A DNA stretch of 64,000 nt, taken from Amphritea atlantica (GTDB lineage: Bacteria; Pseudomonadota; Gammaproteobacteria; Pseudomonadales; Balneatricaceae). Each line of letters opens with the position of its first letter. Position 1 is the stretch's first letter. Shown here one piece after another: positions 1-64,000 of the stretch. The stretch is taken from assembly GCA_024397875.1 (NCBI GenBank), contig CP073344.1:2409001-2473000 (forward strand). Direction: 5' to 3'. The notes beneath the pieces are model-generated. The model was not told the DNA's origin. It made no database searches and worked only from the letters and a program-made list of their open reading frames with translations. A program made the position numbers and the translations under genes.

Positions 1-890
1 CACTCCCGGGAATTACCCACGAATACTGCAACAGAAATTGCCATACAGCGCTGCCCTGCTGCGCCAACAGAGGCACCGGCAATACTGTTAACGACCTGAT
101 TTTTTGCCGCATCCGGCATAATGACCATATGGTTCTTGGCACCGGCAAACGCCTGCACCCGCTTCATTTTGTCAGTACCGGTACGGTAGATGTGCTCACC
201 GACAGCCACCGAGCCGACGAAAGAGATCGCAGGGGTGTCTTTGTGGGTCAGCAACTGATCAACAACATCCTTCGTGCCGTGGACAACCTGCAGCAGACCA
301 TCCGGAGCGCCCGCTTCTTTAAACAGTTCTGCAAGGCGCATCGGCGTCAGCGGGTCTTGCTCTGAGGGTTTAAGGACGAAGGTGTTACCACAGGCAATCG
401 CCATCGGGAACATCCACAGGGGAATCATTGCCGGAAAGTTAAACGGGGTAATCCCCACACAGACACCCAACGGCTGGGTGATGCTGTAACAGTCGATCTT
501 ACGGGCGACGTTCTCAACGGTCTCACCCATGCTCAGGGAAGCAATATTGCAGGCATGTTCCACTACCTCGATACCACGCCATACATCACCCTTGGCATCT
601 TCAAAGGTCTTGCCGGTTTCCTGTGACAGTAACTCAGCAATCTGATCGTGATTCTCTTTCAGCAACGCCTGATAGCGCAGCATCAGACGGGCACGCTCTC
701 CCACAGGAGTCTCTTTCCAGGATTCAAATGCGGCTTTAGCCGCTTCAACTGCCTGATCCACTTCATCCGCGGTGGCACAAGGCACCTGGGCAATTACTTC
801 CTGAGTTGCGGGGTTTGTCACCGGAATCCAGTTTTCACTGTGGCTCTGAACCAGTTCACCATTGATCAGTAGAGGGACTTGCTGAGTCAT
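1..890 (-). CDS. mmsA: Methylmalonate-semialdehyde dehydrogenase (CoA-acylating), 3' part outside window
   Basis: NAD-dependent aldehyde dehydrogenase that converts (methyl)malonate semialdehyde to propionyl-/acetyl-CoA in valine, inositol or beta-alanine breakdown. About 296 residues are present; the family is near 500. The N-terminus runs [16 protein letters not shown], followed by the ALDH/MmsA stretch [16 protein letters not shown] and the LKPSEQDP cofactor loop. The catalytic cysteine motif GQRCMA lies about 20 residues before the window edge. The ATG at 890 has an AAGGTG Shine-Dalgarno 7 nt upstream. An AraC regulator is divergently transcribed 229 bp away. The CoA-acylating subtype is assigned from the GQRCMA and PFNFP context; another ALDH subfamily is less likely. 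Confidence 0.85.
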
Positions 891-944
891 GTTTTGCACC
901 TTTTTTATTGTTCAGTTTTTATAATTCAGTTCTTGTTTGTTCTT

Positions 945-964
945 GTCCCGGCTAAAAACGGGAC
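945..964. promoter_or_regulatory. Inverted repeat upstream of mmsA
   Basis: GTCCCG and CGGGAC are perfect 6-bp arms separated by 8 nt, 55 bp upstream of the mmsA start. It could be an operator or an mRNA hairpin in the mmsA leader. Confidence 0.3.
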
Positions 965-1039
965 AGACTGTTGTTATACAGAGTGTTCTCATATGCGTTT
1001 TATTAAAGCACAGCATCCCGCAGCAGATGATTGATAATG

Positions 1040-1066
1040 TTGCTATATTAATGGACTATATTGCTA
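1040..1066. promoter_or_regulatory. Direct-repeat operator candidate between mmsA and araC
   Basis: TTGCTAT occurs at 1040-1046 and again at 1060-1066, a 20-bp period (two helix turns), with an internal TATATT repeat. AraC-family proteins usually bind direct repeats about 21 bp apart on one DNA face. The site lies in the 229-bp divergent spacer, so control of mmsA and/or the regulator itself is plausible. Confidence 0.4.
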
Positions 1067-1119
1067 TTGAATACATGAATACCCTAATAACCCCTTAATA
1101 CCTTAGTCGAGCAGCCCCC

Positions 1120-2037
1120 ATGAGCACTCCTTCAAACTGGCCTCTTCCCCCCCAGAGCATCCGCTTCGTGATCCCCCACAAGATCATCGAAAAACTCGCC
1201 CATAACAGGCTTTCAAAGGATCTTTATCCGCTTGGTGCAGGCTACTATAAGCAAGCGGAAGGACACCGTATGGAGCGTCGCGAACATGATGATAATCTGC
1301 TCATCTATTGTCTTGATGGTAAAGGTAAAATACGGGTCAACCAGAAGAATATTGCGGTAAATAGCGGCGACCTGATCGTACTGCCAAGGGGCACGGCTCA
1401 CCAGTATGCTTCCAGCCTGAATTACCCCTGGACAATCTACTGGTGTCACTTTGAAGGCGAGCTGGCCGATCACTTTATCGATCACCTGCAGATCCCAAAA
1501 CAGAAGCCAGTGGTTCGCTTAGGGCTGCACAGCAGTCTGGTGAGTGAGTTTGATGCACTACTGGAAGCCCGTCACAGCAGCTACCACCTGAACGCCTTTA
1601 TCAATGCAGCCAACCAGCTGCGGCAGATACTCACCCATATTGCGCTACTGCAACCACTGGTTCGCAATCAGGATGCCGACAGTTTCAATCTGGAGAAGAT
1701 TCACAGCCTGATGCAGGCCCGTATTCATGAACAGCTGGATATCGACACCATGGCCGCCAGCGTCAACCTGTCCAAGTTTCACTTTATAAAGAAATATAAA
1801 GATGCCACCGGCACCACCCCGATCAACCATTTTATTCAGCTGAAAATTGAACGAGCCTGCCATCTGTTGGATATCAGCACGAAAACGATTGCAGAAGTGG
1901 CTTTTATGGTGGGTTATGAAGACGCTTATTACTTCTCGCGTATCTTCAGAAAAGTGATGGGTATCTCACCCACCCAATACCGGAAACTGCAGGTGGGAGC
2001 ATGGTCGTATAAAAGTTTCAAAACGGACACGATTTAA
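1120..2037 (+). CDS. AraC-family transcriptional regulator with cupin sensor domain
   Basis: A 305-residue regulator. Residues about 25-165 form an AraC-type beta-barrel/cupin (LDGKGKIRVNQ, SGDLIVLPRGTAHQY). Residues about 205-295 form the double helix-turn-helix, with LDIDTMAASVNLSKFHF as the first HTH and IAEVAFMVGYEDAYYFSRIF as the typical second one. It is divergent from mmsA, and a direct-repeat operator candidate lies between them, so it probably controls mmsA in response to a small ligand. The effector is unknown. The start has no strong Shine-Dalgarno, but the N-terminus fits the family. Confidence 0.85.
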   Translation: MSTPSNWPLPPQSIRFVIPHKIIEKLAHNRLSKDLYPLGAGYYKQAEGHRMERREHDDNLLIYCLDGKGKIRVNQKNIAVNSGDLIVLPRGTAHQYASSLNYPWTIYWCHFEGELADHFIDHLQIPKQKPVVRLGLHSSLVSEFDALLEARHSSYHLNAFINAANQLRQILTHIALLQPLVRNQDADSFNLEKIHSLMQARIHEQLDIDTMAASVNLSKFHFIKKYKDATGTTPINHFIQLKIERACHLLDISTKTIAEVAFMVGYEDAYYFSRIFRKVMGISPTQYRKLQVGAWSYKSFKTDTI

Positions 2038-2107
2038 AGTATTTATTAAAAATCACTGCTAGTGTCTAAACTTAGCCGTAGAGACTCTTCAGGGATTTAA
2101 TAAGCCA

Positions 2108-2524
2108 ATGGTAATTGCCGGTATTGATCACATCGTATTGCGTACCTCTCAACTGGAGAAAATGCTCCGGTTTTACTGCGACGTACTCGGCTGTCATGTG
2201 GAAAGAGAACTCCCCCCGGAAACAGGGCTGGTGCAGCTACGTGCCGGTACAGCCCTGATCGATATCGTCCCGGTCGACAGTGAGCTGGGACGCGCAGGAG
2301 GAGGTCCTCCCACCGCAACGGAAAACAACATGGATCATTTCTGTCTGTTATTGGAGCCGATATCACCTCAACAACTCACTGAGCACCTTAAGCAGCATAA
2401 AGTGTCTGTCGGGGACTTCGCTAAGCGCTATGGCAGCGAAGGCTTTGGAGACTCCATTTATATCCAGGACCCTGAAGGAAATACGGTAGAGTTGAGAAGC
2501 AAAAAACGCTCTGTCGACGACTGA
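2108..2524 (+). CDS. VOC/glyoxalase-family protein
   Basis: A 138-residue single-module vicinal-oxygen-chelate protein. It has the opening beta strand IDHIVLRT, the mid-domain NMDHFCLLLE and the C-terminal DPEGNTVELRS. The likely metal ligands are the histidines of IDHI and DHFC and the glutamate of VELR. Family members are lyases, isomerases, dioxygenases or antibiotic-resistance proteins, and the substrate cannot be told from sequence. It follows the AraC gene by 70 bp on the same strand and could be co-transcribed. Confidence 0.75.
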   Translation: MVIAGIDHIVLRTSQLEKMLRFYCDVLGCHVERELPPETGLVQLRAGTALIDIVPVDSELGRAGGGPPTATENNMDHFCLLLEPISPQQLTEHLKQHKVSVGDFAKRYGSEGFGDSIYIQDPEGNTVELRSKKRSVDD

Positions 2525-2760
2525 GGTAACCCTGCCTGTCTATTGTCACAGGCTTTGCTCCCGGGCTTGCAACACCATACGGGGTGACTATTTTTGCCCC
2601 CTGAGGCAATACCGTATCGAAAAACGATTTATAGATTAGCCTTAGCAAGCAAAACGTCTGTAAAATAATGAAAAACCTGCAGATCGACATTAAACCGCGA
2701 CGTAACGATTTTCGTATCAGCACACACTCTACTGAGGCAATATAGCGGATCTGGAAGCTA

Positions 2761-2787
2761 GGATGGCAAGGATGGCAAGGATGGCAA
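2761..2787 (+). repeat. Triplicated 9-bp repeat carrying three in-frame start codons
   Basis: GGATGGCAA is repeated three times without mismatch. It gives ATGs at 2763, 2772 and 2781 in one frame. Each copy also supplies an AGGA Shine-Dalgarno-like sequence 8 nt before the next ATG, and GGAAG at 2753-2757 serves the first. Confidence 0.9.
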
Positions 2788-4055
2788 AGCTAAATCAAAC
2801 AATTACCCGCTGGCAAGGGATGGGACTGATTGCCACCACGCTTTTGGGTACCGGCGTATTTATTCTGCCACAACTGACCATCGCTGAAGCGGGTGATCAG
2901 GCGATCTGGGCCTGGGTTATTCTGCTGCTGGGCCTTCTGCCACTGACCTGGGTATTTGCAGAGCTGGGACGGCGCTTCACCCACGCAGCCGGTCCCGCCT
3001 ACTTTGTTGACCGGGCGTTCGGACCACTGGCCGGCAGGGTTATCGGACTGTTGTTTCTGTTCTCGGTGCCTACCGGCGCCGCCGCTGCACTGGTCATGAC
3101 GTTCAAATTCCTGAACCCCGTGGTCACGCTGTCAGCAGAACAACAACTCTGCGGCGAACTGCTGGTGTTTTTACTCCTGTTTTATATCAATCGCCGCGGC
3201 TTACAGCTATCGGGTCGCATTCAGATGGGACTGACCCTGACGATTCTGTTTATAGTTATACTGATGCTGGTGATGACGCTGATTCAGACACCTGCTACCG
3301 CTGCCGTTCCCGTCATGCATAAGCCTGTCGTTGCTGGCGATTACAGCGGTATTATGCAGGCTATCGGCCTGGCTATCTGGAGCTTTCTTGGCATAGAAGC
3401 GATCACCCATCTGGCGGGCGAATTCAAAGATGTCAAAAAAGATTACATCCCGGCAACCCTGATCGGCGTCTCGCTTGTGGGACTGATCTATATCGGGTGC
3501 ACCTGGCTCGCCATGCAGGCCCCCGAACATCCGCTGGCGATGGTCGGCCTGTTTGAGATGCAGTTTGGTAACAGCGGTCGCTGGATTATCGGCGGCTTAG
3601 GCTTTATCAGCGGCATAGCGACTATCAATATCTACCTGGCCAGCCTCTCCCGTCTGGCCTGGAGTTTCAGTAACGATGGCATCCTGCCTCACCCGCTGCG
3701 AGCGCTCAACCAGCATAGGGTTCCAGCAACCGCGCTTATCACCTTTATGGTCCTTTCTGCTCTGATGCTGATTGTCAGCTATTTTGCAAAAATGGATTTC
3801 ACCGTCATGGCCCACTGGGTCAATGGGTCATTTGTCGTGGTATATAGCGCATCCATGCTGGCCGCCTGGAAACTGCTTGATCGTCGCTGCAGGCCCGCGA
3901 TCGTTATTAGCCTGTTCGCCTGCGGACTGTTTATCTACTGTCTCGGTACCGCTATGCTCTACCCGGTATTGCTCGGACTGCTCATAACGCTGGTATTATT
4001 GAGGCAGAAAATTTGGCAGCGGAATAATCCAACTAGCGAGGGGACCGGGCTATAA
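2763..4055 (+). CDS. YjeH-type amino-acid exporter (APC superfamily)
   Basis: An inner-membrane transporter of 430 residues (424 from the third ATG), with about 12 hydrophobic segments. It resembles E. coli YjeH, a methionine/branched-chain amino-acid exporter, in the N-terminal QGMGLIATTLLGTGVFILPQ region, the central WSFLGIEAITHLAGEFKD motif and the C-terminal layout. The start is ambiguous because a 9-bp repeat makes three consecutive ATGs. Family alignment favours 2781, while Shine-Dalgarno spacing allows all three. The gene stands alone. The substrate assignment is by resemblance only. Confidence 0.8.
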   Translation: MARMARMAKLNQTITRWQGMGLIATTLLGTGVFILPQLTIAEAGDQAIWAWVILLLGLLPLTWVFAELGRRFTHAAGPAYFVDRAFGPLAGRVIGLLFLFSVPTGAAAALVMTFKFLNPVVTLSAEQQLCGELLVFLLLFYINRRGLQLSGRIQMGLTLTILFIVILMLVMTLIQTPATAAVPVMHKPVVAGDYSGIMQAIGLAIWSFLGIEAITHLAGEFKDVKKDYIPATLIGVSLVGLIYIGCTWLAMQAPEHPLAMVGLFEMQFGNSGRWIIGGLGFISGIATINIYLASLSRLAWSFSNDGILPHPLRALNQHRVPATALITFMVLSALMLIVSYFAKMDFTVMAHWVNGSFVVVYSASMLAAWKLLDRRCRPAIVISLFACGLFIYCLGTAMLYPVLLGLLITLVLLRQKIWQRNNPTSEGTGL

Positions 4056-4127
4056 CACATTCACAATATCTCGCCCAGGCTCAATTCAAAAACAAATAAA
4101 AACTCTGAGTTAAACGATACACGCTTT

Positions 4128-4157
4128 AAGCGGGGACAGATATTCCTCTCCCCGCTT
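4128..4157. terminator. Hairpin between convergent genes
   Basis: AAGCGGGG and CCCCGCTT form an 8-bp perfect stem with a 14-nt loop. It sits between the 3' ends of the exporter gene and the membrane-protein gene. There is no clear T-run, so termination is only probable. Confidence 0.5.
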
Positions 4158-4164
4158 AGTGCAT

Positions 4165-4863
4165 TCATCGAGTTTCAGTCAATAAATATGACGAAACCTT
4201 AGCGCTTCCCGATGTCCTCCAGCTTGAATGGGCCAGCAGACCAACGCCTCCCAGAGCGACCATAATGTGCACTCCAACAAACGCTGCAAAGAGCTGAGCA
4301 CGCCCGGCAAAGAATTGCTCCGGACCGTTCAAAGCGAGTGAATAAAATGAAAGCGTCGCCAGGTTCATCACAATAATGAGTGCCAACAGTTTTCGGGTTC
4401 CACGAAAAACCCACCAGCACCAAACCCCATAAAGCGTTTCTACGAACAAAGCCAAAGAAGGTATGTCATATAAACCCAGACCAAGCTTCATAGAATCATT
4501 CCACGGACTAATCGCTATATCCTGAACATGGGTCGCAAGATCAAGAATGATATGCGAAATCACCCCTGCCGAAAGAGCGGCCCCCCAAACGGGTTTATTA
4601 AAGGGCTTTGACACCACCCACCATACAGCAAGCGCAATCAATGCAGTCGTTGCTACAGAGTGGGAGTAAGGCATATGAGTCAGGTGGATGTCACTAACCG
4701 CCCTGACAACCGGCTCGGTGTTAGTGATCTCCACCCCTGCAATATTTAACACAACCCATAAGAACTCAACGACCTGAACCGAAATAAAAACCGGAATAAT
4801 CGGTACACCTGGCCATTTCCTATTAATAAGTAGCGCAGTCGCCGCATGATTAATTGCATTCAT
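4165..4863 (-). CDS. Uncharacterised inner-membrane protein, possibly YdjM-like
   Basis: A 232-residue protein with five or six hydrophobic segments. Conserved-looking polar residues lie at membrane edges: THMPYSHSV and GVISHIILDLATH. Histidine/aspartate pairs of this kind recall the membrane-bound metal-dependent hydrolase family of YdjM (PF04307), but the match is loose and no function is claimed. The ATG at 4863 is preferred because GAGGAAAG sits 7 nt upstream, whereas the ATG at 4884 lacks a Shine-Dalgarno. It is downstream of the NDH-like flavoprotein gene on the same strand (72-bp gap) and may share its transcript. Confidence 0.6.
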   Translation of the reverse strand: MNAINHAATALLINRKWPGVPIIPVFISVQVVEFLWVVLNIAGVEITNTEPVVRAVSDIHLTHMPYSHSVATTALIALAVWWVVSKPFNKPVWGAALSAGVISHIILDLATHVQDIAISPWNDSMKLGLGLYDIPSLALFVETLYGVWCWWVFRGTRKLLALIIVMNLATLSFYSLALNGPEQFFAGRAQLFAAFVGVHIMVALGGVGLLAHSSWRTSGSAKVSSYLLTETR

Positions 4864-4935
4864 CGCTACTTTCCTCAGATACACTCATCAGGAAGAGTAT
4901 GTTTCTACAGATAGACGCGGCCGTTGAAAGTAGCG

Positions 4936-6105
4936 TCATACCTCAACCTCAACAGTCAGTGCAATCTGCTCAAATATCTTTAGTTTTCCTAGTTCTGGAT
5001 TTGGAGGCATGATCCACTCATTATTAATTTGAGTTTTTATCGCTTTCCCCTCCTCACGGACTTTCTTTACCTCGCGCTCCCAGCCGGTACTGAATACAGC
5101 CCCCCACGCTCCCAAATCGAGACAAGTGGCATAGAACGGCTGACGGTATGCCTGTAATTCATTACCCAACAGATCATGCACTGCGTTATATCCGGCAAAA
5201 CGTCCCAATTCAGTTGCATGCTGGCATGATAACAAAGTGGCATGATTGTCATCTGCAAAAGTATGTGCAGTATCTCCGGCTACAAAAATTGACTCCGCAC
5301 CTGGCACTTTAAGATCGGGAGTAACTTTTAACCTCCCCTGCGCATCATATTCACCTGAAATACTACGCGTCAGAGGACTGGCAACCAGCCCGGTGGCCAT
5401 AATGACTGTCCGACTCTCAATCAACTTCCCATTTTCCAGCTTAATGGCCCCCGGCCAGATACAACTTACGGTTGTTCCCAAATGCGTTTCAATACCGCAT
5501 TGAGCTACCGCCTCTTCGACAAAGGGAATAAATGCTGGACCAAGCTCATTACCTGCCCGTACTGCCTGATCGACCAGAATAATCCGTTTTTTATCTCCCA
5601 GACGGCTGCGAAGTTCGGTAGCCAACTCCAGTCCGGTAAAACCTGCCCCAATAATCACAATCGTATTTTCAGCGGGGTCGTCAGACGTAAGCTGGTCAAG
5701 ATGGAAGTCCAGCCTTTCAGTATCTTCAAAGTTATCTATTGACCAGGTGTACTCTTGCATACCTGATATAGGCAAATGTTTCAGTTCGCTCCCTGTTGCA
5801 AGAATAAGACGATCATATTCACGCTCCTCTCCACCAGAGCAACGATATCTACCTACTTCAGCATCAATTTTTCTAACTTCAGCCACTCGAAAATTAACGC
5901 CAATCTCTTTCATCAGAGGTGCTAAGGGCACACTCAAAGCCTGACTTGCCCCCTGATAAAGTCGAGGACGAATGATCAGGTCAGGCGTCTTACTGACTAA
6001 TTCGATGCTGATCATTTCAGCAGACTCGGAATTACGTTCTGCAGCGGCACTCATTGCAGCCCAGACTCCCGCAAAACCTCCGCCCAAAATGTGAATTTCT
6101 TTCAT
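4936..6105 (-). CDS. NDH-2-like FAD/NAD(P)-dependent oxidoreductase
   Basis: A 389-residue flavoprotein with two Rossmann folds: HILGGGFAGVWAAM at the N-terminus (FAD) and VIIGAGFTGLELATEL near residue 150 (NADH). ATGSELKHLP and FVAGDTAHTF are the usual pyridine-nucleotide-disulphide reductase connecting motifs. The architecture matches type II NADH dehydrogenases and related flavoproteins, but the protein lacks an obvious C-terminal membrane anchor, so quinone reduction is not certain. AGGAG lies 7 nt before the start. A LysR regulator is divergently transcribed 109 bp away and probably controls it. Confidence 0.75.
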   Translation of the reverse strand: MKEIHILGGGFAGVWAAMSAAAERNSESAEMISIELVSKTPDLIIRPRLYQGASQALSVPLAPLMKEIGVNFRVAEVRKIDAEVGRYRCSGGEEREYDRLILATGSELKHLPISGMQEYTWSIDNFEDTERLDFHLDQLTSDDPAENTIVIIGAGFTGLELATELRSRLGDKKRIILVDQAVRAGNELGPAFIPFVEEAVAQCGIETHLGTTVSCIWPGAIKLENGKLIESRTVIMATGLVASPLTRSISGEYDAQGRLKVTPDLKVPGAESIFVAGDTAHTFADDNHATLLSCQHATELGRFAGYNAVHDLLGNELQAYRQPFYATCLDLGAWGAVFSTGWEREVKKVREEGKAIKTQINNEWIMPPNPELGKLKIFEQIALTVEVEV

Positions 6106-6154
6106 TACAGACTCCTAAATGGCAATAACTTAATAGGTGCCTGCAAAGATAATA

Positions 6155-6182
6155 ATTACATTAACGCAAGTATAGTTGTAAT
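6155..6182. promoter_or_regulatory. LysR-type operator candidate
   Basis: ATTACA (6155-6160) and TGTAAT (6177-6182) form an inverted repeat with a 16-nt spacer inside the 109-bp divergent spacer between the flavoprotein gene and the LysR gene. Confidence 0.35.
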
Positions 6183-6214
6183 ATTGATAATCAAACTTAC
6201 AAAAATGCAAGCTT

Positions 6215-7099
6215 ATGACAACCTGGGATGATTACCGTCTTGTATTAGCTATAGCACGTGCCCGCGGTTTACCCGGCGCAGCAGCTAACCTGAAAGTCAC
6301 ACTATCTACAGTATTTCGTCGCCTTGAACGAATTGAGGATAAACTGGGAACACGATTATTTGACCGGCTACGAGGCAGCTATGAACCTACGGATACCGGG
6401 GTCGAACTTATACGCGCAGCCGAACGAATGGAATATGAAGCACTGAATGCTGATCGCATCATTTCTGGTCGCGACCAGAAGCTAACCGGTGTTTTACGAA
6501 TCACAGCAACTGATGCGCTTGCTATTAGCTTCCTCGCCAGACATCTGCCCGCATTTCATACCGTTCACCCACGCATAAACGTTGAAATCCTGTCAGATGA
6601 TCATTTATTAAGCCTCGCCGGCCGGGAAGCAGATCTTGCACTGCGTCCCAAAAGGCCAGAGGAAGAAACCCTTGTTGCAAGAAAGATTGCAACTATCCGC
6701 TGGGGAATATATGCCAGCAAAGAAACATCGAGGTCTGTTGGTAAAATTCAGAATTTAGCCTCACTGTCCGGGCTTGGATTTGTCAACTGGATTGGAGGAC
6801 CCGCCAGTAAATGGTTTGATGAGGTAATACCCCATAGCATAGAAAGTATCAGCTCCAGTAGCCTTATAATAAATGCAGAACTAGCAGCACAAAGCGATCT
6901 ACTGGTACCTCTTCCATGCCTGCTGGGTTCCCAATGGCGGAATCTTAGGCCGGTAATGACACCATTAACCAAACCGGTTGGCGAATTATGGGTTGCGACC
7001 CATGAAGATATGCGCAGAAACGCACGCGTTAAAGCACTGTTTGACTATTTAGTTCTCGCCGCAGAAGCTGATAAAGACCGGTTTGAAGGGACAGCATGA
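6215..7099 (+). CDS. LysR-family transcriptional regulator
   Basis: A 294-residue protein with an N-terminal winged HTH (GLPGAAANLKVTLSTVFRRL, then LGTRLFDR) and a periplasmic-binding-like effector domain from about residue 90 (GVLRITATDALAISFLARHL). It is divergent from the NDH-2-like gene, the usual LysR/target arrangement. No Shine-Dalgarno is visible, so translation may be weak or start slightly differently. The effector is unknown. Confidence 0.85.
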   Translation: MTTWDDYRLVLAIARARGLPGAAANLKVTLSTVFRRLERIEDKLGTRLFDRLRGSYEPTDTGVELIRAAERMEYEALNADRIISGRDQKLTGVLRITATDALAISFLARHLPAFHTVHPRINVEILSDDHLLSLAGREADLALRPKRPEEETLVARKIATIRWGIYASKETSRSVGKIQNLASLSGLGFVNWIGGPASKWFDEVIPHSIESISSSSLIINAELAAQSDLLVPLPCLLGSQWRNLRPVMTPLTKPVGELWVATHEDMRRNARVKALFDYLVLAAEADKDRFEGTA

Positions 7100-7147
7100 A
7101 AAACTTTCTGCTGAAAACATGTACGTCCCCAACCATTTCACGCTTAT

Positions 7148-7549
7148 CTATGCCCATTCAATAAGCAGATTTATCCATAACAGCAATACACATAAAATTC
7201 CTCCGCCGTAGAGATACATGCGATACCTGACCTTATTGCTGGTCAGGTGAACATACGCCTGGGCTGACCTGAGGATAACAAAAAACCAGGCGAAGAACAG
7301 ACCGGCAACACTCTCTGTTCCTGATACGATATACAGGGTACACACCACGTAAAAGAGACAGGGAACCTCAAACATGTTGTTGTAACATCGTCCGGTTTTT
7401 ATAAGCACTTCAGGCACGGCCTCGCCCTGCATCAGCTTGAAATAACCCGCCGGAACCGCGCCGTTACGCACACTTGTAATTCTCGCTCTTACCGCACAGA
7501 AGCCGATTAAAATGGTTAGCACAGTGACTGCAAACATGGCATAGATCAT
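7148..7549 (-). CDS. MAPEG-family membrane protein
   Basis: A 133-residue protein with four hydrophobic helices. The sequence around GRCYNNMFEVPCLFYVVC and the C-terminal RSAQAYVHLTSNKVRYRMYLY fits the MAPEG family (eicosanoid/glutathione membrane proteins). Bacterial members are glutathione-dependent detoxification enzymes or of unknown function. It is divergent from a TetR regulator, with a perfect inverted repeat between them, so inducible expression is likely. Confidence 0.75.
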   Translation of the reverse strand: MIYAMFAVTVLTILIGFCAVRARITSVRNGAVPAGYFKLMQGEAVPEVLIKTGRCYNNMFEVPCLFYVVCTLYIVSGTESVAGLFFAWFFVILRSAQAYVHLTSNKVRYRMYLYGGGILCVLLLWINLLIEWA

Positions 7550-7597
7550 GGTTCAGATATCCCTTAGATGAAAACCTTGATGCTAACAACAATCTAT

Positions 7598-7615
7598 ATA
7601 TGATAAAGATCATAT
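7598..7615. promoter_or_regulatory. TetR operator candidate
   Basis: ATATGAT-AAAG-ATCATAT is a perfect 7-bp inverted repeat between the divergent MAPEG and TetR genes. It overlaps the upstream possible start codon of the regulator, supporting the internal start at 7642. Confidence 0.6.
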
Positions 7616-7641
7616 TTAGCTTTCCATGGATTAAATTCGGC

Positions 7642-8217
7642 ATGCCTTACTCACGTGAACATAAACAGAAAAGCAGAGAGAAAATTCTGCAAAGCGCCTA
7701 CCGGTTATTTTCAACCAAAGGCTTTGACAACGTTACGGTGGATACGGTGATGCAGGACTGCTCATTAACCCGTGGTGCTTTTTACGGACATTTCAGAAGT
7801 AAATCAGAACTGTATAAAAAAGCGCTGAAGTTTGCCGCGTCAAACAGCAAACTCGCAGATATAAAACCTGAAGGACTATCATCCCGCGAGTGGCTAAGCG
7901 TATTGCTGGATGGCTATCTGAGTATTGAACATGTGTATGGAGAAAGACCCTGCCCTTTGGCTTTTCTGGCAACCGATATCGTCTCCCGGGATAAAGAAAC
8001 CAATAAAACCTATGCCCAGGTATATAGCAGAATGAATCAACTGATTCTGGACTATGCAGGCAGAGACGCCGTTAAAGATGCGCAGGATGTTCTCTCGCTC
8101 ACATCAATGATCATCGGTGCTGTAGCGGTTTCGAGAACCATTGAGGATAAACAACAGGTACAGCAGATTTTATCATCCTGCCGCCAGCAAGCGCGTTTGA
8201 TTTTAGGAGGGATATAA
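7642..8217 (+). CDS. TetR-family transcriptional regulator
   Basis: A 191-residue regulator with the TetR HTH SAYRLFSTKGFDNVTVDTVM followed by LTRGAFYGHFRSKSELY. The C-terminal ligand domain has no further signature and resembles the AcrR/NemR class. The ATG at 7642 (MPYSREHK) is chosen over 7600 because the added N-terminus is atypical and its start lies within a probable operator. It most likely represses the divergent MAPEG gene and itself. Confidence 0.8.
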   Translation: MPYSREHKQKSREKILQSAYRLFSTKGFDNVTVDTVMQDCSLTRGAFYGHFRSKSELYKKALKFAASNSKLADIKPEGLSSREWLSVLLDGYLSIEHVYGERPCPLAFLATDIVSRDKETNKTYAQVYSRMNQLILDYAGRDAVKDAQDVLSLTSMIIGAVAVSRTIEDKQQVQQILSSCRQQARLILGGI

Positions 8218-8237
8218 ACTCCCTCAGAACCCGATGT

Positions 8238-8894
8238 TCAGTCGTCCCCTGCCTGTTTATGTCGCGCATAGAAGCGCTCCAGTTCGCGGGATTCAGGCGT
8301 CTGCCCGGTAAAGATCTCGACATAGTCAGAGATCCGCTGCAATCGGGTAGAGATATCTTCATCGGATTTCATTGAGATATAACCGATCTGGGTCAGATAG
8401 ATGGTGCGCGCGCGAACATCGGCTTTTTGAGGATCAAAACCGAAGCGGATAAACATCTGCCGCAATGCCTCCAGACGGGTCTCATCTGCCAGACCGATCT
8501 GCTCAGCTACCTCGGCGGATTGCAGTGCCCAGCTGCGGACAGCAAATTCAAACTGGGAATCAAACAGATCCTGACTCAACCAGCAATCAAATACATTCAG
8601 AATGGCTTCGGCAATCGTCTCAGCATAGGCCTCCGACTGAGCCACCAGATTACCGGTATTTTTTTCCCGCCACATCGTCAGTAAGGCATTGAGCAGCTCA
8701 TTACGATCCTTAAAAAACCAGTAAAAACTGGTACGGGACAGCTTCAGCTTTTTAGCCAGCGGCTGAATACGCACAGCATCAACCCCGGTCTCGATCACAG
8801 TATCGTAGGCAGCCTGTAACCAGAGGTCCGCCGAGCCACGCCACCCGCTGGCTGCGGGCGTTTCAGCACTGTTAGTTTCATTTTCACTACTCAT
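8238..8894 (-). CDS. TetR-family regulator of the divergent flavin oxidoreductase
   Basis: A 218-residue protein from the ATG at 8894 (MSSENETN), which has GAGGAAAT 11 nt upstream; an in-frame extension to 9062 runs through the promoter region and is discarded. The HTH is VRIQPLAKKLKLSRTSFYWF followed by FKDRNELLNALL. Copies of the palindrome ATGTACAT sit in the 243-bp divergent spacer, one of them inside the sigma-70 spacer of the oxidoreductase promoter. This suggests direct repression of that gene. Confidence 0.8.
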   Translation of the reverse strand: MSSENETNSAETPAASGWRGSADLWLQAAYDTVIETGVDAVRIQPLAKKLKLSRTSFYWFFKDRNELLNALLTMWREKNTGNLVAQSEAYAETIAEAILNVFDCWLSQDLFDSQFEFAVRSWALQSAEVAEQIGLADETRLEALRQMFIRFGFDPQKADVRARTIYLTQIGYISMKSDEDISTRLQRISDYVEIFTGQTPESRELERFYARHKQAGDD

Positions 8895-8952
8895 AGGGTG
8901 CGGATATTTCCTCTGTTCTGACACAGCCGGATAGCCCGGCCACGCTGATGAA

Positions 8953-8960
8953 ATGTACAT
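8953..8960. promoter_or_regulatory. ATGTACAT palindrome, regulator side
   Basis: Perfect 8-bp palindrome 59 bp upstream of the TetR start, identical to the one at 9076-9083. Probable autoregulatory half of a two-site operator. Confidence 0.4.
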
Positions 8961-9066
8961 AAGTGTCGAAGCGATGTAAACCAATCGACTTTTATGCGCG
9001 TTTTTTCTCTGGCCAGAATCATTTTTGCAAGAGAGATACAGCCAAAAAACACCAATGAACAATTAA

Positions 9067-9095
9067 TTGACATGTATGTACATTATAGCTATTTT
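9067..9095 (+). promoter_or_regulatory. Sigma-70 promoter with embedded TetR operator
   Basis: TTGACA (9067-9072), a 17-bp spacer and TATTTT (9090-9095) form a good promoter 43 bp before the ATG at 9138. The palindrome ATGTACAT (9076-9083) fills the spacer, a classic repressor position. Confidence 0.6.
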
Positions 9096-9137
9096 TTACT
9101 CTACTGAGTCATTGTGAACTTAACCGGAGGGGCTGAA

Positions 9138-11186
9138 ATGTCCAACGATCCACTACTGCAACCCTATCAACTCAAACATCTTCGTCTGCGTAACCGTATT
9201 ATGATCACCTCTCATGAGCCGGCCTACTCAGAAAACGGCATGCCGACAAAACGCTATCGTGCCTATCACGTTGAACGGGCCAAAGCGGGGGTCGCGCTGA
9301 CAATGACCGCCGGCTCTGCTGCAGTTTCGCTGGATAGTCCACCGGTATTCGATAACCTGCTGGTATATAAAGATGAAATTGTGCCCTGGATGAAAGATCT
9401 GACGGACGAGTGTCATGAGCATGGCACGGCAGTGATGATTCAACTGACACATCTGGGGCGCCGTACCCGCTGGGATAAAGGCGAGTGGTTACCGGCAGTA
9501 TCGCCATCGCATCACCGTGAACCCTCGCATAAAGCATTCCCGAAAAAGATTGAAGACTGGGATATCGATCGCATCATCAAAGACTACACCGACGCCGCTG
9601 AACGCATGTATGCCGCTGGCCTGGATGGCATAGAATTGCAGGCTTACGGTCATCTGATGGATCAGTTCTGGTCCCCCCTGACCAATACCCTGGAGGGGCC
9701 TTACGGAGGCGACCTGGATAACCGTCTCAGGTTTACCTTCGATCTGCTGAAATCGATCCGCCAAAGAGTGGGTAATGAATTTATTGTCGGCCTGCGCTAT
9801 ACCGGCGATGAGATGCTGCCGGGAGGTCTGAACGCTGATGACGGTCTGTCAATTTCTCAACGCCTGAAAGACAGTGGCATGGTCGACTTTCTCAACGTCG
9901 TGCGTGGCCACATCGACACCGATGCCGGTCTGACCGATGTGATCCCGATTCAGGGGATGCGTAACTCACCGCATCTGGATTTTGCCGGTGAGATCCGCTC
10001 GGCAACCGACTTTCCGGTCTTCCATGCGGCGAAGATTCCCGATGTTGCCACCGCACGTTATGCTATCGCCAGCGGCAAGGTCGATATGGTGGGTATGACC
10101 CGGGCGCATATGACCGATCCCCATATCGTGCGCAAGATCATCGCCGGCAAAGAGGACAGTATTCGCCCCTGTGTCGGCGCCAACTACTGTCTTGACCGGA
10201 TCTATCAGGGCGGTGCGGCCTTCTGTATCCATAACGCCGCCACCGGCCGTGAACTCAGCATGCCGCACGAGATTCAAAAAGCACAGCAGCGTAAAAAGAT
10301 TGTCATTGTAGGTGCCGGCCCCGGAGGCCTGGAAGCCGCGCGGGTCGCCGCAGAACGAGGCCATGAAGTGGTCGTTTTTGAAGCCGCCAGTGATGCCGGT
10401 GGCCAGATTCTTCTGACCTCCCAGAGCCCCCGCCGCCATGAGATGATCAGTATTATCGACTGGCGTATGCAGCAGTGTGAAGCGATGGGCGTCAGCTTCC
10501 ACTTCAATACCTATGCCGAAGCCGACACCGTATTAGCGGAAGATCCCGATGAAGTGATTATCGCTACCGGTGGTCTGCCTGATACCGAAGTACTGAATAG
10601 CGGCAATGAACTGGTGGTTTCGACCTGGGATATTATCTCCCGTAGCGTCAAGCCCGGCACCAATGTGCTGCTGTACGATGATGCCGGTGACCACGCGGCG
10701 CTGCAGGCGGCGGAGGTCATCGCCAACAGCGGCGCCAGAGTCGAAATTATGACGCCGGATCGCAGCTTTGCTCCAGAGGTGATGGCGATGAACCTGGTAC
10801 CGTATATGCGCACCCTGCAGCAAAAGGAGGTCACCTTTACGGTCACCTACCGGCTGCACTCGGTGACCCGTGACGGCAATGATCTGGTGGCTACCGTCGG
10901 CAGTGACTACGATGACGGCAGCCGCGATTTCAGTCAGAGCCGCCGGATCGATCAGGTGGTGATCAACCACGGCACCCTGCCGCTGGACGACCTGTATTTC
11001 GATCTAAAACCCCACTCCGTTAATCTGGGCGAAGTGAACTATAGCGACCTGATTGCTGGCAGCCCCCAGACGCTGGAAAAAAACAGCGAAGGTAAATTCC
11101 GCTTATACCGTATCGGCGATGCCGTATCGGCGCGCAATACCCATGCGGCAATCTACGATGCGTTACGGCTGGTAAAAGATCTCTGA
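9138..11186 (+). CDS. NADH:flavin oxidoreductase, DgcA / N-methylproline demethylase type
   Basis: A 682-residue two-domain enzyme. Residues 1-350 form an old-yellow-enzyme TIM barrel (LRNRIMITSHEPAYSENGMP). Residues about 388 onward form a Rossmann FAD/NAD domain (KIVIVGAGPGGLEAARV). An iron-sulphur-type cysteine region, RPCVGANYCLDRIY with a further Cys in AAFCIHN, joins them. The architecture is that of trimethylamine dehydrogenase, dienoyl-CoA reductase and the demethylases of dimethylglycine and N-methylproline; the CVGANYC form points to the last group. GGAGG precedes the ATG at 9138. Substrate is inferred only: a methylated amino acid would fit the nearby proline and methylamine genes. 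Confidence 0.75.
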   Translation: MSNDPLLQPYQLKHLRLRNRIMITSHEPAYSENGMPTKRYRAYHVERAKAGVALTMTAGSAAVSLDSPPVFDNLLVYKDEIVPWMKDLTDECHEHGTAVMIQLTHLGRRTRWDKGEWLPAVSPSHHREPSHKAFPKKIEDWDIDRIIKDYTDAAERMYAAGLDGIELQAYGHLMDQFWSPLTNTLEGPYGGDLDNRLRFTFDLLKSIRQRVGNEFIVGLRYTGDEMLPGGLNADDGLSISQRLKDSGMVDFLNVVRGHIDTDAGLTDVIPIQGMRNSPHLDFAGEIRSATDFPVFHAAKIPDVATARYAIASGKVDMVGMTRAHMTDPHIVRKIIAGKEDSIRPCVGANYCLDRIYQGGAAFCIHNAATGRELSMPHEIQKAQQRKKIVIVGAGPGGLEAARVAAERGHEVVVFEAASDAGGQILLTSQSPRRHEMISIIDWRMQQCEAMGVSFHFNTYAEADTVLAEDPDEVIIATGGLPDTEVLNSGNELVVSTWDIISRSVKPGTNVLLYDDAGDHAALQAAEVIANSGARVEIMTPDRSFAPEVMAMNLVPYMRTLQQKEVTFTVTYRLHSVTRDGNDLVATVGSDYDDGSRDFSQSRRIDQVVINHGTLPLDDLYFDLKPHSVNLGEVNYSDLIAGSPQTLEKNSEGKFRLYRIGDAVSARNTHAAIYDALRLVKDL

Positions 11187-11265
11187 ATCGAAAGAGGGGC
11201 AGGTTATTCACTGAGATGTTAAACCTGCCCCGATTTCAGAGACACGTTTCAGGGATTCAGACGGG

Positions 11266-11544
11266 CTACCTTAACTGGCTGTCTTTACTGCCCCGGCGAT
11301 TAATACTTCCCGAACTAAGCTGCTGCTTTTCAGCTTCAGCCTGGCATTTGATACACAGGCGGATACCGGGGATCGCCTCGCGACGTTTCTCTGGAATAGG
11401 GTTATCGCACTCTTCACAGTGGGTTAAGCTTTCAGCCACACTGGCGCCCGCATTTAAGCGACTACGGGCCAGTGCGACTGCATCTTCAACACTGGCATCA
11501 ATCTGATCCTGAACGGCGCCATCACGCGCCCAGCCACCTGCCAT
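11266..11544 (-). CDS. DksA/TraR-family C4 zinc finger protein (YbiI-like)
   Basis: A 92-residue protein whose C-terminal zinc finger is HCEECDNPIPEKRREAIPG followed by RLCIKCQ, giving C-x2-C-x17-C-x2-C as in YbiI and short DksA relatives. It lacks the long coiled coil of DksA, so binding in the RNA polymerase secondary channel is uncertain. AAGG sits about 7 nt before the start. It is downstream of the ProC-like gene (28-bp gap) and may be in the same operon. Confidence 0.8.
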   Translation of the reverse strand: MAGGWARDGAVQDQIDASVEDAVALARSRLNAGASVAESLTHCEECDNPIPEKRREAIPGIRLCIKCQAEAEKQQLSSGSINRRGSKDSQLR

Positions 11545-11572
11545 ACAAATACCTTATATAAAACGGCCCGCT

Positions 11573-12424
11573 TTACTGACCAGACTGATCAGTAGACGAA
11601 ATGACCTGTGCTTTTTTGTAAGCGGCTTCCAGCCCTTCTGCGATAGCATCGGCCAGTGGTGAAGCCTGCATCGCATTTAACCCCGCTGCGGTGGTCCCTG
11701 CATAGTCAATCATAGCCTTAACCTGCTCCGCTGGCGAAGCCTCTGCGGTAGCCAGCACAACACCGCTGGCATGAAAAAGCTGACGTATCGCCCGTTCCGC
11801 GATTAGCGGATCAATACCGGCGTTAACGGCATAGTCCACCATACAGTCAGCATAATAGGCGACAAACCCCGGCACCGGACCGATCAGCGCGGTGAACTGA
11901 TCAATCTGATCCTCACTCGTGACTTCATCGGTCTGCCCAACCGCGTTAAACAACGCCAGAGTCGCCCGACGATCTTCAGCAGTCACCTCACTGCTGGCAC
12001 ACCAGGGAGAGTAAGCCAGCCCTTTTCCCGCCGCCGGATTGGACATCGCCCGTATCACCCGCTTAGCCCCGGTGTAGTGCTGCAGCTGCGCAATGGTGAC
12101 ACCCGCAATCACGGAGATAAGCACACCGTTGTGTGACTCTACGTTGATATCCAGAGCCGCTAGCAGCGGTGGCGGTACCGCAATAATCACAACATCACAG
12201 TGGTCTATAAGATCCTGATTGCAGGTCGTAAACTGAATTGCCGCACCTGATTCGGCTGACCCGGTTGTGGGTTCCTCAGACGCAAAAGCGGTGACATTAT
12301 TCGAACGACTGGAGATCCACAGCCGCTCGGGTGCAATAAACCGGTTGCGAAGCAATCCATGTGCAATAGCGGAGCCAAGCTGACCAGTGCCACCAATAAT
12401 ACCGATACAAAAATCTGGGGTCAT
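11573..12424 (-). CDS. Pyrroline-5-carboxylate reductase family protein
   Basis: A 283-residue NAD(P)-dependent reductase with an N-terminal Rossmann motif (IGIIGGTGQLGSAIAHGLLR) and the ProC-type core VIRAMSNPAAGKG in place of the usual RAMPNTPA. The C-terminal helical domain carries KAMIDYAGTTAAGLNAM where true ProC has a proline/glycine-rich SPGGTT. It is clearly in the ProC superfamily but divergent, and may reduce another cyclic imine. GGAGAG lies 11 nt upstream of the ATG. A long, A-rich, repeat-bearing leader precedes it. Confidence 0.7.
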   Translation of the reverse strand: MTPDFCIGIIGGTGQLGSAIAHGLLRNRFIAPERLWISSRSNNVTAFASEEPTTGSAESGAAIQFTTCNQDLIDHCDVVIIAVPPPLLAALDINVESHNGVLISVIAGVTIAQLQHYTGAKRVIRAMSNPAAGKGLAYSPWCASSEVTAEDRRATLALFNAVGQTDEVTSEDQIDQFTALIGPVPGFVAYYADCMVDYAVNAGIDPLIAERAIRQLFHASGVVLATAEASPAEQVKAMIDYAGTTAAGLNAMQASPLADAIAEGLEAAYKKAQVISSTDQSGQ

Positions 12425-12832
12425 AGCGCTTCACTCTCCATCAATTTACATAAAGCGGGTGCAGCGATCGCTACAGCAAGAGATAACCTCCATTCTAGCG
12501 TATCTTTACTGATTGGTAGCGGTCTTTACGACCGATATTTTTCGCTTAGCGACCGGGTAAAACTGAGGTATTTTAACTGAAGGTTTAAAACAACAGTTAA
12601 GGAAAGAAACTTTAAAAAAAGTACTTTGAACAAAGCACTTTTAATAAGGCATCTTAAAATAAAGCGCCTTAAAAGAAGAGCAACAGAAAAAGCTACTCTT
12701 AATAATAACTCGGAAAAATAGCTCTGAAAAATAGATCGGAAAAAAGAGCGCGGCAGCAGCCAAAGCTATGGAACAGCCCGGAAAGAGAGTCTCGGAATGG
12801 TAAAACTCAGGGCTTCCCGCCGCAGATAACCC
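12425..12832. other. 408-bp gene-free spacer upstream of proC-like gene
   Basis: No ORF with coding character is visible. The right half is an A-rich array of degenerate units of about 15 bp (separate entry). The rest would be promoter and leader of the proC-like gene. Confidence 0.6.
12603..12746. repeat. Degenerate 15-bp A-rich tandem repeat array
   Basis: Successive units such as AAGCACTTTTAATAA, GGCATCTTAAAATAA and AGCGCCTTAAAAGAA follow at 15-bp steps, then drift to 12-13 bp (AGCTCTGAAAAAT, AGATCGGAAAAA). Early units contain a small dyad AAAG-NN-CTTT. Both strands are full of stop codons, so it is not coding. Confidence 0.6.
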
Positions 12833-13243
12833 TTAACCGTTATGTGAAGCGAGCGTACTACGGACGTTATTCACCCGCCCGCTAATCGGTCGGGACTTCG
12901 GCGGAGCCATCTGCTCATTCAGATAATCAGCAACCGCTTTTACCGGATCCGCTTCAGTCGTCAACATGGCATTGATACCCCGCAGAGCCATCCGGCTGAC
13001 AAAACCATCATCGGCACTGGCGCCAACGACCCCATCACAGTCCGCTAACGGGTGAGGCATATCATCCAGGTAGTACTGGAACACCTGTTCTCTGGGTAAC
13101 ACGATCATCTCTACCAGCTTTATCTGCCGCTGATCCATCAGCCCAAACCCGACAGCGTCTGATTGAAAAATCATCCAACTCTTACACTTACTTATATTCC
13201 CGGCGACCGAAATTCCATCTCTGCTGGCGACTGCTATTTTCAT
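12833..13243 (-). CDS. NifX/NifB-type iron-molybdenum cofactor-binding domain protein
   Basis: A 136-residue protein of the dinitrogenase cofactor-binding fold: MKIAVASRDGISVAGNISKC at the N-terminus, CDGVVGASADDGFVSRMALRG in the middle and ADPVKAVADYL at the C-terminus. Relatives (NifX, NafY, the C-terminal part of NifB) carry FeMo-cofactor precursors, but many stand-alone members occur in non-fixers. No nitrogenase gene is present in the window. GAGG lies 8 nt before the start. The role is unknown; metal-cluster handling is inferred from the fold. Confidence 0.7.
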   Translation of the reverse strand: MKIAVASRDGISVAGNISKCKSWMIFQSDAVGFGLMDQRQIKLVEMIVLPREQVFQYYLDDMPHPLADCDGVVGASADDGFVSRMALRGINAMLTTEADPVKAVADYLNEQMAPPKSRPISGRVNNVRSTLASHNG

Positions 13244-13371
13244 CTGGATACCTCAATCAGGACGGTTGCATTGATAGCAATAACGTCTGTCTGCCTCTGT
13301 AAACAACTACTCAGTTTACTCAACTTCTGCGGCAAAACCCTGACTTGAAGCAGTGTTTTGCCGTTCCAGAT

Positions 13372-13405
13372 ACAAAAAATGCAGCCCGGTGGCTGCATTT
13401 TTTGT
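13372..13405. terminator. Strong bidirectional terminator after Anbu gene
   Basis: ACAAAAAATGCAGCC-CGGT-GGCTGCATTTTTTGT forms a 15-bp perfect stem with a 4-nt loop and A/T tails on both sides. It closes the Anbu gene and separates it from the NifX-like gene. Confidence 0.85.
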
Positions 13406-13430
13406 TGTGACGGTAACAGGGGTTCTGCTA

Positions 13431-14144
13431 TCAACTCAGCGTTAACCTCGGCATAGCATCCACAGCGCTTTCCATCTCTTTATTCCAGAGTTTACGCAGG
13501 TCACGCATATATTCATCTTCCTCGCCGAATGAGCGGTAACGTCCTAAAGAGAGGCTGCCATGCTGAAGAATATACAGTTCAATAGGAGGACCCACCGTCA
13601 GATTACTTTTCAACGTGGCATCCATCGATATCAGGCCGCAAACAATCGCCCGGTCAATCGTGGTGCTTTCCTGAATCACCCGGTCCAGAATAGGTTTACC
13701 ATATTTTATTTCACCGATTTGCAGATACGGCACCTGACGCGAACTGGCAATAAAGTTCCCCCGCGCATAGATCATATAGAGACCGCTGACCGACCCGAGA
13801 ATTTCCCCGGCCAGCAGAAAAGTCGCTTCAAAAACAGCCCCGCCGCCGGCCTTTTCCTGAACCACAGCGCTGATGTTTCCGATATATTCAGCCGCCTGAT
13901 GCATATCAGTAACGGTCAGCAAACTGGTTTCTGCTGTGTTCTTAATATCCCGTTCAATCGCAGTGATCACCGCCTGGGTGGTGGCCAGATTTCCCGCGCT
14001 GCAGATGACAAACTGGCGCGCACCGGGAATACCATAGCGCCACATTTTGCTATAGGTACTAATGTTATCCACCCCGGCACTGGTGCGGGAGTCAGAAATC
14101 ATTATGGTTGCCTCGTTTGTTCTGATACCCACACAATAGGTCAC
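13431..14144 (-). CDS. Anbu, proteasome-like peptidase
   Basis: A 237-residue Ntn-hydrolase of the Anbu (ancestral beta subunit) group. After Met removal the N-terminal Thr of MTYCVGIRT would be the nucleophile. ISDSRTSAGVDNISTYSKM carries the conserved Asp and Lys that complete the proteasome-type catalytic set. It starts with GTG (14144), with GGAG about 6 nt upstream. Anbu normally lies with genes for a transglutaminase-like protein, an alpha-E domain protein and a circularly permuted ATP-grasp protein; none is adjacent here, and a strong terminator closes the gene. It is therefore an orphan copy. Confidence 0.85.
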   Translation of the reverse strand: MTYCVGIRTNEATIMISDSRTSAGVDNISTYSKMWRYGIPGARQFVICSAGNLATTQAVITAIERDIKNTAETSLLTVTDMHQAAEYIGNISAVVQEKAGGGAVFEATFLLAGEILGSVSGLYMIYARGNFIASSRQVPYLQIGEIKYGKPILDRVIQESTTIDRAIVCGLISMDATLKSNLTVGPPIELYILQHGSLSLGRYRSFGEEDEYMRDLRKLWNKEMESAVDAMPRLTLS

Positions 14145-14355
14145 TATCTTCTCCTAAATAACCTGTTATACCGGACGAAAGTGCTGCACCGCTTAAATTC
14201 GCCTGACCGCAGTGACCAGGCTTGGGTGATGCTGATGATTATATGAGTTTTATAGCGGAGAAATATTATTTATTTAATCTGTGAGAAAAAATATAAGCCT
14301 CTGCCTTTATTCAGCAACAGGCGTAATCACCAGAAATCGAAACGCACAGATACAA

Positions 14356-14387
14356 AAAAGCCACCTGCTGACAAACAGATGGCTTTT
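14356..14387 (-). terminator. Terminator of the glnK-amt operon
   Basis: On the minus strand AAAAGCCATCTG and CAGGTGGCTTTT pair (one G-T wobble) around an 8-nt loop and are followed by a T-run, 29 nt after the amt stop. Confidence 0.8.
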
Positions 14388-14415
14388 CAAAAGCGTGACT
14401 GAATCCTATATAAGG

Positions 14416-15669
14416 TTATTTACCTGACGTAAATTCCGGATAAGCTTCCATACCACACTCGTAGACATCCATACCTTCCATCTCCTCTTCCTCGCTGGCA
14501 CGCAGGCCAATGACGGCTTTAATAAGCAGCAGCACGATGAAAGAAGCGATGAACATCCATGCAAAGGTGACTGCCGTACCAATCAACTGGCCCATAAAGG
14601 TTGCGTCAGCATTACTAATCAGTACCGCAAAAATCCCCCAGATACCGGCAGCACCATGCACCGAAATTGCACCAACCGGATCATCCAGCTTGAGCTTATC
14701 CAGTGCCAGTACTGAAGCCACCACAACCAGGCCACCCACGGCACCGATCAGTGAAGCCGTACCCGCATCCGGCAGCAGTGGTTCTGCGGTAATCGCAACC
14801 AGCCCCGCCAAAGCACCGTTAATGGTCATTGTCAGGTCGGTCTTACCGAACAAAGCACGGGCAAACAGGGCTGCCACCACCATACCTGCAGCAGCGGCTG
14901 CGTTGGTATTAACGAATATTTTAGCAACCGCGTTGGCCTCTTCAACATTCGCTATTTTGAGTTCAGAACCGCCATTGAACCCGAACCACCCCATCCACAG
15001 GATAAACATACCCAGCGTCGCCATCGGCAGATTAGCACCGGGAATTGCCCGTACTTCACCGTTAGGGCCATACTTACCTTTCCGTGGTCCCACCAGGATT
15101 ACCGCCGCCAGTGCTGCTGCGGCACCCGCCATATGAACGACAACTGATCCGGCAAAATCCTGGAAACCCAGCTCATCCAGGAAGCCACCACCCCATTTCC
15201 AGTATCCCTCTACCGGGTAGATAACAGAGACCATAATTACCGCAAAAATCAGGAATGGCCAGAGGCGCATCCGCTCAGCCACTGCACCTGAAACAATCGA
15301 CATGGTTGCTGCAGCAAATACCGCCTGGAAGATAAAGTCGGCCATGCTGGAGTAATACGGGGCGTCATCGCCACCCGCAATCACGGCTTCAGTTGTGTTG
15401 TCGGTACCCAGCAGGAACTCCAGACCGGGGATGTACGGGCTGATCGGATCAGCCGGATACATAATGTTGTAACCCACCAACAGATAGGCAATACAGGCGA
15501 TACCATAAAGCAAAGCGTTCTTATTCAGAATTTCAACGGTGTTCTTGCTCCGGACAAGGCCGGCTTCAAGCATGGCAAAGCCTGCGGCCATCCACATCAC
15601 CAGCACGGTACACATCAGAAAGTAGAATGTGTCGAGCGCGTATGACAGTTCAATCGGTAGATTACTCAT
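14416..15669 (-). CDS. amt: Ammonium transporter, Amt family
   Basis: A 417-residue inner-membrane channel with about 11 hydrophobic helices. The twin pore histidines sit in SVVVHMAGAAAAL and ISVHGAAGIWGIF, and the Amt signature is FGFNGGSELKIANVEEANAVA. It conducts ammonium (and often methylammonium) and is gated by GlnK, whose gene ends 9 bp upstream. The two form one operon ended by a clear terminator. No cleavable signal peptide is evident. Confidence 0.95.
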   Translation of the reverse strand: MSNLPIELSYALDTFYFLMCTVLVMWMAAGFAMLEAGLVRSKNTVEILNKNALLYGIACIAYLLVGYNIMYPADPISPYIPGLEFLLGTDNTTEAVIAGGDDAPYYSSMADFIFQAVFAAATMSIVSGAVAERMRLWPFLIFAVIMVSVIYPVEGYWKWGGGFLDELGFQDFAGSVVVHMAGAAAALAAVILVGPRKGKYGPNGEVRAIPGANLPMATLGMFILWMGWFGFNGGSELKIANVEEANAVAKIFVNTNAAAAAGMVVAALFARALFGKTDLTMTINGALAGLVAITAEPLLPDAGTASLIGAVGGLVVVASVLALDKLKLDDPVGAISVHGAAGIWGIFAVLISNADATFMGQLIGTAVTFAWMFIASFIVLLLIKAVIGLRASEEEEMEGMDVYECGMEAYPEFTSGK

Positions 15670-15678
15670 CTGTTTCTC

Positions 15679-16017
15679 CTATAATGCGAATACACCGGAC
15701 TCACCGGTGCGAAGTCTTAAAACCTGATCAAGCTCTGCAATAAACAGCTTGCCGTCGCCAAAACGCCCGGTTTTGGCCACCCCGGATATCACCTCGACTG
15801 CCTGATCCAGCAGTGCATCGTCAAGCGCGATTTCCAACTTTATTTTGGGTACAAAACTGACACGGTACTCTGCGCCCCGATAAAGTTCGGTGTGACCCTG
15901 CTGGCGCCCATATCCCCTGGCTTCGGTGACAGTAAGGCCACACACGCCAATGGCCAGCAAAGGCTCTCTCACCTCTTGCAGAATGTTCGGCCGGATAATG
16001 GCTGTTAATAGTTTCAT
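15679..16017 (-). CDS. glnK: Nitrogen regulatory PII protein GlnK
   Basis: A 112-residue PII protein. The T-loop GHTELYRGAEYRVSF has the uridylylatable Tyr51, and KTGRFGDGKLFI is the nucleotide-binding B-loop. It senses 2-oxoglutarate/ATP/ADP and blocks the Amt channel when nitrogen is plentiful. First gene of a glnK-amt operon. A sigma-54-like element lies 48 bp upstream of the start, consistent with NtrC control. The gene could equally be called glnB by sequence; linkage to amt favours glnK. Confidence 0.93.
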   Translation of the reverse strand: MKLLTAIIRPNILQEVREPLLAIGVCGLTVTEARGYGRQQGHTELYRGAEYRVSFVPKIKLEIALDDALLDQAVEVISGVAKTGRFGDGKLFIAELDQVLRLRTGESGVFAL

Positions 16018-16038
16018 CGTTTCACTCGTCTTTTATAG

Positions 16039-16063
16039 AGAATATTATATTCTTAACAGGAAT
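16039..16063. promoter_or_regulatory. Palindromic leader element shared with dmmA
   Basis: On the minus strand 16047-16063 reads ATTCCTGTTAAGAATAT. The same 17 bases occur upstream of dmmA at 33174-33190. It contains an ATTC-N7-GAAT inverted repeat and partly overlaps a second palindrome, AGAATAT-T-ATATTCT (16039-16053). It lies between the sigma-54-like element and the glnK start. Confidence 0.55.
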
Positions 16064-16064
16064 A

Positions 16065-16080
16065 TGTAATTTTCATGCCA
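16065..16080 (-). promoter_or_regulatory. Sigma-54-like promoter of glnK-amt
   Basis: The minus strand reads TGGCATGAAAATTACA, against the consensus TGGCAYRN4TTGCA. The -24 part is perfect; the -12 part has A for G. Transcription would start near 16054. Direct TGCAC half-sites near 16172-16190 could be NtrC enhancer elements. Confidence 0.5.
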
Positions 16081-16226
16081 ACATATTTTTATTATTTAAA
16101 TTCATGCACTTATATGAATATTTAGAACATCCCCCCAACAACGACGCACAATTTCAGGGCATTGCAACAACACGCTGCACGCCGAGATGCACCATTCAGA
16201 GACCTGATAGATTCGCAGTAGAAACG

Positions 16227-16265
16227 AAAAACCAGCGACATCGGAGGAGGACGTCACTGGTTTTT
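16227..16265 (-). terminator. Terminator of eutBC
   Basis: AAAAACCAG and CTGGTTTTT pair, with an inner GAC/GTC stem, 41 nt after the eutC stop; the minus strand ends in a T-run. Confidence 0.75.
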
Positions 16266-16305
16266 GGGGGTGTGAAATGTTAAACCGCCATCCTGACAAT
16301 ATGTA

Positions 16306-17124
16306 TCAGGGCAGCAGGAAGTTCTTATGGGTTTGCTTAATAGTTGCAGAAACCGACTGATCTTTCAGGCCAACACCGGAACACTGTAACCGTTGAGATT
16401 CATCGATCAGCCAGATCAGTTTATCGGTTGCCGCTGCGATGCTCATACCCGCAGGACGAACATTTGAGATACAGTTGCGCCGGGCATCGGTTAACCCCAC
16501 CTGAGGCCGGAAGGTAAAGTAGATTCCCAGGCTATCGGGTGAACTGAGTCCGGGACGCTCACCCACCAGCAGAATAAGCAGCTCAACCCCGAGAAGCTCG
16601 CCGACCTCATCACCCACCGCAACCCGCCCCTGACTAACAATAGTGACCGGTGCACTTTTCAGCCCGCGGTTTTCCAAACGGGATAATACTGCCTGAGTCA
16701 TCGCCATCGCATGGCTCTGTACTGCCATCGAGGAGAGTCCATCGGCAATAACAACGGCGACACTGGCACTTTCCGGATGCTGCTGTCGGTATTCCTCCAG
16801 CTGTTCAACGGAACGCAGATCCAGCCGCCTTCCGAGATCGGGACGCTGCAGGTATTCAGTTCTGTCAGCAGCCCGGCTGTGCAGTGTGATGGCATCATAC
16901 CCTGCAGACTTCAGTTGCTCAGCCAGCGCTTCGGTTTTAAGCGCAATATGAACCGCGTCCCGGGCACTGGCATGATCCATCTGAAATTCCAGCAGCGCCT
17001 TAGTCGGCAGGCTCACCCCGCTGCGCCCCTGAGCTATCCGGGCATCGGTATAACGACGTAGCTGACGCCAGGGATTTTCAGTAACAGGCGAATGTTGCTC
17101 CGTTTTCGTTATCTCATTCATCAC
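16306..17124 (-). CDS. eutC: Ethanolamine ammonia-lyase small subunit
   Basis: A 272-residue adenosylcobalamin-binding small subunit. It pairs with EutB to convert ethanolamine to acetaldehyde and ammonia. Typical motifs are DARIAQGRSGVSLPTKALLE, DHASARDAVH, VIADGLSSMAVQSHA and ARRNCISNVRPAGMS. AAGGAG precedes the first ATG by 7 nt; a second ATG follows at once. It lies 19 bp after eutB in the same operon, and a terminator follows. No eutA reactivase, eutH transporter or shell-protein gene is in the window, so the acetaldehyde is handled elsewhere. Confidence 0.95.
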   Translation of the reverse strand: MMNEITKTEQHSPVTENPWRQLRRYTDARIAQGRSGVSLPTKALLEFQMDHASARDAVHIALKTEALAEQLKSAGYDAITLHSRAADRTEYLQRPDLGRRLDLRSVEQLEEYRQQHPESASVAVVIADGLSSMAVQSHAMAMTQAVLSRLENRGLKSAPVTIVSQGRVAVGDEVGELLGVELLILLVGERPGLSSPDSLGIYFTFRPQVGLTDARRNCISNVRPAGMSIAAATDKLIWLIDESQRLQCSGVGLKDQSVSATIKQTHKNFLLP

Positions 17125-17143
17125 ACAGCTCCTTAACCGACCG

Positions 17144-18526
17144 CTATAGCTTCGTCAGCAGGCCACTAAAGGTTTCCGGCATAGTGTCTGCCAGTCGACC
17201 GGAGGCCTGGGTAATACCGACCTGCTGCAACCACCGGTCAAACTCCGGTGCAGGACGCAGACCCAATACCTCACGAATATACAATGCATCATGAAAGGAT
17301 GTGGTCTGGTAGTTGAGCATAATGTCATCGCCTCCCGGAATCCCCATAATGAAGTTGATACCGGCCACCGCCATCTGGGTCAGCAGCATATCCATATCAT
17401 CCTGATCCGCCTCTGCATGATTGGTGTAACAGATATCGCAACCCATCGGCAGCCCCAGCAACTTGCCGCAAAAATGATCCTCCAGTCCCGCGCGGATAAT
17501 CTGCTTCCCATCGTAGAGATATTCAGGACCGATAAAGCCCACTACCGTATTCACCAGCAACGGATCAAAATGCCGGGCGACAGCGTAGGCGCGGACTTCA
17601 CAGGTCTGCTGATCGACACCGTGATGGGCATTGGCCGATAGTGCACTGCCCTGTCCGGTTTCAAAGTACATCACATTGTTGCCGACACTGCCGCGCTTCA
17701 GCTCACGTGCTGCCTGATTCGCTTCGGCCAGCATCGACAGATTAATACCAAAACTGTCGTTGGCCGCCTGAGTGCCGGCGATCGACTGGAATACCAGATC
17801 TATCGGCACACCCCGGTTAATCGCTTCGATCTGATTGGTCACATGGGTCAGCACGCAGGACTGCGTCGGAATGGCGTAATGTTCGATGATATCGTCGAGC
17901 ATTTTTAACAGTTCGGTCACCGCCGCATAGTTATCCGTGGCCGGATTGATGCCGATCACCGCATCGCCGCTACCATACATCAGGCCATCAAGAATACTGG
18001 CCGCCACACCTGCCGGATCATCCACCGGATGGTTCGGCTGTAGTCGGGTCGATAAAACCCCTTTACCCCCAAGAGAGTTACGAAAGGCGGTTTCGTTGCG
18101 ACACCTGGATGCCACCAGAATCAGATCCTGCACCCGCATCAGCTTGGATACCGCTGCCACCATTTCCGGTGTAAGCCCCATCGTCAGCCGCTTCAGCGTT
18201 ACGCTATCGGCCTGATCTGACAACAGCCAGTTTCTGAAATCACCGACAGTCAGATGAGAGACTGGCGCAAAGGCCAGCGGATCATGGCTGTCAATAATCA
18301 GTTGGCTGACTTCATCCGTTTCGGGAGAGATAACCTGTTCATTTAAAAAAGTCTTCAGTGGAAGGTCGGCCAGAGCCATCTGCGCAGCAACTCGCTGGCG
18401 TGAAGAGCCCGCAGCGAGTCCCGCCAGACAATCACCCGAACGCAGCGGCGTTGCTTTAGCCAGAAGATCTTTAAGATCAGTAAACTGCCAGCGCTGCTGA
18501 CCTGCGGTTGCTGAATAACCTGTCAT
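17144..18526 (-). CDS. eutB: Ethanolamine ammonia-lyase large subunit
   Basis: A 460-residue TIM-barrel subunit of B12-dependent ethanolamine ammonia-lyase. Family landmarks are AKATPLRSGDCLAGLAAGSS, GDAVIGINPATDNY, LYFETGQGSALSANA, NTVVGFIGPEYLYDGKQIIR and MGCDICYTNHAEADQ, matching E. coli EutB across its length. The ATG at 18526 (MTGYSATAG) is chosen because GGAG lies 10 nt upstream; the ATG at 18550 has none. The preceding amt2 unit ends in a terminator, so eutBC has its own promoter. Function here: nitrogen (and C2) release from ethanolamine. Confidence 0.95.
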   Translation of the reverse strand: MTGYSATAGQQRWQFTDLKDLLAKATPLRSGDCLAGLAAGSSRQRVAAQMALADLPLKTFLNEQVISPETDEVSQLIIDSHDPLAFAPVSHLTVGDFRNWLLSDQADSVTLKRLTMGLTPEMVAAVSKLMRVQDLILVASRCRNETAFRNSLGGKGVLSTRLQPNHPVDDPAGVAASILDGLMYGSGDAVIGINPATDNYAAVTELLKMLDDIIEHYAIPTQSCVLTHVTNQIEAINRGVPIDLVFQSIAGTQAANDSFGINLSMLAEANQAARELKRGSVGNNVMYFETGQGSALSANAHHGVDQQTCEVRAYAVARHFDPLLVNTVVGFIGPEYLYDGKQIIRAGLEDHFCGKLLGLPMGCDICYTNHAEADQDDMDMLLTQMAVAGINFIMGIPGGDDIMLNYQTTSFHDALYIREVLGLRPAPEFDRWLQQVGITQASGRLADTMPETFSGLLTKL

Positions 18527-18585
18527 GACAGATCGGTCTCCACAAAGCATTTTTCAGATAAACAGGAATTGAAATTGAATAACCG

Positions 18586-18620
18586 AAAAAAGTCCGGGGC
18601 CGCTTCAGGCGACCCCGGAC
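18586..18620 (-). terminator. Terminator of the amt2-small protein unit
   Basis: On the minus strand GTCCGGGG and CCCCGGAC form an 8-bp perfect stem, with an inner CGC/GCG pairing, followed by six T. It lies 10 nt after the small-protein stop and before eutB. Confidence 0.85.
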
Positions 18621-18629
18621 GGTATAACA

Positions 18630-18797
18630 CTACTTATAGTCGATATAAGTGTGATTTTCATGAAGAACACTGGCAACGATGGCACCGGCAGTGACCAGCA
18701 CCGCCAGCCCCAGAATAACCACCATCGCGGTTGGACTGTCAGCAAAGGTAAAATATGCTTCAGCACCTTCCCAGGTCGTAATCGGACTTGTATTCAT
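18630..18797 (-). CDS. Small membrane protein co-transcribed with amt2
   Basis: A 55-residue ORF read directly from the sequence: it starts MNTSPITTWEGAEAYFTFAD, crosses the membrane once (about residues 25-44, TAMVVILGLAVLVTAGAIVA) and ends HENHTYIDYK. GGAGAAAG lies a few nt before the ATG. It begins 11 bp after the amt2 stop, and a terminator directly follows, so the pair is one transcript. I do not recognise a family. A role as an accessory or regulatory subunit of the Amt channel is inferred from linkage only. Confidence 0.75.
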   Translation of the reverse strand: MNTSPITTWEGAEAYFTFADSPTAMVVILGLAVLVTAGAIVASVLHENHTYIDYK

Positions 18798-18808
18798 ACT
18801 CTTTCTCC

Positions 18809-20161
18809 TTAAGCGCTTGCAGTTACTGTCACTTTAGTTGCCGGAATCTCTGAAGAATATGCAGGTACCGATTCCGGATACGCTTCCAGAGGCACCTCAA
18901 CAATATCCAGTCCCATCTCTTCAGCTTTAGGCGGAACTCGCAGGAAGTTCATCTTCGCCATCACGTAGGACAGTCCGAAGCCTGGTACAAAGCCCAGCAG
19001 CGCCATAACCCCGGCACTCATCAGCTGACCGGTGAAGGAAACATCAGGCGCACCATCGATTACATTCGGGAAACCACTGGCAAAGATACCCAGGCCGACA
19101 ATACCGATCAGACCACCAACACCGTGAACCGCGAAAGCACCGACCGCATCATCCACTTTGAACGTCTTAGTGATGAACTTATCCGCCAGAGGTGCAACAA
19201 CACCGCCGGTAATACCCAGCAGGAATGCCAGAGGTGGGTAGTAAAGATCCAGACCCGGGGCCGCAGAGAAAATACCGGCCAGTGCCCCGGACATCATCCA
19301 GAATGGCTGACGGGTCACAAAATAAGCACCGATAATACCGCCGGAGAATGCCATCAGAGTATTGAAGCTAACCGCCGACAGCGTCACCGGGGTACCGAAA
19401 ATAGTGGTCCACTGAGCGCTGCCTGCATAGATGATACAACCACCGAGGAAACCGAAGAAACCCACGATAATCAGCATCAGACCGATAATAGTCATCGGCA
19501 TGCTGTGACCTTTAATATCGACCACAGTGCCATCTGCCAGGAAACGACCAATACGTGGCCCCAGATTGATGGTGACACCCAACGCAAAGAAACCAGCAAC
19601 CATGTGTACGCAACCTGCCGCACCAAAGTCATGGAAGCCCCACTCAACGGTCAGCCAGCCGGTTGGGTGCCAGCCCCAGGAAGCCCCCAGAATCCAGACA
19701 ACAGACCCCAGAATAATCGCCAGAATCAGGAAGGAACTCATGCGGATACGCTCGATCACCGCACCCGAAAAAATCGATGCCGTCGTTGCAGCGAACAGTA
19801 CGAATGCTCCCCAGAAGATACCGCTGGCATTATCGGCCAGGTTAGGCCCCATATTAGTGGACCAGGGCAGACCGGCTGCGGCCGCTTCATAATCCGGGGT
19901 AAAACCGTTATACATTGCCAGATAGATCCACCAGCCAAAGAAAAAGAAGGTGGGGATAATAAAGGCGAATGCCAGAATATTTTTCACACCGGAAGCCAGT
20001 GCGTTCTTCAGGCGGGATGCACCCATCTCATACGCCAGAAAACCTGCATGGATAATTACCATCAGGCCGGTACACCACCAATAGAAAACTTCCATATTGA
20101 TGGTGCCCGTCATCTCAATCAGAGTTTGTAACTCTGCAAGTGTTGGGGCTGTCTGCTCCAT
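18809..20161 (-). CDS. amt: Second ammonium/methylammonium transporter, divergent Amt
   Basis: A 450-residue Amt-family channel with about 11 helices. Pore histidines lie in GCVHMVAGFFAL and AFAVHGVGGLIG. It differs strongly from the glnK-linked Amt: it has a longer N-terminus without signal peptide, an extra loop NGFTPDYEAAAAGLPWS and a C-terminal tail. GAGAGG is 8 nt upstream of the ATG. It is not linked to a PII gene but to a small membrane protein. A good sigma-54-like promoter lies about 110 bp upstream. Its position next to tdm/tmm suggests recapture of ammonium or uptake of methylated amines, which is inference. Confidence 0.9.
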   Translation of the reverse strand: MEQTAPTLAELQTLIEMTGTINMEVFYWWCTGLMVIIHAGFLAYEMGASRLKNALASGVKNILAFAFIIPTFFFFGWWIYLAMYNGFTPDYEAAAAGLPWSTNMGPNLADNASGIFWGAFVLFAATTASIFSGAVIERIRMSSFLILAIILGSVVWILGASWGWHPTGWLTVEWGFHDFGAAGCVHMVAGFFALGVTINLGPRIGRFLADGTVVDIKGHSMPMTIIGLMLIIVGFFGFLGGCIIYAGSAQWTTIFGTPVTLSAVSFNTLMAFSGGIIGAYFVTRQPFWMMSGALAGIFSAAPGLDLYYPPLAFLLGITGGVVAPLADKFITKTFKVDDAVGAFAVHGVGGLIGIVGLGIFASGFPNVIDGAPDVSFTGQLMSAGVMALLGFVPGFGLSYVMAKMNFLRVPPKAEEMGLDIVEVPLEAYPESVPAYSSEIPATKVTVTASA

Positions 20162-20268
20162 TGCTGAAACCTCTCATCTGTTAAATTTTCTTCGTGTTTA
20201 GTTAGAACTGTAGCTTTTGTAGCTGTAAAGCCATTTATTACCAGTAAACTTTATTTCCCTTAAAGAAA

Positions 20269-20284
20269 AGCATTTTTCATACCA
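20269..20284 (-). promoter_or_regulatory. Sigma-54-like promoter of amt2
   Basis: The minus strand reads TGGTATGAAAAATGCT: invariant GG and GC are exactly 10 nt apart, and TGGYAYG and TGCW match the consensus. The predicted start near 20258 gives a 97-nt leader. Confidence 0.6.
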
Positions 20285-20372
20285 AACGAAGACTTTTATC
20301 TTTAAAATCAATTAATTAAAATTTATCAGGCATTTTATTGGTTTTAAATAATTGCTTTAAATCGCTCTCGTT

Positions 20373-20387
20373 TGGTGCAGTGCATCA
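20373..20387. promoter_or_regulatory. Possible NtrC-type enhancer site
   Basis: TGGTGCA-G-TGCATCA is a near-perfect inverted repeat about 90-115 bp upstream of the amt2 sigma-54 element, a usual enhancer distance. The half-site order is unlike the canonical NtrC site, so the factor is uncertain. Confidence 0.35.
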
Positions 20388-20461
20388 TTCAGGGTCAGGC
20401 AAAACCTCCTTCGGCTATTTGTGATTCAGAACTTACTCCTCTGGTTAGTGAACGTGGTGTA

Positions 20462-22780
20462 TTAACTTCTGACCCGGGTTCGCTCCGGATCATAGAAAGG
20501 TAATGAGGTGACGCTGACCGGTATCCGCTTACGCTGGCCATCCAGCTGACCGACTTCCAACGCCGTACCGGACTCAGAAAACTGTGGCTCAATCCGACAC
20601 AGAGCGATCTGATTTTTAGTCGCTGGCGAATAGGTTGAACTGGTGATAACACCGACGGGAAAGCGACCATTAAAGACAGCATCACCGTGACTGACAGGTT
20701 CCTGACTATTGATAATTAAGCCCACCAGCTTTTTACGACTGGCAGGGTTCTGAGCGGCTATCGCTTCACGCCCGACAAAATCATCGGTCTTCGTTTTCAG
20801 GGGAACCGTAAAGCCGATACCCGCCTCATAAGGGTTGGTTTCTGTACAAAACTCATGCTCGGCAAAGATCAGACCCGCTTCGATGCGCAGCATATCCAGT
20901 GCATCAAATCCCAGCGGAGCGATGCCATACGGCTCACCGGTTTCCCAGATACGATCCCACACCTGTTCGGCCTTCGCGGGATGACACCAGACTTCAAAGC
21001 CCAGCTCCCCGGTATAGCCGGTACGGGATATCATCACCGGAATACCATCCGGACCATCCAGCCGACCGGTCATAAAGCGGAACCACCCCAACTCAGACAC
21101 GGGCGTGCAGGCTTCTCCGTTCCAGATAATTTGCTGTAACAGGTTACGGCTTTGTGGTCCCTGCACTGCAACGTTATGTATCTGATCCGTTGATTCCCTC
21201 ACCTGCACCTGCAATCCCTTTTCCTTTGCTAACTGGCGTAACCAGATACCGCAATAGGAATCACCACAGATCCAGCGAAACGCGTGCTGCCCCAGCCGGA
21301 ACAGGGTACCGTCATCGATCATGCCGCCGGTGCTGTGACACACGGCTGAGTACACCACCTCACCAATCGCCATTCGACAAACATTACGCGTCAGGGCATA
21401 CTGCAGCAGCGTTTCTGCATCAGGTCCCAACACTTCAAACTTTCGCAGCGGCGTCAGGTCAATGACGGCAACCCGCTCCCGACAGGCCAGGTATTCAGCT
21501 CTGGCACCATAGTTCTGATATTCTGCAGCCACCCAGTAGCCCCGGTACTCAGTAAAGTGCTTGGTCAGGGCGGAGGTTCGGCCATGGAAACCGGTCGGCT
21601 TAGTCATACGGGATTGTTCCTCTGGTGTTATCCGGTATCCCACTGAACGGGGAAACTCACAGGTTGCGGGATAGATGCGAATATGAATATCGGTCGGATT
21701 CCAGCCATTGGCCGGATCGATATCATCGGGACAGGCGGATGAAGCACAGATCAGATCGCGGCTAGCCCTTAACAGTACGTAGTCACCGGCTCGCGACCAG
21801 GGCTCCTGAAAGCCAATGGTGCCGCAATCTCCGGCACTCGTGTTAAAAAAGAAGTTGATTGCAGGCCAGCCTGCACGGGGAGCGATATCGTAACGGCTCA
21901 GACTGCGGTTAAAGTTTTCAGTACAGTTGATATGACCGAAATAACCGCTGTCTTCATAATATTTGCTGTTACAGGCAAACAGAAAGCTGTCGTGACGGCC
22001 AACTGTGTCCTGCACCACCTCAAGCATGGTTTGCTGCCGGGCATCGGTAAATTTTGAGTGCAACCCCGGTTGCGGCAGCGTCAGACCGTTCAGAGTGCGG
22101 GTCGCTACCCCATCCAGAGGTTCCTCTCTCCCCTCCTTCAGCGCTACGGCATCGAAAGCAATAAAGTCACTGCACTGCTTGCCCTCAACATCAATAATCT
22201 GAATCCACTCGCCGGCTTTTACTTCATAGCTCGTCGCACTGCAGCGAGGCACACGAAACTCACTACGGGGGCTCGCCAGTGGCTGTGGCAGGCTGCTTTC
22301 GGCCACCGTATAGTGTGCGACCTGCAGTTCAGTCACCGGAGACTGATCAGCTACCTGCATATCCCTGCCACAACAGAGAACAATCAGAGTGGCCTCCTGC
22401 GTTACTTCAAAGTCAGGCAGTGCCTGCGCCTCAAAGCGGAATGCCTGCTGTAAAGCCTGCTCGCCGATGCCCCATGCCAGTAACAGCTCATTTAAGCGTA
22501 ACGCCGAATCACTCTGCTGATCTAACTGAGCCAGAGCCCCCTCTGCTTTATCGGCACATACTTTGACAAGATCATTTTGCGCCAGATATGAGTCCAGAGG
22601 CTGGCCCTGGGCATCAATAAACAGCAGTTCACATCCCTGATTGCTGTCCGCCGAGGTGATACAAACGCTGTCTCCAACATGCAGATCAAGACGCAGAGCC
22701 CCCTGTCCCTCAACCCGATACCACCGGGGGGAGCTACTTTTGTTTAATGCATCCTGAGCACATTGTTGCTGAATCGTCAT
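20462..22780 (-). CDS. tdm: Trimethylamine N-oxide demethylase (aldolase)
   Basis: A 772-residue enzyme that splits TMAO to dimethylamine and formaldehyde. The N-terminal half is a DUF1989-type metal-binding domain. Cys270 (FACNSK), Cys286 (HINCTEN) and Cys350 (CASSACPDD) keep the 16- and 64-residue spacing that I recall for the zinc cysteines of the Methylocella enzyme. From about residue 390 a GcvT/aminomethyltransferase domain binds tetrahydrofolate (YALTRNVCRM, SRTGYTGELGFEVW), so the formaldehyde can be captured as methylene-THF. The start at 22780 has GGGGA 6 nt upstream, whereas the ATG at 22807 lacks one. It is divergent from a two-component system and 2.5-3 kb from tmm. Confidence 0.92.
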   Translation of the reverse strand: MTIQQQCAQDALNKSSSPRWYRVEGQGALRLDLHVGDSVCITSADSNQGCELLFIDAQGQPLDSYLAQNDLVKVCADKAEGALAQLDQQSDSALRLNELLLAWGIGEQALQQAFRFEAQALPDFEVTQEATLIVLCCGRDMQVADQSPVTELQVAHYTVAESSLPQPLASPRSEFRVPRCSATSYEVKAGEWIQIIDVEGKQCSDFIAFDAVALKEGREEPLDGVATRTLNGLTLPQPGLHSKFTDARQQTMLEVVQDTVGRHDSFLFACNSKYYEDSGYFGHINCTENFNRSLSRYDIAPRAGWPAINFFFNTSAGDCGTIGFQEPWSRAGDYVLLRASRDLICASSACPDDIDPANGWNPTDIHIRIYPATCEFPRSVGYRITPEEQSRMTKPTGFHGRTSALTKHFTEYRGYWVAAEYQNYGARAEYLACRERVAVIDLTPLRKFEVLGPDAETLLQYALTRNVCRMAIGEVVYSAVCHSTGGMIDDGTLFRLGQHAFRWICGDSYCGIWLRQLAKEKGLQVQVRESTDQIHNVAVQGPQSRNLLQQIIWNGEACTPVSELGWFRFMTGRLDGPDGIPVMISRTGYTGELGFEVWCHPAKAEQVWDRIWETGEPYGIAPLGFDALDMLRIEAGLIFAEHEFCTETNPYEAGIGFTVPLKTKTDDFVGREAIAAQNPASRKKLVGLIINSQEPVSHGDAVFNGRFPVGVITSSTYSPATKNQIALCRIEPQFSESGTALEVGQLDGQRKRIPVSVTSLPFYDPERTRVRS

Positions 22781-22860
22781 ACAGATTCCCCATTCACTAT
22801 TTAGCAAGGCATTTACACCCTCTGTTCAGCGTCATCAGAGTGCAGCAGCAGTTGACCGGA

Positions 22861-22871
22861 ACCATTCTGGT
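22861..22871. promoter_or_regulatory. Possible operator between tdm and the two-component system
   Basis: ACCA-TTC-TGGT is a short perfect inverted repeat in the divergent spacer, 80 bp upstream of tdm. Short dyads suit NarL-type regulators, but the assignment is weak. Confidence 0.25.
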
Positions 22872-23031
22872 GCACTCAACAAACCGATGAAGCGGCAGAC
22901 CAGATGCCAAAACATTGTTTCTTGATGGTTAAAAATATTTACTCATAGTGATTTCAGGCGCAATCATCAGGAAGGAGTAATCCATTGTGAGTACCCGGCC
23001 ATCTGTGGCACAGATGCTGCTTACTAATTAC

Positions 23032-23091
23032 CTAATAACAGAGCACGTGATAACAGAGCACTTCATAACTGCGCATTGCGTAACTGAACGC
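23032..23091 (+). repeat. Four degenerate 15-bp repeats before the histidine kinase
   Basis: CTAATAACAGAGCAC, GTGATAACAGAGCAC, TTCATAACTGCGCAT and TGCGTAACTGAACGC follow each other without gaps. Read in frame with the kinase they encode repeated ITEH-like pentapeptides. They lie between the two possible kinase start codons. Confidence 0.8.
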
Positions 23092-23127
23092 TTCCCTCAC
23101 AGGAAGACGAGCTGTAAGGAGGTTAGA

Positions 23128-24282
23128 ATGGCGGTATCGATTCCACTGTGGATGCACAATTTCCCATGGTTATTGCGCGAGCAACCGGCGAAACAAAAAG
23201 AGACTGTCTGCGCGCCAGCCCTGACTCAACTGGTGGTTGATCTGGCCTGTAGTGATGATATCCGGCAAAGCCTGGAACAGACTCTCAACCGACTACAAAG
23301 TTATGTCAGCTTCCATCTTGACGCTGACATCTTTCTTATCGGAGTGCCATCACCCCACAGGGATCAGCTGTTGCACGCATCGACAATAACCCCTCCGATA
23401 GGGCTTGCGGGACAACTCCGCTATCAGCTCACCGAACACAGCGTGCACGATGCCAATGAACTGCGTTATAAACTACCCGGCAGTTCATTATCGGTTCACG
23501 CTTTGCAGCTACCCTTTGATATCAACCATCCGGCCTGCTGGATGGTGCTGTGTTTCAAAGAGAGACTTCCGGAAAGTGAGCAGATTAACCGGATATCGGG
23601 TCCGGTTGCTGAAGCGCTGAACGCAGGCCTGGGAGGCTGGTACCGTCAGCAATCCCGGATAAGTGCCGCCATTTCGTCAGAAAAAGCAGCCCATGCTGCC
23701 GAGCTGCACGACTCAATGGCCCAGATTCTCGGCTATATGCGAATTAAAGCCTCCCGGCTTGCCGACCAGTGCAAGCGCAAAGCAGAACCTGAACTGGCAG
23801 AAATAAGTGAAGACCTGTGCCACCAGGCCCAGTGTGCCTATCGACAGACCCGGGAACTGATCGCCTGCTCACGACTGTCCATCGAACAGGGACAATTGAT
23901 CGATGCCATCAGTCAGGCGATCGGTGAATTTGAACAGCGCAGCGCTGTAGTCTTTGAACTGGACAACCGGGTGGGATCGCAGCTGATCACTAAAGATGAT
24001 TCCCAGACAATTTTTATCATTCGCGAAGCACTCAACAATATCGTGCGCCACTCTCATGCAAGTCATGCACGGGTGCAGCTACTGCGTCAGAATGATTCGT
24101 CTATCCGTATCCGGGTTGAAGATAACGGTAAAGGGATCTGTGCTGATCAGACCCGACAGGATAGTTTTGGTATGAAGATCATGCAGGAACGGGCGGAAAA
24201 GATTCAGGCAAACCTGTTTATCCTGTCCCCTAGGCAAGGCGGTACCCGTATAGAGCTGATTATCCCTGATCTTAGCGTATGA
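23128..24282 (+). CDS. Soluble NarX/NreB-type histidine kinase
   Basis: A 384-residue kinase with no membrane helix. Residues 1-185 are a GAF-like sensory region without a clear signature. The HisKA_3 dimerisation box is AAELHDSMAQILGYM (His194), and the HATPase has REALNNIVRHSHASHARVQL near residue 299 and VEDNGKGI. The ATG at 23128 has a perfect TAAGGAGG 5 nt upstream. An in-frame GTG at 22987 also has AAGGAG (9 nt) and would add 47 residues with pentapeptide repeats; both starts may be used. The response regulator gene follows 12 bp downstream. Placed between tdm and tmm, it probably senses a methylated amine or related signal (inference). Confidence 0.85.
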   Translation: MAVSIPLWMHNFPWLLREQPAKQKETVCAPALTQLVVDLACSDDIRQSLEQTLNRLQSYVSFHLDADIFLIGVPSPHRDQLLHASTITPPIGLAGQLRYQLTEHSVHDANELRYKLPGSSLSVHALQLPFDINHPACWMVLCFKERLPESEQINRISGPVAEALNAGLGGWYRQQSRISAAISSEKAAHAAELHDSMAQILGYMRIKASRLADQCKRKAEPELAEISEDLCHQAQCAYRQTRELIACSRLSIEQGQLIDAISQAIGEFEQRSAVVFELDNRVGSQLITKDDSQTIFIIREALNNIVRHSHASHARVQLLRQNDSSIRIRVEDNGKGICADQTRQDSFGMKIMQERAEKIQANLFILSPRQGGTRIELIIPDLSV

Positions 24283-24294
24283 GCGGCACTCACT

Positions 24295-25062
24295 ATGAAT
24301 AAAGATCCGATAAGCGAGCCCCTTATGAATGAAACTCTGATCACAAACATCATTATTGTTGACGACCACCCACTGTTTCGGCGCGGTGTCGTTGAGCTGC
24401 TGAATGACAGTGGTGAGTTCAGGGTCCTGGCGGACTTTGAGAGCGGACAGCAACTACTCGATGCACTCCCTGAACTCCAGGCAGACCTGCTGTTGCTGGA
24501 TATGCATATGCCTGCGTTGTCGGGACTGGAGCTGTTACAGCAGCTTAAACAACAGGGCGCTGAGCAGAAGGTGGTCTTTCTCACCGCTTCAGATGACAGC
24601 TCGGAGCTGTTTCAGGCGATCTCCTCTGGCGCCAACGGTTATCTGCTGAAAGACGCCGCACCTGAAGAGATTATCAGCGGTCTTAAAGCGGTAATGCTCG
24701 GTAATATCGCCATGGATAATACCGGCGTGACGATGCTGGCACACCACCTGAGTAAAGGCGATATTCAGGCAAAGGAAACACCCGCCGCCAATAACTTCGA
24801 TCTGACCGAGCGGGAACAACAGACTCTGGAGCTGATCACCCGCGGAATGAGCAACAAGCTGATCGCCCGGGAGCTGGGAATCAGTGATGGCACAGTTAAA
24901 GTCTATGTTAAAAACCTGTTACGCAAACTGAACGTGAACACGCGCCTGGAACTGGCCGCATGGGTTCACGCCAATATGTCTCAGGCCAATATGTCTCAGG
25001 AAGGTATGTTTCATACAAGTCTGCCTGACACCCACTATTCCGATTCGGAGGATGGCCTGTGA
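24295..25062 (+). CDS. NarL/FixJ-family response regulator
   Basis: A 255-residue regulator. The receiver domain carries the acidic pair in IIVDDHPLFRRGVVELL, the phospho-Asp of LLLLDMHMPALSG (Asp69) and the Lys of GYLLKDA. The LuxR-type HTH is LTEREQQTLELITRGMSNKL, then LGISDGTVKVYVKNLLRKLN. The start could be 24295 or 24325; neither has a convincing Shine-Dalgarno. The C-terminal tail contains a perfect 15-bp tandem duplication (ANMSQ twice). It is the cognate partner of the kinase and probably controls tdm and/or tmm. Confidence 0.88.
   Translation: MNKDPISEPLMNETLITNIIIVDDHPLFRRGVVELLNDSGEFRVLADFESGQQLLDALPELQADLLLLDMHMPALSGLELLQQLKQQGAEQKVVFLTASDDSSELFQAISSGANGYLLKDAAPEEIISGLKAVMLGNIAMDNTGVTMLAHHLSKGDIQAKETPAANNFDLTEREQQTLELITRGMSNKLIARELGISDGTVKVYVKNLLRKLNVNTRLELAAWVHANMSQANMSQEGMFHTSLPDTHYSDSEDGL
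24970..24999 (+). repeat. Perfect 15-bp tandem duplication at the 3' end of the regulator gene
   Basis: GCCAATATGTCTCAG occurs twice in tandem, followed by a decayed third copy (25000-25014). It encodes ANMSQ-ANMSQ in the tail after the HTH, where length changes are tolerable. Confidence 0.9.
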
Positions 25063-25844
25063 CAGTACTCAACCTGTTTCGACGTCCTGCGAAAACAGAA
25101 CAACCCGACCTGTCGGAACTGCTTGATAGTCTGGGCGATGCCGTTTTAGTCTTCAACAGTCTTCTGGAAATCAAGTATGTGAACGCCTGTTGGAAAACCC
25201 TCACCGGATACAGTAGTAAAGAGGCAATCCATAGCAGCTTCAGTGACTATATCCATCCGGAAGATCTCAAAAACTGGATCGAAATCACGCAACAGATAAG
25301 CCACACTCAGGACAGTCAGTGTATCTGGTTCCGTTTAATCCGTAAGGATAGCGAAGTCCGCTGGTGTGAGATTCGTTTACAGCCATTGAAATCTGACCGC
25401 CCTTTCCCACTGACCGCCACGCTTTGTGACATCACCCCGCAAGTACGCAATGATGAAATCAGCAAAGCCAGCCATCGCAGCCTCTCCGGTTTAGTTAACC
25501 GCATACCGGGGATGCTCTACCGGGGCCGCAACGATACCCGCTGGACCATGGAGTATATCAGTGAGGGATGTCTTGATCTGACCGGCTACAGCCGTGATCA
25601 ACTGCTCAATCAGACGCAACTCTCTATCGGCGGGCTGATTCACCCCAACGATGCAGTAAGAGTCTGGGAAACAGTCCAACAGGCGCTGCAGCAACACCGC
25701 TGCTTTGAACTGTACTACCAGATACTCCATGCCGATGGACAATACCGTCAGGTGTATGAGAAAGGTCAGGGCATATACTCCTCAACGGGTGCAGTGCTGG
25801 GTATAGAAGGGATTATTCTTAATATCAGCCCCCCTTCAGAGTAA
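25059..25844 (+). CDS. Tandem PAS-domain protein without output domain
   Basis: A 261-residue protein of two PAS domains (about residues 20-130, LLDSLGDAVLVFNSLLEIKY with YIHPEDLKNW; and 150-260, YISEGCLDLTGYSRDQLL with IHPNDAVRVW). No kinase, GGDEF, EAL or HTH follows. It starts with GTG overlapping the stop of the response regulator gene (GTGA), with GGAGG upstream, so it is translationally coupled. It probably binds a signal or cofactor and acts on the kinase, much as NreA (a GAF protein) does for NreBC; this is an analogy. Confidence 0.8.
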   Translation: MTVLNLFRRPAKTEQPDLSELLDSLGDAVLVFNSLLEIKYVNACWKTLTGYSSKEAIHSSFSDYIHPEDLKNWIEITQQISHTQDSQCIWFRLIRKDSEVRWCEIRLQPLKSDRPFPLTATLCDITPQVRNDEISKASHRSLSGLVNRIPGMLYRGRNDTRWTMEYISEGCLDLTGYSRDQLLNQTQLSIGGLIHPNDAVRVWETVQQALQQHRCFELYYQILHADGQYRQVYEKGQGIYSSTGAVLGIEGIILNISPPSE

Positions 25845-25943
25845 TCCGGTTACCCCTTTTGACTTATCCACTCTGGGGAATTTATCACACCTCAATATCT
25901 GAATAACCTGATGAAAAGAACGTCAATAATCAGGAGATTTCAG

Positions 25944-27311
25944 ATGACCAAACGCGTAGCGATAATCGGTGCCGGCCCCAGTGGTCTGGCGCAACTTCGG
26001 GCCTTTCAATCAGCTCAGGAAAAAGGGGCTGAGATACCCGAACTGGTCTGTTTTGAAAAGCAGAGCGACTGGGGGGGCTTATGGAACTACAGCTGGCGTA
26101 CCGGTTTAGATGAGCATGGCGAACCGGTTCACGGCAGTATGTACCGCTATCTCTGGTCCAACGGACCGAAAGAGTGTCTCGAGTTTGCCGATTACAGTTT
26201 TGATGAACACTTCGGCAAACCAATCGCCTCCTACCCTCCCCGTGAAGTCCTCTGGGATTACATTAAAGGCCGGGTAGAGAAAGCCGGAGTTCGCGATTAT
26301 ATCCGCTTCAACACCCCGGTCCGCAATATCACCTTCGATGACACCACCAAGCTCTTTACCGTTACCGTACACGATCACAATACCGATACCGTCTACTCAG
26401 AAGAGTTTGACCATGTTGTCTGCGCATCCGGTCACTTTTCCACCCCCCGGGTACCGGAGTTTGAAGGCTTCAGCACCTTCGGCGGCCGCATTCTGCACGC
26501 CCATGACTTCCGTGATGCACTGGAATTCAAAGATAAAGATATTCTTCTGGTTGGCAGCAGCTACTCCGCTGAAGATATCGGTTCACAGTGTTATAAATAT
26601 GGTGCCCGCAGTCTGGTCAGTTGCTACCGCACGGCGCCAATGGGTTACAAGTGGCCGGAAAACTGGGAAGAAAAACCGCTGCTGCAACGGGTTGATACCG
26701 ATACCGCCTATTTTGCCGATGGCACCAGTCGCAAGATCGACGCCATTATTCTCTGTACCGGATATCTGCACCACTTCCCCTTCATTGATGAGTCTCTGCG
26801 CCTTAAAACCGATAACCGTCTGTGGGCGATGGATCTCTATAAAGGGGTCGTCTGGGAACATAACACCCAGATGTTCTATCTGGGCATGCAGGATCAGTGG
26901 TACACCTTCAACATGTTTGATGCCCAGGCCTGGTATGTTCGGGATGTCATCATGGGCACCATCACTCTGCCAGAAACCAAAGAGGAGATGGTTGCCAACA
27001 GCATGGAATGGCGCGAACGCGAGCTGACACTGGAAACCGCCGAAGAGATGTTCACGTTTCAGGGTGACTATATCCTTGAACTGATTGAGGCCACCGACTA
27101 CCCGACCTTCGATATCGAAGGTGTACGTCAGACATTCCTCGAATGGAAACATCACAAGAAGGAAAACATCATGACCTTCCGCGACTTCTCCTTCCGCTCC
27201 CTTATGACCGGCACCATGTCACCGCCGCATCACACCCCGTGGATCGATGCACTGGACGATTCTCTGGAAGCTTACCTGTCTGACGAAAGCGAAGTTAAAC
27301 AAGCCGTTTAA
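25944..27311 (+). CDS. tmm: Trimethylamine monooxygenase
   Basis: A 455-residue flavin-containing monooxygenase that oxidises trimethylamine to TMAO with NADPH and O2. The FAD motif [13 protein letters not shown] is at residues 6-18. The FMO signature [11 protein letters not shown] (FxGxxxHxxxF) is near residue 179, and the NADPH motif [13 protein letters not shown] near 202. Length and the N-terminal region [14 protein letters not shown] match bacterial Tmm of marine and methylotrophic bacteria. AGGAG lies 8 nt before the ATG at 25944; the longer 25911 start has none. It is downstream of the sensor genes and upstream of a cupin gene. Confidence 0.92.
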
Positions 27312-27365
27312 ACCTTAATCAGGGCCGGTAGTTACCGGCCTGCGTCTTTTCAAACGGAGTTAAGC

Positions 27366-27716
27366 ATGAATCTGGTCACAAAAATTATCGATAAAACGGT
27401 CACCCCGATCACCGACGATCTGGATGGTTGGGAGAAGGTCGAAGGCAATCCCACCATGACCACCTGGATCGAATACACCAGCCCGGATGAGTCGATGATC
27501 ACCGGTTGCTGGTCTGCTACACCCGGCATCTATCGCGCCAGCTACGCCAGCTGGGAGTTCATCCATCTGATCGAAGGCGAAGTCATCATCACTCAGGATG
27601 GCCAGGATCCGGTCACCCTGCTGCCCGGCGATGCATTTATGGTCGATGCGGGATTTACCGGCACCTGGGAGATCATTCAACCGGTATTTAAACACTTTGC
27701 GATTAAATTAAAATAA
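27366..27716 (+). CDS. Cupin-domain protein in the tmm operon
   Basis: A 116-residue single-domain cupin of the DUF861/EutQ-like class: SWEFIHLIEGEVIITQDG and LLPGDAFMVDAGFTGTWEI. It lacks the full His-His-Glu-His set, so metal binding is uncertain. GGAG lies 5 nt before the ATG. It follows tmm by 54 bp and is followed by a terminator, so it is the last gene of the tmm unit. An accessory or ligand-binding role is plausible; nothing more specific is supported. Confidence 0.7.
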   Translation: MNLVTKIIDKTVTPITDDLDGWEKVEGNPTMTTWIEYTSPDESMITGCWSATPGIYRASYASWEFIHLIEGEVIITQDGQDPVTLLPGDAFMVDAGFTGTWEIIQPVFKHFAIKLK

Positions 27717-27737
27717 CATCTCTGTTGTCATTTTATT

Positions 27738-27764
27738 AAGCAGCTTTCAGGGCTGCTTTTTAAT
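27738..27764 (+). terminator. Terminator after the cupin gene
   Basis: AAGCAGC and GCTGCTT form a 7-bp stem with a 7-nt loop and a following T-run, 21 nt after the stop. Confidence 0.75.
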
Positions 27765-27978
27765 TTCTAACGCTTTTAAAATCAGATAATTACACGCCAG
27801 CCTCACTGTATTTTTGTTAACTAGTTTCTAACTGTCTCAGGTTTTGATTAAAAAACATTTGATCATTTTTTGATCTACCTTCAAATACTCCCCGTAACAA
27901 TCCCCAAATTCAACATCATCTGGTCGCTAAACCGTCCGACGATATGAATGAAGTCAACAAACTTTGGAGATGATCAAA

Positions 27979-28473
27979 ATGAAAAGTATAAAAAGTATTG
28001 TTTGCGCAGTGTTCCTGATCCCAGTAATCGCTTACGCCGGTGGCATGAAAGAGAAACCAACCATTGTCGGTATCGCCGCAGGTGATGATTCATTTTCAAC
28101 GCTGGTAACAGCACTTAAAGCGGCTGATCTGGTCTCTGTTCTGGATGGAGATGGTCCATTCACCGTCTTTGCCCCCACCAACGAAACCTTCAGTAAAATC
28201 CCTGCTGACACATTGGCAAACCTGCTGAAACCTGAAAACAAAGCCCAACTGCAAGCAGTGCTTACCTATCATGTTGTTTCCGGCAAGGTCGATGCTGCCA
28301 CTGCAATGACACTGTCTGAAGCAGCCACTGTTCAGGGCGAAAAGATCAACATCAGCATGAATGGAAAGAAGGTCATGATTAATGATGCAAGCGTTATTTT
28401 GGCAGACATCGATGCCCGAAACGGCGTCATTCATGTGATAGACACCGTAATCCTGCCACCCTCAGTTCTATAA
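27979..28473 (+). CDS. Secreted fasciclin (FAS1) domain protein
   Basis: A 164-residue exported protein. The signal peptide is MKSIKSIVCAVFLIPVIAYAG. One FAS1 domain follows, with the two conserved boxes GPFTVFAPTNETFSKIP (H1) and NGVIHVIDTVILP (H2) and the central LTYHVVSGK. FAS1 proteins are periplasmic or cell-surface adhesion or ligand-binding proteins. The ATG at 27979 has GGAG 9 nt upstream; a TTG 15 nt before is in frame but unlikely. It is a single gene with its own terminator, and no functional link to its neighbours is evident. Confidence 0.85.
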   Translation: MKSIKSIVCAVFLIPVIAYAGGMKEKPTIVGIAAGDDSFSTLVTALKAADLVSVLDGDGPFTVFAPTNETFSKIPADTLANLLKPENKAQLQAVLTYHVVSGKVDAATAMTLSEAATVQGEKINISMNGKKVMINDASVILADIDARNGVIHVIDTVILPPSVL

Positions 28474-28783
28474 CTGACAATCGATGATTATCGAAAATAA
28501 GAAGAGCCCACATGGGCTCTTCTTATTATCTGATTTTAACTCACTGTTAAAAGTACCATCGCTACTAAGACAGATTGCACAGCGAACTATCCGTTTTCTG
28601 CAATGGCCGGTGATAGTTGTTTCTCTGCACTATAACAACTCCACTATATAGAACCGTATCAGATAATATCCTCTGCATCTGAAGCACTGATCTTTGTGAC
28701 ACCACTTATCCAGAAACAATGATTGAATAGCATTAGCTAATAAATTCACACTGATGCTTTTTCAATCAGGAGGCTCTTTGCTA
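28474..28783. other. 310-bp spacer between fas1 and dmmD
   Basis: It holds the fas1 terminator (28496-28527). No ORF or other clear structure is seen in the remainder. Confidence 0.6.
28496..28527 (+). terminator. Terminator of the FAS1 gene
   Basis: AATAAGAAGAGCCC-ACAT-GGGCTCTTCTTATT is a 14-bp perfect stem with a 4-nt loop, 22 nt after the stop; the stem flanks are A/T-rich on both strands. Confidence 0.85.
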
Positions 28784-29914
28784 TCACCCTTTAGCGGTGC
28801 GCTTTTTCTTTTCCGGATCATCAAAAGGCAGTGAATGAGCAATCGCCGCGACATTAAGACTCCCTTTCACCTCAAGCGGAGTACCCTGTACAGCATAGTC
28901 TGTATCAAAGCGCACCAGTGCCATCGACTTTTCAGTTAATCGAGAATACATTGCACAGGTAATCACACCCACCTGTTTACCGTCAGCCCATACAGTGTCC
29001 CCCTCCTGAGCGGCCTGATGACCTTCCAGTAAAGCGCCAAAAATCTTGAACCGTTGCTGATCTTTGAGCCGGAAATGCTCTGTTGCACCCCGAAATTCGG
29101 TCTTATCTTTCGACACGGTAAAGTCCAGACCCAGCTCCCATAAGGTATCGCCAGCGGCTTCATCGGCAAAAGGATACATCTCGGAATTATCGTACGGATA
29201 AAACAACAGATAACTCTCAACGCGAAGCATATCCAGCGCGGTAAAGGCACAGGGAATAATGCCGTAATCGCCACCCAGCTCCAGAATGCGGTCCCAGATC
29301 TCGACAACATCGGCAGCCTTGCAAAAGATCTCATAGCCTCTTTCACCGGTATAACCGGTGCGTGAAATCATCACCGGCCGCTCAAACAAACGGGTCTGCA
29401 TATGGTGAAAATATGGCAGATCGCGAATACCCGGAACGTACTCAGAAAGAAATTCGACGGCGTTAGGTCCCTGTAAAGAGATATCATGCAGATCGTCATC
29501 AAAAAGCACAGAAACCTGACGTCCCTGAGACGAACGAACCAGCATTTCATAACCATTACCCGCGCCGAATACCACCATAAAAGCATTGGGTCCGGTTCTG
29601 TAGATCACACAATCATCTACAAACTTGCCTGACTCATTCAGAATCGTGGCATACACTGACTTTCCAGGATACAGCTTTGAGATATCACGGGTGCAGGCAT
29701 ACTCGAGTAAGCTTTCAGCATGAGGGCCTACGAAATGTACTTTTTTTAAGCCTGATACATCCATCAGACCGGCTTGAGTACGAATCGCCTCATGAGCAAG
29801 CGACAGGTCACTATCGTAGCTCCAGGGAGTCCCCATACCGTTCCAGTCTTCCAACTTTGAACCTAATGCGCGATGCCTCTCTGCCAATGCAGAATAACGC
29901 CATGAAGTTGCCAT
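28784..29914 (-). CDS. dmmD: GcvT-like aminomethyltransferase, DmmD type
   Basis: A 376-residue tetrahydrofolate-dependent aminomethyltransferase-family protein: LMDVSGLKKVHFVGPHAESL at the N-terminus, the SRTGYTGERGYEIF motif and a C-terminal GcvT_C barrel (GVITCAMYSRLTEKS). It is like the GcvT-like DmmD gene that accompanies DMA monooxygenase in marine bacteria, and may transfer the C1 unit released from DMA to THF. AGGAGC lies 5 nt before the ATG. It is downstream of dmmABC and gdx on the same strand, but after a 295-bp gap, so it may have its own promoter. Confidence 0.75.
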   Translation of the reverse strand: MATSWRYSALAERHRALGSKLEDWNGMGTPWSYDSDLSLAHEAIRTQAGLMDVSGLKKVHFVGPHAESLLEYACTRDISKLYPGKSVYATILNESGKFVDDCVIYRTGPNAFMVVFGAGNGYEMLVRSSQGRQVSVLFDDDLHDISLQGPNAVEFLSEYVPGIRDLPYFHHMQTRLFERPVMISRTGYTGERGYEIFCKAADVVEIWDRILELGGDYGIIPCAFTALDMLRVESYLLFYPYDNSEMYPFADEAAGDTLWELGLDFTVSKDKTEFRGATEHFRLKDQQRFKIFGALLEGHQAAQEGDTVWADGKQVGVITCAMYSRLTEKSMALVRFDTDYAVQGTPLEVKGSLNVAAIAHSLPFDDPEKKKRTAKG

Positions 29915-29952
29915 ATTAAGCTCCTGTTATCTATTTATAAAAACAACTACTA

Positions 29953-29968
29953 GGAAATTATATTTTCC
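29953..29968. promoter_or_regulatory. Near-palindrome upstream of dmmD
   Basis: GGAAATTATATTTTCC is an almost perfect 16-bp palindrome, 39 bp upstream of the dmmD ATG. It is a possible operator or -10 region; weak evidence. Confidence 0.3.
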
Positions 29969-30209
29969 AGAATGAAAAAAAATGTTGTGTCACACGCCCT
30001 GTTTTTTTAAACCATCGTTGCCGCTGGTCGAGATAAACTGACAGACTCAGCTGGCAACAAAATAATGATCTGATGAATGTCTCAATTGAGGATAAATACA
30101 GCCTCAGTGGCTTTGCGTTGCAGAAAGAACCGGCGTCCTTGATTCAGTTCAGTACAACTGAAAATCAGCGCAATCGCCCCATCGTGAGCCCCACGATCGT
30201 AAGTCCCCC

Positions 30210-30524
30210 TCAGGCAAACACTTTGAGGCCAATGCCACCCGCGATAATCATCAAGATACAGCTGATCCTTATCAGACTGCCCGATTCATCGAGAAACATT
30301 ATGCCGTAGGTCGCCAACATGGCTGCACCGATACCGCTCCAGACCGCATAGGCGGTGCCTACCGGAATAGTGCGCATCGCCAGAGACAACAACCCCAGAC
30401 TGATCACGATCAGAGTAATACTGATCACCGAGGGCCATAAGCGGGTAAAACCATCGCTATACTTCAACCCAAGCGCCCAAAGACACTCCAATACACCTGC
30501 GATGCAGAGATAAAGCCAACCCAT
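30210..30524 (-). CDS. gdx: Gdx/SugE-type small multidrug resistance transporter
   Basis: A 104-residue four-helix SMR protein with the Gdx (guanidinium exporter) signature ECLWALGLKYSDGFTRLWPS and PVGTAYAVWSGIGAA. The N-terminal Glu13 would be the proton/substrate-coupling residue. Gdx proteins exchange guanidinium or small alkyl-guanidinium ions for protons and work as antiparallel dimers from one gene. G-rich GGGGGG lies before the ATG. It follows dmmC by 78 bp. No guanidine riboswitch was recognised upstream, so regulation may follow the dmm operon and the physiological substrate here is open. Confidence 0.88.
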   Translation of the reverse strand: MGWLYLCIAGVLECLWALGLKYSDGFTRLWPSVISITLIVISLGLLSLAMRTIPVGTAYAVWSGIGAAMLATYGIMFLDESGSLIRISCILMIIAGGIGLKVFA

Positions 30525-30602
30525 TGTGCATCCCCCCTATATTCACAGGCCGTGTTGAAAATACGCCGGACGGCACCCTGTGCAGCCTGACGCCGGAACA
30601 GG

Positions 30603-31622
30603 TCAGTTCAGCGGATCAAACTGTGACAGGTAATCCACCACCGTACCGTGAAAACGGGTTAAACCTTTATAATTGATCAGGGGTTCGGGCAGGGTTTTCA
30701 TCGCCCGGTGCATCCGTACCGCCCACTCTTTGTTAGTCACCAGGTCTTCCAGGCTCAGCAGATAGGTGCGAATGCTGAACATCATCGCATTACTACGCGG
30801 CATCCGGTCCAGCACCTGCACTTCGACCCGCAGATAAACCTTTTCACCGACGTTTTCAGGCGTAACAGAAGCGCGTTCGTGGCCCCACTCATGATATTTC
30901 TCCGGCGAGGTATCCATCCGTGCATTCACGGTCAGGGTCCAGTTAAGGCGGCGCACCGGTTTACCCACCGGAATCGCGATCAGATATTTCAACGCCCGCT
31001 CAAAGATACCTTCGCTGTGGGCCATCGGTACCGGACCATGCCACTCTTTGAAACTCATACCGGCATCAAAAGCCAGTGACCAGTCTGCCGGGCAGGTAAT
31101 AATGCCGGCATCCAGAAAGAGGTCGCCTTCGCGCTGATCCAGCAACGCAAAATCACCCTGCACCTGCCGGCCGATATAGTCCAGTGGCGGCATCGGCAGT
31201 GAACTGCTGTCGCCAAAGGTAAACTGATCCTTAATATTCAATAGTTTATTCTCCCAGCTCCACAGATCACCCTCACGAGTGAGGCTGAAGTAGTCCGGGT
31301 AATCTGCTGACAGAGAGAGCATGATCCGTTCAACCATATCCCAGCAGGCCAGATCCATATGAGGCATCGCCAGACAACGCTGCGGCATATCATTTAATAC
31401 CTTCTGCCGCTCAGCCATCTCTGACAGATAGTGCTCATCGATATCGAGAAACTTTTCAAAGGCCGAGCCCTCCCCACCTTTCGGCAGATGAGGCTCCATA
31501 TTGACCGAATAACGATATTCATCCTCGGCGAATGGGAAAGGAAAACGCTCAATCGCTTCAGCACTGTTGCTATAGGTAAAATCGTCTCGAAAACTCTGTA
31601 TATCTTTCGGTGCTACACGCAT
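30603..31622 (-). CDS. dmmC: Dimethylamine monooxygenase subunit, DUF3445 haem-dependent N-demethylase family
   Basis: A 339-residue member of the DUF3445 family, known as haem-dependent oxidative N-demethylase. Visible features are FPFAEDEYRYSVNMEPHLP, the MPHMDLACWDMVERIMLSL helix and the C-terminal HERASVTPENVGEKVYLRVE with RMPRSNAMMFSIRTYLLSLE. It is the presumed catalytic oxygenase unit that converts DMA to methylamine and formaldehyde with electrons from the adjacent reductase. AGGAG lies about 9 nt before the ATG, 12 bp after the reductase stop. The subunit letter follows gene order in the published dmmABC set and is my assignment. Confidence 0.82.
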   Translation of the reverse strand: MRVAPKDIQSFRDDFTYSNSAEAIERFPFPFAEDEYRYSVNMEPHLPKGGEGSAFEKFLDIDEHYLSEMAERQKVLNDMPQRCLAMPHMDLACWDMVERIMLSLSADYPDYFSLTREGDLWSWENKLLNIKDQFTFGDSSSLPMPPLDYIGRQVQGDFALLDQREGDLFLDAGIITCPADWSLAFDAGMSFKEWHGPVPMAHSEGIFERALKYLIAIPVGKPVRRLNWTLTVNARMDTSPEKYHEWGHERASVTPENVGEKVYLRVEVQVLDRMPRSNAMMFSIRTYLLSLEDLVTNKEWAVRMHRAMKTLPEPLINYKGLTRFHGTVVDYLSQFDPLN

Positions 31623-31634
31623 TGTTCTGCTCTC

Positions 31635-32603
31635 CTAAATATCTAAAACCAGCCGATCACCTGCAGCCCTTGATACGCAGGGCATCATCACCTGACCCGA
31701 TTGTTTTTCACGGTCACTGAGATAGCTGTCACGGTGTTCTACTTCCCCCTCTGCTACATCGCAGACACACTGACCACAGACACCCGCACGGCACAGGTTA
31801 GGGACGTTAATATCAGCACTTTCCAGGGTTTCCAGCAGACTGCTGTCGGCCGCTACGGCCAGTTCTGCGCCGCTGCGACTGAGTTCAACGACAAAAGGCA
31901 GGCCCGGTTTGGCACCGGCAAACTCCTCCCAGTGAATCGCACTGGCAGGAACCCCCATCCCATCAGCGGTTGCCCGCACCGCGTCTATCAGGGCCTCAGG
32001 GCCGCAAATGTAGAAGTGTGTCCCCAATGGCTGACCCGACATCACCGCAGCGATATCACAGCGATTACCCAGGTCAGCGTCGTAACAACTGCACCCCGAT
32101 CCCAGGTTTTCTTGCAGCTCAGCACTGTAAGCCCCGGTCTGTTTGCTGCGATACATATAATGAAGCTCAAACTCAGCCTGACGTTGCTGCAGTTCTGGCA
32201 GATAGGACAGGAACGGCGTAATACCCACTCCGCCCGCAAACAACACATGTTTCTTGGCCATCCACTCGGGGGCAAACAGGTTCGCCGGAGGCGAGATCTT
32301 TAGCTGTGTACCGACCTCAACCTGTTGATGCATATAGACAGAGCCACCCCGGGAATCGTCCTGCAGGCGTACCGCTATCCGATACTGACGGCTATCCAGC
32401 GGATCGCTCATCAGAGAGTAGGCATTACGATAGCTGTGCTTATCAGTGCCGGAACCTGTACTGACCATCTCTACGACGATGTGAGCCCCTGGCGAAAATG
32501 GCGTCAACAGGCCATCCTGCGGTTCGAGCGTAAACTCTTTAATCAGCGGTGCGACCTGCTTGATCGCGGTCACCCTGACGGGAATCTGATCGATATTACT
32601 CAT
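31635..32603 (-). CDS. dmmB: Dimethylamine monooxygenase reductase subunit
   Basis: A 322-residue phthalate-dioxygenase-reductase-type protein. It has an N-terminal flavin domain (NAYSLMSDPLDSRQYRIAV), an NAD domain (KKHVLFAGGVGITPFLSYL, HFYICGPEALIDAV) and a C-terminal plant-type 2Fe-2S domain with NLCRAGVCGQCVC and a final Cys in MMPCVSRA. It moves electrons from NAD(P)H to the oxygenase. Its ATG shares one base with the stop of the preceding gene (TGATG), indicating translational coupling. It resembles vanillate demethylase reductase; context decides for DMA. Confidence 0.87.
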   Translation of the reverse strand: MSNIDQIPVRVTAIKQVAPLIKEFTLEPQDGLLTPFSPGAHIVVEMVSTGSGTDKHSYRNAYSLMSDPLDSRQYRIAVRLQDDSRGGSVYMHQQVEVGTQLKISPPANLFAPEWMAKKHVLFAGGVGITPFLSYLPELQQRQAEFELHYMYRSKQTGAYSAELQENLGSGCSCYDADLGNRCDIAAVMSGQPLGTHFYICGPEALIDAVRATADGMGVPASAIHWEEFAGAKPGLPFVVELSRSGAELAVAADSSLLETLESADINVPNLCRAGVCGQCVCDVAEGEVEHRDSYLSDREKQSGQVMMPCVSRAAGDRLVLDI

Positions 32604-33124
32604 CAGCTAACCTCCCTTCTTTCAGGCATATCGGCACTGTCCTCGGCATTCGCCTGATAGCCAAAATAGGCACTGTGAAGCCGGGCAAAATGGTCCGTCA
32701 CTTCAAGGCTGAGACCGCATCCGGCACAGATGAACGGTGAGTAGGTCACCCCTTCGGTTATCTGATGACAATGACAGCAGAACAGATGACGTTCACGGGT
32801 TACAGGCGTCAGCATGCGAATCTGATCGGGACGCAGGCCAGCTTGTCGGGCCTGACTGGCCACCCGCCATATAAAGGGCTCGGTTCCCGCCAGATAGAGT
32901 GTGCCCACCAAAGGAAAACTCGCCAGCGATTTAAGCAACTCAGGATCACTGGCATCGGGATATACAGCGACTGCTTTATCCTTACTACAATGATCATAAA
33001 GTGACTGCATCGCAGGCGTGACGCTCTGTTCTGCTATAAACAGGTGAAAACTGGATTTAGGATTCAGCTCTACCGGCTGATAGGCCGGTTTACTGACAAC
33101 CCCGTTAAACTGCTCTGTCTGCAT
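32603..33124 (-). CDS. dmmA: DmmA-family subunit of dimethylamine monooxygenase
   Basis: A 173-residue protein with a central Rossmann-like region (VGTLYLAGTEPFIWRVASQA) and a C-terminal metal-binding knuckle, HLFCCHCHQITEG with FICAGCGLSLEV. It then has FARLHSAYFGYQANAE, typical of DmmA-family proteins. First gene of the dmmABC operon; the next start overlaps its stop. Its exact job (electron transfer or assembly) is not evident from sequence. A sigma-54-like element begins 40 bp upstream of its ATG, with the glnK-shared 17-bp motif alongside. Confidence 0.8.
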   Translation of the reverse strand: MQTEQFNGVVSKPAYQPVELNPKSSFHLFIAEQSVTPAMQSLYDHCSKDKAVAVYPDASDPELLKSLASFPLVGTLYLAGTEPFIWRVASQARQAGLRPDQIRMLTPVTRERHLFCCHCHQITEGVTYSPFICAGCGLSLEVTDHFARLHSAYFGYQANAEDSADMPERREVS

Positions 33125-33163
33125 CTGAGCCCTCCTGCATAAGGTCCGGTTAGCATCATGATG

Positions 33164-33190
33164 TGCAAATAAAATTCCTGTTAAGAATAT
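33164..33190 (-). promoter_or_regulatory. Sigma-54-like promoter of dmmABC overlapping the glnK-shared motif
   Basis: The minus strand reads AGGAATTTTATTTGCA (33164-33179): GG and GC are exactly 10 nt apart and TTTGCA is a perfect -12, but the -24 is weak. Overlapping it, 33174-33190 reads ATTCCTGTTAAGAATAT, identical to the element upstream of glnK. Confidence 0.5.
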
Positions 33191-33253
33191 TATGAGAGGC
33201 AGACAGAACCCTCAATTGTCACGAAGAGGTACTCTAAAGGAGGTAATCCCAGC

Positions 33254-33277
33254 ACCGGAAGCAACAACGCTTCCGGT
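33254..33277 (-). terminator. Hairpin after arsJ
   Basis: ACCGGAAGC-AACAAC-GCTTCCGGT is a 9-bp perfect stem 17 nt beyond the arsJ stop, without a T-run. It is probably an mRNA 3' end. Confidence 0.5.
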
Positions 33278-33294
33278 CTGGTCTTATAAGAAGG

Positions 33295-34506
33295 TCAGGC
33301 GCGCGGTAAGCGCAGGGAGATGACAGCTGCAGTTGCCAGAAACAGCGCTGAAACCCAGAGACAGGCGGTTAAGCCGGCAATTTGAAACAGATAACCGGAC
33401 AGCACCGTGCCGATTAACCGTCCCATTGCATTGGCCATGTAGTAAAAACCAACATCCATTGACGCACCATCTTCCCGTGCATAGCTAACAATCAGATAGC
33501 TGTGAAGCGATGAGTTAATGGCAAACACGCCGCCAAAAATTAACAGCCCGGCCAGTAAAACGATATGCGGATAGACATTGTTTGTCAGCGACAGGGCAAT
33601 CAATACCGGCAACAGCAGCAACCCGGAGGCCCACAAAAACGCTTCTCGTCCACCGGGAAGCCGGCCAGAACGTTTACCCGTCAGGTAAGGCGCAATTGAC
33701 TGAATAATGCCATAACCGATTATCCAGAGTGCCAGAAAGCCCCCTACCGACCAGTGATCCCAGCCGAGAGTGCTGGCCAGATAGACCGGCAGCGCCACCA
33801 CAAACCAGACATCCCGGGCGCCAAACAGAAACATCCGCGCCGCCGACAGATAGTTAACCGCCCCACTTTTGGAAAATATCTGACTGAACCTAGGCTTGTT
33901 TTTTGCCCGGCCCAGATCCTCTTTCAACAACAGCAGGCTTAACAACCAGACAAGGCCCAGCGCAACCGCCATGACCAGTATTGCCCCCTGAAAGCCCAGC
34001 AGGGTGAGTAAAGCACCGCCCAGGAAAAAACCTGCGCCTTTCAGCGCATTCTTAGAGCCGGTGAGTATTGCCACCCACTTATACAGCGTGCCCTCAGCAT
34101 TGGCAGGAACCAGCTGTTTAACCGAGCTTTTGGCGCTCATCTTGTTGAGATCTTTGGCAATACCGGAAAGCGCCTGAGCCAGCATCACCCAGGGAACGGT
34201 GAGCATGGCAGCCGGGACTAACAACATACCCAACGCCACCACCTGCAGTGCCAGGCCGATGTTCATTGTTTTGTTTAACCCGATACGGGCACCCAGCCAG
34301 CCGCCAAACAAATTGGTAACAACACCGAAGAACTCATAAAACAGAAACAGCAGCGCGATTTCTAAGGGGCTGTAGCCAAGCTGGTGGAAATGCAGCACCA
34401 CCAGCATTCGCAGAGCCCCATCGGTCAGCGTGAACGCCCAGTAATTTCCGGTCACAATAAGGTACTGACGCAACTGCGGCGTCAGTCGGGATAAGACAGC
34501 GATCAC
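33295..34506 (-). CDS. arsJ: Organoarsenical efflux transporter ArsJ (MFS)
   Basis: A 403-residue major-facilitator protein with about 12 helices. Family landmarks are YWAFTLTDGALRMLVVLHFH at the N-terminus and ALSGIAKDLNKMSAKSSVK in the middle. ArsJ exports 1-arseno-3-phosphoglycerate made by the partner GAPDH; the compound hydrolyses outside, so the pair removes arsenate. It starts 3 bp after the GAPDH stop. Last gene of the arsR operon. Confidence 0.9.
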   Translation of the reverse strand: MIAVLSRLTPQLRQYLIVTGNYWAFTLTDGALRMLVVLHFHQLGYSPLEIALLFLFYEFFGVVTNLFGGWLGARIGLNKTMNIGLALQVVALGMLLVPAAMLTVPWVMLAQALSGIAKDLNKMSAKSSVKQLVPANAEGTLYKWVAILTGSKNALKGAGFFLGGALLTLLGFQGAILVMAVALGLVWLLSLLLLKEDLGRAKNKPRFSQIFSKSGAVNYLSAARMFLFGARDVWFVVALPVYLASTLGWDHWSVGGFLALWIIGYGIIQSIAPYLTGKRSGRLPGGREAFLWASGLLLLPVLIALSLTNNVYPHIVLLAGLLIFGGVFAINSSLHSYLIVSYAREDGASMDVGFYYMANAMGRLIGTVLSGYLFQIAGLTACLWVSALFLATAAVISLRLPRA

Positions 34507-34509
34507 CGT

Positions 34510-35514
34510 TTACTCCTGCCCGGCCACCATTCGCACCAGTTCTACGGTGCGGTTGGCATAGCCCCACTCATTGTCATACCAGAGATAGAGTTTCAGCTGA
34601 GTATCATTCACCACCATGGTCGAGAGAGCATCGACAATGCAGGAACGCGGATCGGTTTTATAATCGACCGATACCAGCGGGCGCTCTTCATAGCCGAGAA
34701 TACCCTGCAACTCAGTTTCAGCAGCCTGTTTCAGTAATTGATTAACCTCATTGACGGTGGTGCCTCGCTGCAACTCAAAGACACAATCGGTGATAGAAGC
34801 ATTCACCAGCGGTACCCGTACCGCATGACCATTCAGCTTGCCCTTCAGCTCTGGAAAGATATGTGTAATCGCGGTTGCCGAACCGGTTGTTGTGGGGATC
34901 AGGCTGCTGCCGCAGGCCCGTGCCCGGCGCAGATCTTTATGGGGCGCATCAAGAATGGTCTGAGTATTGGTAATATCGTGGATAGTGGTCATTGAACCGT
35001 GCTTTATGCCCAGTGTCTCGTGGATCACCTTCACCGCCGGAGCCAGACAGTTAGTTGTGCAGGAAGCCGCGGTCACAATAGGATGGATCGATTTATCATA
35101 GAGGTGGTGATTCACCCCCATCACAACGTTAAGAACGCCCTCCTCTTTGACCGGAGCGGTGACCACGACCCGTTTAACTCCCTGATCGAGATAGGGCTGT
35201 AGCTTCTCCTTGCTCTTCATTACCCCGGAGGCTTCAATCACGATATCGCAACCGGACCAGTCGGTGTCCTCAATCGCTCTGTTTTGAGTACACTGCAACG
35301 ACTTATCGCCGATCAGCATCATACTGCCTTCGGCCCTTGCTTCATGCTGCCAGATACCGTGAACGGAATCGAAGCTCAGCAAATGCGCCAGGGTCGTTGC
35401 ATCACCCGCCGGATCATTAATCTGCACAAACTCCAGTTCCGGCCAGCCCCAGGCTGCCCGCAAAGCCAACCGTCCCATCCGGCCAAAGCCGTTAATACCT
35501 ACTTTAATCGCCAC
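34510..35514 (-). CDS. ArsJ-associated glyceraldehyde-3-phosphate dehydrogenase
   Basis: A 334-residue GAPDH with N-terminal NAD fold [17 protein letters not shown], catalytic [19 protein letters not shown] and C-terminal [16 protein letters not shown]. In ars operons this enzyme uses arsenate in place of phosphate to form 1-arseno-3-phosphoglycerate, which ArsJ exports. It starts with GTG, with GGGGAG 8 nt upstream. Tight coupling to arsJ (3-bp gap) distinguishes it from a housekeeping GapA. Confidence 0.92.
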
Positions 35515-35587
35515 CCTTTACACTCCCCTATCAACTAGCCGACAGTGCTACTTTTCTGTCAGTTTTTCTGCTTTATATCTCAACGGT

Positions 35588-35824
35588 TCAACTCTGAAGC
35601 CAGGTTGTAATATCCGCCTGGGTCGGAATACTACCGCTGTGTACCAACTGTTCATCGACCACTACAGCCGGTGTACGCATCACGCCATACCCCATGATCA
35701 CCTGAACATCGCTCTCTTTCTCAACGGCTGCTTCCACACCCAGCTCAGCTGCCAGCTTCTCGATCAGCTCAGCTGTTTTGACGCATTTACTGCAACCACT
35801 GCCCAACACTTTGATATTTTTCAT
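35588..35824 (-). CDS. Thioredoxin-like redox-active disulphide protein
   Basis: A 78-residue glutaredoxin/thioredoxin-fold protein of the redox-active disulphide 2 type, with the CxxC site VLGSGCSKCVKTAEL and cis-Pro loop GVMRTPAVVVDEQ. AAGGAG precedes the ATG at 35824; the longer 35848 start is not needed. It sits between the permease and GAPDH genes of the arsenic operon, with a 36-bp gap after the permease. It may reduce or hold arsenicals for the permease, an inference from repeated co-occurrence of this pair. Confidence 0.85.
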   Translation of the reverse strand: MKNIKVLGSGCSKCVKTAELIEKLAAELGVEAAVEKESDVQVIMGYGVMRTPAVVVDEQLVHSGSIPTQADITTWLQS

Positions 35825-35860
35825 AACGCACTCCTTGGATTTCATCACGCCATCTGAAGG

Positions 35861-36850
35861 TCATAACACCGGAAAAAGAAAATTAAAGATCCAGCCGATC
35901 AGGGTGAATGCAAACAGCAACATGGCAAACAGAATCGCCAGTAACCGCCACTGCATCACCTGCTTCAGCAAAATAAATTCAGGAAAACTGGCCGCCACGG
36001 TACTCATACAGAATGCCAGAGTCGTTCCTATCGGCAAGCCATTGGTAATCAGACTTTCCATCACCGGAATGACCCCGGTCGCATTTGAGTACAGAGGGAT
36101 GCCCAACCCCACAGCCGCAGGCACTGTCCACCACTGACCATCTCCCAGATGGGTTTCTATCCAGCCGTCCGGAACAAAGCCATGCAGCGCGGCCCCCAGG
36201 CCCACACCGATAATCACCCATTTCCACACCCGGCCAAAGATCTCCAGGGTTTCATCCCGGGCGAACTGATGTCGTTCTGTCAGCGACAGTGCTTCGACAG
36301 CAGCAGTGCCCGTGGGGCTGTTTTTTCGCCCCTGCTCCAGCGCCTTTGCCGCGAATGACTGTAGCCAGCGCTCCGCCCGAATCGCATCGAGAAAAAAACC
36401 ACCGGCAATCCCCACCGCCATACCGACGACAATATAGACCACGGTAAACTTCCACCCCAACAGACTGAGCAACAGCAGTACCGCGACCTCATTAATCAGT
36501 GGCGAGGTCAGCAAAAACGCCATTGTGATCCCCACCGGAATACCGGCAGAGGTAAATCCCAGAAACACCGGGATACTGGAACAGGAGCAGAATGGTGTGA
36601 CCGCGCCAAACCCGGCCCCCATCAGATAACCTGCACCGCGATGCTTTCCTGCCAGGAAGTCCCGGACCCGTTCGACATTCAGTGAAGCCCGTAACAGGGC
36701 GATAAAATAGATCATCACCACCAGAAGCACGAAGATTTTAGATGTATCTTCGACAAAAAAATGCAGCGCCTGTCCCATTTTCTTTTCTGCTGACAGGCCA
36801 GCAAGATCGTAGATCAGCCAGTTCGCTAACTGGGTAAATATCTCAAACAT
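35861..36850 (-). CDS. ArsP/YraQ-type permease (DUF318)
   Basis: A 329-residue membrane protein with about eight to ten helices. The cysteine-rich motif GAVTPFCSCSSIPVFLGFTS is typical of the permease family that contains ArsP, where such cysteines bind trivalent organoarsenicals. The second half repeats the motif region with GIPLYSNATGVIPVMESLI. GGAAGAGGGAG lies upstream of the ATG. It is the second gene of the ars operon, 21 bp after arsR. Export of methylated or other trivalent arsenic species is likely, but the exact substrate is not fixed by sequence. Confidence 0.82.
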   Translation of the reverse strand: MFEIFTQLANWLIYDLAGLSAEKKMGQALHFFVEDTSKIFVLLVVMIYFIALLRASLNVERVRDFLAGKHRGAGYLMGAGFGAVTPFCSCSSIPVFLGFTSAGIPVGITMAFLLTSPLINEVAVLLLLSLLGWKFTVVYIVVGMAVGIAGGFFLDAIRAERWLQSFAAKALEQGRKNSPTGTAAVEALSLTERHQFARDETLEIFGRVWKWVIIGVGLGAALHGFVPDGWIETHLGDGQWWTVPAAVGLGIPLYSNATGVIPVMESLITNGLPIGTTLAFCMSTVAASFPEFILLKQVMQWRLLAILFAMLLFAFTLIGWIFNFLFPVL

Positions 36851-36871
36851 AATGCTCCCTCTTCCTGTTAC

Positions 36872-37216
36872 TCAGCAGGATTTTTTGCTTCGGTCCGGAC
36901 GGTCATCCATCTGATCTAAGCGCATTTTTTCCACTGTCAGATAATCTTTGTTAGTCACCAGGGTTTCCCAGAGCACATTGCGACACCAACCAGGAAGATC
37001 AGGATTGAGCCGGTAGAAAACCCATTGCCCATGGCGATGATCAGACAGTAAACCGGCCTTTTTTAACTGGGCAAGGTGACGGGAGACCTTTGGCTGACTC
37101 AGCTCAAGGGCGGCCATCAGCTCACAAACACACAACTCTTTTTTCTGCTTAATCAGCAGAACAGACTTAAGCCGTGTTTCATCAGCAAGGCATTTAAACA
37201 GATCGACAGGATTCAT
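36872..37216 (-). CDS. arsR: Arsenic-responsive ArsR repressor
   Basis: A 114-residue winged-helix repressor. The As(III)-binding motif KELCVCELMAAL holds the two classic cysteines next to the recognition helix LSQPKVSRHLAQLKKAGLL. A further Cys pair lies near the C-terminus (WCRNVL, SKKSC). The ATG at 37216 is chosen over an in-frame TTG at 37231. No Shine-Dalgarno is visible and a TATATT box lies about 9 nt upstream, so the mRNA may have a very short leader. It controls the four downstream genes and itself through the palindrome at 37235-37260. Confidence 0.9.
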   Translation of the reverse strand: MNPVDLFKCLADETRLKSVLLIKQKKELCVCELMAALELSQPKVSRHLAQLKKAGLLSDHRHGQWVFYRLNPDLPGWCRNVLWETLVTNKDYLTVEKMRLDQMDDRPDRSKKSC

Positions 37217-37234
37217 AATAAATATAACCAAAAC

Positions 37235-37260
37235 CGTATATATGGTTAATCATATATACG
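37235..37260. promoter_or_regulatory. ArsR operator palindrome
   Basis: CGTATATATG-GTTAAT-CATATATACG is a perfect 10-bp inverted repeat with a 6-nt spacer, 19 bp upstream of the arsR ATG, in the expected promoter position. Confidence 0.8.
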
Positions 37261-37370
37261 ACACAACCGATATGAAAGTGAATAGTTGATGAATTCACCT
37301 CTGAATAACTACATCTTGACCCCAATCATTTTGCAGAGCATTCGTTGTGTTATTCTCAGCAGCTCACTTT

Positions 37371-38084
37371 ATGTCGGATCAATTCATGCATTCCCAGAAA
37401 CAGCCACCGGTGCTGCGCGCATCTGCAAGTGCCGTTACAGAGCAGATCAAACCAAACCCACCGGGCCAGCTGAAGGCGACGTCAACGGATGAAACACTGG
37501 TCTATCAGATCGATAATAACCTCTATATCAATCTGACAGACCGCTGCACCCTGGCGTGCCAGTTTTGCCCCAAACACAATGGCTGCACCGAGGTAAAAGG
37601 TTATGATCTGACGCTGGAGGTCAGACCTCCGGCACAGCAGATCATCGATCTGATCGGTGATCCGAAACAGTATGACTGCGTGGTATTCTGCGGCTATGGC
37701 GAACCGACGCTGCGTCTCAAACCGTTACTGGAGATTGCCCACTGGATTAAGGCAAATGGCGGAAACACCCGTTTGAATACCGATGGCTTAGGTAATCTGG
37801 TGAATAAACGTAATATTTTGCCCGAACTCAGCGAGTGTATCGACGCCCTGTCTGTTTCGCTTAACGCCCACAACGAAGCGGTTTATATCCGCCACTGCCA
37901 GCCGGCTCTGAACGGCTCTTATGAAGCGATGCTTGAGTTTGTTGCGCTGGCCCCCGAATACATCAGTGATGTCAGTGCCAGTGCAATCAACGGACTGGAG
38001 GGCGTAGATATTGATGCCTGCAGAGCGCTTGCGGAACAGCGCGGCGTAAAATTCAAACAACGGGAGCTGGATGTGGTGGGTTAG
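37371..38084 (+). CDS. Radical SAM protein, TatD-associated type
   Basis: A 237-residue protein from the ATG at 37371; a GTG at 37347 and an ATG at 37386 are also possible and no start has a Shine-Dalgarno. The radical SAM cluster motif is YINLTDRCTLACQFCPKHNG (C-x3-C-x2-C), followed by VVFCGYGEPTLRLKPLLEI and NTDGLGN. The sequence pattern is that of small radical SAM proteins often found next to TatD nucleases; none is adjacent here. The reaction is unknown. The N-terminal 45 residues look unstructured and may not be translated. Confidence 0.75.
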   Translation: MSDQFMHSQKQPPVLRASASAVTEQIKPNPPGQLKATSTDETLVYQIDNNLYINLTDRCTLACQFCPKHNGCTEVKGYDLTLEVRPPAQQIIDLIGDPKQYDCVVFCGYGEPTLRLKPLLEIAHWIKANGGNTRLNTDGLGNLVNKRNILPELSECIDALSVSLNAHNEAVYIRHCQPALNGSYEAMLEFVALAPEYISDVSASAINGLEGVDIDACRALAEQRGVKFKQRELDVVG

Positions 38085-38221
38085 GTGTTAACCACCTCTG
38101 CTAAACCTTTCTTGCTATACCGCTGAACAAACGCTACTGAGACAACATTCCTGGCGCTATAGGCCTTCCCCGCCAAGTAGCCTGTGCCAGCTCGCACCCG
38201 GACTGGCCTTGCTGCATCATT

Positions 38222-38263
38222 CCCTTAGCCCCCCTTAGCACCCCCCTTAGAACTTTCCCTTAG
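38222..38263. repeat. Irregular CCCTTAG repeats
   Basis: CCCTTAG occurs at 38222, 38232, 38244 and 38257, with spacings of 10, 12 and 13 bp, in noncoding sequence. The last two copies share CCCTTAGAAC. Confidence 0.7.
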
Positions 38264-38345
38264 AACATCGCTGAAAAACAATAACGCCCTTTCACTCAGC
38301 TGATGATATTGAGGGACGACACAGCAGCACGGCATTATGAAAAAT

Positions 38346-38373
38346 AAAAAAAGCCCCTCACAGAGAGGGGCTG
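38346..38373 (-). terminator. Terminator of putA
   Basis: The minus strand has AGCCCCTC-TCTGT-GAGGGGCT followed by seven T, a strong rho-independent signal, though 130 nt past the stop. Confidence 0.8.
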
Positions 38374-38503
38374 AAAGAAGCCGGTGATAGAAACACACTA
38401 TGCCGACAGATGACAATCCCGCGGAGAGAGGATTGCAGAGGTGAAGTAACCCGGCAATACAGCCGGATTACTTCACTGAGAGATCGATTGTCCGGGCTGA
38501 GAA

Positions 38504-41500
38504 TTACTCAGACGCGGCGATCAGGCTTGCGTTACCCCCGGCGGCGGTGGTATCGATACAGAGATGACGTTCCAGGGTGAAGCGCTCAGCAGCGTTGCGC
38601 TCAGTAATCAGCGGCAACAGCACCCCGTCACGGGAGGCCAACGCGATACGATAAGCCTTCAGAACCGCTGGCTCTGCGCAACTGGCAACCGCAGCAAAAC
38701 CGGTCACCGAGGCCAGTGCCTGTGGCTGCAGCAACCCACTGATGGCACGCACCGGCAAACCGCTGGCAATAGCAGCCTGACACTCAGCTTCAGCGCCCGG
38801 AGCGATAACAACAACCGCATTACCCTGTGACAGAGCCAATACTGCATGGTGCATAGCGCTTTTCAGATCGGGGCCCAGGCAGAGTACGGTACCTCTGGCA
38901 TGCGTGGAAAGCACATTCAGCTCACCGGTCGGTCCGGGCATAGGCTGGGCAGCATGCTCTAAGGAAGAGAACAGAATGTCCATCCCGGAAAACAGCTCCT
39001 TAAGCTTGCCAAGCCGGCCTGAGTCCAGTCCCCACTTACTGTTATCCAGACTATCAATGGCTGACTGCAATGTCCCCGCTGCGACAGCCGGAACCAGATC
39101 AGACGAAACCGGCGCCGCAGATTCGGTCTGCATAAAGCGTTTCACATATTCTGGACCGCCCGCTTTGGGTCCGGTGCCAGACAAGCCTTCGCCACCAAAT
39201 GGCTGGGAACCGACAATCGCACCGATCTGGTTGCGGTTAACATAGATGTTACCCACCTTGATACGATTGCAGATCTGAGCAACACGATTATCAACCCGTG
39301 TGTGCAGACCAAAGGTCAGTCCATAACCGGTGGCATTAATCGTATCGACAACTTTATTGATATTGCCCGCCTCAAAGGTGACAACATGCAGAACCGGCCC
39401 GAAGATCTCCTCTTCCAGTTCAGAAATGCTGTCCAGCTTAATCACGGTTGGCGCTACAAACAGCCCCTTTTCCGGAGTTGCCAGGGATTTCAGGACCCGT
39501 CCTTTAGCTGCATATTTGGCACAATGCGCTTCGATCTTAGCTTTTGCGGTTGCATCAATCACCGGACCAACGTCTGTGCTCAGCAGGGCCGGATTATCCA
39601 GACGCAGCTCGTCCATCGCGCCAAACAGCATCTCCAGCAGATTCTCCGCAATATCTTTCTGCAGATAGAGAACCCGCAGGGCAGAACAACGCTGCCCCGC
39701 ACTCTGGAAAGAGGAAGCCAGAACATCACGTACCACCTGCTCGGGCAGTGCCGTGGAGTCGACAATCATCGCATTCATTCCACCGGTTTCAGCCACCAGG
39801 GGTGCCTCAGGCGCCATATTCTCAGCCATCACCCGGTTGATACGCTGAGCCGTCACTGTCGATCCGGTAAAGCAAACACCGGCAATACGACTGTCAGAGG
39901 TCAGCGGCGCACCGACAGCAACACCACTACCCGGCAATAACTGGATTACATCCGCCGGAATCCCAGCTTCATGCATCAGTTCGACGGCCCGGGCAGCGAT
40001 CAGAGGCGTCTGGTCCGCGGGCTTAGCCAGCACAGCATTACCTGCAGCAATAGCGGCCAGCACCTGACCGGAGAAGATCGCCAGAGGGAAGTTCCAGGGC
40101 GAGATACAGGTAATCACACCGCGGGCTTCGCCCGCCGCTGCATTACGCTCAGCTTCATTGGCGTAAAATCTTGCAAAATCAACCGCTTCACGCACTTCAC
40201 CCACCGCGTCAAGCAGGGTCTTTCCCGCTTCACGGGTCGCCAGGGTAAACAACTCAGGAGCATTCTGTTCAAACAGATCGGCGACGTTGCGCAGACAAGC
40301 CGCACGCTCTGCAGCACTTTTCTGAGACCAGCTTTTATATCCCTGCTGAGCCGCTACAATTGCAGTTTCAATATCATCCGCGGATGCAGTCACGACCTGA
40401 CCGACACAATCTTCAGGTATCGCAGGGTTATTGATTGAACTGGTATCACCGCCCTGGGCTGCGCCAGAAATCATCGGCGCAGCGTTCCACTGTGCAGTTT
40501 TAAATTCAGCCTGCTGCGCTTCAAGCTCAGCCACCTCTACCGGATCGGTAATATCCCAGCCCTTGGCATTTTTACGCTTTTCACCAAACAGCTCAGCCGG
40601 ACGTGATATCGCCGTGCTGCTGATATTATCACCCATCGCATCAACAACAGCGAAAGGATCACGGGCAATATCTTCCGGTTTAATACGGGTATCTACAATC
40701 TGGTTGACGAAGGAACTGTTAGCACCGTTTTCCAGCAGGCGACGTACCAGATAAGCCAGCAGATCACGGTGGGCACCCACAGGTGCATAGATACGGCAAC
40801 GGGTACCTTCACCTTTCAGTACCGTGTCGTGCAGAGACTCACCCATACCGTGAAGACGCTGAAACTCAAACTGTTTGTTATCCAGGTTACGGGCCAGATG
40901 CAGAATACCGGAAACTGAGTGAGCATTGTGGGTGGCAAACTGAGGATAGATGCGATCGGTCATCGCCAATAGTTTTTCAGCACAGCACAGATAGGACACA
41001 TCGGAGTTCACCTTACGGGTGAATACCGGAAAACCATCCAGACCCATTTCCTGAGAACGTTTGATCTCAGCATCCCAATAAGCACCTTTCACCAGACGGA
41101 CCATGATTTTCCGATCCAGACGGGTTGCCAGGGCATAGAGCCAGTCGAGTACAAAAGAGGCTCGGGGGCCAAATGCCTGTACCACAATACCAAAGCCATC
41201 CCAGCCTGCCAGCGCATCATCAGACAGAACTGCCTCAATAATATCCAGCGACAGATCCAGCCGGTCCTGCTCTTCAGCATCGATATTAAAGCCCATGTTG
41301 GCTTCTTTAGCCTGCAGCGCCAGCGTTTTGGTCCGCTCAACCAGTTCGGTCATAACACGCTCTTTCTGACCAAATTCATAACGGGCATGCAACGCCGACA
41401 GCTTTACCGAAATCCCCGGATTCATGCGGATATCAGAGTGGATGCACGCAGGTGTCAGCTTACCGATAGCGACACTGTATGCCTGGTGATACCGCAGTGC

Positions 41501-42127
41501 ATCAGCATCAGTACGCGCCGCTTCACCGAGCATATCGTAGGAATAAGAGTAGCCCTGTTTTTCCAGTTTACGGGCATTTTTGGTCGCCTCTTCGATGGTA
41601 CGGCCCAACACGAACTGACGTCCCAGCTCTTTCATTGCCTGACCCACGGCAGTACGCACCACCGGCTCACCCAGACGCTTAACCATGCCGCGCAGAGTCT
41701 GCGTTACACCCTTATCTTCGGTTGGAGCGATCAGTTTACCGGTGAGCAATAACGCCCAGGTAGAAGAGTTAACCAATGAGGATTTAGATTTACCCAGATG
41801 CTCTCCCCAGTTACCTGAGGCCACTTTATCTTCGATCAGGGCATCAATTGTCATTGAATCCGGCACCCGCAGCAGTGCTTCAGCCAGACACATCAGAGCA
41901 ACACCCTCTTTGGTGGTCAGACCGTACTCACCCAGAAATTTTTCCATCATTGAAGGCGAACTTTCATTACGAACGGTGGTTACCAGTTGCGCTGCATTGG
42001 CAGAGATCTGTTTACGATCTTCTGCTGTCATACGTGCATTTGCCATAAGACCACGAATAACCTGGGTCTCGTTCGCAAGGTAGTGCTGTCGTATTTCTGT
42101 ACGGCACTGGTCAGTTGTTTTTGTCAT
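38504..42127 (-). CDS. putA: Bifunctional proline dehydrogenase / P5C dehydrogenase
   Basis: A 1207-residue PutA that oxidises proline to glutamate. The FAD-dependent PRODH barrel spans about residues 180-490 (VKLSALHARYE, MVRLVKGAYWDAEIKRSQ, FATHNAHSV). The NAD-dependent P5CDH spans about 560-1010 with Cys814 in SAGQRCSALRV and Glu in VAETGGMNAMIV. A C-terminal ALDH-like fold follows to the end. The N-terminus lacks the ribbon-helix-helix DNA-binding domain of enterobacterial PutA, so it cannot autoregulate; the nearby Lrp protein is the likely regulator. AAGGTG lies before the ATG. putP is directly upstream on the same strand but separated by a terminator. Confidence 0.95.
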   Translation of the reverse strand: MTKTTDQCRTEIRQHYLANETQVIRGLMANARMTAEDRKQISANAAQLVTTVRNESSPSMMEKFLGEYGLTTKEGVALMCLAEALLRVPDSMTIDALIEDKVASGNWGEHLGKSKSSLVNSSTWALLLTGKLIAPTEDKGVTQTLRGMVKRLGEPVVRTAVGQAMKELGRQFVLGRTIEEATKNARKLEKQGYSYSYDMLGEAARTDADALRYHQAYSVAIGKLTPACIHSDIRMNPGISVKLSALHARYEFGQKERVMTELVERTKTLALQAKEANMGFNIDAEEQDRLDLSLDIIEAVLSDDALAGWDGFGIVVQAFGPRASFVLDWLYALATRLDRKIMVRLVKGAYWDAEIKRSQEMGLDGFPVFTRKVNSDVSYLCCAEKLLAMTDRIYPQFATHNAHSVSGILHLARNLDNKQFEFQRLHGMGESLHDTVLKGEGTRCRIYAPVGAHRDLLAYLVRRLLENGANSSFVNQIVDTRIKPEDIARDPFAVVDAMGDNISSTAISRPAELFGEKRKNAKGWDITDPVEVAELEAQQAEFKTAQWNAAPMISGAAQGGDTSSINNPAIPEDCVGQVVTASADDIETAIVAAQQGYKSWSQKSAAERAACLRNVADLFEQNAPELFTLATREAGKTLLDAVGEVREAVDFARFYANEAERNAAAGEARGVITCISPWNFPLAIFSGQVLAAIAAGNAVLAKPADQTPLIAARAVELMHEAGIPADVIQLLPGSGVAVGAPLTSDSRIAGVCFTGSTVTAQRINRVMAENMAPEAPLVAETGGMNAMIVDSTALPEQVVRDVLASSFQSAGQRCSALRVLYLQKDIAENLLEMLFGAMDELRLDNPALLSTDVGPVIDATAKAKIEAHCAKYAAKGRVLKSLATPEKGLFVAPTVIKLDSISELEEEIFGPVLHVVTFEAGNINKVVDTINATGYGLTFGLHTRVDNRVAQICNRIKVGNIYVNRNQIGAIVGSQPFGGEGLSGTGPKAGGPEYVKRFMQTESAAPVSSDLVPAVAAGTLQSAIDSLDNSKWGLDSGRLGKLKELFSGMDILFSSLEHAAQPMPGPTGELNVLSTHARGTVLCLGPDLKSAMHHAVLALSQGNAVVVIAPGAEAECQAAIASGLPVRAISGLLQPQALASVTGFAAVASCAEPAVLKAYRIALASRDGVLLPLITERNAAERFTLERHLCIDTTAAGGNASLIAASE

Positions 42128-42440
42128 AGTTTCACCTTCTTAAAAAATCCGCTTGAAAACAGCCCGGCTCTGATTGTAGTTCTGGTTCTGCTGTTTGCTT
42201 ATTTACCCGTTTTGATTGCAATAACGATTCATGTACCCCATTCTAAACAGTCCCATAAAGTCGTTTTCACTATAAATTTATAATATTTGAACAATTAGTA
42301 TTATTTTTAACAGATATTTAAAACCAAGCTAATATTTAGTTAAAAAATTTAGACGATTTACAAAAATTCAGCCGCCAAAATAAGAACATGACAGACATAA
42401 AAAAAGCCCCTAATGGGGCTTTTATGTAGCAATGATAAGT
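42128..42440. other. 313-bp spacer, putA promoter and putP terminator
   Basis: Very AT-rich between 42260 and 42370, suited to promoter and Lrp binding for putA. No ORF is seen. The putP terminator occupies 42395-42427. Confidence 0.6.
42395..42427. terminator. Terminator of putP
   Basis: AAAAGCCCC-TAAT-GGGGCTTTT is a 9-bp perfect stem within ACAT/ATGT flanks, 14 nt past the putP stop, with a T-run on the minus strand. Confidence 0.85.
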
Positions 42441-43910
42441 TTAGCCTTTTATTTCAGCTTCGACACTTTCAAAGCGTTCAGTAACGGACCGGACCGGAGC
42501 AGCGGTCGCCAGCGTCGCAACAACAATTGCGATAAATGCGAACATAACCCCCGGAATGATCTCATACAGATCAAACCATCCACCGCTTAACTGCTTCCAG
42601 ATAACAACGGTTACACCACCAATAATGATACCTGCCAGAGCACCGGCGGTGTTCATCCGCTTCCAGTACAGAGACATAATCAGAGCCGGACCAAAGGCGG
42701 CACCAAAACCCGCCCAGGCGTAGGACACCAGACTGAGAACCTTGGAGTCCTTATCCAGCGCAAAGAACGTCGCAATAAGTGCAATAGCAACAACCGCAAA
42801 ACGTCCTACCTGCACCAGCTTTTCCTGTGACGCCTCCTGGTTAAACAGCGCTTTATAAAAATCTTCAGCCAGAGCAGAGGACGATACCAGCAACTGGGAA
42901 TCCGCGGTACTCATGACGGCTGCAAGGATTGCTGCCAGCAGAATACCGGCAATAAGCGGATGGAACAAAGCATCAACCATCACCATGAAGACGGTTTCAT
43001 TATCCCCCAGACCATCTGGCAGATAACCGATTGCAGCCAGACCAATAAAGCAGGCGCCCGCCATAGAAAAAGCCGACCAGATAACAGCAATACGGCGCGC
43101 AGAAGGAACAGCATCTTTACTGGAGATGCCCTTAAATCGTGCCAGAATATGAGGCTGGCCAAAATAACCCAGCCCCCAGCCCAGCAGCGATAACGTGCCG
43201 ATCAGAGTGATAGAACTGCCATCGGCCTCGGTAAACATATTCAGTAATTCGGGGTTCTTCGCGTTCACCGCTGCCAGAGTCTGGCTCATACCACCCAGCT
43301 CACCGATGGCAAACAATGGCACCATTAGCAGCGCGCCAACCATCAGCAACCCTTGTACAACATCGGTCCAGCAGACCGCCAGATAACCACCAAACAACGT
43401 ATAGGAGATAACCGCCACAGCACCCAGCAACACCGCCAGGGTGTAATCAAATCCGAATACGGTTTCAAACAGCTTGCCACCGGCAACCAGACCAGAGCTG
43501 GTGTAAAACAGGAAAAAAACCAGTACGAAAAAGGCTGACACAACACGCAGGCTGCGGCTATGGTCATTAAAGCGTTTTTCGAAAAATGCAGGCAGCGTCA
43601 GAGAATCTTCAGCCTGTGCAGAATAGACCCGTAGCCGCTGAGCAACCACCAGCCAGTTCAGCCATGTCCCCACCAGCAGACCACCGGCCAGCCAGAACGA
43701 CCCATAGCCTGCAGACATTGCATAACCGGGTAATCCCATCAGCAGCCAGCCACTCATATCGGATGCTCCGGCACTCAGTGCACTTGGAAACGCACCGAGG
43801 TTACGCCCTCCCAGGACATAATCAGAAAGATCCTTAGTGCGGCGATACGCAACAACCCCAATCGCCAGCATCAGAACCAGATAGATAATAAAGGTCAGTG
43901 TTATTATCAT
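42441..43910 (-). CDS. putP: Sodium/proline symporter
   Basis: A 489-residue SSS-family transporter with about 13 helices. Signatures are SDYVLGGRNLGAFPSALSAG, SDMSGWLLMGLPGYAMSAGY (sodium/proline site) and AVMSTADSQLLVSSSALAED. It imports proline with Na+ to feed PutA. GAGG lies 6 nt before the ATG. It has its own terminator, so putA is a separate unit. Confidence 0.94.
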   Translation of the reverse strand: MIITLTFIIYLVLMLAIGVVAYRRTKDLSDYVLGGRNLGAFPSALSAGASDMSGWLLMGLPGYAMSAGYGSFWLAGGLLVGTWLNWLVVAQRLRVYSAQAEDSLTLPAFFEKRFNDHSRSLRVVSAFFVLVFFLFYTSSGLVAGGKLFETVFGFDYTLAVLLGAVAVISYTLFGGYLAVCWTDVVQGLLMVGALLMVPLFAIGELGGMSQTLAAVNAKNPELLNMFTEADGSSITLIGTLSLLGWGLGYFGQPHILARFKGISSKDAVPSARRIAVIWSAFSMAGACFIGLAAIGYLPDGLGDNETVFMVMVDALFHPLIAGILLAAILAAVMSTADSQLLVSSSALAEDFYKALFNQEASQEKLVQVGRFAVVAIALIATFFALDKDSKVLSLVSYAWAGFGAAFGPALIMSLYWKRMNTAGALAGIIIGGVTVVIWKQLSGGWFDLYEIIPGVMFAFIAIVVATLATAAPVRSVTERFESVEAEIKG

Positions 43911-44344
43911 GCAAAAGCCTCATCGATTTTAGAATCTGCTAACAATGCCCGAGTCCGAAACCGCTTAGACACAAACACTGCACAGACTGCAGATTCAATT
44001 ATTGTTATAACCGGTGTCGCAACCGGCATTTTTTTATGTTCCTGGTACAGATACCAACGATCTGCTTACCCGTGCCGGCTTCTTCAGTGCGCGACACGTT
44101 GAAACAACGAGTCTGCTCTGCGGTACACTCCAGTACCCAGACACAGACAGTGAAGCGGCATAGCTTACAGAACAATAAGAAGCCTTTTTTCCTATTTAAA
44201 AGCAGAAAAAAGAGCATCCTCTCATATGAAGGTTTTTTTATAGGCCTTTATTTGATATTCACTCGGGTTCAGATAGTCAATTGGTTTGACATAAAAAAAG
44301 CGGGCCCGACAGATGCCGGGCCCGCTTTTTATGGCACCCCTGTG
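43911..44344. other. 434-bp spacer upstream of putP
   Basis: It carries the gdhB terminator and the putP promoter region. Two short ORFs on either strand show no coding character or Shine-Dalgarno and are not called. No riboswitch or other fold was recognised. Confidence 0.55.
44295..44330 (-). terminator. Terminator of the glutamate dehydrogenase gene
   Basis: AAAAAGCGGGCCCG and CGGGCCCGCTTTTT form a 14-bp perfect stem with an 8-nt loop, 14 nt past the gdhB stop; very strong. Confidence 0.9.
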
Positions 44345-47300
44345 TTAGCTCAATTCGAGCAAAACACTGAGAGCGACAGCAAAAATTGAGCAATCGATCA
44401 GCTTGGTATTCTGGATATCCCTGAGGGTGTAATGCCAGCGCTCCAGATGTACTGCCCGCTCCTGCTGCCAGTGTTCCAGCCGCTGCTCAACACTGCTGCC
44501 CGGTTCTCCGGACTGCAGAACCTTCAGCGTCAGTGCCCGGTGCTGGTTATCCAGCTCTATCCGATAACTGTTTTTCGCCAGCGCCTGCCAATGGTTAACG
44601 GCAATAAACTGCCGGATCTGCTTATCCAGCCAGATCAGGTTAAGACTAGTACCCACACCAAAGTAGGTCATCGCTACCTGTTCGACATCTTCATTGGTTT
44701 CGCGGGCGACATCGATCACATCCAGTAACCAGTAGATATTTTCACTGGCCGCACAGAACGCTGACAGTTGTCCCGGTACTCCTGCACCGGTATAGCGTTC
44801 ATATTTTTCCTTCAGACGATCAGCCGGAATCACTCTATGGATCTGTTCATCAGACACCACCACCTGGTCAATGGCCGGCTTATACACATTAAGACATCCC
44901 TCAAGATTGAGACCTTCACGGTGATGTCTTAACAGCCACTGAGTGCCCCGTCCCACTAACTGAACCAGATCCTTCATCATGGCTACCTGCAACTCGGCTG
45001 GCACCTGATTATCCAGCGCTTCAATCTGTCGCCACTGAAATTCAATATTAAAGATTTCACGCGCCGCCATATAGGCCGCTGCGATCTGCGCATAACTGAC
45101 ACCGACTGCGGTACTGAGGTTATTCACAAAGGTGATACCCATCCGGTTTATCAGATCATTGGCGATCTGAGTCGCGGTAATCTCCCGCTGCAGACGGTGA
45201 TTATGCAATGCCTCAGGAAATTCCTTCAGCAGACGCGCCGGGAACGCGGTTTCCATCTCTTTGGAAAAGCCTTTATCCTTCGTAATCCAGGTGTTAATCA
45301 GCGCCTGTTTCAATTCAATACGTGCATAACAGATCAATACTGAAAGCTCGGGCCGGGTTAACCCCTGACCCTGCTCACGGCGTTGTAAAAGCTGTTTTTC
45401 GGTTGGTAAAAATTCCAGCTCGGGATTGAGTTTTCCTTCACGCTCCAGACTCTTAATCAGGCGAATGTAGTCATCAAGGGACTCCTGAGAAAAGGCTTCA
45501 GCGATATTCAGTGCCTGAGCCTGACGGTAGTTGTTCTTCAGTACCAGCTCAGCCACATCATCGGTCATATCACGTAACAACTGATTACGCTGTTTCATGG
45601 TCATATCACCCTGACTGACCAGTTCATTCAGCAGAATTTTGATATTGACCTCGTGGTCGGAACAATCCACGCCACCGGCATTATCAATAAAGTCGGTATT
45701 TGACGAGCCCCCGTTAAGGGCAAACTCAATCCGTCCCAGCTGCGTGAAGCCAAGGTTACCGCCCTCACCCAGGACTTTACATCTCAGCTCAAAACCATTA
45801 ACCCGCAGACTGTCATTGGCTTTATCACCGACATCGGCATGACTTTCCTGGGTCGCTTTAACATAGGTACCGATACCGCCGTTCCACAACATATCAACCG
45901 GTGCTTTTAGCAGCGCATTGATCAGATCATTGGGTGCCAGACGGTCTGCAGTGATCGCAAACCGCTTTTTCATCTGCGGTGAAATGTCGATCCATTTAGC
46001 CGAACGGGCGAATATGCCTCCCCCTTTACTGATCAGTTTACTGTTGTAATCGCTCCAGCTGGAGCGTGGCAGCTCAAACATTCGCTTACGTTCAACATAT
46101 GAGCTGGCAACATCGGGGTCAGGGTCGATAAAAATATGCAGGTGGTTAAATGCCGCCACCAGGCTGATCGTTTCAGACAGCAGCATACCGTTACCGAAGA
46201 CATCCCCCGCCATGTCGCCGATACCAATAACAGTAAACGGCTCCGCCTGGGTATTAATGCCCTTCTCACGGAAGTGAAGCTTAACGGACTCCCAGGCCCC
46301 CCGGGCGGTAATTCCCATCCCCTTGTGGTCGTAACCCTGACTTCCGCCGGAAGCGAATGCATCACCCAGCCAGAAACCATATTCTTCAGATATTGAGTTG
46401 GCGATATCGGAGAAAGTTGCGGTGCCCTTATCGGCGGCAACCACCAGATATGTGTCATCCTCATCGTGACGCACCACCGATTCAGGGTGAACCACTTCAC
46501 CGGCAATCAGGTTATCGGTGATATCCAGCAGTCCGCGGATATAGGTTTTATAACATTCGATACCCTCGGCCTGAATCGTCTCCCGGTCAGTGGTATCCGG
46601 CATCCGCTTACAGATGAAACAGCCCTTCGCGCCCATCGGCACAATGACTGAATTTTTCACCTGCTGCGCTTTTACCAGACCCAGCACCTCAGTGCGGTAA
46701 TCCTCCATCCGGTCGGACCAGCGCAGACCACCCCGGGCAACCTTACCCACCCGCAGATGCACACCCTCGATCCGGGGTGAATAGATAAAAACTTCGAACT
46801 TAGGTTTCGGTTGCGGAATATCCGGAATCGACTGAGAGTCAATTTTAAATGAGAAGTACGGCTTATCGACACCGTCATCCTGCTGATAGAAGTTAGTCCG
46901 CAGGGTGGACTTAATCACCACCATAAAGCGTCGCAGTATCTTGTCATCATCGAGACTCTTAACACCGTCCATCGCGCTCAGGATGTTCTGCTCGATAGCG
47001 TCTTCCTGTCCGGGCTCCTGCTGACCGGGCTGGAAGCGGCTGCGGAACAGCTCGACCAGTTGACGGCTGATATCAACGTTACGTACCAGAACTTCCGCCA
47101 GAAACGGCTGTGAAAAACCGAAACGCAGTTGTTTAATATAGCGCCCGTATGCACGCAGCATGGCGACTTCACGCCAGTTAATCCCGCCAGAAATAACCAG
47201 TCGGTTAAACTCGTCGCTGTCGGCCTGACCATCCCAGACCCGGGAAAAGGCTTCCTGCAGAATAACTTTTACCTTGTCCAGCTCAACCACGGTCTGCTGA

Positions 47301-49141
47301 CCGTAGCTGACGCGGAAATCGCTGATCCAGTACTGTTTACTGTCCCGGTCTGTCACCACATACGGGTGCTCACTGAGCACTTTAAGCCCAAGGTTTTCCA
47401 GCAGCGGGATCACTTCCGACAAGACCAGCGGACGGTCAGCACTGAAGAGCTTGAACTTGAGAATACCCTCCGCTTCCTCAAAGGAACGATAGAAGCTCAT
47501 TGCGATAGCATCGGGAGTCTTCAGGTAGGAGATATGCTGCAGATCATAAACCCCGTTTCCGGTAGAAAAGTTCTCTTTATAGGCAGAACTGAATCCGCCA
47601 CTGAAACGGTTTACAAAACGGCTGCCCTTCTCTTCACCATAGGTTTCGATCAGATTGGTATTCAGATCGTCATCCCAGGAGCGGGAGATCTCCAGAATCC
47701 GTGCTTCGATGGCGGGAAGATCCACTGCCACCTGCTGATCAGGATCAGCATAAATTACATAATGTGTACGCGACAGCACCGATTCAGAGATCTGCGAGTT
47801 CGCTTCATAGTCCCGCGCGTGTAAGCCTTTATACAACAGATTCAGCACTGAATTTCGCAGCTTGGTGGTGTACAGATCACGGGGAATATAATAGAGGCAG
47901 GAGTAAAACCGTTTACTGGCATCCTGACGCACAAACAGGCAGGCCCGGCGACGCTCCTGCATATTGAAAATACCAAAGCTGGTCCGCTTCAGATCACTGG
48001 TTTGTGCCAGAATCAGCTCTTCACGCGGCATATCCGTGAGAATCTGAACCAGCGCTTTGTGGCTGTGACCACCCGGTTCAAAGCCGCACTCGGACAGAAT
48101 ACTGATCAGCTTCAGCCGCACCACCGGAATCCGCAACGGATTGGTCAGGAATACTGAAGAGGTATACAGGCCGTAAAAGCGACACTCACCGCACACCCGC
48201 CCCTGTTCATCAAACCGTTTAATGATAATCAGATCCCGGTATACCGGCCGGTGTACCGTAGAACGAACCACATCCTTGCTGAACATTAACACTTTTTCAG
48301 CCAGCACAAACTGCTGTTCCAGGTGGCTCAGTTCTTTACTCCCGGGTGTCTGACGCTGAGTACCAAGTCCAGAGTCTTTAACCGTATCGGCAAAAACCTT
48401 TCCCTCTTCCTGGCGAACAACAACTTCTTCATACCCCTGAAAGATAAAGTGCTCATCCATCAGCCAGTCAATCAGTTTGCGGGTCTCTTTGATCTCAGGG
48501 CTGTTGGCGTCGCGCAGCCGCAACTCCTCTTTAAGCTCCTGTGCCCGCTGTTTAATTGGCAGAAAATCATCGACTACCGCTTTAACATCAGCGACCACCT
48601 TTAACAGGCTGTCGCGTATCTCATCGAGGGTCGTCTGATCGGAATGGCGTTCAATCTCCAGATAGATCAGTGACTCAACCTGAGTATTCTCATCCTTCTC
48701 ACGGGCAGGTTTAAGATTTTTCAGTTTGTGGGTTCGGGCGGTGCGTTCGCAGGCCAGCACACAGTTATTAATGCTCAGAATCGCCAGTTCACGACGATTG
48801 AGTTCCATTCTGACGGAATCAACCAGAAACGGTACGTCAATATTGTGAACCTGTATTACCGTATGATTCGAATGCCAGCCGTGCTGCTCATAATCAGGGT
48901 TAAACACCCTGATAACCGGTGCCGGCGCTTTGTAATCCTGCAGCAGTTGCCAGTATGACAGGACTGTTGCGCAGAGATACTCAAGTGAACGGTTTTGTAA
49001 CTCTTCCGGTGCAGCTACACTGAAAAACTTTTGTGTGAACAGTTGCATCGATGCTTGCAGTCCCTTGCTCACCTGAGCAGAGAGCTTTTCGCTGATCAGA
49101 TCAATAATCTGTGATTTGTTCAGTCCCAATAAATCATGCAT
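44345..49141 (-). CDS. gdhB: Large NAD-dependent glutamate dehydrogenase (GDH180 class)
   Basis: A 1598-residue enzyme that deaminates glutamate to 2-oxoglutarate and ammonia. The N-terminal half holds ACT-like regulatory modules (DVPFLVDSVRMELNRRELA, SDRPLVLSEVIPLLENLGLK). The catalytic core lies around GLRWSDRMEDYRTEVLGLVK and VPMGAKGCFICKRMP, with the NAD domain near VIGIGDMAGDVFGNGMLLS. The ATG at 49141 (MHDLLGLNK) gives the family length of about 1600; the longer 49270 start adds an atypical stretch. GGAG is 12 nt upstream. It lies next to putP/putA and the divergent Lrp gene, completing proline to 2-oxoglutarate conversion. Confidence 0.94.
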   Translation of the reverse strand: MHDLLGLNKSQIIDLISEKLSAQVSKGLQASMQLFTQKFFSVAAPEELQNRSLEYLCATVLSYWQLLQDYKAPAPVIRVFNPDYEQHGWHSNHTVIQVHNIDVPFLVDSVRMELNRRELAILSINNCVLACERTARTHKLKNLKPAREKDENTQVESLIYLEIERHSDQTTLDEIRDSLLKVVADVKAVVDDFLPIKQRAQELKEELRLRDANSPEIKETRKLIDWLMDEHFIFQGYEEVVVRQEEGKVFADTVKDSGLGTQRQTPGSKELSHLEQQFVLAEKVLMFSKDVVRSTVHRPVYRDLIIIKRFDEQGRVCGECRFYGLYTSSVFLTNPLRIPVVRLKLISILSECGFEPGGHSHKALVQILTDMPREELILAQTSDLKRTSFGIFNMQERRRACLFVRQDASKRFYSCLYYIPRDLYTTKLRNSVLNLLYKGLHARDYEANSQISESVLSRTHYVIYADPDQQVAVDLPAIEARILEISRSWDDDLNTNLIETYGEEKGSRFVNRFSGGFSSAYKENFSTGNGVYDLQHISYLKTPDAIAMSFYRSFEEAEGILKFKLFSADRPLVLSEVIPLLENLGLKVLSEHPYVVTDRDSKQYWISDFRVSYGQQTVVELDKVKVILQEAFSRVWDGQADSDEFNRLVISGGINWREVAMLRAYGRYIKQLRFGFSQPFLAEVLVRNVDISRQLVELFRSRFQPGQQEPGQEDAIEQNILSAMDGVKSLDDDKILRRFMVVIKSTLRTNFYQQDDGVDKPYFSFKIDSQSIPDIPQPKPKFEVFIYSPRIEGVHLRVGKVARGGLRWSDRMEDYRTEVLGLVKAQQVKNSVIVPMGAKGCFICKRMPDTTDRETIQAEGIECYKTYIRGLLDITDNLIAGEVVHPESVVRHDEDDTYLVVAADKGTATFSDIANSISEEYGFWLGDAFASGGSQGYDHKGMGITARGAWESVKLHFREKGINTQAEPFTVIGIGDMAGDVFGNGMLLSETISLVAAFNHLHIFIDPDPDVASSYVERKRMFELPRSSWSDYNSKLISKGGGIFARSAKWIDISPQMKKRFAITADRLAPNDLINALLKAPVDMLWNGGIGTYVKATQESHADVGDKANDSLRVNGFELRCKVLGEGGNLGFTQLGRIEFALNGGSSNTDFIDNAGGVDCSDHEVNIKILLNELVSQGDMTMKQRNQLLRDMTDDVAELVLKNNYRQAQALNIAEAFSQESLDDYIRLIKSLEREGKLNPELEFLPTEKQLLQRREQGQGLTRPELSVLICYARIELKQALINTWITKDKGFSKEMETAFPARLLKEFPEALHNHRLQREITATQIANDLINRMGITFVNNLSTAVGVSYAQIAAAYMAAREIFNIEFQWRQIEALDNQVPAELQVAMMKDLVQLVGRGTQWLLRHHREGLNLEGCLNVYKPAIDQVVVSDEQIHRVIPADRLKEKYERYTGAGVPGQLSAFCAASENIYWLLDVIDVARETNEDVEQVAMTYFGVGTSLNLIWLDKQIRQFIAVNHWQALAKNSYRIELDNQHRALTLKVLQSGEPGSSVEQRLEHWQQERAVHLERWHYTLRDIQNTKLIDCSIFAVALSVLLELS

Positions 49142-49428
49142 TTTGTATAGACTCCAGATTGCACTCGCGACACCCGGCAGATACCGGATTATTATTATTC
49201 CCTGTACCGACTCATACAACGCCCAAGAAACAGAGGTATTGGCGCTGACACCCCGGTTTTTTTCCCACAATTAGTCATTAGGATAGGCATAAAAACCAGA
49301 ACGTATTAGTTAATATCAAAGTATAGGAAAAGAATAGAAGTCTTTTTCACTGTATTTTTATTATTTATAGCCCTATCCTTCTCATAACGCTCAAATAAAC
49401 AAACGAACAACCACAACTGTGAAATTCT

Positions 49429-49899
49429 ATGGATAATTTGGATAAACTGGACAAACTTGATATGGCGATTCTGCGTGAACTGCAGAAAAATGCCCGTATT
49501 ACAGTAACGGAGCTGGCCTCACGGGTCGGTCTGTCAAAAACCCCCTGCCAGATCCGTATGAAGCGTCTGGAAGAACAGGGCTATATTCTCGGTTACATCG
49601 CTCTGGTCGATCAGAAAAAACTCGGCACCAAGCATGTCGCGTTTGTTCAGGTTACCCTCAATGACACTAAAACCAAGGCATTACGAGCGTTTAATGATGC
49701 CGTCCGCGAGATCCCTGAGATTGAGCAGTGTCATATGATCGCGGCTAATTTCGACTATCTGCTGAAAGTCCGGACCACCGGAATGGAGTCCTATCGCGAA
49801 GTGCTGGGAGAGAAAATATCCTCTCTGCCCCATGTCACCCAAACCAGCACCTTTGTGGTGATGGAAGATGTTAAAGATATTGAATCCAAACTACTTTGA
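49429..49899 (+). CDS. Lrp/AsnC-family regulator, probably of proline/glutamate catabolism
   Basis: A 156-residue Lrp-type protein with N-terminal HTH ITVTELASRVGLSKTPCQIR and a C-terminal RAM/ligand domain (VAFVQVTLNDTKTKALRAF, IEQCHMIAANFDYLLKV). The LSKTPCQIRMKRLEEQGYI helix is typical of PutR-like proline-responsive regulators. It is divergent from gdhB and near putP/putA, whose product lacks a DNA-binding domain, so it is the best candidate activator of the module. The first codons contain three degenerate 9-bp repeats (DNLDKLDKLD). Confidence 0.85.
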   Translation: MDNLDKLDKLDMAILRELQKNARITVTELASRVGLSKTPCQIRMKRLEEQGYILGYIALVDQKKLGTKHVAFVQVTLNDTKTKALRAFNDAVREIPEIEQCHMIAANFDYLLKVRTTGMESYREVLGEKISSLPHVTQTSTFVVMEDVKDIESKLL

Positions 49900-49918
49900 C
49901 CCCTTCTGAGACGATACT

Positions 49919-50800
49919 TTGAACCGCTCATCTCTGATCCTGGCACTGTTCGTAGTGCTGATGTGGTCTACTGTTGCCACAGCATTCAAACTAACGCTGT
50001 CACTGATCAGCCCATTACAGATGCTCTGGGTTGCCGTGGCCACGACCTTTGCCATCCTCTCTGTCGCCACCGTTGCGCAGCGCAAACTCTCTCTGGCGCG
50101 CCAATACATGAAAGAGTCTCCCGGTTACTTTCTGCTGCTGGCACTACTCAATCCGACCCTCTATTACCTGATTCTGTTTGCCGCCTATGATATGTTGCCG
50201 GCACAGCAGGCACAGGCACTGAATTACACCTGGGCGGTCGTGCTGAGCATTCTGGCAGTACCGTTTCTGGGACAAAAATTCACCCTGAAAAACGTTATCA
50301 GCATTCTGCTGGCTTACGGCGGTGTGCTGGTTATCGCGACTCAGGGCAATCTTCTGGCACTGGACTTCAAAAACCCGCTGGGAGTTATGCTGGGGCTTGG
50401 CAGTTCTGTGTTTTTTGCCGGTTACTGGATTCTCAATACCCGCAAACCGCGGGACGCGGTTGTCTCTCTGCTACTCTGTTTTGGCCTGAGCCTGCCGATT
50501 CTCAGTGTACTGATGCTGGTGCAGGGTGAAATGACGGTTATGCCCTGGCAGGCGGTCGCTGGCGGCATCTATATCGGCACCTTCGAGATGGGATTTGCAT
50601 TCCTTTTGTGGATGCAGGCGATGCGGATGACCGATAACACTGCCCAGTTGAGCAACCTGGTCTACCTGGCGCCACCTTTGTCACTGATATTGCTGGCAAC
50701 CATCGCGGAAGAACCGGTGATGGTGTCCACTATTATCGGGCTGATCCTGATTATTGGCGGTGTTCTGTTCCAGCAACTTAAAAGGAAAAGTTACCGCTGA
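49919..50800 (+). CDS. EamA/DMT-family transporter
   Basis: A 293-residue inner-membrane protein with ten helices in two EamA repeats (residues about 5-135 and 145-285: LALFVVLMWSTVATAFKLTL; GVMLGLGSSVFFAGYWILNT). Relatives export amino acids or other metabolites. It starts with TTG, no ATG being suitably placed, 19 bp after the Lrp gene, so the two are likely co-transcribed. Export of an amino acid under Lrp control would fit, but the substrate is not known. Confidence 0.8.
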   Translation: MNRSSLILALFVVLMWSTVATAFKLTLSLISPLQMLWVAVATTFAILSVATVAQRKLSLARQYMKESPGYFLLLALLNPTLYYLILFAAYDMLPAQQAQALNYTWAVVLSILAVPFLGQKFTLKNVISILLAYGGVLVIATQGNLLALDFKNPLGVMLGLGSSVFFAGYWILNTRKPRDAVVSLLLCFGLSLPILSVLMLVQGEMTVMPWQAVAGGIYIGTFEMGFAFLLWMQAMRMTDNTAQLSNLVYLAPPLSLILLATIAEEPVMVSTIIGLILIIGGVLFQQLKRKSYR

Positions 50801-50857
50801 CCGGACACTTTACCCTGCTGACTTGCTGAGATGAGGAGAGATAAGAGTAAGTGAAAC

Positions 50858-50890
50858 GAAAAAACCGCTCAGATGAGCGGCTTTAAAAAA
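50858..50890. terminator. Bidirectional terminator between convergent genes
   Basis: CCGCTC-AGAT-GAGCGG with flanking A-rich and T/A-rich stretches lies between the EamA gene and the 78-residue protein gene. Confidence 0.7.
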
Positions 50891-50903
50891 ACGCAAATGA
50901 AAA

Positions 50904-51140
50904 TCAGGCGCTAACCTTGGCTTCCATATAGCGTGCATAATCTGCACCGACACGGCAACCATAAACACCCACCTCACCTTTCCAGCGCATCCAGGTGATA
51001 AAGTTTCCCACGGCCTCAAACAGTCTGCTGATCGCAGAGCGGGACTCTGATCGACACTCATCATAGTAACCCATCGCCTGAAGCTCACTGGCTATACGGC
51101 GATCATCACACTCTATTCCGGTAAACACCGATTGCTTCAT
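50904..51140 (-). CDS. Small protein of unknown function
   Basis: A 78-residue soluble protein (starts MKQSVFTGIECDDRRIASEL, contains FEAVGNFITWMRWKGEVGVY). The ATG at 51140 has AGGAG 8 nt upstream and is preferred to 51164. Three cysteines and several aromatic residues are present, but no recognisable motif. It is a single gene with a terminator; real coding is supported by the Shine-Dalgarno and clean boundaries. Confidence 0.6.
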   Translation of the reverse strand: MKQSVFTGIECDDRRIASELQAMGYYDECRSESRSAISRLFEAVGNFITWMRWKGEVGVYGCRVGADYARYMEAKVSA

Positions 51141-51245
51141 GGGCGGATCTCCTGATCTGATCAAAATTCAGACGTAAGTATAATGCCGCTTTCTGCACTG
51201 CACAATACAGGTACCGACCTGCAGCCCAGCAAACCGCGATACAGA

Positions 51246-51707
51246 TCAATAAATCCCCATTTCTAAACCCGCAGCCATGGTTGTGCCCAGGGTTTCACAC
51301 TGCTGCAAAAAATCATCGTTCCACTTCCCACGGCAGACCAGTGGGGGCTGGATCCAGTGCCAGCGCAGACCGGTACAAATCGTTTCCACCGCACGACAGG
51401 TGCCAGTGCCATCATGGCCTGCCCGGACATAGAGGGCACAGGGAAGTCCCTGTTTTTTCTCCAGGCAGGGGTAATAACAGCGATCAAAAAAATCTTTCAG
51501 TGCTCCGCTCATATAACCGAGGTTTTCAGTGGTCCCCAAAATAATTCCATCACACTCCAGCACATCTTCCGGTATTGCGTGAAGGGGCTCAACCCAGCGA
51601 CATTGCACTGCATCAATATCCGGGTGACCCGCCCCCCGCAATACCGCTTTCGCCAGTAGCCGGGTGTTGTCGGAAGGTGCATGGGCGACCAGTAGTAATG
51701 CTTTCAT
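51246..51707 (-). CDS. Flavodoxin-like / NADPH-dependent FMN reductase family protein
   Basis: A 153-residue flavodoxin-fold protein: MKALLLVAHAPSDNTRLLAK (phosphate-binding loop) and GIILGTTENLGYMSGALKDFFDRCYYP (FMN isoalloxazine loop of the WrbA/NADPH-reductase type). The family transfers electrons or reduces quinones and flavins. No partner is evident; the 78-residue protein lies downstream on the same strand with a 105-bp gap. Confidence 0.75.
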   Translation of the reverse strand: MKALLLVAHAPSDNTRLLAKAVLRGAGHPDIDAVQCRWVEPLHAIPEDVLECDGIILGTTENLGYMSGALKDFFDRCYYPCLEKKQGLPCALYVRAGHDGTGTCRAVETICTGLRWHWIQPPLVCRGKWNDDFLQQCETLGTTMAAGLEMGIY

Positions 51708-51797
51708 CGGCTTTCTCTCGCAGACAATCTCTATTCACTATACAACAGCCGCCGGCCAACGTAATCTGACAGGTAGTTCAATCTCCGGCACCAACTG

Positions 51798-52739
51798 ATG
51801 ACAGATTTACTTTTACAGCGCACTCAGCATGTCAGCCAGACAGCCCTCAGAAAAGGAGCGCTGCAACCACTCAGCACGGTTATTGAAACAGTCTGTGAGG
51901 CCCCTTTTCAATTTCAGCTAAGAATCCTCAGCAGCCTGAAAGAAAAAGAAAATCACCGACGTATCAAACAGGCGGAAGACCACAGCACTAACCCTTTTAA
52001 ACCCTATGATCCGCAACTGTATGTCTGTGATATAGGGCCCGACCATATCTGTCTGATAAACAAATTTAATGTCATCGAAAACCATCTGCTGCTGGTCACC
52101 CGTGAATTCGAGCCGCAAACCAACCTGCTTAACCCCTCAGACTTCAAAGCCGCACTGATGGGTCTGAAAGAGATTGATGGTCTGGTGTTCTACAATGGCG
52201 GACGGGAAGCCGGGGCCAGTCAGCCCCATAAACATCTGCAGCTGATTCCAATTGGGCCGGCCGAGCTGCCGCTTGCGGTGCAACTCAGCGGTTTCTCCGA
52301 CAGGCCTGACAGTAACCCTGCTCTCCCCTTCCATCAGGCCGGAGTGCAACTACCGCTCAATCTTCATCGGGATGCGGATGCCGGGGCACTGTGGCTGCAC
52401 AACCATTACCTGGCTTTGCTGAATCATCTGCATCTCAGCTATACGACGAAGCAAACAACAATGGCGTACAATCTGCTGTTGTGCCGGGAATGGCTGATGC
52501 TGGTGCCGCGCCATGCTGAATCGTTCGCCTCAGTGTCATTCAACGCTCTGGCTTTCTGCGGCTGTCTGCTGGTAATAACCCGGCTTCAGTCTGACACGCT
52601 TAAATCAGCGGGAATCGCCAATGCACTGCTGAGTGTGACTGAACCCCTGAATCAGAAGCCTGAATCGAAATCCTGGAATAGTAATAAGAAGAATAAAAAC
52701 CGCCTGAAGGCGGTTTCAAAGACATCAGATTCTGCTTAA
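51798..52739 (+). CDS. ATP adenylyltransferase (Ap4A phosphorylase)
   Basis: A 313-residue HIT-superfamily enzyme that phosphorolyses Ap4A to ATP and ADP. Motifs are NPFKPYDPQLYVCDI, HICLINKFNVIENHLLLVTREFE, FYNGGREAGASQPHKHLQLI (the His triad-like active site) and a C-terminal domain with TKQTTMAYNLLLCREWLMLV. The last 25 or so residues (SNKKNKNRLKAVSKTSDSA) are low-complexity and encoded by a terminator hairpin. The stop overlaps the stop of the convergent gene by 4 bp. The original end may have been shorter. Confidence 0.85.
   Translation: MTDLLLQRTQHVSQTALRKGALQPLSTVIETVCEAPFQFQLRILSSLKEKENHRRIKQAEDHSTNPFKPYDPQLYVCDIGPDHICLINKFNVIENHLLLVTREFEPQTNLLNPSDFKAALMGLKEIDGLVFYNGGREAGASQPHKHLQLIPIGPAELPLAVQLSGFSDRPDSNPALPFHQAGVQLPLNLHRDADAGALWLHNHYLALLNHLHLSYTTKQTTMAYNLLLCREWLMLVPRHAESFASVSFNALAFCGCLLVITRLQSDTLKSAGIANALLSVTEPLNQKPESKSWNSNKKNKNRLKAVSKTSDSA
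52697..52716. terminator. Terminator hairpin inside the end of the Ap4A phosphorylase gene
   Basis: AAACCGCC-TGAA-GGCGGTTT is an 8-bp stem with a tetraloop lying 21 bp before the annotated stop codon. It serves one or both of the convergent genes. Confidence 0.65.
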
Positions 52740-53953
52740 AAATAGTAGTCCGCTGTTAGCTGGATAAGATCATCCTGATCAATATTCATCATCAGATCCC
52801 GGTTGCTGCCGGAATAAAATAACCGGGCATCCAGGCTCAGCTTGAGGCTTTCACCAAAGCGACTGCTGGCTTCCACAAACAGACTGCGACTGCTGTAGTC
52901 GATATCGTAACCCACTCCGGCGAGAAACTCGGTGCTGGCGGCATCATTCAGAGTGATCCGGCTACCGATAAACAGGTCATTCTGGAAAATAGTATCCGCT
53001 TTCCTGCCCCGCTCATCCCAGCCAAATTCGGCCAGCACACCCAGATCGGTATTACTGTCGCTGATACCGTAAAAGGTGTATTCAAGCCCCGCCTGCAGAG
53101 CGGTATATTGACTGTCTGGCAGATCCCGCCATAACAGCTCAAGTTTCCAGAGCCAGCTGTCGATGGTTGCCTGACCATCAAAACCGATCTGATCCATCTG
53201 TTCATAGACAGGTATCAGCACCGGCGTAGCATTTTTCACGCGGGTTTCAAAACGGGGATCACGGTTGGTCCCCCTGAACCAGTAGAGTCCGATATCATAT
53301 AGATCAAAACTCTGACTCCAGCGAATCGCGGTATCGATATGCTGATCGCCACCATCAGACTGATAACGGGCGCTATCGGTATCAACAACCAGACCACTGC
53401 GTAGTCGGCCATCAGTTCCGGCAAAGGTGCGCTCCCGGAATCCCGGCAGCACAAACAGATCGAGGATGCCCCAGTCCCGCACCAGCGAGAGATTGACCAT
53501 CGGCTGACCCAGTTTCTCCTCACCATCACTGTCTTCAACACCATCAGTCTGGTTTATCACATCGATCAGATGGTTAAATTCGGTCACCCCCCAGAAGACT
53601 TTACGCAGGCCGGTTCGCAGCTCCCAGTCATCCCCTACATGGATCCAACTCAGTTCACGGATATCACCATGGCTACGCTCTGCATCCCGCTGATCCAGCC
53701 GGTAAAACGGGGTAAAAACAACGGCATCATTTCCGTCGTTAAACCCCCAGTACAGTTCAGGCTCCAGAGCCAGCGAAGCGTTGCTCTGATAGTTCTGCCC
53801 GGCAAAGCGTCCCGCGTCAAAATAGCCCTGAAGCTCACCTGACAACCGGCCACTGAACTCAAACACAAGCTCATCTGCTTTTACCGCATCACTCAGCGTT
53901 ACACCACTGAACAGAAGTGTTGTCAGCCCCGCTGTCAAAAAAGCTGTGTTCAT
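52736..53953 (-). CDS. DUF1302-like outer-membrane beta-barrel protein
   Basis: A 405-residue exported protein: signal peptide MNTAFLTAGLTTLLFSGVTL, many alternating beta strands (FEFSGRLSGELQGYFDAG, LEPELYWGFNDGNDAVVFTP) and a C-terminal aromatic residue (LTADYYF), as in Bam-assembled porins. Such DUF1302-type barrels often accompany MMPL/RND pumps and LolA-like proteins. It is the third gene of that operon, 1 bp after the LolA-like gene. It is probably the outer-membrane part of a lipid or hydrophobic-compound export path. Confidence 0.78.
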   Translation of the reverse strand: MNTAFLTAGLTTLLFSGVTLSDAVKADELVFEFSGRLSGELQGYFDAGRFAGQNYQSNASLALEPELYWGFNDGNDAVVFTPFYRLDQRDAERSHGDIRELSWIHVGDDWELRTGLRKVFWGVTEFNHLIDVINQTDGVEDSDGEEKLGQPMVNLSLVRDWGILDLFVLPGFRERTFAGTDGRLRSGLVVDTDSARYQSDGGDQHIDTAIRWSQSFDLYDIGLYWFRGTNRDPRFETRVKNATPVLIPVYEQMDQIGFDGQATIDSWLWKLELLWRDLPDSQYTALQAGLEYTFYGISDSNTDLGVLAEFGWDERGRKADTIFQNDLFIGSRITLNDAASTEFLAGVGYDIDYSSRSLFVEASSRFGESLKLSLDARLFYSGSNRDLMMNIDQDDLIQLTADYYF

Positions 53954-53954
53954 A

Positions 53955-54743
53955 TTAACGGGCCCGCTTCAGCGTATTTTTGTTGAAATCAGAGTCACTC
54001 AGTCCAACCCTGAACTGATAACCGGACCATTTCAGCTCTGTGCTTTTACCGTTCTGATGATTCTGCATCTGCTGCAGATCCGCCCGCCAGTAATGGTCCA
54101 GGTATTGCTGATAGCCGTTAAAGGTAAGGGTTTTTAACAGACTGTTTTTACGGTCATAAAAATCGACTTTCCATACCCGGTAATGGTCCTGATCAATCCA
54201 GGCTACCCGTCGCGTATAACCTGAATCTTTATCCACCGGGTACTGCTCCACGATAAAACAGGTGCCTCCCTCACACGATTCATCCTTGATATATTTGTAG
54301 CTGTATTTCTCAATCTCGAATGAGGAGAGATCCTCATAAGCAAACTCCGACCCCATAAACGGGCCGGATTTATTACGCGATGAGATTCGCTTCACCCGTT
54401 TAAGCGCCGGCAGATAAAGCCACTGATCATCCGCTTCAAGCGGGTGGGAAAAACTCAGAAACGCCGTACCCTTCACATCCCGGGGTTTATCAAAGATCGT
54501 TAGGCTCTTATCGCCATCGCCTTCCTGTTCCAGCGACTGGATACGGATCTCTCTGATACTCTCTTCGCCCTGTTTATTACGCAGCACCATCAGCATCTCT
54601 GCCTGCATATCGGCCCAGCCAAAATCCCGCTGTTTAGCTTCTCTGGCGATCTCCAGGCCACGTTCTTCAGGGGTCTGAGCCAACACTGACGCACTTAAAC
54701 AAGTCAGGGTCATCAGCAGGTAAAGTGGTTTAATCAGGTTCAT
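53955..54743 (-). CDS. LolA-like outer-membrane lipoprotein-sorting protein
   Basis: A 262-residue periplasmic protein with signal peptide MNLIKPLYLLMTLTCLSASV and a LolA/LolB-like fold (MVLRNKQGEESIREIRIQSL, QWLYLPALKRVKRISSRNKS, GSEFAYEDLSSFEIEKYSYK). Proteins of this group work beside RND/MMPL transporters and are thought to ferry lipids or lipoproteins. The start overlaps the stop of the RND gene (ATGA, 4 bp), so the two are translationally coupled. Confidence 0.82.
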   Translation of the reverse strand: MNLIKPLYLLMTLTCLSASVLAQTPEERGLEIAREAKQRDFGWADMQAEMLMVLRNKQGEESIREIRIQSLEQEGDGDKSLTIFDKPRDVKGTAFLSFSHPLEADDQWLYLPALKRVKRISSRNKSGPFMGSEFAYEDLSSFEIEKYSYKYIKDESCEGGTCFIVEQYPVDKDSGYTRRVAWIDQDHYRVWKVDFYDRKNSLLKTLTFNGYQQYLDHYWRADLQQMQNHQNGKSTELKWSGYQFRVGLSDSDFNKNTLKRAR

Positions 54744-57061
54744 TTTTCAACTCCTTGAACGGTTTTAACAGGCACATCAAGCTTCGTTTTATCGAACAGC
54801 ATCAACAACGGCGGCAAAAAGAGGAAATCGACGATCAGCGCGATCAGGATCGTCAGCGCCGTCAGGAAGCCCATATCGGCATTCAGTTTAAAGCTGGATT
54901 GCGCCAGCACCATAAAACCGCACACCAGGACGAATGTCGTGACCCAGAGCGCCCGGCCGACACTGCCAAAGGCATACTGAACTGCCGCGACAGAATCGGC
55001 ACCACGATGGCGGCGGGCATAGAGATATTTACTCAGAAAATGGACCGTATCATCCACCACAATACCCAGCGTCATTCCCGCAACAACCGAGAGCCCGAGC
55101 CCGACCTGACCATCGATCAGATACCACAAACCGAACCCCATTGCGGCGGGCGCCAGATTCGGCAACAGAGAGATCAGGCCAAAGCGGAGTGAACGCAGTG
55201 CCAGGCCCAGCAACAGCGAGATCAGCACCAGAGCCACTGCGATACCCGATAACATACTTTTAATATTACGCTGACTGATATGAGCAAACATCAGATTAGG
55301 GCCGGTGGTCATCACCTGGTATTCACTGGCATGGCTGGCAAACCAGTCCTGCACCCGCTCTTCCAGTGATACCAGTTCATTACTGCTGAGATTTTTAAAC
55401 GTACCCACCACCCGCACCGAGGATTTATCCACGTTAAGCTGATTATTCAGATCCAGACCATAAGGCAAAGACATCTCATAAAGCAGCAGATACTGGGCCG
55501 ACAGTTCACGATCGTCGGGCAGACGATAGTAGCTCTGATCATCCCCGTGCATATTTTTATTCAGCCGTTTCAGGGTATCTGTCAGGGTGCTGACATGATC
55601 GGTCTCCGGCTGAGCCCGCAGCCAGTCACTAAACTCACCCAGGGTCTTCAGAAAAGCCGGATCATTGATACCGCTTGACTCACCGGAGTCAACAGAGATC
55701 TCCATCAGGGTCATCCCCGACAGGTTATCCTGCATATAATCAGTGGCCTGACGGAACGGCACAGAGGTATCAAAATACTTTACAAAATCATCGTTCAGCT
55801 GGTTCATTGGCAACAACGCAATCAACAGCAGCATAATGACACTCATACCGGGTAGCAGAATGCGACGCTTTGCCGTCACAAATGCCGCCAGCGAACGGGT
55901 CCAGTCACGATCTTCCTCTTTAACCTCCTTCACCCGCACCGGCAGTACCATCAACAGCGCCGGAAACAGTGTGATTGAGAACACAAACGCCAGCATCACA
56001 CCCACCGCAACAATGTTACCCAGATCACGGAATGGCGGAGAATCGGAGAAGTTCATGCTGAGAAATCCGATCGCCGTGGTCACACTGGTCAGCATCACCG
56101 GCTGAAAGTTAATCCGCAGACTATCCAGCAGTGCATCACGTTTAGCGATACCCCGGCGCATCTCATAAAACATGGTGCTGAGAATATGGATACAGTCTGC
56201 GACTGCCAGAGTCAGAATCATGGTTGGCGCGCTGGCTGATGGCCCGGTGAGAAACATTCCGCTCCACCCGGCCGCCCCCATCGCCGCCATAATACTGGCA
56301 GCAATAATGATGACCGTCGACAGCGTGCCGCTGAAAGTGCGCAGCAGAAACAGCATGGTCAGAACAACCACGCCAAACATGATGGGGATCAGCGTGGCAT
56401 TATCTTTCAGTGCAGACTCGGCAAAGCTGTTGTTCATCATCACAATGCCGGACAGTTTGACCTCAAGGCCCGGATTTTCAGCCATATACTTCTGCTGAAT
56501 TTCACGCACCTTGGTAACAACCTCCGGGACCTCGGCCACCGGATCAATCATCGGCAACTGCACGGTGACATTCACCAGTGATACCTGCCCTTTCGCCGAT
56601 GCGATCTTGTTCAGCAGTATCGGCTCGGTATTAACAATCTCCCGTATCCGGTCGAGTGCAGAAACATCTAGCGTCTGCTCCTCCATCACCAGGTCCTCGA
56701 CGATCATATCGTCGGCATCTGCCCAGGTGTGCTGATAGTTAGTCACCGAATCGACCCGTGTTGAATAGGGGATCTGCCAGGCATCGGTGGTAATCTGGTT
56801 AAGCAGTTGCAGATGTTCAGGCGTATAGATGTCGCCGTCGGCCGGAATCACGATAAAAGCGACATTGTCACTCTTATTGAAAATGTTCTGAATCGACTCA
56901 TAAGCCACTAACTGTGGGTTATCTTCACTGAAAAACACCCGGTAATCACTTTTAAAAACCAGATTCTTAGCACCGATCGTGGCTACAGCCGTCAATATAA
57001 GACAGGCCAGTAGAATCAAAACCGGGTGACGTAAAACTACAGCAAACAATTTATCCTTCAT
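54740..57061 (-). CDS. MMPL/RND-family transporter
   Basis: A 773-residue inner-membrane protein with two halves, each an N-terminal helix, a large periplasmic loop and a block of five helices (ALKDNATLIPIMFGVVVLTM; NIKSMLSGIAVALVLISLLL). The helix-4 motifs TLAVADCIHILSTMFYEMRR and MTLGIVVDDTVHFLSKYLYA carry the acidic residues used for proton coupling. Such proteins export lipids, hopanoids or hydrophobic toxins. AAGG lies about 7 nt before the ATG. First gene of a three-gene operon under a TetR operator located just downstream of a TATAAC -10 box. Confidence 0.87.
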   Translation of the reverse strand: MKDKLFAVVLRHPVLILLACLILTAVATIGAKNLVFKSDYRVFFSEDNPQLVAYESIQNIFNKSDNVAFIVIPADGDIYTPEHLQLLNQITTDAWQIPYSTRVDSVTNYQHTWADADDMIVEDLVMEEQTLDVSALDRIREIVNTEPILLNKIASAKGQVSLVNVTVQLPMIDPVAEVPEVVTKVREIQQKYMAENPGLEVKLSGIVMMNNSFAESALKDNATLIPIMFGVVVLTMLFLLRTFSGTLSTVIIIAASIMAAMGAAGWSGMFLTGPSASAPTMILTLAVADCIHILSTMFYEMRRGIAKRDALLDSLRINFQPVMLTSVTTAIGFLSMNFSDSPPFRDLGNIVAVGVMLAFVFSITLFPALLMVLPVRVKEVKEEDRDWTRSLAAFVTAKRRILLPGMSVIMLLLIALLPMNQLNDDFVKYFDTSVPFRQATDYMQDNLSGMTLMEISVDSGESSGINDPAFLKTLGEFSDWLRAQPETDHVSTLTDTLKRLNKNMHGDDQSYYRLPDDRELSAQYLLLYEMSLPYGLDLNNQLNVDKSSVRVVGTFKNLSSNELVSLEERVQDWFASHASEYQVMTTGPNLMFAHISQRNIKSMLSGIAVALVLISLLLGLALRSLRFGLISLLPNLAPAAMGFGLWYLIDGQVGLGLSVVAGMTLGIVVDDTVHFLSKYLYARRHRGADSVAAVQYAFGSVGRALWVTTFVLVCGFMVLAQSSFKLNADMGFLTALTILIALIVDFLFLPPLLMLFDKTKLDVPVKTVQGVEK

Positions 57062-57075
57062 CGTGATGCCTTTAG

Positions 57076-57088
57076 TGACGATTCGTCA
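57076..57088. promoter_or_regulatory. TetR operator at the RND promoter
   Basis: TGACGA-T-TCGTCA is a perfect palindrome immediately downstream of the minus-strand -10 box TATAAC, 15 bp before the RND start. The core GACGATTCGTC recurs at the tetR promoter. Confidence 0.8.
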
Positions 57089-57098
57089 GTGTTATATT

Positions 57099-57119
57099 AA
57101 AAAAATACGGCTACGCCGT
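57099..57119 (-). terminator. Terminator of tetR
   Basis: The minus strand reads ACGGC-GTA-GCCGT followed by ATTTTTTT, 37 nt past the tetR stop; the stem is short but the T-run good. Confidence 0.55.
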
Positions 57120-57155
57120 CTGCTAAATCAGAGCCTCTGTAACTGCTGAACGCCC

Positions 57156-57899
57156 TTAGTTAATTTCTCCAGCCCTTAACATTGCCACTTCATCAGCAAA
57201 AATCTCATGACGAATACGTTCAAGGGTCGTGTTGTAATCAAACTGTGAAGACAAGGGACGCCAGTTCAACCCATCCAGAACAAGACACACATTGGCCAAC
57301 AGAGATTCTTCTAACTCCAGACCTGCACGGATATTACACCTGTCAGCCCCTTTACTGAGTAAAGAGATTGAGCCAAACGATGCAGACCAGTTAGCAAAAG
57401 CGATCTGCTCAGCAGTCATGTTCAAAGGGTTACCACATTCAGTCGTTTCCAGTGCCTGCTGAATCAGCCCAAGCAGCCCGCCGCTCAGTAAAGCCTGAAG
57501 CTGAATATGTTTTTCAAGCTGCCGCTCCGAAGCCTTTTCAGCCACACCGGGTGATTTAGCGGTGATAACCAGCATAAAAAACATAGGATACAGACGGGCG
57601 TAAAGCTGATAACCGTAGATCCAGGCCAACAACCGTTCCCGGGTGACACCTTCAAATGACCCGGCCCTTTTGAACATACTGACTAAAAGCGCCATACCGC
57701 GGTTACACAGCGCCAGCAACAGATCCTCTTTACCGCTGAAATGGCCATATACGGTACCTTTTGAATAGGGTACTGCACTCACCAGCTTATCCATAGTTAG
57801 TCCCTCAACCCCCTTCTCGCTGATCAGTTTCATCGCAGCATCCAGCAGCTCCTGCTCTCTGTCCTGACGGGTTTGGTTATCGATCTGACGCGGACTCAT
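57156..57899 (-). CDS. TetR-family repressor of the RND operon
   Basis: A 247-residue regulator with HTH AAMKLISEKGVEGLTMDKLV followed by YSKGTVYGHFSGKEDLLLAL. The ATG at 57899 (MSPRQIDNQ) with AAGG 6 nt upstream is preferred to a TTG at 57905. The palindrome GACGATTCGTC occurs both at its own promoter, next to a perfect TATAAT, and at the RND promoter, so autorepression and repression of the pump operon are strongly indicated. The inducer is unknown, probably a lipophilic compound. Confidence 0.87.
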   Translation of the reverse strand: MSPRQIDNQTRQDREQELLDAAMKLISEKGVEGLTMDKLVSAVPYSKGTVYGHFSGKEDLLLALCNRGMALLVSMFKRAGSFEGVTRERLLAWIYGYQLYARLYPMFFMLVITAKSPGVAEKASERQLEKHIQLQALLSGGLLGLIQQALETTECGNPLNMTAEQIAFANWSASFGSISLLSKGADRCNIRAGLELEESLLANVCLVLDGLNWRPLSSQFDYNTTLERIRHEIFADEVAMLRAGEIN

Positions 57900-57917
57900 A
57901 CACAACCTTAAATAAAC

Positions 57918-57928
57918 GACGATTCGTC
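57918..57928. promoter_or_regulatory. TetR autoregulatory operator
   Basis: GACGA-T-TCGTC palindrome directly after the minus-strand -10 box TATAAT (57930-57935), 19 bp before the tetR ATG. The layout matches that at 57076-57088. Confidence 0.8.
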
Positions 57929-57960
57929 AATTATAAAGTGGATGCTTTAATGTGCAACCC

Positions 57961-58000
57961 TTAATCCCTTAATCTCTTAATCCCTTAATCCCTTAAATCT
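57961..58000. repeat. 8-bp tandem repeats TTAATCCC
   Basis: Five units at exact 8-bp steps: TTAATCCC, TTAATCTC, TTAATCCC, TTAATCCC, TTAAATCT, in the spacer between tetR and the GGDEF/EAL gene. Confidence 0.85.
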
Positions 58001-58109
58001 TATTATTAACGAAGTAAGATGATATCAAGTCCTGTCTCACCCATGAGACCTGAGGGCTAACCCGGCTGCAGCCCCCTAACTGATATAGGTACAGGAGTGG
58101 AAAATTGTT

Positions 58110-60299
58110 TCAGACCCTCTGCTCCATAAACTGAATAAGCTTTTGTTGTTGCAATGGTCGGCTGAAGAGGTAGCCCTGACCGAAGTCACACCCCAACTCT
58201 TGCAGCAACGCACACTGCTGTTCGGTCTCAATCCCCTCTGCGATTGTCTTCAGCCCCAGATTGCGGGCCATCTGAATAATCGTTTTAACCAGAATATAAT
58301 CGTCTGTCTGTCTGGCCAGATCTGTGACAAAGGACTGATCAATCTTCAGGTAATCAAACGGATAATGTTTAATATAACTCAGTGAAGAAAACCCGGTACC
58401 GAAATCATCTAAAGCGAGCTTGAAGCCCCGTGACTTTAATAACTGTAACTGTTTAAGTGCCTCATCAGGCGCTTCGATCATCAGACTTTCAGTAATTTCA
58501 ATACACACCAGTTCCGGATTGAGTCCGCAGGACTCAGCGAAGCGAATCACCTCATCGGCATCATTATTAAAGTTAAACTCAACCGGCGAACGGTTGACCG
58601 CTACGCCGATCGGCTGTGACAACAACCTATTCAGCTCGGAAAAGTCCCGAACCGATCGGCTCATGATCTGCTGACCCAGTAACTTAATCAGACCGGTAGA
58701 CTCCGCTACCGGTATAAACTCGGCGGGAGAGACAAACCCCAATACATCATCATGCCAGCGGGCCAGAGCTTCACAGTGATGCACCTTCATGTCATGAAGA
58801 CTGACTATCGGCTGATAGTAGGGTTCGACTTTACCTTCTGTCAGGGCTGTAAACAGCCGTTTCTGTATAATTTCATGCCGCCGTGTCTGCTGCTCCAGTC
58901 CCTGATTGTAAAAGCTGTAACTACCACGACAGTTCTCCTTAGCATGCTGAAGCGCATGAAATGAATGGCTCATCATCGACTCAAGATCACTGGCATCTTC
59001 GCCCAGTATACTAATACCAACAGAACATGAGGGATGCACTACCTCCCCTCCGGCATCAATATCATCACCACACTGATCCAGAATTAATCTTAACTGTTGT
59101 TCTAAATTACTGAGTTGTTCATAACCGATCAGCAAAGCAAAATCATCGCCTCCCAGCCGGGCTAAAATATCGCTGCCGGAAGCTTTGTTTTTTAGTCGCT
59201 GGCCGATGGTTTTAACGACAATATCACCGGCCATGTAGCCATAGGATGAATTAACCAGTCGCAGGTTATCAATATTCATCCGTAACAGGGCAATTTGTTG
59301 TCGGCCCAGATGGGCAAGTGCAATCGTTTTTTCTGCATGATCACTAAACTCAAAACTATTACTCAGGCCGGTCAGATAGTCGTGAGTGGCCTGCCGGTAT
59401 AGCTGTTCCTTAAGTTCCTTTTCTGAACTGGTATCTTTGCAGCTGGCGATATAATTGGTGATATGACCGTCAGCATCCTTGACCGTGCTGATAGAACTCA
59501 TTATTGGGTATATAGAACCATCTTTTCGTCGGTTCCAAAGCTCTCCCTGCCAGACATCTTTGCTGCTCAGAACCTGCCACATCTGCTGATAAAATGTTTC
59601 TGGCTGAAGCCCTGAATTGATAATGCTTGGATTTTTACCGACCAACTCATCCTTGCGGTAACCACTCATTCTCAAAAAGGCGTCATTTACATCCAGAATT
59701 ATATTCTGGCTATCGGTCACTATCATGCCTTCGTTAGTGTGTTCAAACACCCGACGGGAAAGATCCAACTGACGGTTTTTCTCCTCCAGCAATTCGATCT
59801 TTGCATGCAGCGATCCTTCCCACTGGATTCGCTCCAGTTCCGCCTGGGCACGAACAGCAAACAGATCAAAAACACTCAGAATATCTTCTGTCGCATAATC
59901 CTGTTGTTTAAACAACGCGACCATCAGGCCAATAGGTTTGCCACTGCGGTCTTTCAGGCTACGGCCAACATATCCCTGCAGCCCTAAATCAACGAGTATT
60001 CTATCTTCCGGAAACAGCTCAGAAATATCCCGGGGGTAGATACAGGTGCCACCACTGTTCACCTGGTCACAAGGCGTTCCAGACAGGCTATAGCAGATAT
60101 TAGGGCTTAGGTTGCCATCACTCCAAAGCACAACACTCTCGGCAGTATGCGCTGCCAGATGAAGTTCACAAACCATGACATGGTCGGCTTGCGTCAGATC
60201 GGCGAGTCTGGCTGCCAATAAATTAAAGTAATCCTGACCATTACAGTTATCAAATTGTTTTAATACTTCATCGACTCTTTCGTCGAAAATTAAACCCAT
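58110..60299 (-). CDS. GAF-PAS-GGDEF-EAL cyclic-di-GMP protein
   Basis: A 729-residue cytoplasmic signalling protein with a GAF-like domain (residues 1-165), PAS (about 175-290, EHTNEGMIVTDSQNIILDVN), GGDEF (about 310-465) and EAL (about 475-729). The diguanylate cyclase motif is RLGGDDFALL, a GGDDF variant, with no RxxD inhibitory site. The phosphodiesterase domain keeps CEALARW, CIEITESLM, ALDDFGTGFSSLSY and EGIETEQQ, so c-di-GMP hydrolysis is likely the main activity. Single gene; input signal unknown. Confidence 0.9.
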   Translation of the reverse strand: MGLIFDERVDEVLKQFDNCNGQDYFNLLAARLADLTQADHVMVCELHLAAHTAESVVLWSDGNLSPNICYSLSGTPCDQVNSGGTCIYPRDISELFPEDRILVDLGLQGYVGRSLKDRSGKPIGLMVALFKQQDYATEDILSVFDLFAVRAQAELERIQWEGSLHAKIELLEEKNRQLDLSRRVFEHTNEGMIVTDSQNIILDVNDAFLRMSGYRKDELVGKNPSIINSGLQPETFYQQMWQVLSSKDVWQGELWNRRKDGSIYPIMSSISTVKDADGHITNYIASCKDTSSEKELKEQLYRQATHDYLTGLSNSFEFSDHAEKTIALAHLGRQQIALLRMNIDNLRLVNSSYGYMAGDIVVKTIGQRLKNKASGSDILARLGGDDFALLIGYEQLSNLEQQLRLILDQCGDDIDAGGEVVHPSCSVGISILGEDASDLESMMSHSFHALQHAKENCRGSYSFYNQGLEQQTRRHEIIQKRLFTALTEGKVEPYYQPIVSLHDMKVHHCEALARWHDDVLGFVSPAEFIPVAESTGLIKLLGQQIMSRSVRDFSELNRLLSQPIGVAVNRSPVEFNFNNDADEVIRFAESCGLNPELVCIEITESLMIEAPDEALKQLQLLKSRGFKLALDDFGTGFSSLSYIKHYPFDYLKIDQSFVTDLARQTDDYILVKTIIQMARNLGLKTIAEGIETEQQCALLQELGCDFGQGYLFSRPLQQQKLIQFMEQRV

Positions 60300-60640
60300 T
60301 ACTTTTAGTCCAGATCGGCGGTGCGCGGCTTTATACTTAACGCATAATAAAGCTGCCTAGAATAGCAATAAAACCGGGGGATTTTGAGGTAAACCTCAGC
60401 ATTCAGTCACCAGAATGAAATGAAATATCATCCTTAACCCAACAGTACTCTCGGCCTGACGGCCTTAGCTCATCCGCAGAGACTTAAACATCAACAGAAA
60501 CGGTTTGATCAATCAGACACTCTCAATGGACCTGTTAAAGCATCAGATACGAGCCCTGCTCAGATAGTTTATACCGAAGCCTTGTCGTCTCGACCTCTGA
60601 CACATATAGAGAAATGGGGGTTTAGGTCCGCCTCAAGCAC
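60300..60640. other. 341-bp spacer without a gene
   Basis: It lies between the GGDEF/EAL promoter and the 3' end of the dadA-like gene. I see no ORF, terminator or repeat in it. Confidence 0.55.
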
Positions 60641-61918
60641 TCAAAACCGGCTCACCTTAAACAAGTCCATATCGATAGCACTGACCTCTTTCTGCATCAG
60701 CTTTAATGCCAGTTCAGCGGTAACCGCAGCCTGGGTTAAACCCAGATGCTGATTACCAAAGGCAAACACCACCTGAGGATGTTGCGGATGCTGATCAATC
60801 ACCGGCAGAGAGTCCGGTAGCGTTGGCCGGTGTCCCATCCACTCGCTGACCTCCAGTGCCTGATCTTTGAGGCCTGGCAGAAGCTGGCTGCTATGATAGC
60901 TGAGCACATCGAAACGACCTTTAATGGGTGCAAGCGTCAGACCGCCCAGTTCGGTCATACCCACCACCCGTAAACCACTGTCCAGAGGTCCCATAACGAA
61001 ACGTCGTTCAGCGGACCCTATCGGATGCCTGAGCATCGAACCCGCTTCAGGGATGGTCAGATGATAGCCCCGCTCAGCTTCCAGCGGCACGTTAATCCCC
61101 ATATCACTCAGCAGCGCTTTACTCCAGGCCCCAGCACAGATCATCGCAGTGTCATAGCTGTAATCCTGCAACTCGGTTGAGACAGTAACCCTGTGACCTG
61201 ACGGTCGGGTCTGCGTAACCCTCTGCCGAATAAATTCTCCCCCGCGATCGGTGAATGTCGCAAACAGCCGTTTGCACAGCAGGTAAGGCTCCCTGACACG
61301 ACAGGCATCCGGGAAAAACAGCGCATGATTCACAGTATTAGCCAGTTCAGGCTCCAGTTCCGCCAGTCGCGCTCCCTGAACCAGCTCAGTTTCAATACTG
61401 TTTTCACGCAACCAGACCTGATGCTGACGGGCCGCATCGATTTTATCAGCCGATTCCCATACCAGCAGATAACCGGACTTTATAATCTGCTCAGAGGCGC
61501 CAATATCCTCCAGACAGCGGCGCCATGCCGCAATCGATTCCCGGTTTAACTGAAGCAGTCCGGTGCGACTGCGCCGCAGTTTTTCAGGAGCCGATGAACA
61601 AACAAACCTAAGCAGCCAGGGGGCTATGCGTGAAAAATATTGCCGCGGCAGAAATAGCGGACCTTTCGGATTCAGCCACAGTGACAGTGCCGAGCGCAGG
61701 GTTTTCGGATTTGAAAGCGGCTCGATCAGTTCAGTTGCCAGATAGCCAGCATTACCAAATGAGGCCCCCAGTCCCGCTTCATCACGATCAAACAGGACCA
61801 CCCGGTGCCCCTTCCGCTGAGCTTCCAGGGCACAGCACAGCCCGACGACACCTGCGCCGATCACGGCAACCGTTACCTTGCTGGATTCAACCTCCCGGAC
61901 CACCTCTGAAACCGCCAT
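60641..61918 (-). CDS. DadA-like D-amino-acid / hydroxyproline dehydrogenase
   Basis: A 425-residue FAD-dependent oxidoreductase of the DAO/DadA type: VAVIGAGVVGLCCALEAQRK at the N-terminus, FDRDEAGLGASFGNAGYLA after it, the substrate region ERGYHLTIPEAGSM and the C-terminal FGNQHLGLTQAAVTAELALK. It oxidises a D-amino acid or D-hydroxyproline to the imino acid. It follows the ornithine-cyclodeaminase-like gene by 42 bp; that pairing fits hydroxyproline or D-proline catabolism. The exact substrate is not determined. Confidence 0.8.
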   Translation of the reverse strand: MAVSEVVREVESSKVTVAVIGAGVVGLCCALEAQRKGHRVVLFDRDEAGLGASFGNAGYLATELIEPLSNPKTLRSALSLWLNPKGPLFLPRQYFSRIAPWLLRFVCSSAPEKLRRSRTGLLQLNRESIAAWRRCLEDIGASEQIIKSGYLLVWESADKIDAARQHQVWLRENSIETELVQGARLAELEPELANTVNHALFFPDACRVREPYLLCKRLFATFTDRGGEFIRQRVTQTRPSGHRVTVSTELQDYSYDTAMICAGAWSKALLSDMGINVPLEAERGYHLTIPEAGSMLRHPIGSAERRFVMGPLDSGLRVVGMTELGGLTLAPIKGRFDVLSYHSSQLLPGLKDQALEVSEWMGHRPTLPDSLPVIDQHPQHPQVVFAFGNQHLGLTQAAVTAELALKLMQKEVSAIDMDLFKVSRF

Positions 61919-61960
61919 CCGCTTCCCCCTTACACCCGGTGGGTATTAAACCGAAATCAC

Positions 61961-62923
61961 TTATTGATTCTGAACGCTCAGCTGATACGCCAGTATCGCG
62001 GCAGCCAGGTCTTCGCGTGCATCACCTACCGATTTAAACAGCGTGATAGCCTGTTGTGGATCTTCCAACCCGGCACGACCTTTATGACGACCACTACACA
62101 GCTCAGTAAACTCGGCGATAATACTTTCCTCGGTGATCGCGCCCTCGCTGATCGGGATGATCAGGTCTCCGGTTTCACTCAGGGCTCCGGCACGCACATC
62201 CACAAACACTGAGCAGTTCTGCATGGCGTCGTTATCCGTTTCACGCATAGTGGGGGTAAAACTGCCGACCAGATCAAGATGTGCTCCGTGCTTCATCCAC
62301 TCGCCCTTAATCAGCGGCGTGGTGGAGAGGGTTGCACAGCTGATGATATCGGCCCTATTCGCGGCGGACTCCAGCTGATCGGGAGGACACGCTTGAGCAT
62401 CAACACCCTGAGCTTTCAGTTCATCTGCCAGCGCGATTGCTTCAGCTTCATTACGATTCCATACAGTGACTTTACGGATCGGTCTGACGCTCATATGCGC
62501 CGGTATCAGGTATCTTGCCATGCGTCCGGCACCGACCATCAGCAGATCTGAGGCATCTGCACGGGAGAGAAAACCGGACGCCATCGCCGATGCCGCCGCA
62601 GTCCGCCGCGCAGTCAGCTCGTTAGCATCCAGCTGAGCCAGCGGTTCCCCGGTTTGACCGGAGGAAAGGATATAGTTGCTGTTAAGGCCCGGCAATCCAT
62701 GGCGATTATTACCCGGGAAGACATTCACCAGCTTAACCCCCAGATACTCGCCTTCCAGCCACGCGGGCATCAGCAGCAGGGTCGCCTGAGGTTCATTGGG
62801 CACATTAATGCTATGATGATGACGAACAGGCGCGCAAACATCTTTAGTAAAAATCGTATTAAGTGCTTCGATCAGTCGGTCCCATGGCAGTGCTTCACGG
62901 ACCTGATTAGCGTTCAGTTGCAT
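61961..62923 (-). CDS. Ornithine cyclodeaminase / mu-crystallin family reductase
   Basis: A 320-residue NAD(P)-binding protein: LKLVNVFPGNN-like start (VKLVNVFPGNNRHGLPGLNS), ARRTAAASAMASGFLSRADA, Rossmann LLMVGAGRMARYLIPAHMSV and HLDLVGSFTPTMRETDNDAM. In catabolic clusters such proteins are usually pyrroline-2-carboxylate or similar ketimine reductases rather than true ornithine cyclodeaminases. It is the first gene of a two-gene unit with the dadA-like dehydrogenase, divergent from an AraC regulator. A role in D-proline or trans-3-hydroxyproline use is inferred. Confidence 0.8.
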   Translation of the reverse strand: MQLNANQVREALPWDRLIEALNTIFTKDVCAPVRHHHSINVPNEPQATLLLMPAWLEGEYLGVKLVNVFPGNNRHGLPGLNSNYILSSGQTGEPLAQLDANELTARRTAAASAMASGFLSRADASDLLMVGAGRMARYLIPAHMSVRPIRKVTVWNRNEAEAIALADELKAQGVDAQACPPDQLESAANRADIISCATLSTTPLIKGEWMKHGAHLDLVGSFTPTMRETDNDAMQNCSVFVDVRAGALSETGDLIIPISEGAITEESIIAEFTELCSGRHKGRAGLEDPQQAITLFKSVGDAREDLAAAILAYQLSVQNQ

Positions 62924-62982
62924 AACGGCTTCTCTTATTTTCCGGTTTTAAGTAATCTTAGTCGGAAGTAAGGCCCAGAAGT

Positions 62983-63010
62983 TAACTCAGGCTACTGAGT
63001 TTTTGACTCA
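62983..63010. promoter_or_regulatory. AraC-type operator with direct and inverted repeats
   Basis: AACTCAG-GCTA-CTGAGTT (62983-63000) is a perfect 7-bp inverted repeat. ACTCAG recurs 21 bp downstream (63005-63010), giving an AraC-style direct repeat on one DNA face. It sits in the divergent spacer between the reductase and the araC gene. Confidence 0.55.
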
Positions 63011-63049
63011 GACTCTGGAGCATGTCTATTTAACCCGGAAAACCCATCT

Positions 63050-63853
63050 ATGAAACAGAGCCAGGCCCGTCGCAATCTGATCGCCCGTCAAAGCGGTGAG
63101 CACCTGCATGACTTCGCTCAGATTCTGATTGGACTGAATGGCAGGATGGAGTGCGAGTTCTCGCGGGAAAGCGGAGAGATCTCCTCTGGCACACTGGCGA
63201 TTGCACCCGATGGTGAGACCCACCTGTTCAGCGGTCTGAGTGAAGCAAGTGAGCTGCTGGTAATTGACCTGGCCCCCTTTGATCCTTTTATCCAGGCGCT
63301 GGAGCAAAGCTGTAATATCTCCTTTAAAGAAACCATACTGCAACAACCGGAATTCATCACCCTTTCCCCACAGATGTTACCGATGCTGGACTTTGCTGCC
63401 AGCCAGTTGGCCTTGAGTGATCAGCAGATCAGTCAGCAAAGCCGCTATCAGATCAACTGCCAGCTTATTACGCTGTTTATCACCCAGCTATGCCAGCAAT
63501 ACTCAGCGACGCCGGAGATCGACAGCAGATCTTGCCGGCTCAACCGCAGCACACTGAACAGCTATATTGATCAGCGCTTATCCTGTCCACCGGGCAATCT
63601 GGAACTGGCTAACATCCTGAACCTGAGCGAGAGCCATTTTTATTACCTCTGCCAGAAAGAATTTTGCCAGACACCCCAACAATACATCATGTCCCGACGT
63701 ATGCAGCGGGCCCGCTTTCTGCTGCAAAACAGCGATATACCACAGGGAGTCCTGGCAGATGAACTGGGTTTTTCTGATGTCTCAAGTTTCTCCCGGGCGT
63801 TCAAACGCTATTTCAGTATCACCCCCGGCAACGCCCGCAAAATGAAGCGCTGA
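63050..63853 (+). CDS. AraC-family transcriptional regulator
   Basis: A 267-residue regulator with an N-terminal cupin-like sensor (residues about 15-100, EISSGTLAIAPDGETHLFSG) and a C-terminal double HTH (GNLELANILNLSESHFYYLC; QGVLADELGFSDVSSFSRAF). It is divergent from the ornithine-cyclodeaminase-like/dadA-like pair and probably activates it through the ACTCAG repeats. The Shine-Dalgarno is weak (CGGAAAA). Confidence 0.85.
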   Translation: MKQSQARRNLIARQSGEHLHDFAQILIGLNGRMECEFSRESGEISSGTLAIAPDGETHLFSGLSEASELLVIDLAPFDPFIQALEQSCNISFKETILQQPEFITLSPQMLPMLDFAASQLALSDQQISQQSRYQINCQLITLFITQLCQQYSATPEIDSRSCRLNRSTLNSYIDQRLSCPPGNLELANILNLSESHFYYLCQKEFCQTPQQYIMSRRMQRARFLLQNSDIPQGVLADELGFSDVSSFSRAFKRYFSITPGNARKMKR

Positions 63854-63871
63854 TAATGCGGCGGGTAAACG

Positions 63872-64000
63872 TCAGGATGGCATCAATAACTGAGCAACCC
63901 ATTCTGCGGATTGCGGATAGTGATCGGCCTGCAATACAAATTCCTGCCCCCGGGCAACCGCCTGTAACAGACAGTGAGACGGATTGATTTGCCAGCGTTC
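63872..64000 (-). CDS. C-terminal end of an unidentified protein (cut by window)
   Basis: An open frame enters from the right edge and ends with TGA at 63872-63874, giving 42 residues that end VAQLLMPS and include HCLLQAVARGQEF. It is convergent with the AraC gene, 18 bp apart. Codon use looks like its neighbours. The family cannot be recognised from this fragment. Confidence 0.5.
   Translation of the reverse strand, partial: ERWQINPSHCLLQAVARGQEFVLQADHYPQSAEWVAQLLMPS

Follow-up and report, generated by a model that had tools for sequence, protein, structure and literature searches.

Three adjacent genes of Amphritea atlantica, which encode a soluble histidine kinase, a NarL-type response regulator and a stand-alone PAS-PAS protein, probably form a dedicated regulatory system for methylated amines (we put the probability at roughly 0.7). 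In this system, the kinase would signal to the regulator, the regulator would act at palindromes near the amine genes, and the PAS-PAS protein would be the sensing subunit. The genes lie in a 64-kb stretch of contig CP073344.1, referred to here as the window.

Organization of the trio and its neighbors

The three genes share the plus strand and are located between a divergent tdm and a downstream tmm, as the sequence-only reading had claimed. The tdm gene (20462..22780, minus strand) encodes a TMAO demethylase that scores 1053 bits against the NCBIfam model TmaoDeMthMsil, just under the 1100 cut-off. Judged by its match to 5 of 6 genus relatives, it probably starts at ATG 22780. The trimethylamine monooxygenase gene tmm (25944..27311, plus strand) reaches 839 bits against trimeth_mono (cut-off 675). 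Three frames farther downstream (30603..33124, minus strand) are the dmm genes for dimethylamine monooxygenase, with Pfam matches to HODM_asu-like (242 bits), DmmA-like_N/_C and Fer2, and 86 bits against NCBIfam mono_DmmA_fam (cut-off 60). All of these are probable targets of the trio. A Pfam scan of 25 window proteins showed no AraC- or GntR-type regulator.

The kinase gene had been assumed to begin at GTG 22987, a start that we could not support. An ATG matching position 23128, with AAGGAGG upstream, is present in 7/7 members of the genus, and the frame is closed upstream of this ATG in 5/7 of them, staying open longer in the window and in G014. These two observations speak against the earlier start. 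The kinase is then a protein of 384 aa (23128..24282, plus strand), and positions 22987-23127 are promoter DNA. The regulator gene (24295..25062, plus strand) follows after the claimed 12-bp gap if it starts at ATG 24295 but not if it starts at ATG 24328, which is also a candidate. The GTGA overlap was confirmed: the PAS-PAS gene (25059..25844, plus strand, 261 aa) starts at GTG 25059, behind GGAGG, and overlaps the regulator stop.

The structure model of the kinase (pLDDT 74.7) consists of a variable N-terminal alpha/beta domain and a long helix, followed by HisKA_3, with an invariant His194 in LHDS, and HATPase_c, the two domains recognized by Pfam. Its predicted lack of membrane helices was borne out by a maximum 19-residue hydropathy of 1.15 vs 2.57 in an Amt control, and no PAS domain was detected in it by Pfam at E values up to 0.1. 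Against NCBIfam NarQ the kinase scored 154 bits (cut-off 553), with the match restricted to residues 207-427 of the 431-aa frame. The regulator carries Response_reg and GerE domains (Pfam) and scored 198 bits against NCBIfam NarL, below the 250 cut-off. Its HTH is the best conserved of the parts compared across the trio, with a mean identity of 74% to nine non-genus relatives.

Upstream of the kinase, a sigma-54-like -24/-12 element (23006..23021, plus strand) is the sole match in the window on both strands. The strict pattern had missed the window and was relaxed after that miss; with the relaxed pattern, 24 of 75 kinase-bearing loci carry the element vs 0.77 expected. In Oceanospirillales-type loci the trio would thus be transcribed from a sigma-54-type promoter, which suggests an added control by nitrogen. 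A conserved block, GGTTAAAAATATTTACTCATAGTGA (22927..22951), is near-identical in the seven genus members, and a related block occurs in the family. NtrC-like half-sites were also noticed at 22839 and 22868.

Linkage to methylated-amine genes and predicted binding sites

Linkage was assessed in named records, as the best 80 of 212 loci found in a search seeded with the PAS-PAS protein, and across 390 genomes belonging to the order. The arrangement kinase-regulator-PAS was present in 76/80 named loci, a count biased towards PAS-PAS by the seeding. In 69 of these 80 loci, tmm, tdm or dmm was at most 8 kb away, and this was the case for every one of the 62 loci in which the PAS frame is shorter than 330 aa. 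Among the 390 genomes, the stand-alone PAS-PAS protein was found in 15, all of which carry tmm, and in 0/359 of the genomes lacking tmm; 16 of the 31 tmm genomes are without the trio. Gene order was conserved in 15/25 tmm-bearing relatives. The trio was therefore found mostly with these genes (69/80 named loci, 15/15 genomes) and not mostly away from tmm/tdm, the outcome that would have refuted the sequence-only reading, and linkage in the two collections rules out that it is a chance neighbor. For tmm loci without the trio, regulators were surveyed in 41 proteins, out of 54 from seven loci. Two LysR regulators were among the families listed (best 25 of 49) for six trio-less tmm loci (L066, L068, L069, L073, L074 and L075).

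NarL recognizes the consensus TACYYMT-N2-AKRRGTA (7-2-7). As a search pattern over the 80 loci this consensus was too strict, since even with at most one mismatch it was found in 18/80. The dyad TACYY-N6-RRGTA occurred 47 times in the 80 loci vs 1-3 times in a Markov null, and alternative spacings gave 1-19 sites. It was present in 41 loci and absent from 39, and 31 of the 47 dyads were located in gaps upstream of tmm, tdm, dmm or the kinase gene. Genome-wide in G000, the bare dyad was hardly in excess (53 vs 45 in the control).

A PWM, the training set of which excluded Amphritea loci, was applied to the window. Its best match was a palindrome 106 bp upstream of the dmm genes (33230..33245). 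A degenerate 7-2-7 site in the gap between tdm and the kinase gene (22978..22993) ranked 4, and the same gap in some relatives contains palindromes that match better. Two overlapping sites before tmm (25851-25866 and 25865-25880, plus strand), conserved across relatives, ranked 7 and 11; the first is 93 bp upstream of the tmm ATG. The remaining seven of the top 11 were inside listed frames. Within 240 bp upstream of tmm, a score of at least 6 bits, a threshold chosen from five computed, was found in 23/23 genomes with the trio vs 1/21 others, and at least 8 bits in 21/23 vs 1/21. One genome without the trio (G038) has 8.6 bits upstream of tmm. Because genomes with the trio group together in the Tmm phylogeny, these counts comprise only three independent contrasts between site and trio, of which two agree and one shows no difference.

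From these features we infer that the kinase, of the NarX/DesK type, would phosphorylate the regulator, which would in turn bind the palindromes upstream of tmm, tdm and dmm and activate these genes. Alternatively, the trio could be a general regulator of stress or nitrogen responses whose presence beside the cluster reflects only joint transfer on mobile DNA; in Acinetobacter indicus, cluster and trio are together on a plasmid. However, the concentration of palindromes in the gaps before the amine and kinase genes argues against this explanation, and the site persists at tmm even where tmm is far from the trio: in G047 and G410 the trio adjoins tdm, and tmm, about 18 kb and about 109 kb away, respectively, retains its site. 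We regard such passive travel as very improbable.

The PAS-PAS protein and the nature of the signal

The PAS-PAS protein contains two PAS_3 stretches by Pfam, and its model (pLDDT 82.4) shows two PAS folds linked by a helix (residues 126-147). No membrane-like segment is apparent (maximum 19-residue hydropathy 1.26 vs 2.57 in the Amt control). As claimed, it has no output domain, neither GGDEF nor EAL being found by Pfam in its 261 aa. The second PAS domain is conserved at a mean identity of 55% to non-genus relatives vs 20% for the kinase N-terminus, which makes the PAS-PAS protein likelier to be the shared sensor than the N-terminus of the kinase itself. Four of its residues (W45, W73, E165 and W203) are conserved in trio members but seldom occur in the other PAS domains used for comparison. 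It may sense a methylated amine or its oxidation product and tune kinase activity through direct contact.

The trio had been proposed as a sensor of TMA or TMAO. Linkage and the predicted NarL-type sites sustain the broader part of this proposal, a link between the regulatory trio and the catabolism of methylated amines, but a strictly TMAO-specific signal is disfavored, because in some trio loci both tmm and tdm were missing from the stretch examined. These loci have TMA dehydrogenase (L130), sarcosine-oxidase-type genes (L107) and glutamate-synthase-like genes (L111). A methylated amine common to the TMA, DMA and MMA routes is the likelier ligand, rather than TMAO alone. The same loci, beside other amine and one-carbon genes, also fit a system that controls the amine genes but responds, instead of to an amine, to redox conditions or to something further down the pathway (formaldehyde, a one-carbon folate or the redox state of flavin). 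Precedents are described for Ruegeria TmaR, which answers MMA-derived catabolites (PMC13390433), and for Paracoccus FlhRS, which responds to formaldehyde (PMC8879981). In addition, the top TM-score among the best 50 Foldseek matches listed (0.57 by query) belongs to MmoS (3ewk), a tandem-PAS redox sensor; however, by sequence the PAS-PAS profile matched a single solved chain at E <= 1e-6, and this chain is not MmoS. We consider a downstream or redox signal a serious contender, although on balance doubtful.

Seven loci (L101, L106, L107, L111, L123, L129 and L130) encode PAS-PAS-GGDEF(-EAL) proteins after the kinase and regulator. They share with the trio an identical gene order and a homologous PAS pair but retain GGDEF or GGDEF-EAL, with degenerate signature motifs in all seven. 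By this comparison, the PAS-PAS protein has the look of a decayed PAS-PAS-GGDEF(-EAL) enzyme of which only the sensory part is left. Catalytic domains would first have decayed, as in these relatives, and later disappeared, leaving a free receptor. Among seven MA-linked loci with long PAS frames, six frames stop at most 17 residues past the PAS match; the seventh locus is L102. Since the protein may thus descend from one with another role, it could be argued that the kinase N-terminal domain is the sensor and that the PAS-PAS protein merely adjusts or localizes the kinase, or is a non-essential relic of a lost c-di-GMP enzyme. This is unlikely given the conservation of the second PAS domain relative to the kinase N-terminus and the retention of the PAS gene after kinase and regulator in nearly all loci of the PAS-PAS-seeded survey. 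We tentatively suggest, at somewhat less than even odds, that the kinase is controlled in trans by what is left of a dead diguanylate cyclase/phosphodiesterase, stripped down to its PAS-PAS part, and that this system is a main methylated-amine regulator in many Gamma- and Betaproteobacteria. Beside tmm, one locus (L067) encodes a LuxR-HTH pair fused to one PAS domain of the PAS-PAS type, and another (L070) a PAS-kinase; these architectures indicate that this sensor type has been wired to other outputs.

Relation to known systems and significance

In NreABC, the oxygen/nitrate system of Staphylococcus, a NarL-type regulator is paired with a soluble HisKA_3-type kinase whose PAS domain holds an iron-sulphur cluster, and the separate protein, NreA, is a receptor for nitrate. 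The suggested likeness to NreABC holds for the plan, namely such a kinase and regulator with a separate soluble protein. It does not extend to that protein: the two PAS_3 stretches and two PAS folds rule out plain NreABC membership, since NreA is described as a GAF protein that regulates the oxygen-sensing NreBC (PMC8199190). Moreover, the PAS domain of the NreABC kinase has no counterpart by Pfam in the trio kinase, and the PAS-PAS gene is last in order, beside amine genes. NarX-NarL and NarQ-NarP are the top NCBIfam matches for the kinase core and regulator, and the predicted sites bear some resemblance to the NarL consensus. However, the kinase is far below and the regulator below the respective cut-offs, the trio is linked to amines, and its kinase has no membrane-like segment, whereas NarX and NarQ are described as transmembrane (PMC8199190).

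Compared by description only, FlhRS is similar as a two-component system controlling one-carbon genes, including that for methylamine dehydrogenase, but the account in PMC8879981, as far as it was available, mentions no separate PAS-PAS partner. In Ruegeria pomeroyi, TmaR acts on the tmm, tdm and dmm promoters and TmoR on tmm; these are single AraC- and GntR-type regulators, unlike the trio, and TmaR homologues are reported in some Gammaproteobacteria (PMC13390433). The terms 'two-component' and 'histidine kinase' are absent from the main text of that paper. Methanosarcina mazei has an amine-sensing kinase with a dCache_1AM domain, clustered with a dimethylamine methyltransferase gene (PMC10104139). 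Kinase-linked amine sensing beside a dimethylamine gene recalls the trio, but the sensor is dCache, the organism is archaeal and the available account mentions no PAS-PAS partner. The statement that no system of this kind had been described was therefore too strong, as this amine-binding kinase and TmoR/TmaR are on record. No account of the trio with tmm or tdm was found in the literature searched, which was mostly surveyed at listing level, including the portions available of PMC4744692, PMC6514802, PMC4543880 and PMC5520151.

Methylated amines are described as an important share of marine dissolved organic nitrogen and as contributors to cloud condensation nuclei, and the work on TmaR and TmoR as regulators of tmm and tdm was carried out in the alphaproteobacterium Ruegeria (PMC13390433). 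The trio and its predicted sites give Amphritea, Marinobacterium, Neptuniibacter, Pseudomonas, Stutzerimonas, Acinetobacter and Burkholderia a regulator that can be tested directly. The PAS-PAS protein may also be an example of a signalling enzyme that has shed its catalytic part while its sensor stayed in use.

Gene arrangement and its conservation

Three plus-strand genes lie between the divergent TMAO demethylase gene tdm (20462-22780, minus strand) and the trimethylamine monooxygenase gene tmm (25944-27311, plus strand). Pfam assigned HisKA_3 and HATPase_c to the kinase (23128..24282), the NarL type to the regulator (24295..25062), and two PAS domains with nothing beyond them to the third protein (25059..25844). 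The gene listing and Pfam agree with the sequence-only reading, in which three tightly spaced genes were placed between tdm and tmm. Its description of the kinase as lacking membrane helices also held, since a hydropathy-type scan of this protein found no membrane-like segment. Tmm scored 839 bits (NCBIfam cut-off, 675) and Tdm 1053 bits, under the cut-off of 1100, while the dimethylamine monooxygenase (dmm) genes (30603-33124) gave Pfam matches to HODM_asu-like and DmmA-like domains. A small EutQ-like cupin gene (27366-27716), retained in many trio loci, is present 3' of tmm. The ethanolamine ammonia-lyase genes eutB and eutC and an ammonium transporter gene (16306-20161) adjoin tdm, an arrangement retained in Amphritea, Neptuniibacter and some Marinobacterium.

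The expected co-occurrence of the trio with tmm and tdm elsewhere was borne out. Among 95 relatives' genomes including the window's own, 26 carry tmm; apart from the window, 15 of 25 tmm-bearing stretches hold the trio in kinase-regulator-PAS order, each adjoining tdm or tmm. A profile built from 16 PAS-PAS proteins retrieved 212 related loci from named records, which overlap the relatives' set (e.g. L077 and G016:C11). The trio is present in 76 of the best 80 of these, and 69, all with the trio, lie within 8 kb of tmm, tdm or dmm, as do all 62 of those 80 in which the PAS frame is shorter than 330 aa. These best 80 include Amphritea, Neptuniibacter, Marinobacterium, Oceanobacter, Pseudomonas, Stutzerimonas, Acinetobacter and Burkholderia, and the closest named relatives among them are Amphritea and an Oceanospirillales MAG. 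From the order, 390 genomes were drawn evenly, and up to six candidates in each were scored. A stand-alone PAS-PAS protein (E 1.5e-73 or better, frame of at most 358 aa) was found in 15 of these genomes, all among the 31 with tmm, and in none of the 359 without it; 40 more genomes with weaker matches (1.8e-39 or weaker) and frames of at least 364 aa were left uncounted. A fused 698-aa form occurs in one genome without tmm (G110). The trio is missing from 16 tmm-bearing genomes of the draw and is therefore not universal.

An Acinetobacter indicus plasmid (L224, 118830-137555) carries the entire tdm-trio-tmm-dmm cluster adjoining replication and partition genes, and of 38 plasmid records that match PAS-PAS, 20 are from Acinetobacter. 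The tmm of one genome (G021, L041) contains one internal TAA.

Related PAS proteins and the candidate sensing parts

At the score limits used, 11 of the best 80 of the 212 loci lack tmm, tdm and dmm, and all 11 have PAS frames of at least 460 aa. The domain scan took in ten of these, leaving out L131 (1017 aa), and in all ten PAS is followed by GGDEF. L122 and L144 keep an intact GG[DE]EF signature, and the other eight have degenerate versions of it. An EAL domain is also present in L107, L129, L130 and L135, and the EAL triplet is absent from all four. Several adjoin amine genes: L130 has a TMA dehydrogenase (1276 bits to 1djn), L107 sarcosine-oxidase-type genes, L129 one related gene below the cut-off, L135 a TMAO permease (827 bits against a cut-off of 690), L111 glutamate-synthase-like genes and L106 a Tdm fragment where its contig ends. 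In L101, L122, L123, L131 and L144, the few neighbours that were scanned included no clear amine gene. The kinase and regulator are on the opposite strand in L122, L135 and L144. We infer, on unrooted evidence, that the stand-alone PAS-PAS protein arose through decay and then loss of a c-di-GMP part.

Two further PAS arrangements adjoin tmm. In L067 a 299-aa protein (10000-10896) beside tmm/tdm combines one PAS_3 domain with two LuxR-type HTH stretches (GerE-GerE-PAS) and has no receiver, as though the trio's sensor had been joined to its DNA-binding part. In a related genus, a PAS-HisKA kinase and a FixJ-like regulator lie directly 5' of tmm (L070:7106-8856 and, likened to it by frame, L072:11071-12818).

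Mean identity to nine relatives outside the genus was highest for the HTH (74%), ahead of PAS-2 (55%), the receiver (52%) and PAS-1 (34%); within the kinase it was 50% for the DHp, 46% for the catalytic part and 20% for the N-terminus. Residues R157, E165, W203 and Q207 of PAS-2 and W45 and W73 of PAS-1 distinguish the trio from other PAS domains, taken as a mixed set including L067 and L070-L072; of these, 22 were found for PAS-2 and no more than 6 for PAS-1, with 2-6 in each column. The PAS-PAS model (pLDDT 82.4, pTM 0.46) is good per domain, and its Foldseek matches include the PAS pairs of LOV-HK, DosP, FixL and MmoS as well as many eukaryotic bHLH-PAS pairs. The model of the kinase, of moderate quality (pLDDT 74.7), has matches to LOV kinases, VraS and DesK; by topology, kinase residues 28-143 may be read as GAF-like.

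Predicted regulatory sites

Across the best 80 of the 212 loci, TACYY-Nk-RRGTA, a predicted NarL-type site, peaks at k = 6 with 47 sites in 41 loci, against 1-19 at other spacings (k of 0-24) and 1-3 expected in five order-1 Markov nulls. Of the 47, 31 (28 loci) are in gaps that precede tmm, tdm, dmm or the kinase; five lie inside mapped genes and the remainder elsewhere. In Pseudomonas-type loci the site is 105-120 bp from the estimated start of tmm; the distance to the estimated start of tdm is 147-173 bp (Neptuniibacter, Marinobacterium, Oceanobacter and Cobetia), and that to dmm is 86-129 bp. A PWM of 25 unique sites, Amphritea excluded, ranked the dmm promoter (33230-33245) first in the window, the tdm/kinase gap (22978-22993) fourth and the tmm promoter (25851-25880) seventh and eleventh, the seven remaining sites among the best 11 falling within listed open frames. 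Sites of at least 6 bits in the 240 bp before tmm occur in 23/23 trio genomes versus 1/21 others (Fisher 1.2e-11; 44 genomes, G193 being left out for want of a locus), a comparison that is not phylogenetically independent and for which the PWM had been trained in part on sites from the groups compared. The trio label requires three changes on the Tmm tree versus a shuffled mean of 14.8; in two of the three independent pairs the site goes with the trio, and in the third there is no difference. Genome-wide, the bare dyad occurs 53 times versus 45 for the control, so the case rests on where the sites lie and what adjoins them rather than on the motif by itself.

The kinase start had been placed at GTG 22987. 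Two observations speak against it: ATG 23128 is shared, behind AAGGAGG, by seven genus members, and the upstream frame is closed in five of the seven. Judged from these sequences, the start is ATG 23128, and so the first 141 bases of the earlier kinase are read as regulatory DNA. A sigma-54-like element (23006-23021) is the sole match to its pattern within the window, the pattern having been loosened once a stricter version had missed the window. Of 75 loci, 24 have this pattern before the kinase versus 0.77 expected, and all 24 fall among 26 loci (L076-L100 and L134). The tdm/kinase gap also holds AGTGCA (22839) and TGGTGCA (22868), which we take to resemble NtrC half-sites, and a block GGTTAAAAATATTTACTCATAGTGA (22927-22951) that is nearly identical across seven genus members, with a related form in the whole family. 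By eye, the kinase leader (about 23036-23095) has some four 15-base repeats of the form ATAACNGNGCAC, partly present in G006 and absent from the other five genus members.

A proposed regulatory system for methylated amines

In Ruegeria, TmaR acts on the tmm, tdm and dmm promoters and TmoR on tmm (PMC13390433). FlhRS, NreA and dCache_1AM are the systems for comparison, and no published account of this trio was found in the open-licence literature searched. We infer the biochemistry of the trio. Comparison across genomes gives good support to a conserved regulatory trio for the catabolism of methylated amines.
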